Shown piece after piece: positions 1 through 64,000 of a stretch of 64,000 nt of DNA. The position numbers and the translations under genes are program-made. Position 1 is the first letter of the stretch, and each line of letters starts with the position of its first letter. The stretch comes from Vibrio lentus. Its GTDB lineage: Bacteria > Pseudomonadota > Gammaproteobacteria > Enterobacterales > Vibrionaceae. The DNA lies in contig NZ_JAUFQE010000001.1 in NCBI RefSeq assembly GCF_030409755.1, positions 1,116,001 to 1,180,000 of the forward strand, given 5' to 3'. The notes under the pieces are model-generated. The model was not told the DNA's origin. It made no database searches and was given only the letters and a program-made list of their open reading frames with translations.

Positions 1-828
1 CATGAAAAGAGGACCTGGCATTGGCAGCTTATGTACTTTTATCTGACGGCCTTTGGCATCAGTCTGACTGGTGATGTAGTCATAGGCTTCGTTGCTGATC
101 TCATATTGAGGATCGTTCTTGTCATCGCACCATGTGAGAACCACTTCACCCGGCTTCACGACGTGGAGAATGTTGTCGACGTGGCCATTAGTTTCATCGT
201 TATACAAACCACGAGGCAGCCAGATAACTTTCTCAACATTGAGGTGTTCACAAAGCACTTCCGTCAGTTCTTCTTTGCTCATATCTGGGTTGCGGCTTTC
301 GTGTAATAGGCATTCTTCTGTTGTGTAGAGCGTGCCTTCGCCATCAACGTGAATTGAACCGCCTTCTAGTACTATTGGAGCGCGGTATCGAGAGTCACGA
401 ATGGTTTCACACATCTTTTGAGCGACTTGGTTGTCGCGGTTCCACGGTGAATACAATCCATCCACAAACCCGCCCCATGCATTGAATTCCCAATCCACTC
501 CTCGGCGTTCACCGCTGTCATCAACAACATAAGTCGCACCGATGTCGCGCATCCAAGAGTCATCAGTCGAGATTTCCAATACTCGAATGTCCTCTGGTAA
601 ACGAGATACTGCGTTATCGTATTGGTCTGAACTCGCGAGCATGGTGACTGGTGTCGTATGGCTGATCTTGGTGGCAACATCAGCAAACACCGCTTGTGCT
701 GGTTTTGCTCCATTGCGCCAGTTGTCGGTGCGCTCTGGCCAAGCCATCCAAATTTCGCTGTGTGGCTCGTGTTCCCCTGGCATTCTGAAGCCATCATGTT
801 TTGGAGTGGTATCAATCAGTTTTTTCAT
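1..828 (-). CDS. aguA: Agmatine deiminase, 3'-truncated by the window edge
   Basis: Hydrolyses agmatine to N-carbamoylputrescine and ammonia in the cytoplasm. Reading down from an ATG at 828 gives 276 codons without a stop; the family is about 365 residues, so the C-terminal quarter lies outside. Visible family features are the N-terminal [18 protein letters not shown] stretch, the [12 protein letters not shown] segment, EFNAWGG, the [13 protein letters not shown] segment, and NGHVDN, which carries the catalytic His of this superfamily. A strong ribosome site (AAGGGA) precedes the ATG. It lies 16 bp after the antiporter gene, so the two are probably co-transcribed, and the carbamate kinase gene diverges upstream. 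Confidence 0.93.
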
Positions 829-844
829 CGTTATGTCCCTTAAA

Positions 845-2281
845 TTATGCTTGAGCTTCTTTTTTATTTTGTGTCTCGGTCGTGTCGTTATCGTCTGAAC
901 CTTGCTGCTTCTTACGTTTTAGAGCGCCTAGAAGAATCCATTCACCAGCAAGGATGGTGGCAATCACACCAATCAAAACAGGTCCTGTGTATCCCCAATC
1001 TGCAACGGTTAAATCAAGAGCCTCAGGGAAAATAAACAAGATCACGGCTTGAAGGACGACCAAGAAACAAATAATCGACATCACCCATTGAGCCGCCATA
1101 CCACCCGGAACTTTGAATGGGCGTTCGCGTTTACCATCAACCACTCGAAGCTTTAGGTATGCCGGGAACATGAACAGGTAAGGAAGTAAGAAAATGCAGC
1201 TGGAGAAGGCAAATATCGACCAGAACAGATCATCATTGCCCTGAGCAAACAGCGCGTAAGACAGAATGACGACCGTTGATACCGTACCAGTAATATTGTT
1301 TGCACCAACCGGGGAACCTTTCTCTGACACTTTCGCGACAGGGGCTGGAAGTTCACCTTCCTGAGCGGCTTCAGCAGCAGCTCGGCTGGCACCCATTGTC
1401 CAACTCACCATGTTGCCGATAAGCGTTAACAAAGCGAAAGTGCCGAAGATGTACACCATCGCTGTACCAACCACACCAGTGCCGAAAAGTGTTCTAAACG
1501 TATCGATAAGGCCAGACACCAAACCAATGCTTTCGACAGGTAGCGCCATCAAAATGCCTACCGTACCGAAGATGTATAAGAAAGCGGTGATACCGATAGA
1601 GAGGAAGACGGCCTTAGGCATATCACGAACGTCTTTCATTTCTTTAGTCATGGTCGCAACCAGTTCAAAACCCATTAGGTTGAACACAATCGCGGGTAAG
1701 AAAGAGACCGCAGAATCCAATGAAGGCATCATTGCGGGCAACGTAAACTCGTTGGCAACGCCGTTTTTCATTGCATAGATAAAGCCGCCCACACCCAATG
1801 TACTGATCACGATGATTTTTAATATAGCGCCAATATTTGTGACCCAAACACCGATGTCGGCAGACACATTACAAATCAAAACCGTTAGCCACGTCAGTAA
1901 TATACAAATGGCGATTTGTCCCCATAAAGACAGATCTGGCATGAAGAGCTCAGCAAACATCCCTGCAAACATGATGTATACCGCGGGCATCCATAAACCA
2001 ACGTTAATCCAGTAAAACCACGTTGTTCTGACTGCCCATTTAAAATTGAAGGCTTGTTTTACCCAATCGTATATCCCACCTTCACCTGGGTAAGTGGTAC
2101 TCAATTCAGAAGTAATTAAGCCATATGGGATAACAAAGAAGACCAGCATTAACACCCACCAACCAATGGCACTGACACCAATACTGGCTGACGCGGTTAA
2201 TGTGTCGACCACCAAAACTGCACACAGTGTAAAGAGTGCAATTCCCGTAACCCCCATTTTTCCTTGCGTTTCGTTACTCAT
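845..2281 (-). CDS. APC-family amino acid/polyamine antiporter, probably agmatine-putrescine
   Basis: A 478-residue integral membrane protein with about 12 hydrophobic segments and the APC-superfamily pattern: an N-terminal helix 1, the [16 protein letters not shown] loop near residues 63-78 and an [10 protein letters not shown] segment near 204. The C-terminal tail is charged and Lys/Asp-rich. The start ATG has an AAGGAG-like site. It sits directly before aguA and divergent to carbamate kinase. Agmatine deiminase loci commonly encode an agmatine/putrescine exchanger, so that substrate is inferred from context; glutamate/GABA or another amino acid cannot be excluded from sequence alone. Confidence 0.85.
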
Positions 2282-2677
2282 CTCTTAGCTCCTTAATCTC
2301 TAATTCGGGATTAATTAAACGGCAAAGCGATGTAGTGAACTGGGATGAAAATTGAATATCGGTTTTACACAAACGAGTTCGGGGTAAAAACAAAATAAAC
2401 CCAACAAATATTAGATTTATAATGCTAAAAGTCGGAATACTTGATTTTGGTCAATAACCATTCGATTAATAAATACATTTTCTATTTCAAAACCAAGATC
2501 ACATATCTAGTTAATCTAGCGATAATTAGGACTTTCTGTGACATATAGGCGACTAAAAACATCAAATATTGAGCACAAATCGAATTGTGATTTTTATCCC
2601 CACGACACTGACAATATTTAAATACAATTCAAACCAACTTATTTGCACTGAGCAAAATATTATTTGGAGAGTTAAAC
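2282..2677. promoter_or_regulatory. Divergent AT-rich promoter region with an FNR-like box
   Basis: This 396-bp gap separates the antiporter-aguA operon from carbamate kinase. It is AT-rich and must hold both promoters. At 2441-2454 it contains TTGATTTTGGTCAA, which matches the FNR consensus TTGAT-N4-ATCAA at nine of ten fixed positions. I see no other gene. FNR-type control would fit a pathway that makes ATP without respiration, but the match is a prediction. Confidence 0.45.
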
Positions 2678-3586
2678 ATGTCGAAGCCTATTATTGTTGT
2701 TGCTGTCGGTGGGAACGCTTTACTACAACGTGGTGAAGTAATGAGTTGTGAAAACCAAAAAAAGAGCATCGCACAAACCGCCAGCTCTCTGGCTGAACTC
2801 AGTAAAGACTACCGTTTAGTGGTTGTGCACGGAAATGGCCCTCAAGTAGGGCTACTCTCATTACAAAACAATGCGTACAAAGATTGTCCTCCTTACCCAT
2901 TTGATGTACTTGGCGCTGAGACTCAGGGAATGATTGGTTACCTTATTCAGCAAGGGTTGAATGCTGCGATTCAAGACCGCTTTACTACCACGATTCTGAC
3001 TCGTATTGTGATTGACGAGAACGACCCTGCGATCGCCGACCCAACCAAGTTTATTGGCCCTGTCTATACAGAAGAACAAGCCAAACAACTCGCAGAAACC
3101 AACCAATGGATTGTGAAACCTGACGGCGCACACTGGCGTCGTGTGGTTCCATCACCTTCACCCAAAGAAGTATTAGAAATAAAAGCCATCAAAGACTTAC
3201 TAGAAAATGAGCACCTAATTATTTGTGGTGGCGGTGGCGGTGCTCCAGTCGTCGAAAAAGATGGCGCTTATGTAGGTTTTGAAGCAGTAATCGACAAAGA
3301 CATGACAGCGGCTCTTATCGCAGAAGAAATCGGCGCAGAACATTTACTGATCCTTACCGATGGGTCTCATGTTTGTTTAGATTGGGGAACACCCAAAGAA
3401 GAGAAGCTTGAAAACGTATCTGTTGCACAAATGAAGAAATACACATTCCCAGCAGGTTCTATGGGGCCGAAGGTAGACGCATGCTGTCTTTTTGTTGAAA
3501 AGACAAAACAACACGGACACATTGGTGATCTATCTAGCGCACTAGAGATCATAGAAGGTAAAACGGGGACACATATTAACGCCTAA
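2678..3586 (+). CDS. arcC: Carbamate kinase
   Basis: Transfers phosphate from carbamoyl phosphate to ADP, giving ATP, CO2 and ammonia: the energy-yielding last step of the arginine and agmatine deiminase routes. The 302 residues match the family length. Motifs are GGNALL near residue 12, HGNGPQVGLL near 51, a GGGGGAPV nucleotide loop near 188, and a conserved GSMGPKV segment near 262. A GGAGAG site precedes the ATG. Paired with aguA and the antiporter it supplies the ATP step; putrescine carbamoyltransferase is not in this window and may lie beyond aguA. Confidence 0.93.
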   Translation: MSKPIIVVAVGGNALLQRGEVMSCENQKKSIAQTASSLAELSKDYRLVVVHGNGPQVGLLSLQNNAYKDCPPYPFDVLGAETQGMIGYLIQQGLNAAIQDRFTTTILTRIVIDENDPAIADPTKFIGPVYTEEQAKQLAETNQWIVKPDGAHWRRVVPSPSPKEVLEIKAIKDLLENEHLIICGGGGGAPVVEKDGAYVGFEAVIDKDMTAALIAEEIGAEHLLILTDGSHVCLDWGTPKEEKLENVSVAQMKKYTFPAGSMGPKVDACCLFVEKTKQHGHIGDLSSALEIIEGKTGTHINA

Positions 3587-3641
3587 CATTGGGTTATCAT
3601 GGTTTATATAAATAAAGGGTAATAAAGTCTAAGTTTTGGTA

Positions 3642-3653
3642 TTCCAATTGGAA
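3642..3653. promoter_or_regulatory. Palindromic operator candidate TTCCAATTGGAA
   Basis: A perfect 12-bp palindrome about 60 bp before the TetR gene that starts at 3711. A further half-like copy (GTTCCAAATAAC) lies about 40 bp downstream. The position suits autoregulation by that TetR protein. Function is inferred. Confidence 0.4.
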
Positions 3654-3710
3654 CTTTGCTTGAAAACCCTTTATGTTTTTTGTGTTCCAAATAACAATGA
3701 GGATCATTAG

Positions 3711-4331
3711 ATGCGCAAAGTAACCACCGAAGAAAAGTTAATTCGAATTCATGATGCTGTTGTGCAACTAATGGAACGCCGCGAAGCTACTGATATTTCA
3801 ATGTATGATGTTGCTAAAGAGTGTGGAATGGCAACATCCACGGTTTATCATCACTACCCAAATATAGAGAACTTATTCCATAACTTGCTAGATGACGTAT
3901 TTATTGATTTCGACTCTCTGCTAGGTAAATGTATAGATGCCGAGCATGTTAATCATTGGACTGACATCAACCGCATGATTGAAACAGCGTATGTTAATTA
4001 TTACAACGATCACCCTATTGCCAAAAAGCTTATTTTGGGTCGTCATACGTTCACGGAGTTGGGTCATGCAGACACCGAGAATGACTTAATTCTTGGTAAA
4101 GAAGTAGAAACGATTTATCGACAGTTTTTTGATGTTCCTCAATTACCACAATCCATCAACGTCTTCGCTATCTCACTGCAAGTCGCTGATAAAATATACT
4201 CTTTGTCTTATCGCCAACATGGACACATCACCCCTGAACTGGCCAATGAAGCCGTTAGACTGACGGAATCATACCTTCAGTTATACATCCCTCACATTTG
4301 CCCTACAACAATGAAAAGCCAAACTCATTAG
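3711..4331 (+). CDS. TetR/AcrR-family transcriptional regulator
   Basis: A 206-residue protein with an N-terminal TetR helix-turn-helix: TDISMYDVAKECGMATSTVYHHYPN near residues 22-47, followed by the usual LFHNLLDD helix. The C-terminal ligand domain has no recognisable specificity. The ATG has a GAGG site. It is followed 95 bp later, in the same direction, by an nfsA-type nitroreductase gene, which is a plausible target along with its own promoter. Confidence 0.85.
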   Translation: MRKVTTEEKLIRIHDAVVQLMERREATDISMYDVAKECGMATSTVYHHYPNIENLFHNLLDDVFIDFDSLLGKCIDAEHVNHWTDINRMIETAYVNYYNDHPIAKKLILGRHTFTELGHADTENDLILGKEVETIYRQFFDVPQLPQSINVFAISLQVADKIYSLSYRQHGHITPELANEAVRLTESYLQLYIPHICPTTMKSQTH

Positions 4332-4426
4332 TCTTCGACAAAGGCAGTTTTTGAGGTTTACCCCAACCACAAATGTCGTTATGGTGATTTGTAAGACATC
4401 ATAAAAACAAGGACTGTCTGAGAGTT

Positions 4427-5149
4427 ATGAACAGCACGATTGAAACCATTCTGGGGCACCGCTCCATTCGTCAATATACAGATCAACCAATAGAGCAGCA
4501 GCAACTCGATTTAATTGTTCAGGCAGGCCTTGCCGCGTCATCATCGAGCTTATTACAGGCTGTTTCTATCGTGAGAGTGACAGACAAAGAGAAGCGAAAA
4601 CTGCTAGCCGAATACGCAGGTAACCAAGCTTATGTTGAGAACGCGGCTGAGTTTTTGGTGTTCTGTATCGACTATCAACGCCACGCTCAAATCAACCCTG
4701 AAGTGAAAACCGACTTTACTGAACTGACCCTGATTGGCGCAGTCGATTCTGGCATCATGGCGCAAAACTGTATGCTGGCTGCGGAGTCTCTTGGTTTAGG
4801 TGGCGTGTACATCGGTGGCTTGCGTAACAGCGCGCAACAAGTCGATGAACTACTGGAACTTCCACAACACACGGCCGTGCTATTTGGTATGTGTTTAGGT
4901 CACCCTGCGCAGCAGCCTGAAGTCAAACCTCGCCTTCCTGCTCACGTGGTCATGCACGAAAATCAATACCAACCGTTGAGCTTAGATGAAATTGCCAGCT
5001 ACGACGATTCAATGCAAAGCTACTACGCGAACCGCTCAAGCAATCAGAAGCAAAGCAGTTGGTCACAACAGATCACACAGAAGTTGTCTGGCGAATCTCG
5101 CCCGCACATTCTGCCTTACTTGAACAGTAAACAACTGACCAAACGATAG
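4427..5149 (+). CDS. nfsA: Oxygen-insensitive NADPH nitroreductase, NfsA type
   Basis: An FMN-dependent, two-electron reductase of nitroaromatics and quinones. The 240 residues equal the length of E. coli NfsA. Signatures are HRSIRQYTDQPI near residue 11, the AASSSSLLQ loop near 37, SGIMAQNCMLAAESLGLGGVYIGG near 108-131 and the FGMCLGHPAQ segment near 153 followed by KPRLP. Conserved Arg residues in the N-terminal loop are those that contact FMN phosphate in the family. It lies behind a TetR gene and ends at a strong bidirectional terminator. Confidence 0.9.
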   Translation: MNSTIETILGHRSIRQYTDQPIEQQQLDLIVQAGLAASSSSLLQAVSIVRVTDKEKRKLLAEYAGNQAYVENAAEFLVFCIDYQRHAQINPEVKTDFTELTLIGAVDSGIMAQNCMLAAESLGLGGVYIGGLRNSAQQVDELLELPQHTAVLFGMCLGHPAQQPEVKPRLPAHVVMHENQYQPLSLDEIASYDDSMQSYYANRSSNQKQSSWSQQITQKLSGESRPHILPYLNSKQLTKR

Positions 5150-5214
5150 CTCGAGAACAGCTCTGAAGACAGAGAAAGGTTCAGAGAGGTTAGCTCCGTT
5201 TCGTCATCACAAAC

Positions 5215-5247
5215 AAAAATGTCAGCGTATAATACGCTGACATTTTT
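5215..5247. terminator. Bidirectional intrinsic terminator
   Basis: The stem GTCAGCGTA/TACGCTGAC around a 3-base loop is flanked by an A-tract on the left and a T-tract on the right. It can stop nfsA from the left and the phospholipase D gene from the right, which converge here. Confidence 0.9.
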
Positions 5248-5269
5248 CATTTCTGGGATACTGATACTC

Positions 5270-6799
5270 TTAGAGGTATTTCTCTATCGGCAACAGCTGC
5301 AGGAAGCCTGACTGCATTCGTTCCCACTTGCCTGTTTCTGGTTCGCTGTCCCAACTTTGCTCGCCTGAATACCAATACACGTCACCGTCTTCGAGTTCCA
5401 AGCGCCAACTGTTGTCTTCACCCATCGCTTGCTCGATGGTTTCAGCTAACGTTTCAGCAATATCTTTATTCTCGATGATCAAAACCGATTCAGTATTGAG
5501 GTAGGTAGAACGTAAGTTGAAGTTGAATGAGCCAATACTCGCGATGCTACGGTCAAATACAACTGATTTGGCGTGTAAACCATAGGCCGTCTCAGGCGCA
5601 CATTTCGACACGTCTTGAGTTGAAGCTTCACATAGCTTGGATTCTGGTTTTAACTCAAACAGTTCGATGCCATGATCCAACATGTCGTAACGTCTGCCCG
5701 CATAAGCGGAGTGATTAGTCACAAGATCATTAGACGCCATAGAGTTAGTGAGCGCTTTTATCTCAACGCCCTTATTGTTCAATACCTGCCACTCTTCGAG
5801 TTGACCGTCATCGAATACAAGGTAAGCGGATTCAAGTAAGATCTCTTGCTTCGATTCACTTGCAAGCTGTCCTAAAAGAACCGCCGTTGCTTTCGGTTCA
5901 TCGGTATTGTCTGAATCGATAGGCACTGGGCGATCATAAGCAAAACGAGCATTCACCCAAGTCATCTCATCAAGAGTATCTTTCAACAAGCTATCTGCCG
6001 CTTCACGATTTAATGGCAACTCTGGGTAGTTTTTGTATTGTGGAACAGTTATATCGTCAATCTTTGAAAGATCCGGTTGTTCTTCGTCACCTAACATATC
6101 GACAGGGTAAGACCAACGGCTGTCCCAATACTCAGTAAAGCTGGTTTGGATCGTGGTAACGACTGAGCCCATCACTAATACATCACGATCTCGGAAGTTG
6201 ATCTCGTCAGAAAGGTCGAAATATTCATCACCAATATTACGTCCGCCAACCACAGACAAGATGCCATCTACGGTAAACGACTTATTATGCATGCGGCGGT
6301 TTAAGCGGGAGAAATCCCCAAGGAAGCTTAACCACTTACTAAAACCACGGCGTGTTGGTGTTGGGTTGAAGATTCGGATCTCGACGTTTTGGTGTGCATC
6401 CAGTGCCGATAATAGGCCTTCACGCTCGTTAAGGTTGATGTCGTCGAGCATCACTCGAACCTTAACACCACGATCAGCTGCGGCTAACAAACGACTCGCT
6501 AGGTACCTGCCTGATTCGTCAGAGTTCCAGATGTAATATTGAATATCGATGGTGTGTTCTGCACTTTCAACCAACGCCAATCGCTGCGCTAACGCATCCC
6601 AACCGGATTCTTGTAAACGAACAGCGGTAGTCGCCTGTTCTGATGCTGGTTGATATTCATCCGCTAAAACCGACAAAGTGCTTGGTCCATAAGAGGTGTA
6701 CGGTTCTGCTGGGTGGTCGATGCCTTCTGGTAATGAAGAACAGCCGCCGAGAATAGCGACTAAAATTAAGGTTAAACTGATGCGTTGGAGCACAGGCAT
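5270..6799 (-). CDS. Phospholipase D-family lipoprotein (cardiolipin synthase-like)
   Basis: A 509-residue exported protein. The N-terminus has a lipobox (AILGGC, lipid-modified Cys20), so it is membrane anchored and faces the periplasm. Two HxK(x4)D catalytic motifs are present, HNKSFTVD at His171 and HAKSVVFD at His409, each followed by the family Gly/Ser-Asn pattern (GGRNIGDEYFD; GSFNFNLRS). This is the YmdC/ClsC-like class, which transfers phosphatidyl groups or hydrolyses phospholipids. The substrate cannot be told from sequence. It is a single-gene unit ending at the terminator shared with nfsA. Confidence 0.87.
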   Translation of the reverse strand: MPVLQRISLTLILVAILGGCSSLPEGIDHPAEPYTSYGPSTLSVLADEYQPASEQATTAVRLQESGWDALAQRLALVESAEHTIDIQYYIWNSDESGRYLASRLLAAADRGVKVRVMLDDINLNEREGLLSALDAHQNVEIRIFNPTPTRRGFSKWLSFLGDFSRLNRRMHNKSFTVDGILSVVGGRNIGDEYFDLSDEINFRDRDVLVMGSVVTTIQTSFTEYWDSRWSYPVDMLGDEEQPDLSKIDDITVPQYKNYPELPLNREAADSLLKDTLDEMTWVNARFAYDRPVPIDSDNTDEPKATAVLLGQLASESKQEILLESAYLVFDDGQLEEWQVLNNKGVEIKALTNSMASNDLVTNHSAYAGRRYDMLDHGIELFELKPESKLCEASTQDVSKCAPETAYGLHAKSVVFDRSIASIGSFNFNLRSTYLNTESVLIIENKDIAETLAETIEQAMGEDNSWRLELEDGDVYWYSGEQSWDSEPETGKWERMQSGFLQLLPIEKYL

Positions 6800-7293
6800 G
6801 TGTCTGACTTCCTTTTCACGGTAACGTCTTTAGAAACTGTCCCGACAGCTTTGCGACTCACAAGCTGTTCAGGTCTATTCATTGATTATTACTGCTAAAG
6901 CCTGAAATTTATAGGTAATTATCCAGTATAAATTTAAAGGTCAGTAAATAGTCTACAAATCACTTAAGTTGAGTCAGCGCCAAACAATATAAACTCAGCG
7001 GGTTTTCTACCATTTTGATGGTGAGTTCTGTTCTGTCTGGGTGATACTTCACCATTGTTTGGAGATCTAGTGTCATCGCTTGATTTCATACTAAAAGGCG
7101 CCACGACTTACCTTGATGAGATAGTGCAAACTCACTACTTACGTAAGCGTTAAAGCTGTTGTTGATCTAAAGGGCATGTAAGGATCAACACCGAAAACAT
7201 TGTTCACGCTGCATAACCTTCATATCCCCTACCAAAACCTCCCCTAAAGTAGTAGCATTTATCGCATCTCATTCTTAATGGTATTTGTATATT
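6800..7293. other. Intergenic region, no gene seen
   Basis: About 490 bp between the divergently read lipoprotein and the hypothetical gene. Both promoters should lie here. I found no convincing ORF, long repeat or RNA gene. Confidence 0.5.
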
Positions 7294-7791
7294 ATGAAGC
7301 TTTTAGTCGATCGCACTGGTGAACAGTTTTTAGAAATTCTGGAAGAGTCAGGAGATAAACTTACGGTTCAATTCATTAGCAATGAAGGCAATCGAAAAGG
7401 TAAACCGTTCCAAGATAGCTTGAGTGGATTATTCCTCACAGGTTGGAAGCCTCGCACGACCTCAACCGCGATTGGCTTAGAACGCTTTAAACAAGGAAAG
7501 TTGCAAGACCCTAAAGTCAGCTTCGCTTTGCATCAACTTTACCCACTAGGCAGAGACGTAAAATTGCCTTCTGGTGACATTGCGACCATCGCTAGTTACG
7601 CGAATACCCATGCCGACGGCTACTATATGTTTGTGCGCCTCAACGATGAGTTAACACGACTCAAGATTACACCCGATTGGGAACTGCAACCTTCCGTTCA
7701 AAGGTTAGCACTGCCTTATTACCCAGCGCCAAGAACCAAGGAAGAGCTCGACAACATTGACGATTTTGATGCGTGGGCAGGCGGTTTTTAA
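7294..7791 (+). CDS. Conserved hypothetical protein, 165 residues
   Basis: A soluble, acidic-tailed protein starting MKLLVDRTGEQF and ending DDFDAWAGGF. It has no signal peptide, membrane segment or catalytic motif that I recognise. The KLPSGDIATIASYANTHADGYYMF stretch has alternating beta-strand character. The ATG at 7294 is preferred over an in-frame TTG at 7285; neither has a strong ribosome site. Family unknown. Confidence 0.6.
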   Translation: MKLLVDRTGEQFLEILEESGDKLTVQFISNEGNRKGKPFQDSLSGLFLTGWKPRTTSTAIGLERFKQGKLQDPKVSFALHQLYPLGRDVKLPSGDIATIASYANTHADGYYMFVRLNDELTRLKITPDWELQPSVQRLALPYYPAPRTKEELDNIDDFDAWAGGF

Positions 7792-7941
7792 ACAGAAAAG
7801 TGAGTAAACAATATTGAGATCACATCCTTCTATCAAACCTCAATACAAACATGCGCTCTCTACACATTGATACGAATACCCAACCTGAAACGACTCAAAT
7901 AACGATTGGCAGTGTGCTGCTAAAGAATGTTTCATTGTTTC

Positions 7942-8677
7942 CTACAAGCTCAACCTTGGCTGTATAAAATCAATAAACGCCGAGATACGTCTAGAGACAG
8001 AAGACGATTTATAATAAACCGCATTCACTCGCTCTCGGTCTGTATTGGCAAGTTTATCTTGTTCCAGAATAGGGATTAAACGACCCGCTGCCATATCTTC
8101 CTGAACCATGAATCCCGATAAACAAGCAATCTCATTTCCAGCTAGTGCCAGTTGACGCACCGTTTCACCATTACTCGCTGTCACGGTAGGCGCGACATAA
8201 CTTTGGTTTGGTAAAGGCCAATGGTTAAGCACTTTGTTCCCTGAAAAACCCACAATTTGATGCGAACTCAAATCTTCAGGTTTGGTGGGTAGCCCACGCT
8301 TAGCGAGATAATCAGGTGACGGCACAATATGGAGTAAGCTTTTTCCTAGCGGGCGAGCGTTCAATGTTGAATCGGACAATTTACCGATTCGAATCGCAAC
8401 ATCGGTTCTTTTTTCTAGAAGATCAACGAAGCCTTCGTTGGAAGTAAGTTCCAATTCAATGTCTGGATAAGCCTCTTTGAATGACTGCACCAACGGCACT
8501 AGCTGATGGAATACGAATGGACTGGCGGCATCGACTCTTAAACGACCTTTTGGCAACTCACCGCGCGACACGATTTCCTCTTCCGTGCTCTGGATCATCT
8601 GCAACCCCAATCTTACTGAATCGACAAACTGACGCCCTTCCTCCGTCAATTCCACGCGTCTCGTTGTTCGGTTGAAC
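7942..8677 (-). pseudogene. LysR-family regulator lacking its DNA-binding N-terminus
   Basis: The sequence from LFNRTT-like FNRTTRRVELTEEGRQFVDSV onward is a normal LysR linker helix and effector-binding domain, ending FIDFIQPRLSL. The preceding helix-turn-helix residues are missing: FNRTTRR is normally about 60 residues into the protein, and here it begins right at the junction with a truncated MFS gene on the other strand. Reading further upstream in frame gives only the antisense of that MFS remnant. Without its DNA-binding domain it cannot act as a LysR regulator, although an ATG immediately before FNRTT could still start translation. Confidence 0.85.
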
Positions 8678-8866
8678 ATTGCTGCCTTCAACGTAGGTAT
8701 TGCATTAGGCTCGTGGGGTGGTGGTTTGATTGTTGCTAAGTCTGGATTAATGAACACCCCTTGGGTAGGTGCTGTGATTGTTTTGATCGCCCTTGTTCTG
8801 ACTCGATTCAGTGGTGCGTTAGATAATAGAGGCCAAAAAACAAGCACCACTATTCAAAATATCTAG
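8672..8866 (+). pseudogene. C-terminal remnant of an MFS transporter
   Basis: About 64 codons encode NIAAFNVGIALGSWGGGLIV, a charged turn, then WVGAVIVLIALVLTRFSGAL: the last two transmembrane helices of a drug-efflux-type MFS protein, ending at a normal stop. Roughly 330 residues upstream are absent. It abuts the truncated LysR gene head-to-head within a few bases (GTTGAAC can be assigned to both), as expected if one deletion removed the shared promoter and both 5' ends. Confidence 0.8.
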
Positions 8867-9255
8867 TTGTTCACACTGAAAATAAAGTGGTGAATAGACC
8901 TATCTATTCGCAATTCCCTTTATTGGAAATCACCCTTACCAAAAAGTGTGCCAGCAATAACTAATATTAGATAATCAACGTTGCTCCAGAAATAGTAATA
9001 GCGGATATTATTAAATAATTAATTTTAATACCAATTAGTTATTTAATTTATTTTTTAATAATTTACCCACTAACTTTGATTTGGATCAAAACCAATTGTT
9101 AATAATGTAAAACTTTCAAATCAAAGCTATATTATTTATTTTTCACCCAATTGGGTGATGATAAAGTCGTCAATTATTGACTAATATCTAGATGAGATAG
9201 TAAAAAATAAGACAATATAAAACTATCCACTTGCTGTAAGCTTAAGGAATGAGAG
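8867..9255. promoter_or_regulatory. AT-rich promoter region upstream of the pilus regulators
   Basis: This 389-bp, strongly AT-rich region has no ORF. It carries a perfect FNR consensus, TTGATTTGGATCAA, at 9076-9089, about 167 bp before the LuxR gene. It also has a perfect 16-bp palindrome, TCACCCAATTGGGTGA, at 9143-9158, about 98 bp before the gene. Both are candidate operators for the regulator operon. Base composition differs from that of the flanking genes. Confidence 0.6.
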
Positions 9256-10014
9256 ATGCAGATATCAGAAAACACTATTACGTTGGGTCATGGATTTAAT
9301 AAATCCCCTTCTGAATTTGAAGAAGAAATTAAAGATAGCCTCACAGGCATTGGGATTGAACATGCCACTTTAGTTATCATATCAAAAAGCAAAAACCCTG
9401 TTTTCAAATATATCAAAAGCACTAATGGACGAATTTCTATCTCAAAACGAGTGACAGAGAAGCTTGACTCTTACCTGTCTTTGATCTCAATGAACAAAAA
9501 AGGTCAATTATTCCATAATCAAGATACAATAATCGAAAATCGAATTTTTGATCATCGAGATCTGTCAATCCTTGAACATGCTCTAAATAACTACTCAATC
9601 ACAGATGAACTTTCTTACAATTATGAGATCGTCATTATTTTTCACAGCATCAATGCACTAAAACCAGAAGAACTCCGTCTACTTGAGCTCATCTGTGACA
9701 TCACGATCGCTTGGGCAAATTCTAGGATAGCTCACCATACAATGTTACTGCATTGGAACCGCTACGCAGAGCCTACAATCACAGACCTTCCCCCAATTCT
9801 TACAAAGTCAGAACTTGATGTTTTAGAACTAATAATCAAGGGGTTAACGGGGTCAGAAGTGGCGCAAGTACGCAGTGTCTCCAAAGAGACAGTAAGAACC
9901 CAAATCAAAAGTATTCTTCACAAAACACAATGTAAAAACCAAAACCAACTGATATCTCGATTTGGACAAGGACAGTGGCTCACAAGCCCTTCAATACGTT
10001 CTGCCTATATCTAA
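9256..10014 (+). CDS. LuxR/GerE-type transcriptional regulator I
   Basis: A 252-residue protein with a C-terminal GerE helix-turn-helix at about 183-240: LTKSELDVLELIIKGLTGSEVAQVRSVSKETVRTQIKSILHKT. The N-terminal 170 residues are not a response-regulator receiver (no Asp/Lys pattern), and I cannot confirm an autoinducer-binding domain. The low-GC codon use suggests acquired DNA. The start has a GGAATGAGAG leader. It precedes a second LuxR-type gene and a pilus operon, so a role in pilus control is inferred. Confidence 0.85.
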   Translation: MQISENTITLGHGFNKSPSEFEEEIKDSLTGIGIEHATLVIISKSKNPVFKYIKSTNGRISISKRVTEKLDSYLSLISMNKKGQLFHNQDTIIENRIFDHRDLSILEHALNNYSITDELSYNYEIVIIFHSINALKPEELRLLELICDITIAWANSRIAHHTMLLHWNRYAEPTITDLPPILTKSELDVLELIIKGLTGSEVAQVRSVSKETVRTQIKSILHKTQCKNQNQLISRFGQGQWLTSPSIRSAYI

Positions 10015-10045
10015 TTCGCTTCTGTTGCCAGGGAAGGCTCAAAGT

Positions 10046-10690
10046 ATGCAAAATAATCGACCAGCACCTTACACATGCTTGATCACTCGCAGCAATACCT
10101 TGTCGCGAGTAATCCGAGATTTATTGAAACTTTCTTTCCCACTCAATCAACTTCAAGTTATCGAATCGTATTCTGAACTTGATCTTGAGTATAAAGGCAT
10201 TGTGCTTTTAGACAGAAGTACGATACCGATGCCGGACAAGTGTGGTGTTTCCATTATCAATAGAAAAGATAAGTGGATCGCCATCAATATTAAATGCAGT
10301 TCTTGTTACGATTACCTAAAGTTTGGTTTTTTTGGCCAAATAGAAGTGAATCATTTTGAATTTATTCCAAAAGCCATTAAATCTGTTCAAGAAGGAGAGC
10401 TTTGGTTTCCTAGACATATTATGGAAAGCTTTATTATTGACCTTTGCATCAATAGTACTTATAAAAAATCGTATTCCATCACAGAAAAAGTAACATCAAA
10501 GTTTTTTTTAACAAAGAAAGAGCAAAGAGTCTTTGAATTAATGATTCAAGGATTTTCAAATATACAAATAGCAAACGATACAAATGTCAGCATAAATACA
10601 GTAAAAACACACGCTTACAATGTGATGTCCAAGTTGAATGTACATTCTCGACATGAACTATTCGCTAAAGCTCATGAATTAACCTTTTAA
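10046..10690 (+). CDS. LuxR-type transcriptional regulator II (CsgD/VpsT-like architecture)
   Basis: A 214-residue protein with a C-terminal GerE domain near 150-208: LTKKEQRVFELMIQGFSNIQIANDTNVSINTVKTHAYNVMSKLNV. The N-terminal half has CsgD/VpsT-like spacing (LITRSNTLSRVIRDLL; GIVLLDRST) but lacks a typical receiver Asp. The ATG at 10046, preceded by AGGGAAGG, is preferred over a TTG at 9962 that would overlap the previous gene. VpsT-type proteins bind c-di-GMP; a diguanylate cyclase gene lies 5 kb downstream, but the binding residues were not verified here. Confidence 0.8.
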   Translation: MQNNRPAPYTCLITRSNTLSRVIRDLLKLSFPLNQLQVIESYSELDLEYKGIVLLDRSTIPMPDKCGVSIINRKDKWIAINIKCSSCYDYLKFGFFGQIEVNHFEFIPKAIKSVQEGELWFPRHIMESFIIDLCINSTYKKSYSITEKVTSKFFLTKKEQRVFELMIQGFSNIQIANDTNVSINTVKTHAYNVMSKLNVHSRHELFAKAHELTF

Positions 10691-10731
10691 AACTAGCACT
10701 GTTTTCATACTTATTTATTCGATATATCACC

Positions 10732-10753
10732 CCTCGTTGCGAGGTATGTTTTT
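10732..10753 (+). terminator. Weak hairpin after the second LuxR gene
   Basis: CCTCG-TTG-CGAGG followed by TATGTTTTT, in the gap between the regulator and the pilin gene. The short stem suggests only partial termination. Confidence 0.45.
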
Positions 10754-10812
10754 AAAATCCTAATTACTATGTATTTGTTGTCTGGAATAACAAGAGTAAT
10801 GAGGGAATAATT

Positions 10813-11481
10813 ATGAAAAAATTAATATTAGCGGTAGCAGTAGCCGGTGTCATGTTCAGTGTAAATAGTTTTGCTAGTGGTGGTTCAGGTGGGACCAAGT
10901 TAGAAGCTAATGTAGTTCAGTTTGGTGGCGCAACTAGCGCCCTACTCACCAATGCAAGTAACACTGATGGAGCACACATTCGCATGGAAGGCACGATTCC
11001 ACAACGTTGTGTACTCAACTTAAAGTCAGCACAAGCCGGAGAGTTTGTGAATGGCGATATCCACTTAACGAACATGTTGGCAGATAGCAAGAATTTGCTC
11101 CCAGGGCTAACTGCTAGTAAGCCAATTGCAAGCCTTCGCGCGTGGTGTAACTACGGAAAATCAATGGAAGTCGATATGACAGCCACACCTTTCAAAATGA
11201 CTCGTTTTGGCATGGCCATTGGTAAAGAACGTATCGATTACACGCTACAAGCAAATCAAACTGACATTTTCGATACAAGCAATGCAAGTGATGGTTTGTT
11301 TGGTCATACGACAGGTAACTTCCAAGTTAAATGGAGTGGCGAACACCAACAAGCAAGAATTGCAGAAGTTCCTCTTAGTATTACTACAGAGGGTGCAGCT
11401 CTAGCAAGAGCCGGTAATTATCGCTCTACAGTGTATGTGAAACTCCAAGCGAAAACTTGTCATCGCATGTGTGGATTTTAG
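10813..11481 (+). CDS. Chaperone-usher major pilin subunit (putative)
   Basis: A 222-residue exported protein with signal peptide MKKLILAVAVAGVMFSVNSFAS. The mature part has a beta-strand-rich, pilin-like composition with cysteines at PQRC and RAWC, and an unusual C-terminal CHRMC pair. It is the first gene of a pilin-chaperone-usher-tip set and has an AATGAGGGAATAAT leader. A GC-rich hairpin follows and probably lowers expression of the later genes relative to this abundant subunit. Subunit role is inferred from size, signal peptide and position; primary sequence is divergent. Confidence 0.7.
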   Translation: MKKLILAVAVAGVMFSVNSFASGGSGGTKLEANVVQFGGATSALLTNASNTDGAHIRMEGTIPQRCVLNLKSAQAGEFVNGDIHLTNMLADSKNLLPGLTASKPIASLRAWCNYGKSMEVDMTATPFKMTRFGMAIGKERIDYTLQANQTDIFDTSNASDGLFGHTTGNFQVKWSGEHQQARIAEVPLSITTEGAALARAGNYRSTVYVKLQAKTCHRMCGF

Positions 11482-11492
11482 CTCATAAATTA

Positions 11493-11517
11493 GAGCCCGC
11501 AAACGTGGGCTCGTTTT
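11493..11517 (+). terminator. Intra-operon attenuating hairpin after the pilin gene
   Basis: GAGCCCGC-AAAC-GTGGGCTC followed by GTTTTA lies between the pilin and chaperone genes. Such partial terminators favour production of the major pilin over assembly proteins. Confidence 0.7.
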
Positions 11518-11533
11518 ACCTAGGAAGGGTTTT

Positions 11534-12208
11534 ATGAAAAACATTACTTTATTTATCAGTCTGCTACTCTTCCACACCGCCGCTTTCAGCTACGAAATTA
11601 CCCCCATGTATCAAGAAATGAACGAATTTGGAGGAAAGGCTCTCTCAAGCTATACGATCAATAATCCTCAAGACCGCTCACTTCCAATTGAAGTTGTGGT
11701 GTATGACGTAAGTTACGATGAAACCGGTGAGGTGCTAACGCTTAATGAGGATAGTTTTCTCATTTTGCCTCCTCAAATAATGGTAGATCCACAAAGTTCT
11801 CAAAAAATTCGGGTGCGCTATATCCCTAGCGATGCTCTCACAATGACCAAACTGTACCGAATCGAATTCAACGAACTAGAAGTTGAAGGGCCTGAAGATA
11901 GTGACAGTAAAATAAAAACACTTCTTAGTTTTTCGACCTTAGCTTTTGTATCTCCTAACTCAATAAAGCCGACTATGAAGCCCTCGATTAAAGACAGGAA
12001 CATAGTGGTAGAAAACACCAGCCAAGTCTTAGTGAACTTGCTTCATTCAGTATTCGAACTTCAAATGAATGGCGAGAAAAAAGACCTACCTTGGAGCCAA
12101 ATAGACACTAAGACAAGTGGTTACTTAATGCCTGGCGCCACCGCCTATTACCCTATTCCAAACGAGTTCAAAAAAGTCACTGGTATCACCATTAAAAAAA
12201 ATGATTAA
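11534..12208 (+). CDS. Periplasmic pilus chaperone (PapD-like fold)
   Basis: A 224-residue protein with signal peptide ending TAAFS. Two Ig-like domains are expected: the first contains the SSQKIRVRYIPSD beta-strand near 95-107 that in this family supplies the subunit-clamping residues, and the YRIEFNELEVE strand near 114. The second domain runs from about 135. It binds pilin subunits in the periplasm and hands them to the usher. AGGAAGG precedes the ATG. Its gene follows the pilin and precedes the usher. Confidence 0.83.
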   Translation: MKNITLFISLLLFHTAAFSYEITPMYQEMNEFGGKALSSYTINNPQDRSLPIEVVVYDVSYDETGEVLTLNEDSFLILPPQIMVDPQSSQKIRVRYIPSDALTMTKLYRIEFNELEVEGPEDSDSKIKTLLSFSTLAFVSPNSIKPTMKPSIKDRNIVVENTSQVLVNLLHSVFELQMNGEKKDLPWSQIDTKTSGYLMPGATAYYPIPNEFKKVTGITIKKND

Positions 12209-12252
12209 CACTGAACCACCGGCTTCTACACGAGCTTTATTGGGAGGTAAAC

Positions 12253-14691
12253 ATGAGCCGATACTACACAGTTCTTCTGTGCGTCTCTCTATGTTTGCTA
12301 ACCCAACCTCACGCCTTTTGCGCGGATTGGCTATTTCCATTCCCAATCAACTATTTGGGCTCAACTGTGGGCGATATCGATGCTTTCTCTGATGGCAAAA
12401 CTATCTCCAAAGTTCATACTGTTCAACTGCATACACTGATTGGTTCAGCGCTTACAAATGAAGTATCAGGTAAGTTATCTTCGTACAACGACACTTTTAT
12501 TTCAGTTGAAACACTAAAAGATTGGGGCGTGTTGCTCTCCTTCTCATCGTCTGACATGTCAATCTCATTATCTTTCGTTCAAGATGCACGAAAAGAGCAA
12601 GCGCTAAGTTTCAGCGCCCCTTACTCTCCTCCCATTTATTCCACGTCGGCCTTCTTCACCAACATCAATAACTTTAACTTTGGCCTATCTGATACACGAG
12701 GAGTTGAGACTCAAAGTGAAGAACAAAAGTGGAATATAGAGTGGGTCTCTACAGGGAACTTTGCTGGTGCACGAGGAGTTAATTATAAACTTTCAGGCTA
12801 TTTTGATGGTGGCACCGATGAGGAACAAACTTTCTATCGTGGTGATATATCGGCCTTTATTGATCGTGCAGAAATCCCTTATCGAGTGACTTTTGGCGAC
12901 CAAGTCAACAGCACTTCAGGTCACCTGCCTAGCCAGCAATTTGGCGGAATCGGGTTCGAACGTAATTACTCAGCATTACAACCGAATCGCAGTATTCAGG
13001 TAGGAGGCACTCAAGCCTTAGTGCTTGAAGAGTCTGCCGATATCGAACTGTACATTAATGGTTCTTACGTGACAGAGTTTCGACTTCCACCAGGACGTTA
13101 CATGCTCGATAACTTGCCGCTGTCTTCAGGTAGCAACGACGTTCGTTTAGATATTGAATATCAATCAGGAAGACGAGACTCCATTCTCTACAGCGTGTTC
13201 TACAATTCAAAACTGCTTAAAGAGGGTATATCTGACTTTGGCGTGTATTTTGGTGCTCCTTCAGAAATAGCAGACAGCCACTATAAGTACGATACCCAAA
13301 GTTTAATCACCAGTGCCTATTATGACTATGGCTTAACCGAACACTTAACGCTTGGGTTAAATGGCTTTTATCATAAAGACGGATTCATACTGGGAGGGAT
13401 CTCTACGTTTGGTACCCCCATCGGTAATCTTGGCTTTCGACTATCAGGCAGCCAATCGAGTGAATATGATGAAACCGGTTATATCGCAAGCATCGATTAT
13501 GCCGCCTCGCTCTGGGATCAAAACAATTACAGTGCCCCCAACTTACGTATCGCGCTTGAATCTTATGATACCTATTCCTATCAACCCTGGACGGAAGAAG
13601 GAACGACAGGCCATTCGGCAGCTGTCAGCTATACCTTAAGCATTACCGATGATGTTTACTTATCCCTCTCATATAACCTTGATAAACAGAATGGTTTCGA
13701 TACGGAATGGACCGCAGAAGCCTCAACGTCTTGGTCTTACTCCAATGTGGTGATTGGTTTAGGTATCACTCATGAAGAAGACCCAAACGAGGGAATTTCG
13801 AACACAGAGGGGATCGTGTCTGTCGATTGGACATGGAGTTCTGATGACGGCCAATATACCGCAGATGCAGGATATGCCAGCGATACTGAGATCTTACGAG
13901 CAAGCTTCAGTAAGCCAAGTAAAAACCAAGTCGGCCAATATGGCTATTCTCTAGCTGCTGATATCGAATCAAGCCAAGGACAGTACCAATTACGTGGTGA
14001 CTACATAGGCAACCGGGTTAGATATGATGGAGATATTACTTATTACAACTCGACCAATACCGAAGACACTGTAGTCACCTCGTTTAGACCCAGCACAGCA
14101 TTCACGATTAGTGACAGCAATCTCTCTTGGTCACGCCCAATATACGGTGCGGCGGCTTTAGTGCAAGTTCATGAAAGCTTAGAGTCGGATGCCCTGATAA
14201 ATAGCGATGAAGACGCGCATGCAGAAGCGATTTCTCAGCAAGGTTACCCCAATGCTATCAGCCTCTCTACAGCCCATATCACTCAGAGTTTTACTGTTGA
14301 TGCGCCAGATGCACCTGTTGGTTATGACATCGGCAATTATATGTACAACATCACCCCAGGCGCCTATACCAGTCATCTCATCACCGTTGGGTCCAATAAA
14401 TCTAAAACCATAATAGGCAAGTTACTGCTAGCTAACGGTCAACCGCTTGCGTTAACTCAAGGCTATTTAACCGATCTCGATGACACATCTTATCCATTCT
14501 TCACCAACAAAGGCGGAAGGTTCGTTATTGAAGGCATAGGCAGCGGTGATTATCGAATCGAAACGATCAACTCCGACGCAACGGGGAGCATCAGCATCCC
14601 TGAATCAGACGATAACCTGTTGAGGCTTTCTGATATTCAACTAAAACAAGGAGCAAACAATGTTCAAAGTACCTCCAATGAAAAAAACTAA
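12253..14691 (+). CDS. Outer-membrane usher protein
   Basis: An 812-residue exported beta-barrel assembly platform. After the signal peptide come an N-terminal targeting domain, the barrel, and the NGSYVTEFRLPPGRYMLDNLPLSSGSNDVRLDIEY region near 275-310 that is typical of the plug area of ushers. Strands alternate aromatic and polar residues (for example YDYGLTEHLTLGLNGFYH). The carboxyl end (GRFVIEGIGSGDYRIE) is a small beta-domain. Length and layout resemble alpha-family (CS1/TcfC-type) ushers rather than FimD. It overlaps the start of the next gene by 14 bp. Confidence 0.85.
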   Translation: MSRYYTVLLCVSLCLLTQPHAFCADWLFPFPINYLGSTVGDIDAFSDGKTISKVHTVQLHTLIGSALTNEVSGKLSSYNDTFISVETLKDWGVLLSFSSSDMSISLSFVQDARKEQALSFSAPYSPPIYSTSAFFTNINNFNFGLSDTRGVETQSEEQKWNIEWVSTGNFAGARGVNYKLSGYFDGGTDEEQTFYRGDISAFIDRAEIPYRVTFGDQVNSTSGHLPSQQFGGIGFERNYSALQPNRSIQVGGTQALVLEESADIELYINGSYVTEFRLPPGRYMLDNLPLSSGSNDVRLDIEYQSGRRDSILYSVFYNSKLLKEGISDFGVYFGAPSEIADSHYKYDTQSLITSAYYDYGLTEHLTLGLNGFYHKDGFILGGISTFGTPIGNLGFRLSGSQSSEYDETGYIASIDYAASLWDQNNYSAPNLRIALESYDTYSYQPWTEEGTTGHSAAVSYTLSITDDVYLSLSYNLDKQNGFDTEWTAEASTSWSYSNVVIGLGITHEEDPNEGISNTEGIVSVDWTWSSDDGQYTADAGYASDTEILRASFSKPSKNQVGQYGYSLAADIESSQGQYQLRGDYIGNRVRYDGDITYYNSTNTEDTVVTSFRPSTAFTISDSNLSWSRPIYGAAALVQVHESLESDALINSDEDAHAEAISQQGYPNAISLSTAHITQSFTVDAPDAPVGYDIGNYMYNITPGAYTSHLITVGSNKSKTIIGKLLLANGQPLALTQGYLTDLDDTSYPFFTNKGGRFVIEGIGSGDYRIETINSDATGSISIPESDDNLLRLSDIQLKQGANNVQSTSNEKN

Positions 14692-15529
14692 TTGCCTGCT
14701 CACATTATGCATTCTCTGGCTGCCTTCACCATTGCTAGCACAGAGTTGCAACGGAGTATGGAGCTTAACCCAACTTAACAATGGTCCGATTGAGTTTGAT
14801 AAATCGGGATTTGCGAAAATTCAATACGAGCTCAAAAAGCTACGCACTCAAAGCGGCGAATGTTCATTAAAATCGGTTCGGTTGAAAATCCTCAATACAC
14901 AGGACAAAAATGGACCTTATTTCGTCAACCAAAGCCAAACATTACTTGCTTACGATCCCAAAGAACGAGAGTACTTGCTATACGCAAAATACAATTCTCC
15001 GGTCCGTTTTTACTTGGTCGACCCGAGAGCAAAAATTAACTACGCTGCAAGATACATCGTACCTTTTATTGCCAAGCTCAAGTATGAGGACAACCCAGTA
15101 TCAACGCTAACAAGTACCGCGACTTACAAGATAAAGTCTTTCGTTACCTTTGATTGGTCAGGCCGTGGGAACAACATTCACCGCTCAGCAACTGGATACA
15201 GTTGGCAACTCGGTGAACTATATAGTGGCAAGCGCTATCAAGCGGACTTTGTGATCCGTTCTAATTCTCAAACAGAGCTTTGGGTTAAACCTCGACATGG
15301 CAAACTGATCAACATTCAGAACCCTGATTGGACTATTACCTATCAGCTTACCGCCGATGGGATAGAGGTCTCTAGATTGCACCGTATGACATCCATAAAA
15401 ACCTATAATCGCGGTCAGCACATCATTCCTTTTTCACTCTCGATCACTGACAACACCAACCTGTCACGAGCAGGAAGTTACCGCGACGAATTACATATCC
15501 AAGTGAAAGCGATAGACCCTATTTACTAA
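14678..15529 (+). CDS. Pilus tip adhesin/minor subunit (putative)
   Basis: A 283-residue exported protein (signal peptide MKKTNCLLTLCILWLPSPLLAQS). It is beta-rich, with two early cysteines (SCNGVW; GECSLK) and the closing LSRAGSYRDELHIQVKAI strand that resembles the C-terminal strand of pilins, which completes the Ig fold of a neighbour. The ATG at 14678 is preferred because the signal peptide starts there. Position last in the set and larger size suggest a tip protein, like the two-domain tips of four-gene alpha pilus operons. The ligand is unknown. Confidence 0.65.
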   Translation: MKKTNCLLTLCILWLPSPLLAQSCNGVWSLTQLNNGPIEFDKSGFAKIQYELKKLRTQSGECSLKSVRLKILNTQDKNGPYFVNQSQTLLAYDPKEREYLLYAKYNSPVRFYLVDPRAKINYAARYIVPFIAKLKYEDNPVSTLTSTATYKIKSFVTFDWSGRGNNIHRSATGYSWQLGELYSGKRYQADFVIRSNSQTELWVKPRHGKLINIQNPDWTITYQLTADGIEVSRLHRMTSIKTYNRGQHIIPFSLSITDNTNLSRAGSYRDELHIQVKAIDPIY

Positions 15530-15566
15530 AGTAGCGCAGTGACATTTTTAACAAAGGTACACCAAT

Positions 15567-16925
15567 ATGAATGCTATCAATTTAGCTATGAAACAAAGAC
15601 ATTGGGTAATGGCTTGCTTCGCTTTGGTCATCCTTTATATTCATATTGGTGAAATACGTAAAACCATTCATTATATCGAAAAAGATCAAATTCACAGAAG
15701 CGAGCTCATTCAAACGCTGGTTCAAAGTAATGTCGTTCGAACATTGAATATTTTAGGCGCTTCTTTACGTTCTGGAGCGACAAACTCCAACAAACCTAAT
15801 CTGGGCGGTGTTTATTATCAGCCTGCACAACCTTTCTCAAGTTCTGACACTCAACGCATCGCACAACGATTCAATGTCAGCACGTCATCACCTCAATTTC
15901 TTGCCATGAAAAATGGGGAAACAACACTATGGGGATTTAACATCAATCATCCAAAGCCTCATACCAGCTTAATCGCAGGGCTCGTGTCGCGGCAGTCATC
16001 CCTTTACCACGAGGCAAGTGTCGACCTGCAATATTACTTCCCAGGAGTCAAGGGTACAGCCAATACGCTTCTTTTGATAAGAGACAATCAACATCAATAC
16101 TTTATGCCTTCTGGAGAAAAGATAAATCTAGATTTCTCGAATACGCACACCATACAAACTTCAGAAAACTCCGCTTTCTATGTAAGTAAAGTGAAACTAC
16201 TAGACGTCATATTTTTTCGATTAAATAATGACAATTCTCGGTACTTCCATCTCGTTGAAGTTCCTTTGCCACAACTCCGTGCGACCCTTTTTATCTTTGA
16301 TAATATGACCAGTTCCGTCGCTGAGATAAAGGGGGAGATTCAAAGCTTTGTTGAGGTCATCGCATTGTTAGGGATCGGCTATGTGTTACTGATTGCCTTT
16401 TCTCATTATCAATATCGAACTTCAATTGCTTTAGAATCAGATGCATTAACAGGGTTGAAGAACCGCTCGTACTTAGAAAGTGCAAACTCTCGCATTCGCC
16501 ATAATAGAACGAGTAAAAACAATCGCTGTATCGGAGTCATTGCCATTGATCTAGACCATTTCAAACTGATCAACGACAACTACGGGCACCATGTCGGCGA
16601 CAACGTGTTAGTTCGGGTAAGCGAGATATTATTGGAAAATGTAAGAAACAACGATGAATGCTATCGTATCGGTGGAGATGAATTCATCGTAATTCTCAAA
16701 ACGGAAAGTCAATCCGATATCATTAAACTTGCAGACCGTATCCGAGATAAAATCGCCTACGATCCACAACTCAGAAATATGATTAAAGGCGGAATATCAG
16801 CTTCGCTTGGGCTTGTGGATTTATCGACTGGGCAGTCGATTGAAGAGGCCATTATTTCCGCTGATGAAATGTTGTATCAAGCTAAAAATCGAGGGCGAAA
16901 TTTAGTTCAAAGTTCCCTTATCTAA
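15567..16925 (+). CDS. Membrane diguanylate cyclase (GGDEF)
   Basis: A 452-residue protein that makes cyclic di-GMP from two GTP. One transmembrane helix lies near residues 13-28 and a second near 267-288, enclosing a periplasmic sensor domain. The cytoplasmic GGDEF domain runs from about 295 to 448. The active-site loop is intact at 369-373 (YRIGGDEF), and the inhibitory I-site RNND at 360-363 is present with the correct five-residue spacing. It follows the pilus genes by 37 bp in the same direction, so it may be co-transcribed and link pilus expression to c-di-GMP. Confidence 0.93.
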   Translation: MNAINLAMKQRHWVMACFALVILYIHIGEIRKTIHYIEKDQIHRSELIQTLVQSNVVRTLNILGASLRSGATNSNKPNLGGVYYQPAQPFSSSDTQRIAQRFNVSTSSPQFLAMKNGETTLWGFNINHPKPHTSLIAGLVSRQSSLYHEASVDLQYYFPGVKGTANTLLLIRDNQHQYFMPSGEKINLDFSNTHTIQTSENSAFYVSKVKLLDVIFFRLNNDNSRYFHLVEVPLPQLRATLFIFDNMTSSVAEIKGEIQSFVEVIALLGIGYVLLIAFSHYQYRTSIALESDALTGLKNRSYLESANSRIRHNRTSKNNRCIGVIAIDLDHFKLINDNYGHHVGDNVLVRVSEILLENVRNNDECYRIGGDEFIVILKTESQSDIIKLADRIRDKIAYDPQLRNMIKGGISASLGLVDLSTGQSIEEAIISADEMLYQAKNRGRNLVQSSLI

Positions 16926-17021
16926 ACCAATGAGTTTGAGCAACTACGGCGACAGTTATTGAAGTTCAAAGGAGCGTCACATAGCCCCTATAGTTCGATG
17001 AGTTATCGTGATTACACATAC

Positions 17022-17053
17022 AAAAAGACCTACCTGAAATATAAGTAGGTCTT
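17022..17053 (-). terminator. Intrinsic terminator of the acetyltransferase gene
   Basis: Stem AAGACCTAC/GTAGGTCTT; on the minus strand the second arm is followed by a T-run. It lies just downstream of the gene ending at 17078. Confidence 0.85.
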
Positions 17054-17077
17054 ACACTCAAACGAAAACAACGATGT

Positions 17078-17638
17078 TTACTCGTTATCGATCGATTTCA
17101 GAACCTTACACGGGTTGCCGACTGCAACCACATTGGCTGGGATGTCTTTAGTTACCACACTGCCCGCGCCAATCACGCTGTTTTCGCCAATAGTCACGCC
17201 AGGGCAGATGATCACACCACCACCTAACCAAACATTGTCACCAACGTTAATTGGTATGCCAAATTCGACGCCTTCTTCTACTCGGCCTTTCACATCGAGT
17301 GGGTGGCCTGCGGTAAGAATTTGAACGTTCGGGCCAAGCAACACATTGTCACCAATAGTCACTTCAGCGACATCTAAAACCACGCAGTTAAAGTTAGCGT
17401 AGAAGTTCTTACCCAGCTTGATGTTTGAGCCGTAATCACAACGAAATGGGGGCTCTAAGTGCGCGTTCTCGCAACCCGGAATAAGCTCTTGCGTCGCCGC
17501 TTCCCACTCTGGTGTATCGGGAATACTGTTATTAAGTTTTTGAAGCGTTTTCTTACACTCAATTCGCGCTGAATATAGCTCTTTATCCCAAGCTTTATAA
17601 GGTTCACCCGCTAGCATTTTTTGTTTTTCTGTTTTCAC
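17078..17638 (-). CDS. maa: Sugar O-acetyltransferase (maltose O-acetyltransferase type)
   Basis: A 186-residue acetyl-CoA-dependent enzyme that acetylates glucose, maltose or similar sugars. The N-terminal cap has the MLAGEPYKAWDKEL signature. The rest is a left-handed beta-helix of hexapeptide repeats (VTIGDNVLLGPNVQI; INVGDNVWLGGGVII; VTIGENSVIGAGSVV) with the catalytic His in TAGHPLD near residue 111. Length is normal for Maa/LacA. It lies next to a LacI-controlled beta-glucosidase gene; the in vivo substrate is uncertain. Confidence 0.9.
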   Translation of the reverse strand: MKTEKQKMLAGEPYKAWDKELYSARIECKKTLQKLNNSIPDTPEWEAATQELIPGCENAHLEPPFRCDYGSNIKLGKNFYANFNCVVLDVAEVTIGDNVLLGPNVQILTAGHPLDVKGRVEEGVEFGIPINVGDNVWLGGGVIICPGVTIGENSVIGAGSVVTKDIPANVVAVGNPCKVLKSIDNE

Positions 17639-17831
17639 GTTACTTACCTGTTTCCCATCACTTAGCTAGTGTCACATTACTTAACTAATGGTGGTCAATT
17701 CATCGAACCAAAAACGCAATATCGCACATCTAAATAACAGTGAATAATGAGTGTTTAAGCTTGGTTTAAGAGATGCGCAGCTCGTCACTTTTTGTAGGTA
17801 AAATATGAAACTCAATCACGGTTAACTGAGC

Positions 17832-18830
17832 CTAAACACGCGGAGCAACCGAGTCGCGAATCACCAAACTGCCAGTAGTACTTAATGCCTCAGATTGCTC
17901 AGTATCACCGACAATTTTCAGAATCGCCTTTTGTGTCATTTGCTCTAATGGCACGCTGACAGACGTTAGGCTTGGCGTTAGAAACGCACCGACTTTACTG
18001 TTATCAAATCCAACGATAGAAACATCTTGAGGCAATGAATACCCAAGTTCAGTTAACGCCTTGATCGCGCCAATCGCCATGTCATCGTTTTCCGACAAGA
18101 TAACAGTGAAGCTTGCTTTATTCTCCACTAAAGCTTGAGCCGCGTGGTAACCGCTCCCCATTGTCCAATCACCCTGAACAACTTTGGACTCATCCAATGC
18201 AATACCATGTTTAGTTAACACATTTTGATAGGCTTGGTAACGGAGCTCATCGGTCGAAGAGCCGGCTTTACCACGAATGACCGCAATATCTGTATGACCT
18301 TGCTCGATGATGTGTTCAACCATCAAGCAAGCACTTTGATAATGATCGGTGGTGATCGCGTGATTGGGCTTCGACGGCATTTCACGATTGAGCACCAAAA
18401 TCGGTGTATCAGTGCTTTCGATGATCTGAGCGATCTCGCTTTCCGTTAAACATTGCGGATAAATGATGATGCCCGCGCACTTCATATCCAGCAGGAAGTT
18501 GATCGCCTTTCTTTCGTCTTCTGCGCTGTGTTTACCATCGGTGATCACCAATTGGTGATTCGACTTTTCACTGTAGGAAGCGGCGTGATACATCAAGGAA
18601 GAGAAGTAAAGGCCATTGAACAACTCATTGGTGATCACAAAGCCGATGAAGTTGGTCTTCTTGGTCGCCAATTGCTGAGCTAAGAGGTTTGGCCGATAAC
18701 CTGTCTCTTGTATCGCATCGAATACCTTTTTCGCCACATCTGGGCGCACGATGTTCTTGCCATTTAAGACACGAGAAACGGTCGACTTAGATACGCCTGC
18801 GCGGTTCGCGACATCAAGCATGGTTACCAT
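17832..18830 (-). CDS. LacI/GalR-family repressor (AscG-like)
   Basis: A 332-residue repressor. Residues 3-50 hold the LacI helix-turn-helix (TMLDVANRAGVSKSTVSRVLNGK) and hinge helix (RPNLLAQQLATKK), followed by a periplasmic-binding-type sensor domain. It lies downstream of and in the same direction as a GH1 6-phospho-beta-glucosidase gene. Two TGAAACC-centred palindromes sit in front of that gene, matching the operator type of AscG-like repressors. The expected inducer is a phosphorylated beta-glucoside or product, which is inferred. Confidence 0.9.
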   Translation of the reverse strand: MVTMLDVANRAGVSKSTVSRVLNGKNIVRPDVAKKVFDAIQETGYRPNLLAQQLATKKTNFIGFVITNELFNGLYFSSLMYHAASYSEKSNHQLVITDGKHSAEDERKAINFLLDMKCAGIIIYPQCLTESEIAQIIESTDTPILVLNREMPSKPNHAITTDHYQSACLMVEHIIEQGHTDIAVIRGKAGSSTDELRYQAYQNVLTKHGIALDESKVVQGDWTMGSGYHAAQALVENKASFTVILSENDDMAIGAIKALTELGYSLPQDVSIVGFDNSKVGAFLTPSLTSVSVPLEQMTQKAILKIVGDTEQSEALSTTGSLVIRDSVAPRV

Positions 18831-18846
18831 TGGCTTCTTTTCCTTT

Positions 18847-18878
18847 ATAAAAAATTAGTCGACATAGGCCGACTAATT
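18847..18878 (-). terminator. Terminator between the glucosidase and lacI-type genes
   Basis: AATTAGTCG/CGACTAATT stem with an 8-base loop; on the minus strand it is followed by TTTTTTAT. It separates the 6-phospho-beta-glucosidase transcript from the repressor gene, which may then need readthrough or its own promoter. Confidence 0.8.
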
Positions 18879-18929
18879 CATTGCAAAATCACAGCTCACA
18901 GTTCGTATAACTGCGCTGGGAAATGCATT

Positions 18930-20387
<1,458 letters not shown>

Positions 20388-20430
20388 TTATTCGTGAAAA
20401 AGATCAGGATTTGAGAGCTCATTACAGCCC

Positions 20431-20478
20431 TGAAACCGATTTCAATAAAAGCAAAGATACAGATTGAAACCGGTTTCA
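20431..20478. promoter_or_regulatory. Tandem LacI-type operators
   Basis: TGAAACCGATTTCA at 20431-20444 and the perfect palindrome TGAAACCGGTTTCA at 20465-20478 lie 62-109 bp upstream of the glucosidase start. Their centres are 34 bp apart, about three helical turns, so two repressor dimers could bind one face. The neighbouring LacI-type protein is the expected ligand. The nucleotidase gene starts about 210 bp away on the other side. Confidence 0.8.
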
Positions 20479-20686
20479 GCAAGGTGGTTTTGATCTTTTT
20501 TTGATCGAAGGCTCAATGAAACCTCATTAAGAGTGAGCCTTGATATCATCAAAACAACGGCCAACTCAAAAGGTAAATACAGGTAATTAGACGCGAGATC
20601 TAAGTAAGGAGTGTGTACTGACTCACACTCATTTAACCCTCCCTCCCTAAAATGGCAAACGTTCCCTTCACTGACATGAGCACGCT

Positions 20687-22249
20687 ATGAAAAACCTTAA
20701 AATGAAACCTTTATGTTTTGCTGTCTCCGTATTAACGACAGTGGCTTCAATGCCAACCTTAGCCGAAATAAAAGAAATCACCCTGCTTCATACCAACGAT
20801 ATTGAAAGTGTTTACGAGCCCGTAGATGCGTTCTGGAATGATGACATTGAGCTGATTGGCGGTATCCCTTACTTGGCGACGTTGATCAAAAACGTACAAG
20901 CTGAGGAAGGAACCAGTTTCCTATTAGACGCTGGTGACATTTATACGGGCGCACTCTCTAAAAAATCGGAAGGCAAGCTGCCTTTCGACCTATATAACTC
21001 AATGGGTTATGACGTAATCACACTCGGTAATCATGAATTCGAATACGGTTGGGAATCATTGGTAGAAACCATGCCTCGTGCTCGTTTCCCTGTACTCAAC
21101 GCGAATATCTTCCATGAAGCTTCTGATTCTATGTTTGCTCAACCTTACACAATCATTGAACGTGATGGAGTTAAAATCGGCGTGATTGGTGTCATGGGAA
21201 TTGACGCGTTCTACAACACAATGTGGAAAGGAAACCGTAAAGGGTTAACCGTCAAAGATCCTACGGAAATCGCTCAAAAATGGGCTGATAAGATCCGCGA
21301 TGATGTCGACATGATCGTGGTACTAACGCACCAAAATAAGACGGCTCCAATGCAAACCGACAAAGAAGCCGACGCTGAAGTTCAGCGCGGATTCGATGAA
21401 GATTACGCAATGGCAGGAAAGCTAAAAGGCGTAGACGTTATTTTCGGTGGTCACTCTGACAACGGCTTAATCGAACCCGTTGTACATCCAAAAACCGGCA
21501 CCGTTATCGGCTTAACCTTTGGTCAGGGCATGCACCTTGGCTACACTAAATTTACTGTCGATACTGAAAAACACGATGTGAAATTCTTAGGCGGGAGACT
21601 GATCCCTGTCGAGTCAGCCAAGCTTAAACGTGATGAAGCAACATACGCTTTGATTCAAAAAGTGCGAGATGATAATCCAACGCTGGCTGACCAATTGGCA
21701 ACCCTTGATCGTGCCGCTTCACGTCGTTATTACCGAGAGTCGAATGTTGGTAACCTTGTGGCTGATTTGATGAAAGATGCAGGCCAAGCCGACATCGCGA
21801 TGATCAGCTCAGGCAGCCTACGTGTTGACCTAAATCCAGGTGCAGTCACTCGTGAAAATGTAATGAACCTTTTCCCGTTTACTGACACACTAACAGTGGT
21901 CGAACTCACGGGTGACAACGTTCAAGAGCTGCTTGAATACAGCTACACATTACCTTACGGTCTGGCGCAATTCTCAGGGATTAAAGCCACTTACGACAGT
22001 ACAAAACCGGAAGGTGAGCGTTTAATTAGTTTGAGTATCAACGGCGAGCCCGTATCCGAGAATCAGAAGTACAAAGTTGCGACATATTCGTACGCAGCCA
22101 GTGGTGGCGATGGCTACACGGTATTTAATAAAGGCGAAACACTATCGAACGGAGATCCGGTCATGCAAGTACTGATTAAAGGTTTCCAAGAACGCAAAAA
22201 CATCATAGTTCCTGAACTTGGTCGTCAAGTCGATGTAAGTCGTCAGTAA
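20687..22249 (+). CDS. Periplasmic 5'-nucleotidase/2',3'-cyclic phosphodiesterase (UshA/CpdB superfamily)
   Basis: A 520-residue secreted enzyme with signal peptide ending MPTLA. The N-terminal metallophosphoesterase domain has the dimetal motifs LLHTNDIESVY near 33, DAGD near 85, GNHEFEYG near 117, THQN near 212 and GGHSD near 256. The C-terminal 5'-nucleotidase domain contains SSGSLRVDLNPG near 370 and YSYAASGGDGY near 467, the substrate-binding region. It releases phosphate and nucleosides for uptake. Exact substrate (UDP-sugar, AMP or cyclic nucleotide) is undetermined. Confidence 0.87.
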   Translation: MKNLKMKPLCFAVSVLTTVASMPTLAEIKEITLLHTNDIESVYEPVDAFWNDDIELIGGIPYLATLIKNVQAEEGTSFLLDAGDIYTGALSKKSEGKLPFDLYNSMGYDVITLGNHEFEYGWESLVETMPRARFPVLNANIFHEASDSMFAQPYTIIERDGVKIGVIGVMGIDAFYNTMWKGNRKGLTVKDPTEIAQKWADKIRDDVDMIVVLTHQNKTAPMQTDKEADAEVQRGFDEDYAMAGKLKGVDVIFGGHSDNGLIEPVVHPKTGTVIGLTFGQGMHLGYTKFTVDTEKHDVKFLGGRLIPVESAKLKRDEATYALIQKVRDDNPTLADQLATLDRAASRRYYRESNVGNLVADLMKDAGQADIAMISSGSLRVDLNPGAVTRENVMNLFPFTDTLTVVELTGDNVQELLEYSYTLPYGLAQFSGIKATYDSTKPEGERLISLSINGEPVSENQKYKVATYSYAASGGDGYTVFNKGETLSNGDPVMQVLIKGFQERKNIIVPELGRQVDVSRQ

Positions 22250-22310
22250 CAGAGATATCCAACAGCCAACGTCATAAAATATGTATCAGGGATTAGCAGG
22301 TACAACGCTC

Positions 22311-23705
22311 ATGAGAACTCAGTTCAATTGCTGTAAAACATATAACTGTAGCAACCTTGCTAACCCTGATCTAAGCCTCTACCAAACTAGTTCTCAACTT
22401 GGTTTTGCGTCTTACAAATGCCCCTTATGTGGGGCATTTACTCCGATATTGGAAAACGAACCTATTTTGTCCTTAACCAGACAAATTGAATCCAACCAAC
22501 TCCAATTGCCCAATGTCGAATGCCCTACTTGTCTAAAGCAGACCTACACTCACGCTTATGGTTACACCAGAATCGGCACGCCACGGCTTAAATGCCAGCA
22601 ATGTTCATCCGTTTTCAGCTTATTAAGTCCAAACAAAATTGCTCGCACACTTCAGCCTTTACTGGCTCTGTTGTTGTCTGGAACATTACCTTGTGAGCTC
22701 CTTCAGAAATCGCAACTCAACAGTAAGACTTTCTATGTACGTATCAAGCAGCTATCTTCGCTACTGAGGCAACTCAACCAGTTATACATTCAACAATATC
22801 TAGGTGAATCTGAAGGCTGCCTATCTCTGCACACGGCAAGCTTTACCTCGCTGTCACGTTCAGGACAAGGGCACAGCCTAAAATGCTGGAACCTATCTAC
22901 AACAGAATGTCGCTACGGCTTTCATGTTTTAGATACCGATAATTTGTACCTAAATAGAACACAAACCGAGACTGTTGGGCTTTATTATTTAGATACAGTG
23001 GAAGCACTCCCTGCCTTGTCAGATTCTTCGTTTCAAATGGTTCAGGCAACATATGACAAGATTTTCGCCAGAACTAAATTTGACGAACTAGGCTATGCGA
23101 TCCAAGCAGAATGCCAATCAAACAATGGCGAGATACTTCGTCCTGTTTACGCCGCCCATGCTCACTGGATAAGCCTTTCCAAATTATTACCTAAGTACCA
23201 TTCATTCGATTTCTTTCTCGAACACGAGAGTTTTATTCGAGGCGGTGCGATCACCAACCTGACGCCAGAAGTGATATCTGGCAATTACAACCTCTACTAC
23301 TTATACGCACAGCGATCGCTAGCCGTTACGCCCTCTCTTATCGAGCACAAAAGCATTGGATGGTGGGGAGAAACATGGTCGACACAAACTCGGCATTACC
23401 CAAGCGGCTACTGGGATATCACCTTCTGTGCATTAACGGCCAATAAAAAGCCAACTCTTGAGTTTAATGGTGTTGAATGGCATCAAGACTACCTTGAACA
23501 GCTCCACCAATGGCTGCCACTTGAACATCAAAAAACGCTCTCCTACGAGATGGCTAAACATTGGCGAACGATCTTTACCTATTTATACAACTTCACCTAC
23601 AGCCAACAGAGAAGCGCGTTTTTTGGCGAATTTGACTTCACTTCTATCACAGAGATAGCCTCAGCACTTAACCAGTACGCTGCAAATTCACCACATAGGA
23701 AATAG
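22311..23705 (+). CDS. Zinc-ribbon protein resembling a domesticated transposase
   Basis: A 464-residue protein of unknown function. Four cysteine clusters occupy the first 110 residues: FNCCKTYNC, YKCPLCGAF, VECPTCLKQ and LKCQQCSSVF. The last two, separated by a YGYTRIGTPR-type linker, match the CPxC-GxxxxG-R-CxxC-F zinc ribbon found in IS1/IS1595-type transposases. A helical, possibly helix-turn-helix stretch follows near 125-160, then a mixed domain with no obvious DDE triad. There are no terminal repeats or target duplications around it. The ATG at 22311 gives the conserved-looking start; an in-frame ATG lies at 22281. It follows the nucleotidase gene. Confidence 0.6.
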   Translation: MRTQFNCCKTYNCSNLANPDLSLYQTSSQLGFASYKCPLCGAFTPILENEPILSLTRQIESNQLQLPNVECPTCLKQTYTHAYGYTRIGTPRLKCQQCSSVFSLLSPNKIARTLQPLLALLLSGTLPCELLQKSQLNSKTFYVRIKQLSSLLRQLNQLYIQQYLGESEGCLSLHTASFTSLSRSGQGHSLKCWNLSTTECRYGFHVLDTDNLYLNRTQTETVGLYYLDTVEALPALSDSSFQMVQATYDKIFARTKFDELGYAIQAECQSNNGEILRPVYAAHAHWISLSKLLPKYHSFDFFLEHESFIRGGAITNLTPEVISGNYNLYYLYAQRSLAVTPSLIEHKSIGWWGETWSTQTRHYPSGYWDITFCALTANKKPTLEFNGVEWHQDYLEQLHQWLPLEHQKTLSYEMAKHWRTIFTYLYNFTYSQQRSAFFGEFDFTSITEIASALNQYAANSPHRK

Positions 23706-23778
23706 TCGAACAATCCTGTTTGACCCGTCTACCAGTGTAGGCTTTAGACTTCATACTCAATTTACATCGAGGTATGTC

Positions 23779-24693
23779 ATGTCTATCAATCGTTCCTTTG
23801 CAGTGCCTCAACCACTGCTGTCATTTTTTAATTCGCTATCCGACCCAGCTAAAGGAATTGCACTCGCGCTTATCTCGAACGCGCTGTTTATTTTAGTGGG
23901 TGTGATCGTGCGAGAGTTAAGCCATACCATCGACATCTTCCAAATTCTACTGTTTCGTCAGCTTGTTTTTGTGACTCTGTTAATGCCTTCTATCGTCAGT
24001 AACATGGATGCGATGCTCAACCCTAAGATGGTGTCGATGCATGCGTGGCGCGTCACCGGGGCGTTCATCGCCCTCTACTTTAGCTTCTTAACCGTAAGTA
24101 ACATTCCGTTTGCCGACGCGACCGCGTTAGGGTTTATGAAGGTGTTGTTTGTTGCGGTCATCTCAAAGATGTTCTTGCAAGAAAATGTTGGATTCGCACG
24201 AATGACCACGATTCTTCTGGGTTTTACGGGAGTAATGCTGGTTGTGCAACCGACGTTAGAAAGTGAGTCTTTGTTCTATATCGGGACAGGGTTGGTTGCT
24301 GCATTAGGTGCCGCGATAGCAGTTATCTGTGTGAGAAAAATGGCCAATGTAGAATCCAAGGTCGTGGTGTTGGCTTATCAAGCGATATTCGTTGGTGCAG
24401 TCGCTCTAGTTCCGGCAATTATTGAGTGGAAATGGCCAACAGGTTCTGAATTCCTGCTGTTGATATTGGTTGGTGTGATCTCGTCTATTGGTCAATGGTT
24501 TGGTGTGACGGCCTACAAATGGGGAGAAGCGAACGTGGTTTCAAATGTTGAGTACTCACAAATGATCTACTCAATGATTCTTGGTTACTTGTTGTTTGCT
24601 GAACTGCCGAACTCTGTCGCTCTAGTCGGCGCAGCTGTTATCGTATTGAGTGCCATCATGCCTTTTGTAATCAAGGCTAAAAAGAACAAATAA
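23779..24693 (+). CDS. EamA-family (DMT) transporter
   Basis: A 304-residue inner-membrane protein with about ten hydrophobic helices forming two EamA repeats, roughly residues 25-160 and 175-300. The motif FADATALGFMKVLFVAVISKMFLQE is typical of the S-adenosylmethionine/amino acid-type EamA exporters. The substrate is unknown. It is a single gene ending at a hairpin shared with the convergent lipoprotein gene. Confidence 0.85.
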   Translation: MSINRSFAVPQPLLSFFNSLSDPAKGIALALISNALFILVGVIVRELSHTIDIFQILLFRQLVFVTLLMPSIVSNMDAMLNPKMVSMHAWRVTGAFIALYFSFLTVSNIPFADATALGFMKVLFVAVISKMFLQENVGFARMTTILLGFTGVMLVVQPTLESESLFYIGTGLVAALGAAIAVICVRKMANVESKVVVLAYQAIFVGAVALVPAIIEWKWPTGSEFLLLILVGVISSIGQWFGVTAYKWGEANVVSNVEYSQMIYSMILGYLLFAELPNSVALVGAAVIVLSAIMPFVIKAKKNK

Positions 24694-24726
24694 CTCGAAG
24701 CTAATCACTGCTACATCCATACCATC

Positions 24727-24754
24727 AAGCCCCTATTGTATTAAATTGGGGCTT
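24727..24754. terminator. Hairpin between convergent genes
   Basis: AAGCCCC/GGGGCTT stem with a 14-base loop. The T-rich tail on the plus strand is weak, so efficiency is uncertain. Confidence 0.6.
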
Positions 24755-24767
24755 CTCTTCTCTCAAA

Positions 24768-25295
24768 TCAATGCTGCTCGAAATACTGGTCATGTTGAGA
24801 TTTTCCAGATTGGTCTTGGGTTCCAGGATAGAACTGAACAAGTGTCTGATCGGCTAAAGTGAGGTGAATCCAACCTTCTTTAACTTTCAACCAATTGGTG
24901 CCGTTTGTCTCGTAGACGATGGGGAAACTGCCCCAGCCGGATTCTGATACCTGCAACTCTTGAAAACGGTCAATTGGAGTCAGTATATTGCTGTTGAAGT
25001 CAGCATCGGAGTAAACCAACAGAGGCTTAATAGCATCGTTTGGCTTAAATGTATAACAGCTTACAGAGGCGGAAGTGCGATCAAACCACTGGTAGGGTTG
25101 TGCTCCTGTAAAATCGTAGACAGTACAGTCATTAAATTGAATGGCCCACTCTTGGTGAGCTTTAAAACCAAGGTAGCCTATTGGCTGTGATGGTTGCTCA
25201 GGCTTCGAGTCAGCTTCTGGTTCATACACCGGTTCTGAGGTAGCACATCCCATAAGCCCAAGACTAAAAAGGAAAGTTACAGCAAGCTTCATCAT
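24768..25295 (-). CDS. Putative lipoprotein
   Basis: About 175 residues with a lipobox, SLGLMGCATS, giving a lipidated Cys near residue 17, then a Pro/Glu-rich linker (PEADSKPEQPSQP) and a compact domain. The domain has alternating strands and an SH3-like feel (GWGSFPIVYETNGTNWLKVKEGWIHL). Several in-frame ATGs exist; the one at 25295 is best spaced from GAGG. Function unknown; it is likely in the outer membrane or periplasm. Confidence 0.65.
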   Translation of the reverse strand: MMKLAVTFLFSLGLMGCATSEPVYEPEADSKPEQPSQPIGYLGFKAHQEWAIQFNDCTVYDFTGAQPYQWFDRTSASVSCYTFKPNDAIKPLLVYSDADFNSNILTPIDRFQELQVSESGWGSFPIVYETNGTNWLKVKEGWIHLTLADQTLVQFYPGTQDQSGKSQHDQYFEQH

Positions 25296-25346
25296 TGTCA
25301 TACCTCAGTTCCGTTAGTAGATGAGTAACTCAATTAAGTCTCTACA

Positions 25347-25736
25347 TTAAACGGTAAGTTCCAAGCGATTACCATCGGGATCGAGTACACAGCTCTCATA
25401 ATAGCCATCACCTGTTCGTCTTGGTCCGTCTAGGCGCTCATATCCATCCTCAATTAGGCGACTTGTGAGTTCATCGACCGCCTCTTCAGATCCTAGTGAA
25501 ATCGCCATATGAATGAAGCCCGTGAATTGATCATAGATATCATCTTTCGATTCAGGAACCGAATCCATTTCCATGATCTCTAAGCGACTACCACTTTCAA
25601 AAGACAAGAAATATGAAGAGAAACCTTTGCTTGGATTGTGATATTTCTGGTTAGACTTCGCACCAAAGTAATCCTCATAAAAGCGTTTAAGCACTTCGAG
25701 TTGTTTGGTCCAAATCGCGATGTGTTCGATCTTCAT
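25347..25736 (-). CDS. VOC-family (glyoxalase/bleomycin resistance-like) protein
   Basis: A 129-residue single vicinal-oxygen-chelate unit: KIEHIAIWTKQLEVLKRFYEDYFGA at the start, FIHMAISLGSEEAVDELTSRL in the middle and YYESCVLDPDGNRLELTV at the end. The expected metal ligands (His near 4, Glu near 56, His near 80 and a C-terminal Glu) are present. The substrate is unknown. The ATG at 25736, with GAGGTGA upstream, is preferred to one 9 bp earlier. Confidence 0.85.
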   Translation of the reverse strand: MKIEHIAIWTKQLEVLKRFYEDYFGAKSNQKYHNPSKGFSSYFLSFESGSRLEIMEMDSVPESKDDIYDQFTGFIHMAISLGSEEAVDELTSRLIEDGYERLDGPRRTGDGYYESCVLDPDGNRLELTV

Positions 25737-25944
25737 TTTTATCACCTCATGTTTACGTATGACACTAGATTACTTGCCAAATCAGGAAGGATAAACAGAA
25801 CATAATTGATCAACGGTGTTCCTATTTTATAAGTCATTTAATTATCAAAATCACAACAATTAGCTGCACAGTATTAACATCTAAGCTTGTGTAATATATA
25901 GCTTTGATCAATAGTCGGTGTTTTACATAATCCGAGATTTAACT

Positions 25945-26832
25945 GTGAGCTTTTTAAAACTGATCATGCTAGCTGCCATATGGGGAGGCTCGTTCCTTTT
26001 CATGAGAATTGCAGCCAATCCTTTAGGCCCAGCAGTCCTAATTGAAGCGCGAGTTCTGTGCGCGGCAATCACCCTACTCTTGGTTTCTTTTTATCTGAAA
26101 AGGAAGCTCTCTTTTAATGCTCATGCGAAACACTTTTTCATTCTTGGCTTGTTTAACACTGCGCTTCCTTTTTTGTTTTTCGCTTATGCGGCTCAAACAC
26201 TCAATGCGTCGACCCTTGCCATCCTTAACTCCACAGCGCCAATTTGGGCTGCGATCATCGGGGCGATATGGACAAAAACCGCACTTGAGAAGAAGGTGTT
26301 ACTCGGGTTAGGTATTGGTGTCACGGGCGTATGTGTGTTGGTCGGTTGGGACGCGATGAACATCGGCCAAGAAGCGATTGTGCCAATTTTCGCTGCCGTG
26401 ATGGCTGCATTCAGCTACGGCATCGCCTCTAACTACACCAAAACAGCACCAAAAGTTGAGGCGTTCAATAACGCACACGGCAGTATGTGGGCGGCAGTAT
26501 TGATCGTATTGCCATTTGTGTTCTTTATTCCGATGAGAGAAGCACCCGATCTCACGATCACGACTTCGGTCATCTTGCTCGGCGCGGTGTGTACTGGTTT
26601 AGCATACTTACTTTATTTCAATCTCATCTCTGAATTGGGCGCACCTTCGGCATTGTCGGTGACCTTCCTGATTCCAGTATTTGGTATTCTTTGGGGCAAC
26701 TTGTTCTTAGATGAAGCCATCGGTATCAACACGATCATTGGTTCGATTCTTGTTATCACAGGCACCATGTTGGTGACTGGAATGTCGCCAATGAAAATGC
26801 TCAAAGCCGCTCGTCAAAAACGCGCGCAATAA
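25945..26832 (+). CDS. EamA-family (DMT) transporter
   Basis: About 295 residues and ten predicted helices in two EamA repeats. It opens LKLIMLAAIWGGSFLFMRIA, a classic first helix of RhaT/YdcZ-like exporters; the second repeat contains AVCTGLAYLLYFNLISELGAPSAL. The GTG at 25945 places the first helix at the N-terminus; an earlier in-frame GTG at 25918 exists. The substrate is unknown. It ends at a bidirectional terminator facing the LysR gene. Confidence 0.85.
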   Translation: MSFLKLIMLAAIWGGSFLFMRIAANPLGPAVLIEARVLCAAITLLLVSFYLKRKLSFNAHAKHFFILGLFNTALPFLFFAYAAQTLNASTLAILNSTAPIWAAIIGAIWTKTALEKKVLLGLGIGVTGVCVLVGWDAMNIGQEAIVPIFAAVMAAFSYGIASNYTKTAPKVEAFNNAHGSMWAAVLIVLPFVFFIPMREAPDLTITTSVILLGAVCTGLAYLLYFNLISELGAPSALSVTFLIPVFGILWGNLFLDEAIGINTIIGSILVITGTMLVTGMSPMKMLKAARQKRAQ

Positions 26833-26880
26833 ACAGGCTTAACCCAAAAACCTTAATTAAAATTCTGATGTAACAGAGAC

Positions 26881-26910
26881 AAAAACGGCATCCAAATGGA
26901 GGCCGTTTTT
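26881..26910. terminator. Bidirectional intrinsic terminator
   Basis: AAAAACGGC/GCCGTTTTT with a 12-base loop, between the convergent EamA and LysR genes. Confidence 0.88.
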
Positions 26911-26920
26911 CATTAAATCG

Positions 26921-27835
26921 TTAACAGCTTTGAGAACTCGTCATGTATTGCTGAATCTTGGTTCTTAACCATTGATGTGCCGGGTTTAAATCTGTTCGTT
27001 TATGCCAAATCATATACTGCTTCATGGGCAAGACCTCGAACGGCTGGTCGAGCACTTGCAATTGGAATCGCTCCGCAAACTGATTAGCAAAATCACGAGA
27101 CGTACTACCAACACAGTCGGAGCCAGAGACCAACACACACATCGTCATCAATGAATCACATTCGGAGCTGACTTTTCGCTGTTGTATCGGGCTTTTCGTA
27201 AAGTAATCTGCGGTATAAAGGCGAGAACGACGCATTCTGAAGGTGATGTGTTTCTCATGATAATACTGCGCTTCCGTCACCGATCCATCAATCCTTGGGT
27301 GCCCTTTCTTTGCGATCAACACGAGCTCATCTTCGATCACTTTCTGGTTCATATAACCATTCACTTGTGGATAGTGAATATCGATCGCTAAGTCGGCTTG
27401 CTGCATGCTCAAACTCTGCAGCAGATCTTCTTCATTGCTTGGCACCATATTGAATTCAATCGAGATGTTACCAAGCGTATCGTCCTTTTCCACAAGAGGC
27501 TGAAGCTTGGTTAAACCGATCTCGTTGACCAAAATTCGAAACACATGATGCTGCTGATTATCGAACTGCTTTAGCGTACTGACCGCGCTGGTTATCCCGT
27601 CCAGTGCGGGCTCTACACGTAACGCCAACTGCATCGCTGCATTGGTCGGCGTTATACCTCTACCCTCTCGAATAAAAAGGTCTGTACCCAATTGTGCTTG
27701 CAGCCGTTTCAAAGCGCCACTGACTCCAGGTTGAGTCATACCAAGCGATTCCGATGCAAGTGTGATCGATTTTAATCGATACACTTCTAAGAACACGCTC
27801 AATAGATTTAAATCCAACTTTTCCACGTCGCTCAC
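26921..27835 (-). CDS. LysR-family regulator, probably of the divergent alkylsulfatase
   Basis: About 304 residues. The N-terminal helix-turn-helix, LDLNLLSVFLEVYRLKSITLASESLGMTQPGVSGALKRLQ, is followed by the LysR linker and effector domain. A GTG at 27835 with GGGAGAG upstream is the likely start; an in-frame ATG exists 33 bp earlier. It is divergent to the alkylsulfatase gene, with a LysR-type dyad in the shared promoter, so it is the likely activator. Confidence 0.85.
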   Translation of the reverse strand: MSDVEKLDLNLLSVFLEVYRLKSITLASESLGMTQPGVSGALKRLQAQLGTDLFIREGRGITPTNAAMQLALRVEPALDGITSAVSTLKQFDNQQHHVFRILVNEIGLTKLQPLVEKDDTLGNISIEFNMVPSNEEDLLQSLSMQQADLAIDIHYPQVNGYMNQKVIEDELVLIAKKGHPRIDGSVTEAQYYHEKHITFRMRRSRLYTADYFTKSPIQQRKVSSECDSLMTMCVLVSGSDCVGSTSRDFANQFAERFQLQVLDQPFEVLPMKQYMIWHKRTDLNPAHQWLRTKIQQYMTSSQSC

Positions 27836-27963
27836 CGTTACTCTCCCTGTCAATGTGGTCTTAACCAATCATAGGTCAGGTTTTATCTTCGTTCCCTAAC
27901 CATTACACGACTCAATACATAGCCAATCGTGATGTATTAACTAAAGCTTACTTTATTTTTTGC

Positions 27964-27982
27964 TATATGTCTTAGTCATATA
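27964..27982. promoter_or_regulatory. LysR-type dyad in the divergent promoter
   Basis: TATATG-N7-CATATA includes the T-N11-A pattern of LysR boxes. It lies about 42-60 bp before the alkylsulfatase start and is a candidate site for the divergent regulator. Confidence 0.5.
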
Positions 27983-28023
27983 ATTACCTCAACGAAACGA
28001 AATCCCGAATTGAAGAGGCACCT

Positions 28024-30096
28024 ATGACTCCATCACGCACTTTCAAAAATGCATCACTGTTCCTAGCAATCTCTCTTGCGTTTCCTGCTGTTGCAGCTAA
28101 CCATGACCATGCACACTTTAGCGATATCGGCGATCAGGGTGGCAAAAACGCGACCGAGATGACGACGAAAGCAAACCAAGAATTCGCGAAAACGCTGAAC
28201 TTCGAAGACACTCGCGCGTTCGACAATAACAACAAAGGGTTGATTGCGAGCTTCGATCAAGAAACTGGCGATATTATTCGTAACAGCTTCAACTTCATCG
28301 ACCCTAGCGTGAACAATGCCGATCAAGCGCCCGATTCAGTGAACCCTTCGCTTTGGCGTCAAGCCGTGCTGAACCAAGCTGCTGAAGGTTTGTACGAAGT
28401 TGTCCCGGGCAAGGTGTATCAAGTTCGTGGTGCTGATCTGGCGTCGATATCTTTCATCCGCAGTGACAATGGTTGGATTGCTTACGACGTTCTTCTCACA
28501 AAAGAATCCGCGGCTAAGTCATTAAAGTTCTTTAAGAACAACGTGCCCGATGGTGGCGACTTACCTGTCGTAGCGATGATTTACTCACACTCACATGCCG
28601 ATCACTTTGGTGGTGCACGAGCAATCAAAGAAGCTTACCCAGACGTAAAAGTATACGGTTCTAAAAACATCACTAAAGAAATCGTCGACGAAAACGTACT
28701 GGCAGGTAATGCGATGTCTCGTCGTACCGCTTATCAATATGGCGCAACACTGAATCGTCATGAGCACGGTATTGTGGATGCGGCACTCGCGAAAGGCTTG
28801 TCGACAGGTACCATTACTTACGTATTGCCGGATTACGAACTTAACCATAACGAAGAAATTGAAACGCTGGTTATCGACGGCCTAGAAATGCAATTCATGG
28901 ATGCATCAGGCACTGAAGCGGCATCAGAAATGGTGACCTACATTCCGAGCATGAAGGCACTTTGGACTGGTGAACTAACGTATCAAGGCATGCACAACCT
29001 CTACACATTACGCGGTGCAAAAGTACGTGATGGCTTGAAGTGGTCTAAGAAAATCAACGAGATGTTGGTCACTTGGGGTGAAGATACCGAGGTGTTATTT
29101 GCCTCTCACTCATCGCCAATTTGGGGCGAACAAGAAATCTCTGACTACCTAAAAATGCAGCGTGACGCTTACGGTTTCACTCATAACCAAACACTTCGCC
29201 TTGCGAACAATGGTGTCGTTCTGCAAGACATTGGCGACGAGATCTACAAAGTCATGCCAGACAGTATTCAACAGTCTTGGCACACTAATGGTTACCACGG
29301 TACTTACTCGCATAACGCTCGTGCGGTGTACAACATGTACCTTGGTTACTTCGACATGAACCCAGCTAATCTGAACCCGCTACAGATTCACCCAGAGTCG
29401 GTTAAGTTTGTTGAATACATGGGTGGCAGTGACGCAGTGATTGAGAAAGCGCAGCAAGATTTCCAAGAAGGCGAATATCGCTTCGTTGCAACAGCACTGA
29501 ACAAGGTTGTCCAAGCGGAACCAGAGAACAAAAAAGCGCGTGGTTTACTGGCCGACACTTATGAACAGCTAGGCTACCAATCAGAAGGTGCAGGTTGGAG
29601 AAACATCTACCTAACGGGTGCTCAAGAACTGCGTATCGGCACACAGCCGGGCGCACCAAAAACGGCTTCTCCGGATGTATTGGCGAACATGACCATCGAA
29701 AACTTGCTGGATTACTTAGCGGTAAAAGTGGATTCATTGAAGGCGCAAGACACGCCGTTTACCATGAATATCCAATTACCTGACGTGAAAGAGTTCTACT
29801 ACGTAGAGATGTCGAACGGCAACCTCAACAACATTCAAGTAGCTGAACTTCAAGATGCCGATACCACACTGATCATCAACAAATCAGATGTATCAGACAT
29901 CGTACTGAAGAAAACGACACTCAACCAATTATTGGAAGATGGCCAAGCGGGCGTGAAAGGAGACAAAACATCGTTGAACAAACTGCTGTCTTCATTGACT
30001 GAAGCGGATACCTCTTTTGAGATTGTTCCTCGTCCAAACAAAGGCGAAGAAGTTGATGCAGAGTTGTACCAAGATTCACACGAGCACGCTCACTAA
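28024..30096 (+). CDS. Secreted alkylsulfatase (SdsA1/BDS1-type, metallo-beta-lactamase fold)
   Basis: Cleaves primary alkyl sulfates such as SDS to alcohol and sulfate. The 690 residues start with a signal peptide ending PAVAA. The N-terminal metallo-beta-lactamase domain has the dinuclear zinc motif HSHADHFGG near residue 189, then an alkylsulfatase dimerisation region (WHTNGYHGTYSHNARAVYNMYLGYFDMNP near 420-448). The C-terminal part is an SCP2-like substrate-capture domain. Length and layout match the family closely. A strong terminator follows. Confidence 0.92.
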   Translation: MTPSRTFKNASLFLAISLAFPAVAANHDHAHFSDIGDQGGKNATEMTTKANQEFAKTLNFEDTRAFDNNNKGLIASFDQETGDIIRNSFNFIDPSVNNADQAPDSVNPSLWRQAVLNQAAEGLYEVVPGKVYQVRGADLASISFIRSDNGWIAYDVLLTKESAAKSLKFFKNNVPDGGDLPVVAMIYSHSHADHFGGARAIKEAYPDVKVYGSKNITKEIVDENVLAGNAMSRRTAYQYGATLNRHEHGIVDAALAKGLSTGTITYVLPDYELNHNEEIETLVIDGLEMQFMDASGTEAASEMVTYIPSMKALWTGELTYQGMHNLYTLRGAKVRDGLKWSKKINEMLVTWGEDTEVLFASHSSPIWGEQEISDYLKMQRDAYGFTHNQTLRLANNGVVLQDIGDEIYKVMPDSIQQSWHTNGYHGTYSHNARAVYNMYLGYFDMNPANLNPLQIHPESVKFVEYMGGSDAVIEKAQQDFQEGEYRFVATALNKVVQAEPENKKARGLLADTYEQLGYQSEGAGWRNIYLTGAQELRIGTQPGAPKTASPDVLANMTIENLLDYLAVKVDSLKAQDTPFTMNIQLPDVKEFYYVEMSNGNLNNIQVAELQDADTTLIINKSDVSDIVLKKTTLNQLLEDGQAGVKGDKTSLNKLLSSLTEADTSFEIVPRPNKGEEVDAELYQDSHEHAH

Positions 30097-30165
30097 GCCG
30101 CTCTAAGGTAAAATAATTACAACGTCAAACTGGCCTAAATAGGCTGAAACAAGGCTAATACGACC

Positions 30166-30199
30166 AAGCCTCAACCATTAAACTGGTTGAGGCTTTTTT
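30166..30199 (+). terminator. Intrinsic terminator of the alkylsulfatase gene
   Basis: A 12-bp perfect stem (AAGCCTCAACCA/TGGTTGAGGCTT) with a 6-base loop and T-run. Confidence 0.93.
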
Positions 30200-30453
30200 G
30201 ATTTGAGCTTTATTCGATATCAAGAAAATAAAATAAGAACCCCCACTCACAGCACTCAAATAGCATTGAGTAAAACTTCTTATCAAGCCCAGAAAAACAG
30301 TACTGTGTTTGTTAAACCACACCCTTGTTTCACGGTTTCTCAATCGCAATACACATCCGTACTTTCTATATCTCAGCATGTGAAGTAGTAGAAACTTTGT
30401 GCAATCAAACTTTGTTATAAAAGTTGTCCGGACTCTTTATTCAAGGAAGGAAG

Positions 30454-31263
30454 ATGCGAAAAAAGATCATGATTACAGGTGCGACAGATGGTATCGGTTT
30501 AGAGACCGCGAAAATGTTAGCCCAACAAGGGCATCACATCCTTATCCATGGGCGTAACCCAACAAAACTCAGCAAAGTAGAAACCGGCCTTTCTCGATTA
30601 TCCAAGGATGCGACTATCGAAAGTTATGTTGCTGATCTCTCTTCTCTTTCTGAAGTTGAAGCCCTCGCCAACCAAATAACGTCGAAGCATGAACAGCTCG
30701 ATGTACTCATTAACAACGCTGGCGTCTACAAGGTTTCCGAGATCACCACCAAAGACAATCTCGATGTCCGATTTAGCGTCAACACCATTGCCCCTTATTT
30801 ACTGACTCAAAAGCTGCTACCACTTTTTGATGCCAACGGTCGCATCGTCAATCTATCTTCAGCCGCTCAGTCATCGGTCGATCTCGAGGCGCTTATCAGC
30901 CCAAATCCTGACGCTTTAGATGGCCCCATCTACGCACAAAGTAAATTAGCGTTAACGATGTGGTCAATCCATCTTGCGCACCAATTAGGAGATCAAGGCC
31001 CCCTAATCATTCCCGTTAATCCGGCCTCATTTCTTGGCAGTAAATTGGTTAAAGATGCGTATGGTTTGGAAGGTAATGACTTAGGGATTGGCGCTGATAT
31101 CTTATGCCGAGCGGCACTATCGGAAGAGTTTTCTAACGCTTCTGGGAAGTATTTTGATAATGACTCAGGGCTATTTAAAGACCCTCATGCTGATGCATTA
31201 AATTCGGATAAAAATCAGAAGCTGGTGACGACTCTCGACCAGTTGCTTGCAGAACAGCTCTAG
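30454..31263 (+). CDS. Short-chain dehydrogenase/reductase (SDR)
   Basis: About 269 residues. A Rossmann NAD(P) motif TGATDGIG lies near residue 8, the NNAG motif near 88 (NNAGVY) and the catalytic YxxxK (YAQSK) near 162, preceded by the LSSAA Ser. The following Arg-rich HGRNP after strand 2 suggests NADPH. It resembles retinol dehydrogenase-like SDRs. The ATG at 30454 has AAGGAAGGA upstream. Substrate unknown. Confidence 0.88.
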   Translation: MRKKIMITGATDGIGLETAKMLAQQGHHILIHGRNPTKLSKVETGLSRLSKDATIESYVADLSSLSEVEALANQITSKHEQLDVLINNAGVYKVSEITTKDNLDVRFSVNTIAPYLLTQKLLPLFDANGRIVNLSSAAQSSVDLEALISPNPDALDGPIYAQSKLALTMWSIHLAHQLGDQGPLIIPVNPASFLGSKLVKDAYGLEGNDLGIGADILCRAALSEEFSNASGKYFDNDSGLFKDPHADALNSDKNQKLVTTLDQLLAEQL

Positions 31264-31293
31264 CTAATGCCACGCTCACTAGTCAGATACAAT

Positions 31294-31318
31294 GAGTGCT
31301 CCGTATTTGGGAGCACTC
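31294..31318. terminator. Hairpin between convergent SDR and TetR genes
   Basis: GAGTGCTCC/GGAGCACTC stem with a 7-base loop; no T-run is visible on either side. Confidence 0.5.
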
Positions 31319-31325
31319 CATAACA

Positions 31326-31916
31326 TCAATCTGTATTCAGCGCAGCCAACAAAAATTCCGTACTTGCGCGAGCATGTTGCTCAATATCTTGTAGGTTTGG
31401 TTTGACCATCCCCATTAACACACCACTTCTTAAGCTTAATAGCATCCCCGTCCACAGAGTAACCTTCGTGGCGACATCTTCGGTATCAAACCTATCCGTG
31501 AAAAACTGAGCGAGTGCAATATCGGTTTCGTTTTCACCTACCGACATAAAGCTTTCCAAGATAGCGGGAGACTTACCGTCTTCTGCAATCAATAGCTTCA
31601 ACGTAGCGATATGTTCGTCCGACAAATGAAACGCCAAAAAGGCCGTCGCGAACCCATACAATGCCTGATAATTATCAGAGATTTTTAACTGCTCGACAGA
31701 ATGCTCATCAAACTGAGCCCCCATTTGCTGCAATGTCGCTTTGAACAACACATCTTTTGATGAGAAATATCGATAGAGCGTTTGTTTAGTCACCTGGGCT
31801 TCACTTGCGATCACATCCATGCTCGCGAGCGTAAAACCTTCAGCTAAAAAAACAGCTTTAGCCGCTTTCAAAATAGCCTGTCGTTTCTTCTCTTTATTCT
31901 GCTCAATCTTGCTCAT
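31326..31916 (-). CDS. TetR-family repressor of the divergent EamA transporter
   Basis: About 196 residues with an N-terminal helix-turn-helix: AILKAAKAVFLAEGFTLASMDVIASEAQVTKQTLYRYFSSKDVLF, followed by a hydrophobic ligand domain. The ATG at 31916 (MSKIEQ) is preferred to a GTG 12 bp upstream. Two near-identical 20-bp dyads lie in the 119-bp gap to the divergent transporter gene, so it very probably represses both promoters. Confidence 0.87.
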   Translation of the reverse strand: MSKIEQNKEKKRQAILKAAKAVFLAEGFTLASMDVIASEAQVTKQTLYRYFSSKDVLFKATLQQMGAQFDEHSVEQLKISDNYQALYGFATAFLAFHLSDEHIATLKLLIAEDGKSPAILESFMSVGENETDIALAQFFTDRFDTEDVATKVTLWTGMLLSLRSGVLMGMVKPNLQDIEQHARASTEFLLAALNTD

Positions 31917-31940
31917 TACTTCATCCACCCCAAAACAGAG

Positions 31941-32006
31941 ATCATACTTTAAAGTATGATTTGTGTTGACTCAACTAATTTTTAAAATCATACTCGTGAG
32001 TATGAT
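31941..32006. promoter_or_regulatory. Twin TetR operators
   Basis: ATCATACTT-TA-AAGTATGAT at 31941-31960 and ATCATACTC-GT-GAGTATGAT at 31987-32006 share nine-base arms differing at one position. Their centres are 46 bp apart between divergent tetR-type and EamA genes. The second copy lies about 30 bp before the transporter start. Confidence 0.85.
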
Positions 32007-32035
32007 TTATTGATAACAGATAATTGGATAGAGAA

Positions 32036-32926
32036 ATGACAACAATGAACCTCCCTAAAACTGAAGTAAGAAACACTCGAACCCTCGGCTTTACCTTTGC
32101 GATCGCAGGTGCCGTATTAATGAGTATTGACCCCATCTTTATTCGTTATGCGGGTGTCAGCGGATTTGATACGGCCTTCTTGTTCGGCTTATTCAGCGCA
32201 ATTTCGATGCCGATTTTGCTTAAATTCAACGACAAACGCGGAATACGAAAGGCAGTAGCACAAAGCGGTTGGCCATTGTTAGCAGCGGGTATTCTTATGC
32301 TCGGCAGCGCATCGGGCTTGGTGTTCAGCATCAAGATGACTTCAATCGCTAATACCTTTGTGATCCTCAGTGCAGCCCCTGCGGTTGCCGCCATTTTCAG
32401 CTGGTTAATATTGAAAGAAGCCACCAGCCGTTCGACTTTGGTTGCGATTGTGGCTGTGATGGTTGGTATTACGATTGTCGTTTCAGGCTCGTTTTCTTCG
32501 GGTAATTGGATGGGTGATGCTTTAGCGGTATTCGCTGTGATCTGTTTATCTATGATGTTTACCTTGCTGCGTAAATATCAAGACGTCAGCCGATTAGCGA
32601 GCGTTGGCCTAGGTGGCTTGTTGCTCGCGGTTGTGATGTTTTTCTTCGCAACACCATCAAGCTACAGCGTTGAAACGTGGTTAATCATGGGCATGATGGG
32701 CTTGTTTACCGCACCGGTTGGACGAGTGTTATCTATGGTCGCAACACGCCACATTACCGCACCAGAGGTATCAATGACTCTGATGTTAGAAACGGTGTTA
32801 GCGCCAGTTTGGGCGTTTGTCTTCTTCACCGAGATCCCGCCAACGACCAGTATTATCGGTGGTGTGGTGATCTTGATTACGATCTTCATCTACACCTTAG
32901 TGACGATGAAAAATGATGACAAATAA
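32036..32926 (+). CDS. EamA-family (DMT) transporter under TetR control
   Basis: About 296 residues with ten predicted helices in two EamA repeats. The first repeat contains DPIFIRYAGVSGFDTAFLFGLFS, the second GRVLSMVATRHITAPEVSMTLMLETVLAPVWAF. The ATG at 32036 is chosen over an upstream TTG; another ATG lies 9 bp later. Divergent control by a TetR protein suggests export of a toxic compound, which is inference. A TrmO-like gene follows 33 bp later. Confidence 0.87.
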   Translation: MTTMNLPKTEVRNTRTLGFTFAIAGAVLMSIDPIFIRYAGVSGFDTAFLFGLFSAISMPILLKFNDKRGIRKAVAQSGWPLLAAGILMLGSASGLVFSIKMTSIANTFVILSAAPAVAAIFSWLILKEATSRSTLVAIVAVMVGITIVVSGSFSSGNWMGDALAVFAVICLSMMFTLLRKYQDVSRLASVGLGGLLLAVVMFFFATPSSYSVETWLIMGMMGLFTAPVGRVLSMVATRHITAPEVSMTLMLETVLAPVWAFVFFTEIPPTTSIIGGVVILITIFIYTLVTMKNDDK

Positions 32927-32959
32927 AGAGACTAATAAAGAATTAAATAGGAGCTAAAC

Positions 32960-33361
32960 ATGTCTGAAGAGCTGAAATTAATTGGTCGAATTACTACGCC
33001 GTATCACTCGATTTCGGAGTGTCCGAATAACATCCAACCGGACAACGGCCCAATCTGTGAAATAATCTTAGATGACGTTTACCAACAAGGCTTGCTTGGC
33101 TTAAACCGTGGCGACCACATATTGATCTTGTATTGGTTAGAAGGCGGCAAACGAGATGAATTGATCCAAAGCCGGGATGAAGAGACACCGACCAAAGGCA
33201 CCTTCGCACTGCGCTCACCACACAGGCCAAACCCAATCGGTGCTGCCGTACTGCCGATTGAAAAAATAGAGAATGGCACAGTGACCGTAAGAGGCTTAGA
33301 TTGCTTGAACAACACACCGCTGTTGGATATCAAGCCTGCAATCTATAAAGAGAAGGGATAA
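32960..33361 (+). CDS. TrmO/TsaA-like SAM-dependent methyltransferase, single domain
   Basis: A 133-residue protein of the TsaA/YaeB fold, whose characterised member methylates N6-threonylcarbamoyladenosine-37 in tRNA. The conserved segments are IGRITTPYHS, LHSPHRPNPIG-like FALRSPHRPNPIG near 74 and LDCLNNTPLLDIKP near 113. It lacks the C-terminal domain of E. coli TrmO (about 235 residues), so the tRNA role is less certain. AGGAG precedes the ATG. It may be co-transcribed with the EamA gene. Confidence 0.82.
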   Translation: MSEELKLIGRITTPYHSISECPNNIQPDNGPICEIILDDVYQQGLLGLNRGDHILILYWLEGGKRDELIQSRDEETPTKGTFALRSPHRPNPIGAAVLPIEKIENGTVTVRGLDCLNNTPLLDIKPAIYKEKG

Positions 33362-33418
33362 GCGAGAAACTGGCCTTCCTAAACCAAGATCGAGCTGTGC
33401 GTTAGCGAAAGGAAGACA

Positions 33419-34120
33419 TTACGCATACTTGATGAAAGCTTGGCTTAACCGCTGAAAGAGTGAATCTACGTTGGGAAGGCTCGTCAAGTGCGCGGACAAC
33501 AGTGTATGAACCTGCGCATCCACCACGGTCGGGTTATCGCAAATTTGATTATAAAAATTCACAGGCGCAACGATGTTCTCCAAGTCGGCATCTAACAAGA
33601 TACAAGCTTGCGAAAGTACAATTTGGCCGCCCCCTTGTTTAAGCAATACACGCTGCGCAGTACCCACTATTTTTTGTTTATTGATATTGAGGTTGTAGTC
33701 ACCATCACAATAAGAACCGGGGGTTGCGTGTACATCCACATCGATGCCCAGTTCTTTAAAAAACAGGGTTAATACATCGCATAAATGTCGATACGCTTTT
33801 TGGATATTGTATGCTTCATCACGAGGCCAATGGTAAATGTGCGATAGGTTAATGATCCCCGGCAATTGGGGAACGGGAGCGCCACCGGTTTTTCGTGAGG
33901 TGAGTTGCCAGCCTTGTTCCGCAAGCTGCTTTCTAGACTCTACCTTCACTGGCCACTTCTTACCTGCAGGCAAAACGAGTGTCGGCGTTTTTGCTTGCCA
34001 AAGCATTAAGGCTTGCGCAATCTCACCGGTCTGTATTTGCTGCAATAACTCAGCTTCTTTTTCAAACGCACGATCAACATCAATGTGCGGGTAACGTACG
34101 AGTTTATTCGTTAACTTCAA
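33419..34120 (-). CDS. Biotin/lipoate A/B ligase-family protein (LplA-like)
   Basis: A 233-residue protein of the lipoate ligase/octanoyltransferase fold. The substrate-loop SRKTGGAPVPQLPGIINLS near 75-93 replaces the usual RRxxGGGxVxHxxG, with Pro-Gln where His is common. The catalytic-type Lys occurs in KIVGTAQR near 140. It starts at a TTG with GAGGAAA upstream. It is the last chromosomal gene before the relic integron. Whether it is an active ligase is uncertain because the key loop is altered. Confidence 0.75.
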   Translation of the reverse strand: MKLTNKLVRYPHIDVDRAFEKEAELLQQIQTGEIAQALMLWQAKTPTLVLPAGKKWPVKVESRKQLAEQGWQLTSRKTGGAPVPQLPGIINLSHIYHWPRDEAYNIQKAYRHLCDVLTLFFKELGIDVDVHATPGSYCDGDYNLNINKQKIVGTAQRVLLKQGGGQIVLSQACILLDADLENIVAPVNFYNQICDNPTVVDAQVHTLLSAHLTSLPNVDSLFQRLSQAFIKYA

Positions 34121-34199
34121 TGCACTTTTCCTCTACAGATTGTGGTGACTTAGTATTTAGCGTTCTGGGATGGTTGATGACATATGGGACTATGTGGAA

Positions 34200-34249
34200 T
34201 GAAAACAGCGCCAAAAGTTAGTTATTGGCACTATAGTCGTTTGTTAGGC
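34200..34249 (-). repeat. Degenerate attC remnant after cassette 3
   Basis: On the minus strand the R'' core GCCTAAC (34243-34249) follows the DJ-1 gene stop by a few bases and is exactly complementary to that cassette's first bases (GTTAGGC at 34866-34872), the rule for an attC and its own cassette. An inner arm pair (AGTGCCAA/TTGGCGCT) is visible. No closing GTTRRRY core is found before the lplA-like gene, so this attC, and with it the array end, is truncated. Confidence 0.6.
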
Positions 34250-34254
34250 AAAAT

Positions 34255-34851
34255 TTACAGATACGCACCGACTACTGACATACAGTGCTGAACCGTGCTT
34301 TCTTTTTCACCGACTGGCGCGACATAATGAATTGCCGATTCAGCATCCGCCCTACTCGACAACTTGCTAATTACCCAGGTAGCCAAGTACTTTGATGACA
34401 AACAACCACCTGCTGTCGCAAGATTACCTTTAGCATAAAAGGGTTGGTCTAAAACGGTAACTCCTGATTCGACAACCCAAGGTTTCGTTGTTAAATCGGT
34501 ACAAGCTGGTATTTGATGCAGTAAACCAAGTACTGACATGAGCAACGTACCTGAACATTGTCCACCAATTAACTGAGTTTCAGGGTTTAGCTTTAGCCTT
34601 GAAAGTATATCTCTGTCTTTCGCAATATCGCACGTTAGTGCACCACTGCCAAATAATACGACGTTGGCTTGGTTAGCAAACTCGAGAGGCTGTTGAGATT
34701 TGATTGTCACTCCGTTCATTGAAGTGACGTATTGAGATGGACTCGTTATTTGCACATTCCAACCGGCGTCTTTCATGCGGTTCAAAATGCCCGCAGCTAT
34801 AAATGAATCCAGTTCATTAAATCCGTTAAAAGTTAGTACAGCAATATCCAT
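34255..34851 (-). CDS. DJ-1/PfpI-family protein on integron cassette 3
   Basis: A 198-residue class I glutamine amidotransferase-like protein. The nucleophile elbow is GGQCSGT near Cys99, and the family start MDIAVLTFNGFNELD is clear. Members include chaperone/deglycase and ThiJ/PfpI hydrolases; activity here is unknown. The gene begins 15 bp after an attC core (GTTAGGC) with AGGAAT as ribosome site and ends just before a truncated attC, so it is a compact promoterless cassette. Confidence 0.85.
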   Translation of the reverse strand: MDIAVLTFNGFNELDSFIAAGILNRMKDAGWNVQITSPSQYVTSMNGVTIKSQQPLEFANQANVVLFGSGALTCDIAKDRDILSRLKLNPETQLIGGQCSGTLLMSVLGLLHQIPACTDLTTKPWVVESGVTVLDQPFYAKGNLATAGGCLSSKYLATWVISKLSSRADAESAIHYVAPVGEKESTVQHCMSVVGAYL

Positions 34852-34880
34852 ATTTATTCCTATTTGCCTAACGCCTGCAT

Positions 34881-36202
34881 CTTGCGAATCCCCTCATAAT
34901 CAGGCTTAAAAACAATGAGGTAGACGTGCATCGCCGTCTTTGATCTAATGAATATCGCTGAACACACATTTCGAACAAGTGGGTTAATAATGCGCGACAT
35001 TCAGATTCTACAACAAACCATACAAAACCAATGCCCCTCCATTCACAAAAAACGCGTTAGTTCTCTGATACTTGCTACAAAAAGTGTACTTGACGGCTCA
35101 GACTTAACGCTGACTAAACTAGGTCGCAAACTAGAAACTAATACCACGGTAAAACATGCGATCAAACGCGTTGATAGACTGCTTGGAAATCGCCAACTAC
35201 ATCGTGAAAAAGACCTTATTTATAAATGGCATGCCTACTTAATAACGGGCGCTAACCCATGCCCTGTGATCCTTGTGGATTGGTCTGATGTTCGTGAACA
35301 ACTTCGTTATATGACGTTAAGAGCATCCGTTGCACTTGATGGTCGAGCCGTCACAATCTTTGAACAAGTTTTTGAGTATGGCCAATACAATTCACCGAAA
35401 AGTCACCAAACATTCCTCGATAAATTGCAGAGTATTTTGCCGAATAAAATCAGTCCGATCATCGTTTCTGATGCGGGTTTTAGAAATACTTGGTTCCGCC
35501 AAGTTCAGGAGAAAGGTTGGTTTTGGTTAGGTCGTGTCCGAGGTGAAGTATCAATCAAACAACCTCAAAAACCTTGGGTCTCAAATAAAACCTTTTATCC
35601 AAACGCTGTCCATAAACCCAAATATCTTGGCAACTGCTTATTAGCAAAGAGATCACCGATATCTTGTGAAGCCTATGTTTATAAGGGATTAGAAAAAGGC
35701 CGAAAAGCCCAGCGCCATAGTAGAACCAGCCAAAAACACTCCGCTACACATCTCTATCAACGCAGTGCAAAGGAGCCGTGGCTACTCGCGACTAATGTCC
35801 CTCGACATATCTTAAATGAAGTACAAATTACCAATCTGTACGCCAAGCGTATGCAGATAGAAGAAGCCTTCCGCGATCTAAAGAGTACCGCCTATGGGAT
35901 CGCACTTCGTCACAACAGAACTCGCTGTACTAAGCGATTAGATATCCTGCTTCTTATTGCGTTGCTCGCTGAAATCTTGATGTGGTGGAATGGCCTAATT
36001 GCAGTACAAGCCAAATGGCATTTTGACTTCCAAGCCAACAGCATTAAACACCGCCGAGTTCTATCCATACCTCGTCTAGGGAGAGAGGTACGAAATCATC
36101 GGCGATATCAAATTAATGAATCCCAATATCAATGGGGAATGTTCGAATATCAAAGGCTCACACACAACGCAGGACTAGGGAAATTATGAGGGGATCCGTC
36201 AG
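34881..36202 (+). mobile_element. IS10-group (IS4 family) insertion sequence, apparently intact
   Basis: 1,322 bp. Terminal inverted repeats are CTTGCGAATCCCCTCATAAT on the left and the complement of CTGACGGATCCCCTCATAAT on the right; 17 of 20 positions agree and the inner part equals the IS10 end. A 9-bp target duplication, CGCCTGCAT, flanks it at 34872-34880 and 36203-36211. The insertion splits an integron attC site. One full-length transposase gene is inside. Confidence 0.95.
34990..36189 (+). CDS. IS10-type DDE transposase
   Basis: A 399-residue transposase close in length to that of IS10 (402). DDE residues are visible: Asp in VDWSDVREQ near 99, Asp in VSDAGFRNTW near 162 and Glu in the YREK-type region RMQIEEAFRDLKS near 290. 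It carries out cut-and-paste transposition. The start MRDIQIL matches the IS10 N-terminus; an upstream in-frame ATG at 34948 would be less natural. It ends 13 bp before the IS end with the IS10-like tail GLGKL. No frameshift is seen. Confidence 0.95.
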   Translation: MRDIQILQQTIQNQCPSIHKKRVSSLILATKSVLDGSDLTLTKLGRKLETNTTVKHAIKRVDRLLGNRQLHREKDLIYKWHAYLITGANPCPVILVDWSDVREQLRYMTLRASVALDGRAVTIFEQVFEYGQYNSPKSHQTFLDKLQSILPNKISPIIVSDAGFRNTWFRQVQEKGWFWLGRVRGEVSIKQPQKPWVSNKTFYPNAVHKPKYLGNCLLAKRSPISCEAYVYKGLEKGRKAQRHSRTSQKHSATHLYQRSAKEPWLLATNVPRHILNEVQITNLYAKRMQIEEAFRDLKSTAYGIALRHNRTRCTKRLDILLLIALLAEILMWWNGLIAVQAKWHFDFQANSIKHRRVLSIPRLGREVRNHRRYQINESQYQWGMFEYQRLTHNAGLGKL

Positions 36203-36324
36203 CGCCTGCATAACACATTTACTACTATGCAATTATACTTAATATTGACACCTTAAAACGAGAAACACTCGGCAAACTGAGATTGCCGAGTGTAGTAAAT
36301 CGTGTTAATGCATTTGTTAGTAGC
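36203..36324 (-). repeat. attC2 integron site, split by the IS10-type element
   Basis: Minus strand, from R'' GCTACTAAC (36316-36324) to R' GTTAGGC, which now lies at 34866-34872 on the far side of the IS. Removing the IS and one target copy gives a folded attC: TGCATTAACACGATTTACTAC on one arm pairs with TGCATAACACATTTACTAC on the other, with only one T and one G left unpaired, the extrahelical bases typical of attC. The centre holds the hairpin CACTCGGCAA/TTGCCGAGTG. Confidence 0.88.
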
Positions 36325-36327
36325 ATA

Positions 36328-37068
36328 CTATAAGTCTGCTTGGATACTTTCTAGTGAAACCACTCGAGACATTAGTACTTTCAGATCTGCGGCCAAATGA
36401 AAGTCCAGATCATTTTGAATAAAATTTATCATATCAGGAATATCAGCATCATTTTTCACGAAAATGTATTTTACATCTTTTGGTGAAAACTTTAATGCTG
36501 CATGTTCTTTCGTTTCGGCATTGGCAACTTGGAGTAATTCTAAGTCGTCAAACTTGGCCTTTGTCAAATAAGCTTCAATATTTTCATTTTTTGGTACATA
36601 GCGCCACTCAGACTCTTGATAAAACTCTTTTTCCACCGGCTTTCCATCAACAATCATGTTGCCATCTGATGGCTTGATATGCATGTATAGATATCGCATC
36701 GTTTCTTTGGCCGCAGTAATTTCATCTTTTTCAGAACAACGATGAGCATGGTGATTTAATGCTCTAGTTTCAGCCATTAAGTTATTATCTGAAGCTAGAT
36801 ATAAAATCGGGTTTAAACCATTAGCATTCGCCCATTCTTTAGTCATACCTAAACCATAATAACCGTAAAATCCAACATGTTCTGAAATTCGGCTTAGTGG
36901 AATATCACAAAAACACACCATAGGAAATGCCATATAATCAGCATCATCCTGATTCACCCATCGAATATCTTCTAAACAGTACCTTGGCCAGAAACCATTT
37001 TTAAACACTAGTTTTAGAGTTTCTTTTGTTTGAGTAAAGTGAAACAAAGTATGTGACTTTGGAGCCAT
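36328..37068 (-). CDS. AbiGi-like abortive infection antitoxin-family protein on cassette 2
   Basis: A 246-residue cytoplasmic protein. Features recalled from the AbiGi antitoxin family (a putative abortive phage resistance component) are LFHFTQTKETLKLVFKNGFWPRYCLEDI at residues 8-35 and FPMVCFCDIPLSRISEHVGFYGYYGLGMTKEW near 48-79. The ATG has GAGGTAAC upstream, 33 bp after the cassette start. No AbiGii-type toxin gene is next to it, so it may act alone or as an orphan. The assignment is from memory of the family pattern and needs a profile search. Confidence 0.6.
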   Translation of the reverse strand: MAPKSHTLFHFTQTKETLKLVFKNGFWPRYCLEDIRWVNQDDADYMAFPMVCFCDIPLSRISEHVGFYGYYGLGMTKEWANANGLNPILYLASDNNLMAETRALNHHAHRCSEKDEITAAKETMRYLYMHIKPSDGNMIVDGKPVEKEFYQESEWRYVPKNENIEAYLTKAKFDDLELLQVANAETKEHAALKFSPKDVKYIFVKNDADIPDMINFIQNDLDFHLAADLKVLMSRVVSLESIQADL

Positions 37069-37108
37069 TTTGTTACCTCATAATTTTATTTGTTTGGAAG
37101 CTACTAAC

Positions 37109-37439
37109 GAATGACATGGATTCTCCCCTACCGAGGATCTGCCACACTTATGTGGTACTTAAATGCATCGGGAGTGGCACAAACACCGACGGCGTTAGGA
37201 CGGCAATATAGCTTCGGCTGTATTGAACCACGAGCATAGACTGAAGACAGGTGCCACGACGGAACAAGTAAGGTAGGCTCTACTCATCAAACGATGAGCA
37301 ATCCACGTATATCAGCATGAGAACCGACGACATTACTTGCTTCATCTATGCGGTAACACTATCCCCTAAGCAACAAGAAAAGCTCTGATAATACAGGAGA
37401 GAAACTTCTATGTTTTTAATTGACAGTGGGGGTCATATC
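37109..37439 (+). ncRNA. 331-bp structured-RNA element inserted at the attC1 core
   Basis: Flanked by AAC on both sides (37106-37108 and 37440-37442), with imperfect terminal inversions GAATGAC and GTCATATC. Paired segments nest: CCTACC (37127-37132) with GGTAGG (37272-37277); inside it the hairpin GCCACA-CTTA-TGTGGT (37141-37156) and GTGGCAC (37174-37180) with GTGCCAC (37251-37257); inside that CAATATAGC-TTCG-GCTGTATTG (37204-37225), a C(UUCG)G tetraloop. A hairpin CTCATC-AAAC-GATGAG follows (37283-37298). The canonical tetraloop favours plus-strand RNA, opposite to the cassettes. A GGAG and ATG (37410) near its end open a short frame that runs into the attC. No group II intron domain V or known class recognised. 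Confidence 0.5.
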
Positions 37440-37559
37440 AACGCCAAATTAAGCTGCCAAAAACGCACACACGTAGTTTATGAAAACCACCGTAAACACG
37501 GTGCTCAATGCAAACTGAAAATGCCATGCGGTTTTGGTCTGCTTGAATTTTTTGTTAGC
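37440..37559 (-). repeat. attC1 integron site, split at its core
   Basis: Minus strand from R'' AGCTAAC (37553-37559), which overlaps the stop codon of the DUF4145-like gene, to TTAATTTGGCGTT. The arms AAATTCAAGCAGACC and GGCAGCTTAATTT are largely complementary with single unpaired bases. With the 331-bp insert removed the end reads TTTGGCGTTAGTAGC, a normal Vibrio-type attC terminus. R'' is the exact complement of the cassette's own first bases (GTTAGCT at 38197-38203). Confidence 0.82.
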
Positions 37560-38172
37560 TTTTTCTACTCTTAAAACGCTCAAATTTTGGACGTATATCA
37601 TAGATTAACTCCAATATCGCATCTAAGAAATCCAGCCCATCTTCTACATCTGACGCTTGAAATAAAATATCATTTGCGTGCGCTCCTTGATTTCTAAGTA
37701 AACGTAACTCTGTCGCCCATTCGTACATTTCTGAACTCAACACACCGTCAGATTTCATTTTATTCAGGCCAGTGTAGATAGTTTTCGCATTAGAATCATA
37801 ATCAATGCACGTTGCTTCCAATGCCCTACCGATCATCACACTAGCAGCTAAATACAAGTTACTTTCAATTGATGCTACAGCTTCAGCCCTTGATAATTGA
37901 ACTTGCTGCGGAACAGCAAAACCTAGCCCCTTGCTATCTTTATTTGGCCAAATTTTTTGTTTTTCGTATATTCCATCAGGTTTGAACTGCACAAAAAACT
38001 CAGGATCTTCACGGTAAAATAGAGCTGGAGTACCACAAATCGAGCAATGACAAAAAGTATATTCTTCAGGTGAACCTTCATACTTATCTACATAGTTATA
38101 TTCGTAAATAGTTTTAAAAATCACAGTTGCCTCGCAAGTCAGACAAACGTCCGTTAAATCTAAATCATCCAT
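37555..38172 (-). CDS. DUF4145-like protein on integron cassette 1
   Basis: About 205 residues. An N-terminal zinc-ribbon pair (CLTC near residue 10; CHCSIC near 42) precedes the DUF4145-type helical part, with EAVASIESNLYLAASVMIGRALEATCIDY and the terminal LRLLRNQGAHAND motif followed by DAILELIY. Such domains often accompany restriction or defence genes, but the biochemical role is unknown. The ATG at 38172 with GGTGG upstream is chosen because the cassette itself starts at 38202; longer frames would begin in attI. Confidence 0.75.
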   Translation of the reverse strand: MDDLDLTDVCLTCEATVIFKTIYEYNYVDKYEGSPEEYTFCHCSICGTPALFYREDPEFFVQFKPDGIYEKQKIWPNKDSKGLGFAVPQQVQLSRAEAVASIESNLYLAASVMIGRALEATCIDYDSNAKTIYTGLNKMKSDGVLSSEMYEWATELRLLRNQGAHANDILFQASDVEDGLDFLDAILELIYDIRPKFERFKSRKS

Positions 38173-38196
38173 TTTTCCACCAAGTTTCGAATGAAA

Positions 38197-38484
38197 AGCT
38201 AACATTTTGATATCGTGCAAGCACGAATCCATCCGCTTAACATATCAAAAAGGTCGCTCATAACCAACTGAATGCTATGCATTTAATATAAAGTGGGTCT
38301 AAACATTAAGTGTGAAAACGTGCAAGCACATATTGTCGACTATGTAACGCTCGGCCTCACTCTTAACCACTCACAAATCTTCAAATTAATCAACAACTTA
38401 AAACAAACCTCTCGTTAAATTCGTGCTCAATCAGAGTTAAAAACCACTCTTTTTTAAGTCATTAATTATTCAACAAGCAATAAA
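38197..38484. other. attI-like region and first cassette junction
   Basis: The cassette 1 core on the minus strand is GTTAGCT at 38203-38197. To its right lies non-coding DNA up to the integrase relic, the place of attI and of the cassette promoter Pc. It contains the inverted repeat CGTGC-AA-GCACG (about 38215) and a second core-like GTTAAGC (38241-38235). Exact attI limits cannot be set from sequence alone. Confidence 0.6.
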
Positions 38485-38500
38485 CTGTCTGTATGTACAG
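38485..38500. promoter_or_regulatory. LexA (SOS) box of the integrase relic
   Basis: CTGTCTGTATGTACAG fits CTGT-N8-ACAG exactly and ends 18 bp before the integrase ATG. Integron integrase promoters are known to be under LexA control, so this is a preserved SOS element. Confidence 0.8.
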
Positions 38501-38518
38501 ATTTTGTGAGGGGGATAT

Positions 38519-38907
38519 ATGGCGAGTCAATTCATGCAGGCAATTTGCGAACATATGACGATGCGAGGCTATAGTCGCAAGGCAATCAAAGCCTACTGTT
38601 ATTGGATTAAGTACTACATTCATTTTCATAAGCTTAAACACCCTGAACAAATGCATGCCGCTGAAGTTGTCTCCTTTCTTTCTCATTTAGCTAATCAACA
38701 AAAAGTCGCCATCAATACTCAAAAGGTTGCCCTCAATGCTCTAGCCTATCTGTACAATCAATTTATAAACAACTTCTAAAGTCAGGCTCCGATATCAGAA
38801 CGGTTCAAGAGCAACTGGGGCACAGTGATGTTAAGACAACTCAGATATACACTCACGTTATTGGGCAACACTTTAGTGGCACGACTAGCCCGCTAGACGG
38901 CCTATAA
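38519..38907 (+). pseudogene. intI: Chromosomal integron integrase with a large internal deletion
   Basis: The first 84 codons (SQFMQAICEHMTMRGYSRKAIKAY..., then KYYIHFHKLKHPEQM) match the N-terminal SAM-like domain of Vibrio IntIA as I recall it, up to YNQFINN, where a stop appears at 38777. Two bases out of phase, from 38773, the C-terminal end resumes: [28 protein letters not shown] and SPLDGL, stop at 38907. It keeps the nucleophile Tyr in QIYTH but has lost about 190 residues with the catalytic Arg, Lys, HxxR and the IntI-specific insert. It cannot be active. It reads away from the cassettes, as in functional chromosomal integrons. Confidence 0.92.
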
Positions 38908-39015
38908 CGAAACTCCCTCATCGATAGTTGAACCTTGGCTTGATGGCTTCTGTCTAGCAAAGTTGTCTGATATGGTGACGGCAGAACTTCAGCAATTGTT
39001 TAGATAGTATTGAAT

Positions 39016-39921
39016 ATGAAAACACTAACCATACTTGATGGCGGCATGGGCCGAGAACTCAAAGAAATTGGCGCGCCATTTTCTCAACCGCTTTGGAGTG
39101 CTCAAGCGCTGATTGAAGCACCCGAATTTGTCAGCCAAGCGCATCAAAACTTTGTCGATGCTGGTGCTGAAATCCTGATCACCAATAGCTATGCCTGTGT
39201 ACCTTTTCACTTGGGTGAAGAGCTATTCAAACAACAAGGTTTTGAACTAGCCGCACTGTCTGGTGAGCTGGCTAAAGCGGCTGCCGACAATGCTTCCCAT
39301 ACAGTGAAAGTAGCGGGCGCGATTCCACCGCCATTTGGCAGCTACCGACCTGACTTATTCAAAGTAGAAGCAGCGGCACCAATCATCCAAACCCTTTACG
39401 ATGCACAAGACCCAAACATCGACCTTTGGATCGCGGAAACGATCTGTAGCCTGCAAGAATTCGAATCCATTCATGCGGTACTCAAGCAATCAAACAAACC
39501 GTGTTATTACGCATTCAGTTTGGAAGACACCACGGGCGATTCAGCCAACATTCGTTCTGGCGAAAGCGTAACAGACGCCATCAAACTGGCTTGCCAATCC
39601 AACGCGACAGGTATCATGTTTAACTGCTCTGTGCCTGAAGTGATGGATCAAGCCATCATCGATGCTAAAAAAGTAATTGAAGAGCTAGGCAGTGATTTAG
39701 AAATTGGGGTCTATGCCAATAACTTTGCGCCGATCAGCAATGAACATGAAGCCAATGACATGCTTCAAGAGATGCGTGAGCTGGATGGCCAAGGTTACCT
39801 AGTTTACGCAAAACGCTGGCACGCACTTGGCGCGAATATTATCGGTGGCTGTTGTGGCATCGGGCCGAAACACATTAGAGCTTTGGCGGACTGGAAATTA
39901 AGAGACGTTGAGCCAAACTAA
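39016..39921 (+). CDS. Homocysteine S-methyltransferase-family protein
   Basis: A 301-residue methyltransferase of the MmuM/BHMT type, which makes methionine from homocysteine with S-methylmethionine or a betaine as donor. The start LTILDGGMGRELKEIGAPF is typical. The three zinc-binding cysteines are in FNCSVPE near 206 and GGCCGIGPKH near 282. The ATG at 39016 is chosen over an in-frame TTG 6 bp earlier. The methyl donor is not determined. Confidence 0.88.
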   Translation: MKTLTILDGGMGRELKEIGAPFSQPLWSAQALIEAPEFVSQAHQNFVDAGAEILITNSYACVPFHLGEELFKQQGFELAALSGELAKAAADNASHTVKVAGAIPPPFGSYRPDLFKVEAAAPIIQTLYDAQDPNIDLWIAETICSLQEFESIHAVLKQSNKPCYYAFSLEDTTGDSANIRSGESVTDAIKLACQSNATGIMFNCSVPEVMDQAIIDAKKVIEELGSDLEIGVYANNFAPISNEHEANDMLQEMRELDGQGYLVYAKRWHALGANIIGGCCGIGPKHIRALADWKLRDVEPN

Positions 39922-39984
39922 TTATTCGTGTTGTTGATAACATCGCACCACTTAAACTCAATTTATAAATCAAACGGTTAAAGC

Positions 39985-40383
39985 ATGAAACTACTTCTAA
40001 AGAGCTCAATACTGTCTCTATGCGTTCTATCATTCCATAGTTTTGCGAGTTCGCAGTGTGAAGACTTATCCGGCTGTGAAAGAAAGAGCTGTGAAATCGA
40101 GTATCAAATAGACAAAGCAAAGGAATACGGCAATCAACACAAAGTTGATGGCTTAACCAAAGCACTGAAAGAAGTGAAAGCTAACTGCACCAATGACGGC
40201 TTGAAAGACAAAATCGCTGAAAAAATAGAATCGAGTGAAGAAGATCTCGCAGAATACCGAGAAGATCTCGAAGAAGCGAAACAGTCTGGTAAGACTCAGA
40301 AGGTGAAAAAGTACCAACGTAAAATCGAAGACGAAATTGCAGAACGTGACCGTTTAGTGAAAGAGCTGGCTGAGATCCAATAA
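39985..40383 (+). CDS. Periplasmic DUF1090-family protein (YqjC-like)
   Basis: A 132-residue exported protein with signal peptide ending SFAS, four cysteines in CEDLSGCERKSCEIEYQI and one in ANC, then a highly charged alpha-helical, coiled-coil-like C-terminal half (ESSEEDLAEYREDLEEAKQ...). This matches the DUF1090/YqjC pattern. Function unknown. A strong terminator follows. Confidence 0.82.
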   Translation: MKLLLKSSILSLCVLSFHSFASSQCEDLSGCERKSCEIEYQIDKAKEYGNQHKVDGLTKALKEVKANCTNDGLKDKIAEKIESSEEDLAEYREDLEEAKQSGKTQKVKKYQRKIEDEIAERDRLVKELAEIQ

Positions 40384-40477
40384 GCATCGCGACGCTACAT
40401 TGATACGTCTACTTTATACTTGTCAGCCTAGCTTCACGCACCTGCTTCGCTTGTCTACTTAAGCAAACTTCAAATCT

Positions 40478-40508
40478 ATCGCCTCTCAATTCGAGAGGCG
40501 ATTTTCTT
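40478..40508 (+). terminator. Intrinsic terminator after the DUF1090 gene
   Basis: ATCGCCTCTC/GAGAGGCGAT, 5-base loop, then TTTTCTTT. It can also face the convergent HDOD gene. Confidence 0.88.
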
Positions 40509-40528
40509 TATCTCTTAGTCAGATTCAC

Positions 40529-41623
40529 CTAATCAACAAGCGCTAGCTCGGACTCTTTCAGTAAACGATTAGCCACGAGGTTGGCGGCAGGCGTAGCTAT
40601 CGTTTGTTGGCATCTGGTTTCAAAATTTTCAGCCGTAATCATTTTGACTTCCAGCAGATATTGCAGCTCACTTAAGTAGTTCGCCTCAAACACCGCTTGC
40701 CCAAGTGGTGTACATTCGTATCGACTCGATTCTTGGTAACCAATCGCGGTCAGTACAGATTCTGGCAGCTCCCAAAACTTAGCAATGGTGTATGTCAGAC
40801 GAATAGAATAGCTGTTCATCAATCGCTTCAATGCCAACGAGTTAGGCGGCACTGAAGGGTCAACATGCTTAAATGCTTCCACCATCATCTGGAAAATGAT
40901 CATCTTGCCCAAGTTACGAATCAACCCAACAAAGTATGCCGCGGCTTGATCTTCTTGGGATGAAGAGCCTTTCATCAACTCCTTAGAAAAAGAGGCGGTT
41001 TGGACACTGTGATTCCAAATTTTCTCACCGAAATGACGCCAGTAAATATTGTTGCCCGGCGTGAAGTTCTTCATGTAGCTATTCACTACCCCTTCTACAA
41101 GCCCTTGAGAACCCATATTTAGAAATGCTGTTTTTAGGTCAGTAACCTGTTTTTCACCACGCTTATAGAAAGCACTGTTAGCCAGTTTTATCACATCGGC
41201 AGCCATGCTTGGCTCGCGTTCAATCACTTTTAGCAATGCATCGACATCAAATTCGTCACTCTGTAATTCGGCCATTAACGTGGTCACAGAGGCTGGCATC
41301 ACTGGCAGTTCATTAAGCAAAGCTTTTGGAGAGCGAATCAAGCGCTCGATTTGGCAGGCGACAAAATCGCTAAACGGGTCTGACTCCGTTCTCAGACGGG
41401 ATTCGCCAAACAGATAATCAAGAAACTCACCATCGTGAAGGCTTATTACTTTATCGACAATGAGTGATGATGGCTGGACGGACGAAGGCGGAACAAAGAT
41501 TGAAGACTGAACAGAATCAGTAGCAACGGTTTGTTGTTGCTCTTTTTGGACAGGCTCTGCAGAGGGTTTGTTTTTTGAATCAACAAAAGGCGAAAATAGT
41601 GCCTGCAATACCCTTTTAAACAT
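40529..41623 (-). CDS. HDOD-domain signalling protein
   Basis: A 364-residue cytoplasmic protein. After a low-complexity Gln/Ser-rich linker (residues 15-60) comes an HDOD domain from about 110 to 300, with LPVMPASVTTLMAELQSDEFDVDALLKVIEREPSMAADVIKLANSAFY and FVGLIRNLGKMIIFQMM. HDOD domains lack the catalytic His-Asp pair and act as adaptors, often near c-di-GMP or chemotaxis proteins. The ATG at 41623 (MFKRVLQ) is preferred to an upstream frame. Confidence 0.85.
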   Translation of the reverse strand: MFKRVLQALFSPFVDSKNKPSAEPVQKEQQQTVATDSVQSSIFVPPSSVQPSSLIVDKVISLHDGEFLDYLFGESRLRTESDPFSDFVACQIERLIRSPKALLNELPVMPASVTTLMAELQSDEFDVDALLKVIEREPSMAADVIKLANSAFYKRGEKQVTDLKTAFLNMGSQGLVEGVVNSYMKNFTPGNNIYWRHFGEKIWNHSVQTASFSKELMKGSSSQEDQAAAYFVGLIRNLGKMIIFQMMVEAFKHVDPSVPPNSLALKRLMNSYSIRLTYTIAKFWELPESVLTAIGYQESSRYECTPLGQAVFEANYLSELQYLLEVKMITAENFETRCQQTIATPAANLVANRLLKESELALVD

Positions 41624-41796
41624 CAATACGGCTCCTAGATGAATACAACATAGATCGGGATATAGAACGGCGGCGATTATCGCACACACAATTCATAAAC
41701 CATACAATGATAAATGAATCACTTATTTCTTCGCTGTATAGGATCTGTTACTCGGCAGAAGACAAGACTAGGCTCGCCTGTATTGGCCAGAAACAA

Positions 41797-41829
41797 AAAG
41801 AGTGAGCAAATAACGCTTGCTCACTCTTT
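41797..41829 (-). terminator. Intrinsic terminator of the oxidoreductase operon
   Basis: AAAGAGTGAGCAA/TTGCTCACTCTTT, 7-base loop, with a T-run on the minus strand. It closes the TetR-oxidoreductase operon. Confidence 0.9.
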
Positions 41830-41859
41830 CGCAGATTTGAATCGTGAAGCTGACTAAAA

Positions 41860-42915
41860 CTAGCGCTTAGCAACTTCCAGTACGATCTTACCGACGTGCT
41901 TTTTCTTCAAGAATTCATCTTGTGCTGTATGAATACCTGCCAATGGGAACGACTCCGCGACAATCGCGACAATCTGCTGTTTCTCAATTCGGTTAACCAA
42001 GCTTTGGAACACTTCAGGCTCTAGCACTGTACAACCAAAAAAGCTAAGGTCTTTGAGATACAGAGTACGCACATCAAGCTCAACCATAGCTCCACCAATC
42101 GCGCCTGATACGGCATAACGACCGTGTGGTTTCAGCACTTCAAGGAATTCCGGCCACTTATCACCGGCGACTAAGTCGATAACTACATTCACACTGTTTG
42201 TGCTTAAAGCCTCAACTAAATCAGCATCACGAGCAATCACCTCATCAGCACCCAGTTCCAATAACTGCTGGTTTTTGCTTGGGCTAGTAATCGCAATCAC
42301 GTAAGCACCGCGAGCTTTCGCCAGTTGAATCGCCGCCGAGCCCACGCCACCTGATGCGCCAGAGATAAGCACGCGATCACCTTCAGCCACATTAGCGCGA
42401 GTCAGCATGTTCTCTGCTGTTGAGTAAGAACATGGGAATGACGCTAGCTCAACATCCGACATTGTGCTGTTCACCGCATAAGCATGTTTCGCTGCGACTT
42501 TGGTGTATTCAGCAAAGCCACCATCGCACTCAGAACCGAAATACCATGGTTGTGGTAAATCTCGTCCGCACACTTCAGTCAGACAAGGTTCGATAAGAAC
42601 ACGCTCACCAATACGATCAGCAGAGACTTCATTGCCGACTGCCACGATAAAACCACACACGTCAGCACCTTGAATACGAGGGAACTTCAACGCTTCACCC
42701 GACCAACTTGCGTCGTCTGAGTCATCACTTTTAGAGTACCAACCGATTCGTGTGTTGATGTCGGTGTTGTTCACGCCTGCGGCCATCACCTTGATCAGCA
42801 CTTCATTAGGTTCAATTTGAGGAACCGCGATATCTTCACGGTAGCCAAGCATGTCTGCTCCGCCGTGACCCAACATCTCTACGCCTTTCATTGTTTTCGG
42901 TAGTTCGAATTTCAT
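41860..42915 (-). CDS. Zinc-type alcohol dehydrogenase-like (MDR) oxidoreductase
   Basis: A 351-residue medium-chain dehydrogenase/reductase. The GroES-like N-terminal half contains GVNNTDINTRIGWYS and GADVCGFIVAVG; the Rossmann half has the NAD(P) motif GASGGVGSAAIQLAKARGAYVIAI near 178-201. It resembles quinone/alkenal reductase-type members. Its start overlaps the end of the TetR gene by 4 bp, so translation is coupled in one operon. Confidence 0.85.
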   Translation of the reverse strand: MKFELPKTMKGVEMLGHGGADMLGYREDIAVPQIEPNEVLIKVMAAGVNNTDINTRIGWYSKSDDSDDASWSGEALKFPRIQGADVCGFIVAVGNEVSADRIGERVLIEPCLTEVCGRDLPQPWYFGSECDGGFAEYTKVAAKHAYAVNSTMSDVELASFPCSYSTAENMLTRANVAEGDRVLISGASGGVGSAAIQLAKARGAYVIAITSPSKNQQLLELGADEVIARDADLVEALSTNSVNVVIDLVAGDKWPEFLEVLKPHGRYAVSGAIGGAMVELDVRTLYLKDLSFFGCTVLEPEVFQSLVNRIEKQQIVAIVAESFPLAGIHTAQDEFLKKKHVGKIVLEVAKR

Positions 42916-43430
42916 CGTGTTTCCTTGAGTAATTTTGTCACCATATTCTGTGCTGATGTCACCGCTTCTTCGCCTAATACTGGCCACGCGCTTGATACAC
43001 CTTCATGAAGTAGAAAAAGCTCTGAAGCCAGATCGTCTCGTTGACTCTGCTTACCCAGAAGTGCTTTTACTTCTCGTTTATGTTCAGTAACAGCTTGATT
43101 AATTATCTCGTTGTCAGGAAAAGCCGCCATCGCATTCATCGACATACAACCGTGTGGTGCATACTCTTTCATCCACTGTTGTAACTTGTCGAAGATATCA
43201 AGCATGGATGCTAGGCCATCATCAGGCGCACTCTCCAATAGGAAATTTAGGTAACGGTGATGACGGTGCTCTAAGGCGCCCACGATCATCGCTTCTTTCG
43301 ATGGGTAATGCTTATACAGCGTGCGAAGGCTGACATTACACGCCGTCTTTAGCTGAGCCACACTCGGCTCTGCAAAACCATATTGACTAAACGCAACCTC
43401 AAGGCTCTCTGCAATTTGTTCTCTTAACAT
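42912..43430 (-). CDS. TetR-family regulator of the oxidoreductase operon
   Basis: A 172-residue regulator with helix-turn-helix AEPSVAQLKTACNVSLRTLYKHYPSKEAMIVGAL near residues 20-53. It overlaps the oxidoreductase gene by 4 bp. Two tandem GTAGAR-N6-TTCTAC operators lie 26-68 bp upstream of its start, so it is almost certainly autoregulated and controls the oxidoreductase. Confidence 0.9.
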   Translation of the reverse strand: MLREQIAESLEVAFSQYGFAEPSVAQLKTACNVSLRTLYKHYPSKEAMIVGALEHRHHRYLNFLLESAPDDGLASMLDIFDKLQQWMKEYAPHGCMSMNAMAAFPDNEIINQAVTEHKREVKALLGKQSQRDDLASELFLLHEGVSSAWPVLGEEAVTSAQNMVTKLLKETR

Positions 43431-43455
43431 GCGGATCTCTTATACCTGACTAAAG

Positions 43456-43498
43456 GTAGAATGATTGTTCTACACATATGGTAGAGCGATCATTCTAC
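43456..43498. promoter_or_regulatory. Tandem TetR operators
   Basis: GTAGAA-N6-TTCTAC at 43456-43473 and GTAGAG-N6-TTCTAC at 43481-43498, centres 25 bp apart. The outer arms also form GTAGAATGAT/ATCATTCTAC. Confidence 0.82.
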
Positions 43499-43532
43499 TC
43501 ATGTCAATATCCAAATTTACGAAGGGATAAAA

Positions 43533-43570
43533 TGATAAATCCCGCATCAAATAAGACGCGGAATTTATCA
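43533..43570 (-). terminator. Long hairpin after the MFS gene
   Basis: A 13-bp stem TGATAAATCCCGC/GCGGAATTTATCA with one mismatch and a 12-base loop, between the MFS stop and the TetR promoter; the minus-strand tail is T-rich. Confidence 0.65.
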
Positions 43571-43597
43571 ATATGAATGAGAGACTTACCGTTAAAT

Positions 43598-44722
43598 CTA
43601 GAGTCGGCTGCGTATCGTCACCAACACAGATAACACACCACAAAATACCAACACCACACCTAAGTCTTGAATCATTCCCGCTAAAGCGAGCCCTGAACCA
43701 ATCAAGGTGTAATACATCAAACCAAACAGTGCACCTGTGCTTCCAGCTTGAGATTGGTAACGCACCAATGCTCGGCTCAAGACATTAGGAATCGCAATAC
43801 CGAATGCCATAACCACCAACATCATCGGAAGCAAGAACCAGATCGTGTGTTGTAAAAAGTACACACCCACTGCGCCTACCGTTTGAAGCCCTGCCGCTAA
43901 GCTAATCAAAGAGATAGATGAAACTTGTCGCTTCAATAGCGCCTTATTAACCAAGCTTCCCAACAAGGTTCCGAACCCAAGCACGACTCCACTATAACCA
44001 AACTGCTCGATACCGAATCCAAGCTGTAAGAAGGTGAATGAACCCAGTTGGTAATACGAAAACAGCGCAATATTGAACGACGCGACAAGCAGTGCCGATA
44101 GCCAAATATCGCCGTCTTTGATCATGTGGATACTGAGCGATTTTAATTGCAACGGCTGCTTAGACTGCTGCGTTTCCGGCAAAGACCATAAACTGTGTAC
44201 TAGCAGCGCCAACACCATGATTAACAAGGCAGTAAACACATATTGATGCCCACCCGCCTTGCTCAATTGGCCACCTAGTAATAACCCGATGATTGGGCTA
44301 ATCGACAGCCCCATGCCCATGTAACCAAACACCTTGGCCAACTCACTACCACTAAAGGCATCTCGTAATATGGTTTGGGTGACGACAGAGCCAACCGCAA
44401 GCCCGAAAGCGCCCATCGCTCTTGCTATCATCAACCACGTAAAGCTATTGGTTTGCATAGCAATGAGTGCCGAACAGGCGAATAGCCCCATACCCAATAA
44501 CATGGTAGGGCGACGTCCCCATTTATCCGCTAACACGCCCCATACCACCACACCCAACGCAAACGCTGAAAAGTAGATCGAGAGGGTTTGTGCCGCTTGT
44601 GTGTAACTCACATCAAAGGATTTCGATATAGAATCCAGAGTCGGGCTATAGATGGTTTCTGCGATTTGAGGGAACATCAACAGCAGTACCATTTGCCATA
44701 AAGAAGGTTTTGTTTTCATCAT
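43598..44722 (-). CDS. MFS drug-efflux transporter (Bcr/CflA-like)
   Basis: A 374-residue, 12-helix transporter. The first-loop MFS motif ADKWGRRPTMLLGMG occurs near residue 57, and IARAMGAFGLAVGSVVTQTILRD near 95 is typical of Bcr/CflA multidrug exporters. The start MMKTKPSLW is chosen because the first helix begins there; longer frames run into the divergent gene. It is divergent to an AraC-type regulator, its probable activator. Confidence 0.88.
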   Translation of the reverse strand: MMKTKPSLWQMVLLLMFPQIAETIYSPTLDSISKSFDVSYTQAAQTLSIYFSAFALGVVVWGVLADKWGRRPTMLLGMGLFACSALIAMQTNSFTWLMIARAMGAFGLAVGSVVTQTILRDAFSGSELAKVFGYMGMGLSISPIIGLLLGGQLSKAGGHQYVFTALLIMVLALLVHSLWSLPETQQSKQPLQLKSLSIHMIKDGDIWLSALLVASFNIALFSYYQLGSFTFLQLGFGIEQFGYSGVVLGFGTLLGSLVNKALLKRQVSSISLISLAAGLQTVGAVGVYFLQHTIWFLLPMMLVVMAFGIAIPNVLSRALVRYQSQAGSTGALFGLMYYTLIGSGLALAGMIQDLGVVLVFCGVLSVLVTIRSRL

Positions 44723-44816
44723 TTTTCCAAGACCAGTGAACTTGACGGGAAGTCTAGAGGAAACTAACCTTGGCTCGTTAACAACATTAAAACCAAAAAC
44801 AACAAGATTGAGACAA

Positions 44817-45590
44817 ATGGCATTTATCGATGACAGCTGTGCTTTTGACGCCGATAGCATTGAAGCAAGCGTAGTGGGAATAGCGGCAGAGCTAGGACAG
44901 CATGATTCAGGTATTCATCAGCATCGCAAAGGGCAATTACTTTACGCGCCGCAAGGGTGCATTACCTTAACACTGAATAATGCTTTGTGTATTCTGCCTC
45001 CAACTAAGGCTGTGTGGATCCCGCCACATGTTCCACACCGAGCACAAATGACCAACGTGGTCGCGTATCGTTCTCTGTATTTTGATACCGATGTATTTGA
45101 GTGCCCAGAAGAGATCACAACGATTAAAGTTAACGATTTACTGAAAGCGCTGATCAATAAGATCGCATTATGGGAATGGGATATCGCGGAGCACAAGACA
45201 CTCAATACGTCTGCGCTTTTTTGGGAAGAATTCCATTCCTTAACGCACCAAACCTTAATGCTTCCACTCCCAACAGACCGACGATTGGCGCGTTTCTGCA
45301 CACAAGTCAACAAAGCCGATTTTATCGTCCCTCCGTTGAATGTATTGGCATCATCCGTTGGAGCGAGTAGTAAAACCATCACTCGTCTATTTAAAGCCGA
45401 AGCAGGCATGACCTATCAAGATTGGCGTCAACAATGGCGTTTGATTAAGGCGATCGAGCTACTTGCTCAAAACCGAACCGTTACCGACACAGCACACTAT
45501 TTAGAGTTCTCTTCGAACAGCGCTTTCATTGCCTTTTTCAAACAACAAACCGGACAAACACCACTGGCTTTTACCAAGTTGGGAACGTGA
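44817..45590 (+). CDS. AraC-family regulator with N-terminal cupin
   Basis: A 257-residue regulator. The N-terminal cupin-like sensor contains HQHRKGQLLYAPQGCITLTL and PTKAVWIPPHVPHRAQM. The C-terminal AraC domain has LNVLASSVGASSKTITRLFKAEAGMTYQDWRQQWRL and the second helix-turn-helix VTDTAHYLEFSSNSAFIAFFKQQTGQTPLAF. The ATG at 44817 (MAFIDDS) is preferred to an upstream frame overlapping the divergent MFS gene. It is the likely regulator of that exporter. Confidence 0.88.
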   Translation: MAFIDDSCAFDADSIEASVVGIAAELGQHDSGIHQHRKGQLLYAPQGCITLTLNNALCILPPTKAVWIPPHVPHRAQMTNVVAYRSLYFDTDVFECPEEITTIKVNDLLKALINKIALWEWDIAEHKTLNTSALFWEEFHSLTHQTLMLPLPTDRRLARFCTQVNKADFIVPPLNVLASSVGASSKTITRLFKAEAGMTYQDWRQQWRLIKAIELLAQNRTVTDTAHYLEFSSNSAFIAFFKQQTGQTPLAFTKLGT

Positions 45591-45631
45591 TTGTTGTGCT
45601 ATCAATTCATGGCTTTGTTAAGAGCAGATAC

Positions 45632-45662
45632 AAAAAAACCAGAACATGAGTTCTGGTTTTTA
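45632..45662. terminator. Bidirectional intrinsic terminator
   Basis: AAAAACCAGAAC/GTTCTGGTTTTT with a 4-base loop between the convergent AraC and uxuA genes. Confidence 0.92.
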
Positions 45663-45689
45663 GGAGTATTTTAAAACTCGATGCCGTCG

Positions 45690-46877
45690 TTACTTAGTAT
45701 AGAAAGCACGTTTCAATGCCATTTCTAAGCCGCGAACTTCAGCCAAGCCTTTCAATCGACCAATCGCCGAATAACCTGGGTTAGTGGTTTTCTTCAGGTC
45801 ATCCAGCATTTGATGACCGTGATCCGGACGCATTGGAATTAAACGGTGATCGCCCACTTCTGCACGACGATTTTCTTCATCCAAAATTGCCATTACAACG
45901 TTATACATGTCCACATCACCATCTAGGTGCGCTGCTTCGTGGAATGTCATTGGGTTGCTCTCTTCGCGCTTAGTAGAACGCAGGTGCGTAAAGTAAATTC
46001 GGTCACCGTGCTTTTTGATCATATTGACCAAATCATTGTCGCCACGTACACCGTATGAGCCCGTGCACATCGTCAAGCCATTCATTTTGCTTGGCACATG
46101 CTCGGTCAACCAATCAATGTCTTCGATCGTTGAAACGATGCGAGGCAAGCCTAAAATTGGACGCGGTGGATCGTCAGGATGAACCGCCATCTTCAAACCA
46201 TTTGCATCACAGATAGGCATCAGCTCAGCAAGGAAATGAGACATGTGCTCACGTAGTTTATCTTTGTCGATGCCCGCATAGCGGTCTAGCTGTGCTTGAA
46301 ACGCTTCAAGTGTGTAGCCTTCTTCAGCGCCCGGCAAACCGGCGATAATGTTGTTGGTCAGTTGCTGAATTTGCTCAGGCGTCATGTTGTTGAAGTAATC
46401 CAACGCTTGCGCTTGCTCTGACTCTGAATAGTCCGATTCTGCACCCGGACGCTTCAAGATATGCAGCTCAAATGCCGCAAACGCAATTTGGTCAAAACGC
46501 AGTGCGCGAGAGCCATCTGGCATTTCAAATTCTAAATCAGTACGTGTCCAGTCCAACACAGGCATGAAGTTATAACAAACCGTGTCAATGCCACACTCAG
46601 CAAGGTTAGACAGAGTTTGCTTATAGTTATCAATCCACTGCAGGTAGTTGCCAGTTTGAGTTTTGATCTCTTCGTGCACCGGCACGCTTTCTACGACCGA
46701 CCACGTTAAACCTTTCTCTTCGATAATGGCTTTACGCTTAAGGATTTCTTCTTTTGTCCAAACTTCACCATTTGGAATATGATGCAGTGCATTCACAATA
46801 CCAGTTGCGCCCGCTTGACGAATATCGTCTAGCGAAACTTGATCATTAGGGCCGTACCAACGCCACGTTTGTTCCAT
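45690..46877 (-). CDS. uxuA: Mannonate dehydratase
   Basis: Dehydrates D-mannonate to 2-keto-3-deoxygluconate (KDG). The 395 residues match UxuA. Clear family stretches are [36 protein letters not shown] at the start, [20 protein letters not shown] near 225, [19 protein letters not shown] near 257 and [12 protein letters not shown] near 343, with His/Asp metal ligands. It is monocistronic or co-expressed with the downstream-facing GntR gene on the same strand, and encodes the step between UxuB and KdgK, which lie in the operon 5 kb away. Confidence 0.96.
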
Positions 46878-47085
46878 GAGACTTACCTTTCTTTAAGACG
46901 CACTTAGCCGGCTCGAATTAATCAAGCTAAATGCAATAACGACTTCTTAATGGCAGCAATGACAATTACTGCCCGAGATAGCACCGGTCTACGCCGGTCT
47001 AAAGACGATTACTTATCTACAACCTAGTGAATGAATCAGCTTTCAAGAGGAGCCTTGTCGCTGAATTCAACGTTAGCTTTCAGAA

Positions 47086-47868
47086 CTAACTTTCTGTGCT
47101 AAGCAGCACCACTGGGTTGGAACTAAATAAGTAGCCATCAAAGTTTGGGTCATCAATGTCTGACAGCGCTAACAAACGCTGTTTAACATTCTCAAGGTGT
47201 TGCCACATTGCGTTCTTAGCAGCGACAGGATCTTTGCGCTGTAAGGCGGCGAGGATACGAGCGTGATCATCTAACCATTCTTCACGGTAATCTTGACCAC
47301 TGATGTGAGAGTGGAGTTTATTCCACATTGGACTCTTTTCGCGTCGATCCCAGGATTGTTTCAGCATATCTACCAGAACAGAGTTTTGAGTGGCCTCTGC
47401 AATACACATGTGAAATCTTTCATCTCCGCTGCAATCGGTGGTGCCGCTTGCAAGCTCTTCGCGCTCGAGTTCGAGTGCAGAGCGCATCTTAATGATGTCG
47501 CCCGGAGTGACCTGAGTTGCCGCAAACTCCGCGATATTACTTTCCAGTAATTGGCGGGCCTGCAGCATCTCGAATGGACCAGCATCATCGCTGACCACAT
47601 TCTCGCGAGAATGAGTTGGAATGTTCAGGACATAAACACCCGACCCTTTTTTCACCTCAACTAAGTTTTCAAGCTCCAGCATGATGATCGCTTCACGCAC
47701 CACTGTGCGGCTTACATCTAGACGATCAGCAATATCGCGTTCTGGAGGTAATCGATCTCCAACCTTATACAGGCCTTCAATCAGTTCTCTTCTTAGTACT
47801 AACCCTATCTCCTGATAAGGTCTTTTCGGCTCGAAAGGCATCATGATGATATTGTCACTTCTTTCCAT
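47086..47868 (-). CDS. uxuR: GntR/FadR-family regulator of the glucuronate regulon (UxuR/ExuR-like)
   Basis: A 260-residue repressor. The winged helix-turn-helix near residues 15-80 (GLVLRRELIEGLYKVGDRLPPERDIADRLDVSRTVVREAIIMLELENLVEVKKGSGVYV) is followed by an FCD ligand domain with the metal-binding Asp/His pattern (ERFHMCIAEATQNSVL). It lies between uxuA and the TRAP genes. TTGGT-N2-ACCAA sites in front of itself, the TRAP genes and the GH3 gene suggest it controls all of them. The inducer is likely fructuronate or a similar uronate, by analogy. Confidence 0.87.
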   Translation of the reverse strand: MERSDNIIMMPFEPKRPYQEIGLVLRRELIEGLYKVGDRLPPERDIADRLDVSRTVVREAIIMLELENLVEVKKGSGVYVLNIPTHSRENVVSDDAGPFEMLQARQLLESNIAEFAATQVTPGDIIKMRSALELEREELASGTTDCSGDERFHMCIAEATQNSVLVDMLKQSWDRREKSPMWNKLHSHISGQDYREEWLDDHARILAALQRKDPVAAKNAMWQHLENVKQRLLALSDIDDPNFDGYLFSSNPVVLLSTES

Positions 47869-47890
47869 TGTATTTCTCTCGCCATCATAA

Positions 47891-47914
47891 TGACCAAATA
47901 TAATTGGTCAACCT
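47891..47914. promoter_or_regulatory. GntR-type operator upstream of the regulator gene
   Basis: TGACCAAATATAATTGGTCA (47891-47910) is a near-perfect dyad; its right arm is also the left half of TTGGTCAACC. It lies about 25 bp before the regulator start, suggesting autoregulation. Confidence 0.65.
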
Positions 47915-47975
47915 CTATATCCTAAAATGCAGTAACACCTTGTTTTTGTATTACTATTTTTTCTATATTTGTTCG

Positions 47976-48962
47976 TTATTCAACAGACTGAATACGATCA
48001 ATCAATGCGCTCAATTCTGGATCCGTTTTATCTAGCGCGTCATACATAGGTTGAACCGCGAGTGCGAACGCAGCCTTGTCTGGTTCCACAAAAGTAACGC
48101 CCATTTCCTCGGCTTTAGCACGCTCTTTTGCTTCCGATTCAGCCCACAATTTTTTCATCAATTCAGATGAATCACTTGCCGCTTTCATTAGCGCATCTTG
48201 TTGTTCTGTAGTCAGTTTATCGTATGCTCTGGTTGAGATAACTAACACATCCGGAACCATCGTGTGCTCATCTAAGCTGAAGTATTTAGACACTTCACTG
48301 TGACGGCTCAAGCTGAAAGAAGGAATGTTATTTTCAGCCGCATCCACTACACCTTGCTGCAGTGCTGTGTACAACTCACCGTAAGCTAGTGGCGTTGGGT
48401 TACCGCCTAACGCTTTCACCATCGCAATTGCTGATGGGCTTGGTTGAACACGAACTTTCAAACCTTTCAGATCTTCTGGCGTGTTAATTGGCTTATTGGT
48501 ATAGAAGCTACGCGCACCAGCGTCGTAGTAAGTCACACCAATAAAGCCGCTATCACGAGAAGAGTTAAGAATGTCACGGCCCACTTCACCATCAGTCACA
48601 CTGTAGTAGTGCGCTTGATCGCGGAATAAGTAAGGCATGTTGAATGATGAATAAGCAGGAGAAAAAGCTTCTAGCTCAGCAGCATTGCTTTTCACCATAT
48701 CTAAAGCGCCGTTCTGCATCAGCTCCATAGATTCACGCTGTGTACCCAATTGAGCGTCAGGGTAAATACGAATACGCACCTCACCATCAGTCAATTCACG
48801 TACTTCTTTCGCCATAAACGTCATCGCTTCATGTACTGCATGGTCACGAGGGTGGTTATGGCTCAGTTTCAATGTTGTCGCTGCATAAGCAGAAGCTGTT
48901 GCTCCAAAAGTGAAAGCAGCACCGACAACCGCACTAATCAAAGTTTTACGCGTCATCATCAT
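47976..48962 (-). CDS. TRAP transporter substrate-binding protein (DctP family), probable glucuronate binder
   Basis: A 328-residue periplasmic solute receptor with signal peptide ending ASAYA. DctP features are TTLKLSHNHPRDHAVHEAMTFMAKEV, the GALDMVKSNAAELEAF segment and KGLKVRVQPSPSAIAMVKALGGNPTPLAYGELYTALQQGVVDAAENN near 155-200, which contains the conserved Arg that binds the ligand carboxylate. Divergent to dctQ/dctM across a 296-bp promoter with three GntR-type operators. A D-glucuronate ligand is inferred from the neighbouring pathway. Confidence 0.9.
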   Translation of the reverse strand: MMMTRKTLISAVVGAAFTFGATASAYAATTLKLSHNHPRDHAVHEAMTFMAKEVRELTDGEVRIRIYPDAQLGTQRESMELMQNGALDMVKSNAAELEAFSPAYSSFNMPYLFRDQAHYYSVTDGEVGRDILNSSRDSGFIGVTYYDAGARSFYTNKPINTPEDLKGLKVRVQPSPSAIAMVKALGGNPTPLAYGELYTALQQGVVDAAENNIPSFSLSRHSEVSKYFSLDEHTMVPDVLVISTRAYDKLTTEQQDALMKAASDSSELMKKLWAESEAKERAKAEEMGVTFVEPDKAAFALAVQPMYDALDKTDPELSALIDRIQSVE

Positions 48963-49060
48963 TCTTATTCTCCGTGGATTGGTTATCCAAAATGTAGGGT
49001 GTTTTTTGTTATGGGCTCATATTGGGGCTCAAAAAAGGAACCGTCAAAGCTGAAATTAAA

Positions 49061-49220
49061 ATTGATTGACCAATATCACAATAAAAACCCATAAATTGGT
49101 CAACCAAAATCATTTGTGAAGTTGCTCACGCCAACCAAAAAATGAATAGCTTATGATTCAGCCAGATTTTTGAACATACTATCCCTACATAGAAACAGTT
49201 TCTTACATTGGTAAACCAAT
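49061..49220. promoter_or_regulatory. Three GntR-type operators in the TRAP divergent promoter
   Basis: ATTGATTGACCAAT (49061-49074), TTGGT-CA-ACCAA (49096-49107) and ATTGGTAAACCAAT (49207-49220). The last two have perfect arms. They lie between dctP on the minus strand and dctQ-dctM on the plus strand, so one repressor could switch both directions. Confidence 0.82.
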
Positions 49221-49258
49221 TGTTATGAGATACGCAATTTTGTTGAAAGGAAATAAAC

Positions 49259-49771
49259 ATGAATAAATTGGTCAGTTACATAAATAGAGGGTTGGCCGCC
49301 TTTACAGTGTCTCTATCGTCTTTCTTAGTGCTATGTGTGATATGGCAGGTTTTATCCCGCTATGTTATTGGCAAACCAAGTACTGTTACCGACGAGCTCG
49401 CGCGTTATCTCTTTATGTGGGTAGCCTTAATTGGTGCCGCCTATACAACGGGTCTGAAACGCCATCTTGCCATCGACCTGCTTACGATGAAGCTGACTGG
49501 CAAACGTAAATTAATCAACGAAATCGTTATCCAAATAGCCATCGCTTCTTTCTCTTATATCGTTCTGGTGCACGGTGGAAGCCAACTTGCTGCTAAAACG
49601 CTTGCGATGGGACAGCTGACTCCCGCTCTAGGTTTAGAAATGGGCTACATCTACTTCTGCTTGCCTATCAGTGGCGCTTTGATGATTTTTTACTCCGTCG
49701 TATTTACTTACGAACGCGTTAAACAATTAATGTCAGGTGACGATTTGATCACCGACTCACAACTTGATTGA
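49259..49771 (+). CDS. TRAP transporter small permease (DctQ)
   Basis: A 170-residue inner-membrane protein with four hydrophobic helices (about 15-37, 52-70, 90-112, 135-155). The motif DELARYLFMWVALIGAAYTTGLKRHLAIDLLTMKL is characteristic of DctQ. It pairs with the large permease encoded 15 bp downstream and with the divergent receptor. AAAGGAAATAAAC precedes the ATG. Confidence 0.92.
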   Translation: MNKLVSYINRGLAAFTVSLSSFLVLCVIWQVLSRYVIGKPSTVTDELARYLFMWVALIGAAYTTGLKRHLAIDLLTMKLTGKRKLINEIVIQIAIASFSYIVLVHGGSQLAAKTLAMGQLTPALGLEMGYIYFCLPISGALMIFYSVVFTYERVKQLMSGDDLITDSQLD

Positions 49772-49786
49772 TAGAAGGATTTCACA

Positions 49787-51094
49787 ATGGAATGGCAAGT
49801 AATACTGACCTTATTCGGTAGTTTCGCTGTACTGCTTACAATCGGTGTACCGGTCTCTTTTGCGATTGGTTTATCGTCACTAGCAACCATCTTAATGAGC
49901 TTACCGCTTGAGCCGGCTATCGCGGTGGTTGCTCAACGCATGGCCGCTGGCCTTGATAACTTTGCATTACTGGCAATCCCGTTCTTCATTTTGGCGGGTA
50001 ACATCATGAACCAAGGCGGCATTGCGCTGCGTCTGATCAACTTCGCGAAAGTGTTGGGTGGTCGTCTGCCGGGTTCATTGGCACACGTAAACGTGATGGC
50101 AAACATGATGTTTGGCTCTATCTCAGGATCAGCGGTAGCATCGGCAGCTGCAGTTGGTGGCACCATGTCTCCTCTGCAAAAGAAAGACGGCTACGACGAA
50201 AACTTCTCTGCGGCGGTTAACATTACTTCGTGTCCTACTGGTCTATTGATTCCACCAAGTAACACGCTGATCGTTTTCTCTTTGGTTTCTGGTGGTACTT
50301 CAATCGCGGCATTGTTCTTAGCGGGTTACATCCCAGGTCTCATCATGGGGCTAAGTATCATGATTGTGGCGGGTATTATTGCAAAACGTCGTGGTTACCC
50401 TGTTGCAGCGCGTCCTTCACTATCAATGGTTTGGGATACCTTCCTAAAAGCAGCGCCTTCTCTGGCACTGATCGGCATCATCATGGGTGGCATCATTGGC
50501 GGTATCTTTACTGCAACTGAAGCTTCTGCGATTGCCGTGGTATACACGTTTGTTTTAGCCGTGCTTATCTACCGTGAAGTAAAATGGCGTGATATTCCAA
50601 AGATCATCCTTGAGTCTGCAGTAACAACTTCTATCGTTCTATTACTTGTTGGCGCATCAATGGGGATGTCTTGGGCAATGGCGAACGCCGATGTGCCTTA
50701 CATGATTGCTGATGCATTACTGGCGGTTTCTGATAACCCGCTAATGATCCTACTGATTATCAACGTGATTCTGCTGATTGTGGGTATCTTCATGGATATG
50801 ACACCTGCGGTACTGATCTTCACACCAATCTTCCTACCAATCGCGCTAGACCTAGGCATCGACCCTGTGCACTTCGGCATCATGATGACCTTCAACCTAG
50901 CTATCGGTATCTGTACGCCGCCAGTAGGTAGTGCGCTATTCATCGGTTGTTCGGTTGCCAACATTGCCATCGACAAAGTCATCAAACCTTTGCTGCCATT
51001 CTATGCAGCACTGATTGCAGCCCTAATGGCCGTTACTTTCATCCCTGAGCTGAGCTTGTTCCTACCTGAATTGGTACTGGGCTACGGTTCGTAA
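49787..51094 (+). CDS. TRAP transporter large permease (DctM)
   Basis: A 435-residue sodium-coupled permease with about 12 helices. Family signatures are LAIPFFILAGNIMNQGGIALRLINFA near 62, GSISGSAVASAAAVGGTMSPLQKKDGYDENFSAAVN near 109-144, LLIPPSNTLIVFSLVSGGTS near 153 and HFGIMMTFNLAIGICTPPVG near 361. It ends before a strong terminator and an IS200-type element that separates it from uxuB. Confidence 0.94.
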   Translation: MEWQVILTLFGSFAVLLTIGVPVSFAIGLSSLATILMSLPLEPAIAVVAQRMAAGLDNFALLAIPFFILAGNIMNQGGIALRLINFAKVLGGRLPGSLAHVNVMANMMFGSISGSAVASAAAVGGTMSPLQKKDGYDENFSAAVNITSCPTGLLIPPSNTLIVFSLVSGGTSIAALFLAGYIPGLIMGLSIMIVAGIIAKRRGYPVAARPSLSMVWDTFLKAAPSLALIGIIMGGIIGGIFTATEASAIAVVYTFVLAVLIYREVKWRDIPKIILESAVTTSIVLLLVGASMGMSWAMANADVPYMIADALLAVSDNPLMILLIINVILLIVGIFMDMTPAVLIFTPIFLPIALDLGIDPVHFGIMMTFNLAIGICTPPVGSALFIGCSVANIAIDKVIKPLLPFYAALIAALMAVTFIPELSLFLPELVLGYGS

Positions 51095-51150
51095 TTTGGT
51101 CACAGATAGATTCTAAGACTGCTAAACACTCAAACGCTTTATCAAAAAAA

Positions 51151-51179
51151 ATATCCGCCTTCTTAGAAGGCGGTTTTGC
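51151..51179 (+). terminator. Intrinsic terminator after dctM
   Basis: CCGCCTTC/GAAGGCGG (51155-51173), 3-base loop, then TTTTGCTTT. It lies before the IS200-type element and implies that uxuB onward has its own promoter. Confidence 0.82.
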
Positions 51180-51182
51180 TTT

Positions 51183-51760
51183 ATAACCCCCTAGAAGGGG
51201 GCGTCCACGCTATCAGTTCTTCAATAACTGCAGTTGTTGTTCATACTCTATGTCCTGTTTATCTTGGTGTCGGACATATCGTCGAATGACTTCTTCATTC
51301 ACACCGACCGTATCTACAAAATACCCTCTAGCCCAAAAGTGATTTCCCCATAGTTTCTTACGTATATGTGGAAATTTATTGAAAAGTCTAATTGCTGTCC
51401 GGCCCTTTAAAACTCCTAACAAACTCGAGATCGACAACTTGGGAGGAATAATGACAACAAGATGAACATGATCTGGTTGAACATTTAACTCTAAAACCTC
51501 GCAGTCTTTCATATTGCACAAAATATAAATTGAACGATAAAGCTCCTTTCCAACCTTATCTTTCAAAATCTTATATCTATACTTTGGAGTCCAAACTATA
51601 TGGTATTTGCAACGCCAATAGACATGTGATGAACTTCTGTAATCGCCCATGTGGTTGTTTCCTCTTACTTGTGGTGAATAAGAGGTTACTTCTAACATGG
51701 GCACTTCTTCAGGCTATAGCCTAGAGGAACAATCACCACCGCCCTAGGCGGTGGTTTTGA
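51183..51760 (-). mobile_element. IS200/IS605-type insertion element (tnpA only)
   Basis: About 0.58 kb between dctM and uxuB. Subterminal hairpins mark both ends: CCCCCT-AGA-AGGGGG (51187-51201) and ACCACCGCC-CTA-GGCGGTGGT (51735-51755). As expected for single-strand peel-and-paste elements, there are no inverted terminal repeats or target duplication, so limits are approximate. It carries one intact Y1 transposase on the minus strand, opposite to the operon. Confidence 0.82.
51213..51650 (-). CDS. tnpA: IS200-family Y1 (HUH) transposase TnpA
   Basis: A 145-residue single-strand DNA transposase. The HUH motif is HVH in VQPDHVHLVVIIPP near residue 63, and the catalytic Tyr lies in the final helix region (EEVIRRYVRHQ near 124). 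VYWRCKYHIVWTPKYRYKIL near residue 10 is a strong family signature. The ATG at 51650 has AGAGGAAA upstream; an earlier in-frame start would add 18 residues. No truncation is seen. Confidence 0.95.
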   Translation of the reverse strand: MGDYRSSSHVYWRCKYHIVWTPKYRYKILKDKVGKELYRSIYILCNMKDCEVLELNVQPDHVHLVVIIPPKLSISSLLGVLKGRTAIRLFNKFPHIRKKLWGNHFWARGYFVDTVGVNEEVIRRYVRHQDKQDIEYEQQLQLLKN

Positions 51761-51773
51761 GGAGCCAATAAAA

Positions 51774-51795
51774 TCCCGCTGGTTCGCTGGCGGGA
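51774..51795. terminator. Hairpin in the uxuB leader
   Basis: TCCCGC-N10-GCGGGA, flanked by A-tracts, ends 14 bp before the uxuB ATG. It could terminate minus-strand transcripts from the IS or act as a leader structure; its role is unclear. Confidence 0.5.
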
Positions 51796-51809
51796 AAAGG
51801 AACTGAATA

Positions 51810-53273
51810 ATGAAGACTGTTGCTAACTCTACGCTGCCAAACACTGTATTACGACCTGACTACGACCGTTCAGCACTCCAAAGCCGTATTGTGCACCTTG
51901 GTTTCGGTGCATTTCACCGAGCGCACCAAGCGCTATTCACCAATGAAATGCTAAGCAAAACCAACACTGATTGGGGTATTTGCGAAATTAACCTATTCGG
52001 CGGCGAAGATTTGATTGAATCACTTCGCGCGCAAGACCACCTTTACACCGTTGCTGAAAAAGGCGCTGAATCCACAGACGTTAAAGTAATCGGCTCAGTG
52101 ACTGAATCACTGCATCCAAACCTAGACGGTATCGAAGCTGTTTTAGAAAAAATGGCTGAGCCTCAAGTGGCGATCGTGTCGATGACGATCACAGAGAAAG
52201 GCTACTGCGCTGACCCAGCGACCGGCAAACTCGACAAAAATAACCCATTAGTCATCGCTGACCTAGCTAACCCAACTCAACCTAAATCAGCATTAGGTTA
52301 CATTGTCCAAGCCCTAAAAATTCGCCGCGAACGTGGCTTAAAACCATTCACGGTCATGTCTTGCGACAACGTGCAAGAGAACGGTCATGTGGCAAAAGCA
52401 GCAATCATTGAGTTCGCTCAACTGCTTGACCCAGAATTACGTGATTGGATTGAAACTAATGTCACCTTCCCATGCACCATGGTTGACCGCATCGTACCCG
52501 CAGCAACCGAAGAGACACTGACAGAAATTGCAGAACTGCTTGGTTGTGAAGACCCGTGTGGCATCGCCTGTGAACCATTCCGCCAATGGGTGATTGAAGA
52601 TAACTTTGTGGCAGGCCGCCCAGACTGGAATATTGCTGGCGCAGAGTTCGTAGAAGATGTGGTGCCTTACGAAGAGATGAAACTGCGTATGCTCAATGGC
52701 AGTCACTCTTTCCTTGCTTACCTTGGATACCTTGGTGGTTACGACCATATTTCCGACACCATGACAGATGCAGGCTACCGCAAAGCCGCTTTTGACATGA
52801 TGATGAAATCCCAAGCACCTTCACTAACTATGCCTGAAGGGACTGATTTGGAAGGTTACGCAACCTTGCTGATCAACCGCTTCACCAACCCAAGTTTGAA
52901 ACATAAGACATGGCAGATTGCGATGGATGGTAGTCAGAAGATCCCTCAGCGTATGGGTGGCAGCTTGCGATTCCATTTAGAGCAAGGCTCAGACTTCTCA
53001 TGGCTTGCGACGGCCATCGCTGGCTGGATGCGCTATGTATCGGGTGTTGATGAGCAAGGCAATGAGATCGATGTTCGCGACCCAATGGTAGATACACTTC
53101 GCCAGATCTGCGACCAGCATGGACTCAATGTATCTGTGGTTCCGGCGTTGCTTGCGGTTGAAGCGATTTTCCCTGCCGAACTAGGTCAAAACCCACAGGT
53201 GATTGATGCGGTAAGTTCAGCGTACCAATCATTAATTGAACATGGTGCTGTTGCGACCGTGGCTGCGTTATAA
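51810..53273 (+). CDS. uxuB: Fructuronate reductase (mannitol dehydrogenase family)
   Basis: Reduces D-fructuronate to D-mannonate with NADH. The 487 residues match the polyol dehydrogenase family. The Rossmann start RIVHLGFGAFHRAHQALFTNEML is near residue 27; the C-terminal domain carries KLRMLNGSHSFLAYLGYLGG near 290, containing the catalytic Lys of the family. AAGGAACTGAAT precedes the ATG. It opens the uxuB-uxaC-kdgK-eda operon, with 12 bp to the next gene. Confidence 0.93.
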   Translation: MKTVANSTLPNTVLRPDYDRSALQSRIVHLGFGAFHRAHQALFTNEMLSKTNTDWGICEINLFGGEDLIESLRAQDHLYTVAEKGAESTDVKVIGSVTESLHPNLDGIEAVLEKMAEPQVAIVSMTITEKGYCADPATGKLDKNNPLVIADLANPTQPKSALGYIVQALKIRRERGLKPFTVMSCDNVQENGHVAKAAIIEFAQLLDPELRDWIETNVTFPCTMVDRIVPAATEETLTEIAELLGCEDPCGIACEPFRQWVIEDNFVAGRPDWNIAGAEFVEDVVPYEEMKLRMLNGSHSFLAYLGYLGGYDHISDTMTDAGYRKAAFDMMMKSQAPSLTMPEGTDLEGYATLLINRFTNPSLKHKTWQIAMDGSQKIPQRMGGSLRFHLEQGSDFSWLATAIAGWMRYVSGVDEQGNEIDVRDPMVDTLRQICDQHGLNVSVVPALLAVEAIFPAELGQNPQVIDAVSSAYQSLIEHGAVATVAAL

Positions 53274-53285
53274 GGAGTACAAACA

Positions 53286-54698
53286 ATGAAGAATTTCTTA
53301 TGTGAAGACTTTTTACTGTCGAATGAGACTGCACGCCGTTTGTACCACGAACACGCAAGCCACCAGCCGATTTATGACTATCACTGCCATCTAAACCCAG
53401 CAGAAGTGGCTCAAGATCGTCAGTTCGAAAACATGTCTAAGATTTGGCTTGAGGGTGACCATTACAAATGGCGTGGCATGCGTTCAGCAGGGATCGACGA
53501 ACGTCTGATTACTGGAGGCGCAAGCGATTATGATAAGTTCATGGCATGGGCTAGAACCGTCCCTCAAACCTTAGGTAATCCTCTTTACCACTGGACTCAC
53601 TTAGAACTTCGTCGCCCATTTGGTATGACTGGCACTCTATTGAGCCCAGAAACAGCTGACCAAATTTGGCACGAAGGCAACGAGCTATTAGCGACACCGG
53701 AATTTAGTGCTCGCGGCATCATGAAGCAAATGAATGTGGTGATGGCCGGCACGACAGACGATCCAATTGATTCTCTTGAACACCATAAAGCGATCGCTCA
53801 AGACAATTCATTTGATGTGAAGGTTCTACCAAGCTGGCGCCCAGATAAAGCGTTCAAAATTGAACTTGATGGCTTTGCTGATTACCTGCAAAAGTTAAGC
53901 ATGGTTGCTGATATTGAGATCACACACTTCCATCATCTATTGAGTGCTTTAGACAGCCGCCTAGCGCATTTCAACGATCATGGTTGCCGTGCAGCAGACC
54001 ATGGTATCGAAGTGGTTCGCTACGCGCCGATTCCATCAGAATCCGATTTGGATGCTCTGTTAACTCGACGCCTCAACGGCGAAACGCTCACCGATTTAGA
54101 ATATGCACAGTTCTCAACAGCCGTTCAAGTGTGGTTAGGTAAGCGCTACGCCGCAATGGGTTGGGTAATGCAGCTTCACATTGGTGCTCAACGCAATAAC
54201 AACACGCGTATGTTCCAACTGTTAGGCGCAGATGCAGGGTTTGATTCGATCAGCGACAAGACATTTGCCTTCGAGCTGGCTCATCTGTTGGACGAAATGG
54301 ATCAAAGCAACGAGTTGCCTCGCACCATCCTTTACTGCTTAAACCCTCGCGATAACGAGATGATGGGCACCATGATTGGTAATTTCCAAGGTGGCGGTAT
54401 CGCGGGCAAAGTTCAGTTTGGTTCTGGTTGGTGGTTCAACGATCAGAAAGACGGCATGCAACGCCAAATGGAGCAGCTATCTCAGCTTGGTCTGCTTAGC
54501 CAGTTTGTCGGCATGCTGACTGACTCTCGTAGCTTCTTGTCGTACACACGCCACGAATACTTCCGCAGAATTCTGTGTGACATGCTTGGTCGTTGGGCTG
54601 AAAACGGCGAGGTGCCAAACGACATGTCACTGCTTGGCCCTATGGTCGAAGACATCTGCTTTGGTAACGCAAAACGCTACTTCGAAGAGAGGGCGTAA
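53286..54698 (+). CDS. uxaC: Glucuronate isomerase
   Basis: Converts D-glucuronate to D-fructuronate (and galacturonate to tagaturonate). The 470 residues equal the family length. Signatures: [18 protein letters not shown] near residue 31, [15 protein letters not shown] near 57, [16 protein letters not shown] near 296 and [24 protein letters not shown] near 410. It is an amidohydrolase-fold enzyme with HxH near 35. Because it is paired with uxuA/uxuB rather than uxaA/uxaB, glucuronate is the likely main substrate. Confidence 0.97.
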
Positions 54699-54701
54699 CC
54701 C

Positions 54702-55694
54702 ATGAAACATATCGCCATTATTGGTGAGTGCATGATCGAGCTTAACGGCAAACCGTTCGGCTCAATGCATCAAACGTTTGGCGGAGACACTCTCAATGCT
54801 GCGGTCTATCTAAACCGCGGCTGCGAGGCCAACCTCAATCCAAATGACATCAAAGTGTCCTACGTCACGGCTTTGGGCGCAGACCCGATTAGCAAGGGAA
54901 TGTTAGAACGCTGGCAACAAGAAGGGCTGTCGACGGACCTAGTTCTACAAGACAGTCAACGTACCCCAGGTCTATACCTGATTCAGCTTGATGACGCAGG
55001 TGAGCGTACCTTCTTATACTGGCGTAATCAGTCAGCAGCACGGTACCTGTTGCAACATCCAGATTTTAGCCAGATAAAACAAGCTTTGCGCAACGTCGAT
55101 ATGGTATTTCTCAGCGGCATCACATTAGCAATTTTGCCTGAGCAAGATCGTATCGAACTATTGAACATCTTGGTTGAATTGAAGACACAAGGCGTTGAAA
55201 TCGCCTTCGACAGTAACTTCCGCCCTACCCTTTGGCCACAGGACGAAAACCAAACCGTCAAAAACAGCTACCAAGCCATGTATACATTGACGGATTTAGC
55301 ATTGGTGACATTCGATGATGAACAGTTAATTTGGGGAGATAGCTCTCCAGAACAAACTATCGAACGTCTAACTGCGCTGGGTGTTAAGCGATGCATCGTC
55401 AAACTGGGTGCAGATGGCTGCCTCATTCAAGATGCCACAATTCAAAGTGACATAAATCTAAACTCTGGTACCGCTTCGGCTCCACGGGCGGTGCCGACCC
55501 TACCTGTTGAACATGTCGTTGATACGACCTCGGCAGGAGACTCATTCAATGGCGGGTTTTTATCTGCTTACCTTGCTGGCGAAGACTTAACAACGTCATG
55601 CCAGCGTGGCAATACCATGGCAGGCGTCGTTATCCAACATCGCGGTGCCATTATTGCAAAAGAACTTACTCAAGCGGCCATCACAGCCATTTAA
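54702..55694 (+). CDS. kdgK: 2-Keto-3-deoxygluconate kinase
   Basis: Phosphorylates KDG to KDPG with ATP. The 330 residues form a PfkB/ribokinase fold: MIELNGKPFGSMHQTFGGDTLNAAVYLNR near the start and the PfkB signature DTTSAGDSFNGGFLSAYLAGE near 271-290, with the catalytic Asp in AGDSF. It starts 3 bp after the uxaC stop, so translation is probably coupled. Confidence 0.95.
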   Translation: MKHIAIIGECMIELNGKPFGSMHQTFGGDTLNAAVYLNRGCEANLNPNDIKVSYVTALGADPISKGMLERWQQEGLSTDLVLQDSQRTPGLYLIQLDDAGERTFLYWRNQSAARYLLQHPDFSQIKQALRNVDMVFLSGITLAILPEQDRIELLNILVELKTQGVEIAFDSNFRPTLWPQDENQTVKNSYQAMYTLTDLALVTFDDEQLIWGDSSPEQTIERLTALGVKRCIVKLGADGCLIQDATIQSDINLNSGTASAPRAVPTLPVEHVVDTTSAGDSFNGGFLSAYLAGEDLTTSCQRGNTMAGVVIQHRGAIIAKELTQAAITAI

Positions 55695-55703
55695 GGAATA
55701 CCA

Positions 55704-56327
55704 ATGAACATCAAACAACAACTAAAAACACTGAAAGTTATCCCTGTGATCGCTATCGACAACGCTGAAGACATCATCCCTCTGGGTAAAGTGTTAGCTG
55801 AAAATGGTTTACCTGCAGCAGAAATTACGTTCCGTTCTGAGGCTGCTGTCGAAGCTATTCGTCTACTTCGTGAATCACAACCAGATATGTTGATCGGCGC
55901 AGGCACTGTACTCAATCGTGAGCAAGCGATCGCGGCTAAAGAAGCGGGCGCAACGTTCGTCGTCTCTCCTGGCTTTAATCCAAATACTGTCCGAGCTTGT
56001 CAGGAGATTGGTATTGACATCATTCCTGGGGTCAACAACCCAAGTACAGTAGAAGCCGCTCTAGAAATGGGCTTAACCACATTGAAGTTCTTCCCAGCTG
56101 AAGCATCGGGTGGCATCAACATGGTTAAGTCACTTCTTGCGCCTTACACCGATATTGAGATCATGCCGACAGGTGGCATTAACCCTAACAACATTAAAGA
56201 CTATCTAGCGATACCTAGAGTACTCGCATGTGGCGGTACTTGGATGGTGGATAAGAAGCTGATTGAAGAAGGCAATTGGGAAGAATTGGCTCATTTAACT
56301 CGTGAAGCCGTTAAGCTAGTCAATTAA
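55704..56327 (+). CDS. eda: 2-Keto-3-deoxy-6-phosphogluconate aldolase
   Basis: Cleaves KDPG to pyruvate and glyceraldehyde-3-phosphate. The 207 residues match the class I aldolase: VIPVIAIDNAEDIIPLGKVLAENGLPAAEITFRSEAA with the catalytic Glu in EITFRS, GAGTVLNREQA, SPGFNP, and the Schiff-base Lys in LKFFPAEASGG near residue 133, then MPTGGINP. It ends the operon at a strong terminator and links uronate breakdown to the Entner-Doudoroff route. Confidence 0.97.
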   Translation: MNIKQQLKTLKVIPVIAIDNAEDIIPLGKVLAENGLPAAEITFRSEAAVEAIRLLRESQPDMLIGAGTVLNREQAIAAKEAGATFVVSPGFNPNTVRACQEIGIDIIPGVNNPSTVEAALEMGLTTLKFFPAEASGGINMVKSLLAPYTDIEIMPTGGINPNNIKDYLAIPRVLACGGTWMVDKKLIEEGNWEELAHLTREAVKLVN

Positions 56328-56358
56328 ACCTAATGCAATAACACTTTAACGTTATATC

Positions 56359-56384
56359 TAACCCTCCTTTTGGAGGGTTATTTT
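56359..56384 (+). terminator. Intrinsic terminator of the uxuB-eda operon
   Basis: AACCCTCC/GGAGGGTT with a short T-loop, followed by ATTTT. Confidence 0.85.
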
Positions 56385-56455
56385 ATGGTTGAGCATTATT
56401 CCTTCAAAGTTAATATTTAATCGTGATCGATAGCATCTAAAAATAAAGGCTAAAT

Positions 56456-56959
56456 ATGGAAAACTGGGTAACACAGGGAGTTGGAGGTCTCGCTTTCTTT
56501 ATCGGCGTAATGGCCTTTTGGCAAAAAGATGATATGAAATTTCGCTATCAAATGATGATCTTTTGTTTTGTTATGAGTATCCATTTTATATTAATGGGCG
56601 CTATAGTTGCCGCCATTGGCGTAATTATCAATGCTATTCGAAGTTACGTATCAATAAAAACTCAATCCCGCAAAGTGATGTGGTTTTTCATTGGTTTAAT
56701 GTGGGTAATGACATTACCTAACATGAATCATTTCTTTGAGTTTATTACGGTTGTTGGTTCATCCGTAGCGACATGGGCACTCTTCTCTCGACAAGGTATC
56801 ACGCTGAGAACCTTAATATTATTCAATTCTTTCTGTTGGGCTAGTCACAATATTTGGATTGGTTCTATTGGCGGATCTTTTGTCGAAGTCACCTTTATTG
56901 TCACAAATTTAGTCACAATCTACCGTTTACATCAACGCAGATTGTTAACTATAAAATAG
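56456..56959 (+). CDS. YgjV-family inner membrane protein
   Basis: A 167-residue protein with five to six hydrophobic helices. The pattern matches the YgjV family: GGLAFFIGVMAFWQKDDMKFRYQMM, then ILMGAIVAAIGVIINAIRSYVSIKTQSRKVMW and FNSFCWASHNIWIGSIGGSF. In E. coli ygjV also lies beside uxa genes, so the association with hexuronate loci recurs. Function is unknown. Confidence 0.83.
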   Translation: MENWVTQGVGGLAFFIGVMAFWQKDDMKFRYQMMIFCFVMSIHFILMGAIVAAIGVIINAIRSYVSIKTQSRKVMWFFIGLMWVMTLPNMNHFFEFITVVGSSVATWALFSRQGITLRTLILFNSFCWASHNIWIGSIGGSFVEVTFIVTNLVTIYRLHQRRLLTIK

Positions 56960-57156
56960 GCAATACATTTTTTATTCTAGATTTAAAATATGGAAGTAAT
57001 ACACCATTAATTAAATGAAAAGTTAATTGGATATCAAAAAAGTAAATCTAATTAAGTTTACGTTATTTAAACGTCGTCAATATATTTCCAATACTAAATT
57101 GAATCAAATCACCAATTAAATTTATATGGTGATCCAAATCTTTAGTTTGATTTATT

Positions 57157-57168
57157 TTGGTTAACCAA
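57157..57168. promoter_or_regulatory. GntR-type operator upstream of the GH3 gene
   Basis: TTGGTTAACCAA, a perfect palindrome, 63 bp before the GH3 start in an AT-rich gap (56960-57231). A half site (ATTGGTCAT) follows near 57188. It has the same arms as the operators at the TRAP promoter, about 8 kb away. Confidence 0.8.
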
Positions 57169-57231
57169 TATTCCGTTAATTATTAAAATTGGTCATGTAC
57201 TTATTATTATACCAACAATAGGACCGTGACC

Positions 57232-59280
57232 ATGAAGCGTCTTACCCTGACACCTATAGCAATCGCGTTGCTTCTTGCAGGATGCAACTCATCTGATAGC
57301 GACAATAACCTCCAACAGCCCCAAGTTAACTCTCGTGTTCATGATGTATTGAACGTTGATGGTTACCAATTCCGAGATTCTAACGGCAGTGGAACACTGG
57401 AACCCTTTGAAGACTGGCGATTATCTCCTGAAGAGCGAGCAGCAGACTTGGTTAGCCGAATGACACTAGACGAGAAAGCCGGCATGATGCTCATTGACAC
57501 CTTAAACTCATCCGAAGGTGGGCTTGTTAGCAGTAAAGGGCAAGACATGATTGCCGATGCCCAAATGACTCGCTTTATCTTTCGTAACAGCGTAGTTGAA
57601 ACCCCAACTAATGTACCGGATTGCGATGCAGGACGTTCAGGTTGTCAGATAACCCCAACAGAAGCGGCCCAGTTCATGAATAGTGTTCAAGAACTGCGTG
57701 AACAAACTCGAATGGGTATCCCCGCTCTATTCAAGTCCAATGCTCGTAACCATATTGATCCATCAGCTAAAGCAGGGATCAACGTTTCTTCAGGTGCCTT
57801 TTCTGCTTGGCCTAAAGAGGCAGGTTTAGCAGCCACTCGCGACATGGATTTGATCACTGAATTTGCTGGTATCATGAATGACGAGTGGTCTTCAATTGGC
57901 CTGCGCAGTATGTACGGATACATGATGGATTTGGCGACAGAACCTCGCTGGTATCGAGTACACGAAACCTTTACCGAAGATGCAGATTTAGCGTCTGACA
58001 TTATGCGTTCACTGATCAAAGGGTTACAGGATGGCGGTGAAGTCAACGAAGACAGTATCGCGCTAACCATCAAACACTTCCCTGGCGGCGGTCCACAAGA
58101 AAACGGCGGTGACCCACACTATGACTTTGGTAAGAACCAAGTCTATCCCAAGAACAATTTTGACTACCACCTAAAACCGTTTATTGCCGCGATTGAAGCT
58201 GGCGCTTCTTCAATAATGCCTTACTACGGCATTCCGGTAGATCAAAAATGGATGCCAAACGATGTTGGTATGTCCTTTTCAAAAGGTATTGTCACCGACC
58301 TGCTTAGAGACGAATTAGGTTACACAGGTAACGTGAACTCAGATACCGGCATTATTGGTGAGCGAGCATGGGGTGTGGAACACAAAACGATTGATGAGCA
58401 GGTTGCAATGGCGGTCGAAGCTGGAGTCGATGTTCTTTCAGGCTTCCATGATAAAGAAGTCATCGTGAAACTGGTCGAAAAGGATCTGCTCACCGAAGAG
58501 CGTGTCGACCTATCAGTAACACGCTTACTTGAAGAACAATTCAAGCTTGGCCTTTTCGAAAACACTTACGTTGACGAGAAAAAAGCCCGAGAGGTTTTAG
58601 GCAATGACAAGTACCAAGAACGCGCTGATTACGCACAGAAAAAGTCTGTCGTCTTACTTCAAAATACCAATAAGACTCTACCTTTAGCTGAATCAACCGC
58701 ACAAGCTCCTGTTGCTCTGTATGTCATGGGAATGGATGAAAATATTGCTGGAGACGACAAGTACAACTTTACCGTGACTTCTGGTGATTACGAAGCGGGA
58801 GAAACGCGTCCACCAGTACCAGCCGATACGGACTATGCGGTTATTCGTGTTCGCGTATCTAACGAAGGTTCAGATCCTGATCTTATCTTTGGTGGTGCGA
58901 ACCCAGATGAACTCGATATTCTTGCGTTCAGTGAAATGGCTACAGCTGCATCTTGGCATATTGAACCAAGCCTAAGTGATATCCAAGCCGTTATGAACGA
59001 AGTGGGCTCTGACAAAACGGTCTTGTCTATCAACTTTAGACAACCCTTCGTATTGGACGATCAAAGTAACCTTAAGCAGGCCGGCGCGGTAATAGCGACA
59101 TTTGGTGTCTCGGACAGCAACCTAATGGAAGTACTTTCAGGCAACTTTACACCTCAAGGAAAACTGCCATTTGCTTTAGCGAACAGTGCCCAAGCCATTC
59201 AAAACCAAGACTCAGATTATCCTGGGTATGATCAAGCCGACACCCTTTACCCGTTCGGACATGGTTTAAATTACGAATAA
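57232..59280 (+). CDS. GH3-family glycoside hydrolase, lipoprotein
   Basis: A 682-residue exported enzyme with lipobox LLLAGCNSS, so it is membrane anchored, probably outer membrane. It has the two-domain GH3 plan: an N-terminal barrel starting ERAADLVSRMTLDEKAGMML, with TIKHFPGGGPQENGGDPH near 280 and the nucleophile Asp in GNVNSDTGIIG near residue 371; then a C-terminal alpha/beta sandwich from about 465 (KKSVVLLQNTNKTLPL; LYPFGHGLNYE). The usual SDW is SDT here. The GntR operator in its promoter ties it to glucuronate use, suggesting release of glucuronate or neighbouring sugars from a glycan. The ATG at 57232 fits AGGA spacing. Confidence 0.88.
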   Translation: MKRLTLTPIAIALLLAGCNSSDSDNNLQQPQVNSRVHDVLNVDGYQFRDSNGSGTLEPFEDWRLSPEERAADLVSRMTLDEKAGMMLIDTLNSSEGGLVSSKGQDMIADAQMTRFIFRNSVVETPTNVPDCDAGRSGCQITPTEAAQFMNSVQELREQTRMGIPALFKSNARNHIDPSAKAGINVSSGAFSAWPKEAGLAATRDMDLITEFAGIMNDEWSSIGLRSMYGYMMDLATEPRWYRVHETFTEDADLASDIMRSLIKGLQDGGEVNEDSIALTIKHFPGGGPQENGGDPHYDFGKNQVYPKNNFDYHLKPFIAAIEAGASSIMPYYGIPVDQKWMPNDVGMSFSKGIVTDLLRDELGYTGNVNSDTGIIGERAWGVEHKTIDEQVAMAVEAGVDVLSGFHDKEVIVKLVEKDLLTEERVDLSVTRLLEEQFKLGLFENTYVDEKKAREVLGNDKYQERADYAQKKSVVLLQNTNKTLPLAESTAQAPVALYVMGMDENIAGDDKYNFTVTSGDYEAGETRPPVPADTDYAVIRVRVSNEGSDPDLIFGGANPDELDILAFSEMATAASWHIEPSLSDIQAVMNEVGSDKTVLSINFRQPFVLDDQSNLKQAGAVIATFGVSDSNLMEVLSGNFTPQGKLPFALANSAQAIQNQDSDYPGYDQADTLYPFGHGLNYE

Positions 59281-59344
59281 TATTTGAGCTAATTCAGGCA
59301 GTGTTGAGCACTGCCTTTCCTTCTTAGATACCAAGGACAAAGTC

Positions 59345-59725
59345 ATGGAACATATCTTACAACTGGGTTGGGATGATCACGCTATTCCACATAAAATCTG
59401 GATAGAACAATACTACGATGGGTGTCGTATCTGCTTGAAAGTCGTAAAAGACGTTGAGCCAGAAATGCTCTCACTGATTGTTCCAAATATTGATGTGCAA
59501 ACCACTAATAAGGCGTGGCAAGGCAAAGCGACGAACATTACACCGGCCTATGATGACGGCGTGTTGTTCACTCAAACTCGCTCGCTATTCAATTTACCTC
59601 ACGGCTGCGTGATCTGGGCGGTAACACATATCCAGATGCAAAACGGCTTAAAAATGTCGGCAGACAAATTGTGCTTCGTACCAAAATACAGCAATCAAGA
59701 TTCTTGTTTTAAGGTTCCAGCATAA
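59345..59725 (+). CDS. Hypothetical protein downstream of the GH3 gene
   Basis: A 126-residue soluble protein without signal peptide. It is beta-rich (IWIEQYYDGCRICLKVVKDVEPEML; HGCVIWAVTHIQMQNGLKMSADKLCFV) and has several Cys. I do not recognise a family. It lies 64 bp after the GH3 gene in the same direction and may be co-transcribed. Confidence 0.6.
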   Translation: MEHILQLGWDDHAIPHKIWIEQYYDGCRICLKVVKDVEPEMLSLIVPNIDVQTTNKAWQGKATNITPAYDDGVLFTQTRSLFNLPHGCVIWAVTHIQMQNGLKMSADKLCFVPKYSNQDSCFKVPA

Positions 59726-59780
59726 CGCAACGACAAGCTGAGTCGCTTATCCAACTTGGCGCTAATCTGCGAAGAGCCAT

Positions 59781-59810
59781 AAAAAAGGCCAGCGTATACA
59801 CGTTGGCCTT
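59781..59810 (-). terminator. Intrinsic terminator of the glutathione synthetase-like gene
   Basis: AAGGCCAGCG/CGTTGGCCTT with one G-T pair, 6-base loop; the A-tract at 59781-59786 becomes a T-run on the minus strand. Confidence 0.82.
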
Positions 59811-59841
59811 ACTGCTATCTGTCACTGTTCAGAATTAAGCA

Positions 59842-61293
59842 CTAATCAATCAACACCAATGAATCGAGAATCCCCTTTCCGCTGTGGATCCCGCCTTCAT
59901 TCTCACTCGCAGGTTTGCTACGAATAAGATATCCCGCGTAGCCGCCGAACTCTGTAACTGGTTCACCTTGATAATACGCGGTGAACAAACCCACTTCGCT
60001 GACTAAATCTGTCACTAGCGTTTGTTGAGTGTCACGCACCGCAATGGTTGGCACGTCACGTTCGTGTGGGTACAAGCGCTGCATCAATGCCCACGCATCG
60101 TACTCTTCTGGCTTAAGTTGGCTCAATTGTTCGCTGATGTCGTCACCAAAGACACAATGGCCACCGCCCTCACCTTGGTTTTTTAGCACCCACTCTTGCT
60201 TGTTAGCTTGTGTGTTAAACCATTCAATCGATTCACTGGTGATTGGCTTCATATCTGCTAAAACACTCTTCACCAATTCCGCTTCTTCTCGCGTTAAACC
60301 CCAACGTGCGTATTCAGATGCAGGCATCATGGTCAGCAGCATTTGCATGGTTTTACTGGTCGCTAATTGTTGGCTGATAGTCGCGTTCATTGCAACATGG
60401 TGCTGTTCCATAAACACGCGCGTTTGGCTTAGTGTATGACAACAAACCGATTCGTTGAGTTCTGGTGCCCAGTAATCTGAATACTGATAGCCCGCTCTTA
60501 GGTAAACCACATCAACCGCGCCGACATCTTGCAGTAACAAGCGTTGGTTATCACCCGATGAAAGCTGACAGCTCAATTGTTCAAAGGTGCGACGAACCGT
60601 ACGCACACCCTGCTTTTGCAGTTCAATTTCAAGTAGGTGTTGGTCATACACGTTGTCTTCGTTCTTCTGTACTACCATCAAGAATGTTGGCTTATCTGAA
60701 TCATTAAAGTCAGCTCGCACTTTTCTTGCTGAAGTCGCAATACCATAAGCCAGTTGCTTTAAGCCTTGGTTTTCAGCAGGTGTGGCAGATTTATCTTCAA
60801 GCCAGCTCCGATAAGTCTCAGGCCATTGATTGTGCATGTAATCATGGAACTCTGTGGCCTTTTGCCCGAATGGAGCCATACCTGCAGCAATGCCATTAAA
60901 CTCGATCACTTTCGCGCCATGTTGACGATCGTCCATGAAGTCAGTACGCATTAATAACAACGGTTGGCGAGCAGGATAAAGACGATGAGACACCTCGCCA
61001 TGCGCTTGTTGATGCAGCTCCATCAAACGGCCAAAAAACGGATCAGCTTTGGCCATATCACTCAGTGATGACTGCAAGAAATCATGATCTTCGGAAACAT
61101 TGCTGATTAACTTGGTGATCAGCGGTGTTACCTTCAACAAGTGTTCAAAAACCTCACGCTCCATAGTCATAGGAGCAATGCTGAAAGGACAATGCCTAGC
61201 GGTATTATCTGGCTGGCGAAACGCAACACCGTGCATGATCGCCCACTCACACGCGTCTTCAATAATTTGTTGTGGTAACCGTGGAATTGTCAT
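59842..61293 (-). CDS. Eukaryotic-type glutathione synthetase
   Basis: A 483-residue protein matching the animal/plant/fungal glutathione synthetase fold and length (about 475), not the 315-residue GshB. Matches recalled from that family: N-terminal SIAPMTMEREVFEHLLKV and SDMAKADPFFGRLMELHQQ; IEFNGIAAGMAPFG; the ATP-binding loop VLKNQGEGGGHCVFGDDI with the Gly triplet at 376-378; SEVGLFTAYYQ; and the closing LIRSKPASENEGGIHSGKGILDS from Arg458, which in the family is the conserved Ala/Gly-rich substrate loop. It would ligate gamma-glutamylcysteine and glycine with ATP. The gene stands alone with its own terminator, without a gshA nearby. Confidence 0.82.
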   Translation of the reverse strand: MTIPRLPQQIIEDACEWAIMHGVAFRQPDNTARHCPFSIAPMTMEREVFEHLLKVTPLITKLISNVSEDHDFLQSSLSDMAKADPFFGRLMELHQQAHGEVSHRLYPARQPLLLMRTDFMDDRQHGAKVIEFNGIAAGMAPFGQKATEFHDYMHNQWPETYRSWLEDKSATPAENQGLKQLAYGIATSARKVRADFNDSDKPTFLMVVQKNEDNVYDQHLLEIELQKQGVRTVRRTFEQLSCQLSSGDNQRLLLQDVGAVDVVYLRAGYQYSDYWAPELNESVCCHTLSQTRVFMEQHHVAMNATISQQLATSKTMQMLLTMMPASEYARWGLTREEAELVKSVLADMKPITSESIEWFNTQANKQEWVLKNQGEGGGHCVFGDDISEQLSQLKPEEYDAWALMQRLYPHERDVPTIAVRDTQQTLVTDLVSEVGLFTAYYQGEPVTEFGGYAGYLIRSKPASENEGGIHSGKGILDSLVLID

Positions 61294-61429
61294 CTCTCAT
61301 CTTCCAAATAAAAATAGCACCCAGAATAAGACGAAGCTTAATTCCAAAAGACGAAATAAAACTGAATTTTTTATCAAACAATTACGTTTATCTTATCTTT
61401 CAAAAGCTTGAATAGATTATACATCTCAA

Positions 61430-62365
61430 CTATCGAGTCTGCTCGATGATCAGATCGCGCAACCATTTATGGCTCGGTTCTGAATCGAAATATTTGTGCC
61501 ATAGAAGGAACAAGCCTCCCGGCACCAAATCAACAGGTACGGGCTTCATCACCAACTCTCCGCTATCAATGTAATCGCGTACTGAGTTGTATGGGTAACA
61601 CATAAGCAAATCGCTCTGCTTACACAGCTTAATGGCACTGGTGATGTCTGAAACATTAGCGGCTTTGTTGATTTCAAGCTGCTTTGAGTTAAGCACTTCC
61701 ATCAATAACCAGTCACCCGCTCCACCCGTCACCAACTGTATGTGTCGATACTTCAAGAAGGTGTCTAGGTTCCACTCTTCTTGCAAGGCAGGGTGGTCAT
61801 TGCGCATCAAACATACAGAATAATCCAAGCACAGTTCCACGAAATCCAACTCGTCAGGAATACATTGCACGTGGGTAGAAGCGCGCTCATCTAGCTCAAA
61901 TATACCGATACCAAAATCCACCTCACGTTTCAGTAAACGCTTGAAGCTGTCGCTGCTCCACGTCGAACTGTTGATGGTAATGTGCGGCGCATCGGCAAGT
62001 GCTGTCGGCATAAAGTGCGGATAGATCGCTGTGTAGGCGGTTTCAACAAGGTCTATAGTGAAAGTACGCTCACTGTCTTTAGGATCGAAAACTTCGGGAA
62101 CGGTCAGCTTTTCGATCTGCAGTAGAATTTGGTGAATCTTAGGCGCTAACGCGAGTGCTTTGGGTGTGGGGAATAGCCCTTTGGATTCTCGCTCAAACAG
62201 CGGATCATCAAACAAAGCTCTGAGTTTGGTGAGCTGTTTACTTACCGCAGATTGGCTCAAAAAAAGTCGCTCTGCGGTTTTGCTCACGCTTCGCTCTTCA
62301 ATGAGAACGTGTAGGCAAAGCAGCAAATTCATATCGCATTTAAGTAAGCTTTTAACATCTACCAT
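61430..62365 (-). CDS. LysR-family transcriptional regulator
   Basis: A 311-residue regulator. Helix-turn-helix: LLKCDMNLLLCLHVLIEERSVSKTAERLFLSQSAVSKQLTKLRALFDDPLFERESKGLFPTPKAL over residues 7-70, then an effector-binding domain. It is divergent to adenosine deaminase (120-bp gap) and lies upstream of the glutathione synthetase gene on the same strand; either may be its target. The effector is unknown. Confidence 0.88.
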   Translation of the reverse strand: MVDVKSLLKCDMNLLLCLHVLIEERSVSKTAERLFLSQSAVSKQLTKLRALFDDPLFERESKGLFPTPKALALAPKIHQILLQIEKLTVPEVFDPKDSERTFTIDLVETAYTAIYPHFMPTALADAPHITINSSTWSSDSFKRLLKREVDFGIGIFELDERASTHVQCIPDELDFVELCLDYSVCLMRNDHPALQEEWNLDTFLKYRHIQLVTGGAGDWLLMEVLNSKQLEINKAANVSDITSAIKLCKQSDLLMCYPYNSVRDYIDSGELVMKPVPVDLVPGGLFLLWHKYFDSEPSHKWLRDLIIEQTR

Positions 62366-62485
62366 GATATTCCCTAAATTCAGGTTAATGATGATTAATT
62401 GTCACTTTAAATCATATCATTGTCTTGGTAAATTTAGCGCATGTGAGTTAACACGCTCAAATAATAATAGAATTAAGGAATACTC

Positions 62486-63484
62486 ATGGATTTTCTAGCA
62501 CTACCAAAGATTGATTTACACTGCCACCTAGACGGAAGTGTTCGCCCAGATACGATTATTGACCTAGCAAAACAGTACAATATCGAACTACCTGAAGATC
62601 GCGACGCGGTTGTTCAATCTCTAACGGTGCCAGAAGATTGCAAAAACCTAGATGAGTATCTGGCTTGTTTCAGCCTGCCACTACAAGTAATGCAGACTGA
62701 AGAAGCGATTGAACGTATCTCTTTCGAGCTTTACGAAGACGCTGCACTAGAAAACGTTAAGTACCTAGAAGTTCGCTTCGCACCAATCCTGCACGTAAAT
62801 AAAGGTCTGTCTCTTGATACGATCATTGCAAGTGCAGTAAAAGGCATGAAGCGCGCTGAAGAGAAATACGACATCAAAGGCAACTACATCATGTCTGTGC
62901 TTCGTATGTTCCCTAAAGACTCTATCAAAGACGTAATCGACGCAGGCCAACCCTACCTAGGTAAAGGTGTTGTGGCGTTTGATATCGCAGGTGGCGAAAA
63001 GCCAGGCTTCTGTGCTGAATTCCCTGAGTACACGCAATACGCTCTTGAAAAAGGCTACCGCATTACCGTACACGCTGGGGAGCAATGGCACGGTCAAAAC
63101 GTTTACGATGCTGTGACAAAGCTTGACGCTGAACGTATCGGCCACGGTGTTCACATCCAAGGTAACGAGGACGCGTACAACATCGTTAAAGAGAAGCAAG
63201 TTGCGCTTGAAACTTGCCCAACAAGTAACGTTCAAACTAAATGTATTCACAAATTCAGCGACCACCCAATTGCTGAATTCAAGAAAGACGGCATCGTTGT
63301 TACGATCAACACAGACAACCGTACTGTGTCGAACACAACCATGACCAACGAAGTGAAGCGTGTGTGTGAAACATTCGGCCTAACAAAAGAAGACTACGTA
63401 GAGATCTACAAATACTCTGTAGAGAGCGCTTTTGCTTCAGACGAAGTGAAACAGCACCTAATGGGTTTCGTTGAGCAAATCTAA
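62486..63484 (+). CDS. add: Adenosine deaminase
   Basis: Deaminates adenosine and deoxyadenosine to inosine forms in purine salvage. The 332 residues fit bacterial Add. Zinc and catalytic motifs are complete: [16 protein letters not shown] near 9, HAGE (Glu near 197) near 194, [10 protein letters not shown] near 212 and [12 protein letters not shown] near 271 with the Asp pair. AAGGAATACTC precedes the ATG. A strong terminator follows. Confidence 0.96.
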
Positions 63485-63519
63485 TTTAAGCAATCTTGAT
63501 TGCTAAGTAGAAAAATAGG

Positions 63520-63550
63520 AAGAGAAAGGCTGAGGCTTTTCTCTTTTTTT
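63520..63550 (+). terminator. Intrinsic terminator of add
   Basis: AAGAGAAAGGC/GCTTTTCTCTT (one G-T pair), 4-base loop, then a long T-run. Confidence 0.92.
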
Positions 63551-63588
63551 ATGCCCGAAAATCGCTAATCTTGCAGTATTCGTCATTT

Positions 63589-63751
63589 ATACCAATCACA
63601 GTAAGTAAGTGATCATAAATAGCGCAGGAAAAAGGCTTAAGAACAAGGCAGAAATTTTCGATAAGTAGTTATTCTACAATCAAAATTTCTAACGCAGTTA
63701 TTGAGCGTTTTAACCAGCTAGGATGACCAGTTATTTACTACGATTGGTATT
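63589..63751. repeat. MITE-like Vibrio intergenic repeat
   Basis: About 163 bp, bounded by imperfect terminal inverted repeats: TACCAATCACAGTAAGTAAG on the left and, reversed, TACCAATCGTAGTAAATAAC on the right, both continuing to a shared TCAT. The interior (AGCGCAGGAAAAAGGC ... CTAACGCAGTTATTGAGCG) has no ORF. Related TACCAATC-bounded repeats are common between genes in Vibrio and Shewanella, from general knowledge. Confidence 0.8.
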
Positions 63752-63780
63752 AAACCGAGACTCTCGGAAAGTGGGCAAGC

Positions 63781-64000
63781 ATGAGTAATACAAACGTTAA
63801 AACTGAACTAGAAAAGATGCTATCTGGGCAAGTGTATGATGGTGCAGACCAAGAAATTGATACCATGCGTTCCAATGCCAGAAAGGCGCTAATGGCTTTC
63901 AACAACCACCAAGACCCAGACCAGCAACACACATTGCAAGAGCAGCTATTTGGTAAGGTTGGTAGTAGCAGCTTAATCCAGCCCCCTATTCATTGTGAGT
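63781..64000 (+). CDS. Sugar O-acetyltransferase, 5' part only
   Basis: The first 73 codons read MSNTNVKTELEKMLSGQVYDGADQEIDTMRSNARKALMAFN, the N-terminal cap of maltose/galactoside-type O-acetyltransferases (KMLSGQ-Y-A-D-E). LQEQLFGKVGSSSLIQPPIHCE leads toward the beta-helix, which lies outside the window. It is a second member of the family in this window and differs clearly in sequence from the one at 17 kb. It starts 30 bp after the MITE-like repeat, which may affect its promoter. Confidence 0.85.
   Translation, partial: MSNTNVKTELEKMLSGQVYDGADQEIDTMRSNARKALMAFNNHQDPDQQHTLQEQLFGKVGSSSLIQPPIHCE

Follow-up and report, generated by a model that had tools for sequence, protein, structure and literature searches.

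An insert in a Vibrio lentus integron cassette array that is very probably a deletion scar of two attC-targeting insertion sequences

The DNA analysed here (the window, to which all coordinates refer) is a stretch of 64,000 nucleotides from Vibrio lentus. It contains a 331-bp insert (37109..37439) with AAC on both flanks. We consider it highly probable, from comparison with related sequences, that this insert is the scar of a deletion between two insertion sequences (ISs) of the IS1111 type that target attC; IS-A contributed the left end, and IS-B the guide-RNA region together with the right end. The fusion has been observed once, and its parents are of a kind that is already published, i.e. 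attC-targeting IS1111 ISs with guide RNAs; such elements were reportedly the subject of papers in 2008 and 2009. An initial annotation of this DNA had seen in the insert an unnamed structured RNA element lying in the core of an attC site. Two of its points stand, namely the encoding of a structured RNA and the origin of the DNA from a mobile element that targets attC, but a self-standing RNA element is not supported, because the two halves are ends of IS110-family elements. What looked like a new class of RNA becomes a worked example of RNA-guided ISs accumulating and decaying in integron cassette arrays.

The insert is made of two IS ends

The boundaries originally assigned to the insert hold; in the window sequence it is bounded by ...GCTACTAAC on the left and AACGCC on the right. 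Its 331 bp are fully explained by two IS ends. One, the left end of IS-A (37109..37171, + strand), is identical at 61 of 63 positions, with one gap, to a 1362-bp copy of that element (L037). It comprises a 7-bp extension GAATGAC, the subterminal inverted repeat starting at 37116, and the leader until just before the start of the transposase. The remainder (37162..37439, + strand) is the non-coding (guide-RNA) region and right end of IS-B, identical at 274 of 278 positions to the copy in genome G083 (L080). It finishes with the right subterminal inverted repeat GTGGGGGTCAT and the 3-bp end ATC (37426..37439, + strand), as seen on comparing flanks and ends. The subterminal repeats of the insert are consequently mismatched, ATGGATTC... 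on the left coming from IS-A and ...GGGGGTCAT on the right from IS-B. Homology to IS fragments, which the initial annotation had counted as a sign against its RNA element, is thus what was found, both halves being IS110-family ends.

Within the overlap of the two alignments lies the 7-bp sequence GCATCGG (37165..37171, + strand), common to IS-A and IS-B, that we take to be the deletion junction. Its IS-A copy lies in the leader, immediately ahead of the transposase start; its IS-B copy follows the stop codon of the transposase gene by about 30 bp. The junction is therefore outside both transposase genes, so that both have been lost, and no transposase sequence was found within 37109-37439.

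The parent elements

Full-length IS-A is 1362 bp and IS-B is 1562-1563 bp. Three full copies of IS-A are present elsewhere in the window's genome; no other match to IS-B was found there using a query that lacked the first 49 bp of that element. As expected of DEDD transposases with a Transposase_20 domain, the submitted transposase sequences of IS-A (341 aa) and IS-B (384 aa) each contain PF01548 and PF02371; each also scores over the cut-off of the NCBIfam model NF033542 ('IS110 family RNA-guided transposase'). They are 25% identical to each other (79/310). The transposase frame of IS-B is open in genome G030, encoding 388 aa, and broken in the G083 copy (L080/L055).

Subterminal inverted repeats were found in both elements. 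The IS ends were set from these by a rule of 7 bp on the left and 3 bp on the right, so the 7/3 spacing is no independent test of the assignment. We take the right inset to be 3 bp for both IS-A and IS-B. The 7-bp left inset is that of IS1111-type elements (PMC11187229). Placed in this way (and using a slash to denote each junction), the ends of IS-A are ...AAC/GAATGAC-ATGGATTC ... GAATCCAT-GTA/GCC in three of three full copies in the window's genome, and those of IS-B are .../AGACATA-ATGACCCCC (or ATGACTCCC) ... -ATC or -ACC/AAC.

Both ISs have a non-coding region 3′ to the transposase gene, the structure of which we examined in IS-B. A position downstream of the transposase gene is that of the guide RNA in IS1111-type elements (PMC11187229; PMC11208160), and IS1111 elements that target attC have been published together with their guide RNAs (PMC11187229). 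The parents share with this IS1111-attC group (ISKpn4, ISPst6 and ISPa25, whose names and attC targets are given in PMC11187229) the transposase family, the subterminal repeats, the downstream non-coding region and insertion at one end of attC. Unlike those ISs, the window copy lacks a transposase and has its ends from two different elements.

A blastn search of plasmids with the insert plus its flanks returned 16 records, from Vibrio (7), Pseudoalteromonas (4), Alteromonas (2), Salinivibrio (2) and Klebsiella (1), part of which matched the left end or flank only. In the Klebsiella and Pseudoalteromonas stretches the homolog is directly 3′ to an annotated IS110-family transposase gene, and in those of Alteromonas and V. 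halioticoli the alignment covers most or all of IS-B. The stretch from Vibrio sp. THAF190c (L003) has the non-coding tail alone. We note that the Klebsiella relative of IS-B (L001, 3713-5191) adjoins arr-3, qacEdelta1 and sul1 on an NDM-1 IncC plasmid; by inference from these neighbours it lies in a class 1 integron.

Flanking sequences and positions of insertion

The right flank of IS-B begins with AAC in all 28 rows with a printed right flank, the window included. By contrast, the left flank ends with AAC in none of the 20 usable rows, reading cat in 12, tat in five, and tct, act and gct in one each. These counts take one row for each distinct combination of motifs found, by which copies with unusual ends are missed, and they exclude one row in the reverse orientation (L060) together with rows of unrelated motif hits. 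Exceptions to the rule occur outside the counted rows; L060/L082 has GCC in place of AACGCC, and L003 reads ATC/ACGCC.

In the window, the left flank GCTACTAAC (37100..37108, − strand) is the start (i.e. the core side) of the next cassette, as it would be left by insertion of IS-A, copies of which are elsewhere preceded by ...AAC. The right flank AACGCC, as left by insertion of IS-B, belongs to a stretch (37440..37558, − strand) that recurs in other genomes of the genus and that is labelled, from its position and recurrence, as the attC of the first cassette. IS-A leaves AAC on the left and IS-B leaves AAC on the right, so an insert formed from both is flanked by AAC twice. Two ISs entering the attC core three bases apart will, when fused through their outer ends, leave AAC on each side. 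In another genome a single IS-B-type mini copy (L011) is itself flanked twice by AAC, so that a double AAC by itself is no proof of two insertions.

The insertion had initially been placed exactly at the G/TT recombination point. With the ends assigned by the rule, the entry point on the cassette strand is one base before this cut for IS-A and two bases past it for IS-B. Were both ISs to lie in one attC, the order on the + strand would be IS-B followed by IS-A, so two attC sites and a deletion provide the simplest explanation. The sequences on either side of the insert are most readily interpreted as coming from two separate attC sites, one half of each. Removal of the insert does restore an attC-like end, as had been pointed out, but this does not establish that a single site was split.

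The presence of GTT on both sides of the segment, on the cassette strand, is what could suggest a gene cassette with an unusual end, having a G/TT core triplet at either end and mobilized by the integrase of the integron. This was an alternative raised by the initial annotation, and we find it scarcely credible. Both halves are IS ends that between them explain all 331 bp, and the adjacent integrase gene is broken. The two IS ends cover 37109-37439 fully, and leave no attC of its own that would mark the segment as an integron cassette.

Structure of the guide-RNA region

The IS-B part of the insert contains a predicted seekRNA/bridge-RNA core (37174..37257, + strand), based upon an alignment of 27 sequences and counts of base pairs. 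Like the seekRNA or bridge RNA of the IS110 family, this is a predicted stem-loop, of 84 nt, with two candidate segments for the two sides of the target; peak seekRNAs of 82, 82, 86 and 96 nt have been reported for IS1111-type elements (PMC11187229). Unlike an intact seekRNA or bridge RNA, the predicted copy in the window is an orphan, lying beside a left end that does not match it. The core is closed by the helix GTGGCAC/GTGCCAC (37174-37180 with 37251-37257) and includes a UUCG hairpin (37204-37225). After the core, the non-coding region of IS-B has another structured domain (37262..37346, + strand), which includes a covarying hairpin at 37282-37299. The closing helix and both hairpins had been identified correctly at the outset. 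The RNA fold z-score is −2.84 for 37170-37262 (one of 200 shuffles was as good) and −2.02 for 37262-37346 (six of 200).

Covariation was analysed over 37170-37340 for six helices. From 36 distinct non-coding sequences, seven that were truncated or diverged in the aligned stretch were left out to give 29; omission of L040 and L041 (the same as L039 in the aligned stretch) left 27 rows, of which 26 are distinct, with the window standing for L109. Pairing occurs in 94.4% of helix cells, compared with 28.8-45.2% when the partners are slid by 1-3 columns, although the structure was drawn from the window and the consensus of related rows, both of which bias the result in its favour. Two-sided changes were found in 13 of 35 pairs, and none of 500 shuffles matched the observed values on any of five measures. 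The support comes mainly from the hairpins at 37204-37225 (six of nine pairs) and 37282-37299 (five of seven). A lack of covariation had been regarded beforehand as a sign against the proposed helices; the hairpins do covary. The closing helix pairs in 96.7% of cells with zero two-sided changes, so it is conserved but not proven by covariation. In a check of single sequences (leaving out L064) the first hairpin failed to fold in one relative, L047.

Two other features of the initial annotation are not borne out. The helix CCTACC/GGTAGG is spurious; its arms belong to different ISs, CCTACC to IS-A and GGTAGG to IS-B, so that it spans the point of fusion, and in relatives of IS-B five of the six bases of GGTAGG find their partners inside their own domain. 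The GGAG-ATG proposed as the end of the element is not general either, since among the 36 extracted sequences ATG is found in three (the window, L065 and L003) and ACG in 16, with the motif not found in 17.

The structure is conserved and partly covarying, and it has no match in Rfam up to E=1 in 30000-45000, in keeping with the earlier failure to relate it to group II introns, omega-RNA or other RNA classes. This much would be expected if the insert were a novel structured RNA that stands alone and has attC as its target. We regard that interpretation as exceedingly unlikely, however, because the structure belongs to whole ISs; essentially the whole of IS-B is aligned by 21 of the 42 locus entries compared, where the sequences of L002 and L064 overlap and four places were counted twice in the 42. 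Promoter-like sites number zero in 36950-37600, against a mean of 1.5 in shuffles, and thus lend no support to expression of the orphan RNA.

Guide segments and target junctions

Predicted guide segment 1 (GGCGTTA, 37191..37197, + strand) is complementary to the right flank of IS-B, AACGCC. Predicted guide segment 2 (GCATAGAC, 37234..37241, + strand) has the same sense as the left junction of IS-B, GCAT/AGAC. In raw counts, guide 2 agrees with the last three bases of the left flank in 13 of 20 copies of IS-B, and with the last four in six of 20. The left junction of the window, CTAAC/GAATGAC, is not matched by the retained guide segment 2. The non-coding region of IS-A itself contains CTAACGAAT once, and this matches the window left junction CTAAC/GAAT.

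In the Klebsiella relative (L001) the guide is ATCTAGAC and the junction is ATCT/AGAC, so ATCT replaces GCAT in both. Such a joint change of guide and junction is what the published guide-RNA model would lead one to expect. It was seen in this one relative, and a Pseudoalteromonas copy (L004), with guide ACAT and flank AACT, does not fit.

Proposed origin of the insert and its mobility

The source of both halves, the 7-bp junction, the loss of the transposases and the fact that the two ISs sit differently with respect to AAC can be read directly from the DNA. In the scheme that we propose, IS-A and IS-B would formerly have occupied two attC sites of one array in the same orientation. A deletion via GCATCGG would have removed the transposase and right end of IS-A, the intervening cassettes (if any), and the left end and transposase of IS-B. 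According to the published model, the RNA of an intact IS-B would bind the transposase, pair with the attC target and direct insertion. The RNA in the window would now be an orphan, and an element whose ends do not match would no longer be expected to move itself. Given the mismatched ends, the lack of a transposase and a guide that fits one side only, we predict that the window element is probably immobile.

A possible precursor type for such a deletion is seen in G030, where IS-A (1150 bp, and itself shortened) is followed about 650 bp on by IS-B in the same orientation. Such ISs have undergone internal deletion in other places too; both IS-A and IS-B are present as deleted copies in G228, and the window's genome has the IS-A pieces 104-415 and 952-1362 side by side. 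The listed matches from 227 genomes showed neither an undeleted precursor nor an empty site at this locus. Searches with the neighbouring cassettes gave matches in 33 and 97 of the 227 genomes, the window's own included; beyond the latter, the matches listed are attC-sized or short pieces only.

When used as a query against 61 genomes the insert splits into two blocks (about 1-63 and 54-331), and in no genome other than the window's own do they fall in one match. The matches listed from 227 genomes of the genus give the same picture, with up to three candidates scored per genome and matches sorted by E-value. A second copy of the fusion was thus found neither in the 61 genomes nor among the matches listed for the 227. 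The exact junction pattern gave zero hits in genome contigs, in a search that accepts exact matches only and may have excluded the window's own genome.

As a rival explanation, the insert could be a MITE-like mini-IS that has hybrid ends and its own guide RNA but no transposase, and that is mobilized in trans by another IS110-family transposase. The counts just given speak against this, as does the failure of guide segment 2 to match the left junction in the window. Moreover its left and right subterminal repeats come from different ISs whose transposases are 25% identical. Action in trans is nevertheless known, in that the RNA of ISEc11 acts in trans and a mini-IS has been assayed with transposase and seekRNA supplied separately (PMC11187229). 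Full copies of IS-A are available in the window's genome, and mini copies of the same family that lack the transposase and keep the guide region exist (L010 and L011), one of them with a second copy elsewhere. On balance we judge a mobile mini-IS to be very unlikely, and favour the deletion scar.

Transposase-less copies in other genomes

The IS-B-family mini-IS L011 (1328-1769, G012:C3), from a different genome of this genus, is transposase-less, with its left end, guide-RNA region and right end all kept. A second copy in the same genome (L129, G012:C1:1051-1335) has the same deletion junction with a different left flank, and is cut on its 3′ side; the two are identical at 257 of 286 positions (90%). 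The G012 copies may possibly be an RNA-guided MITE, and duplication of the array instead of transposition may explain the second copy. In L010 (1501-1991, G004) most of the transposase gene is gone, the guide region is kept and the left repeat has decayed. In L021 (1317-1671, G037), which belongs to another family, most of the transposase gene is likewise gone and the guide core is lost. L010 and L021 each occur once as a whole in their own genome.

A broader proposal would make transposase-less IS1111-type mini-elements with their own guide RNA a recurrent class, mobilized in trans (RNA-guided MITEs), in the integrons of this genus; the window fusion would then be a member with hybrid ends, and its orphan guide might be used in trans by an incoming transposase of the IS-B type. 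We think this unlikely. Among the records listed in the literature on IS110/IS1111 guide RNAs, attC and MITEs, titles and abstract openings describe no transposase-less IS110 element carrying a guide RNA.

The surrounding cassette array

The first cassette carries a gene with a DUF4145 domain (37555..38232, − strand), assigned by domain match. On the other side of the insert is a cassette gene related to AbiGi (36328..37068, − strand), which matches PF10899 (AbiGi) with E 9.3e-30 and scores below the NCBIfam cut-off for AbiGI; it is possibly an anti-phage cassette. The integron integrase gene (38519-38907) is broken, with an 86-aa N-terminal fragment corresponding to positions 1-80 of 315 in TIGR02249, so reshuffling of the array by that integrase is not expected. 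About 10 bp past the fragment is what we take, reading by eye, to be the C-terminal end of a tyrosine recombinase. A 413-aa DDE transposase (PF01609) is encoded at 34948-36189, adjoining the second attC of this short array.
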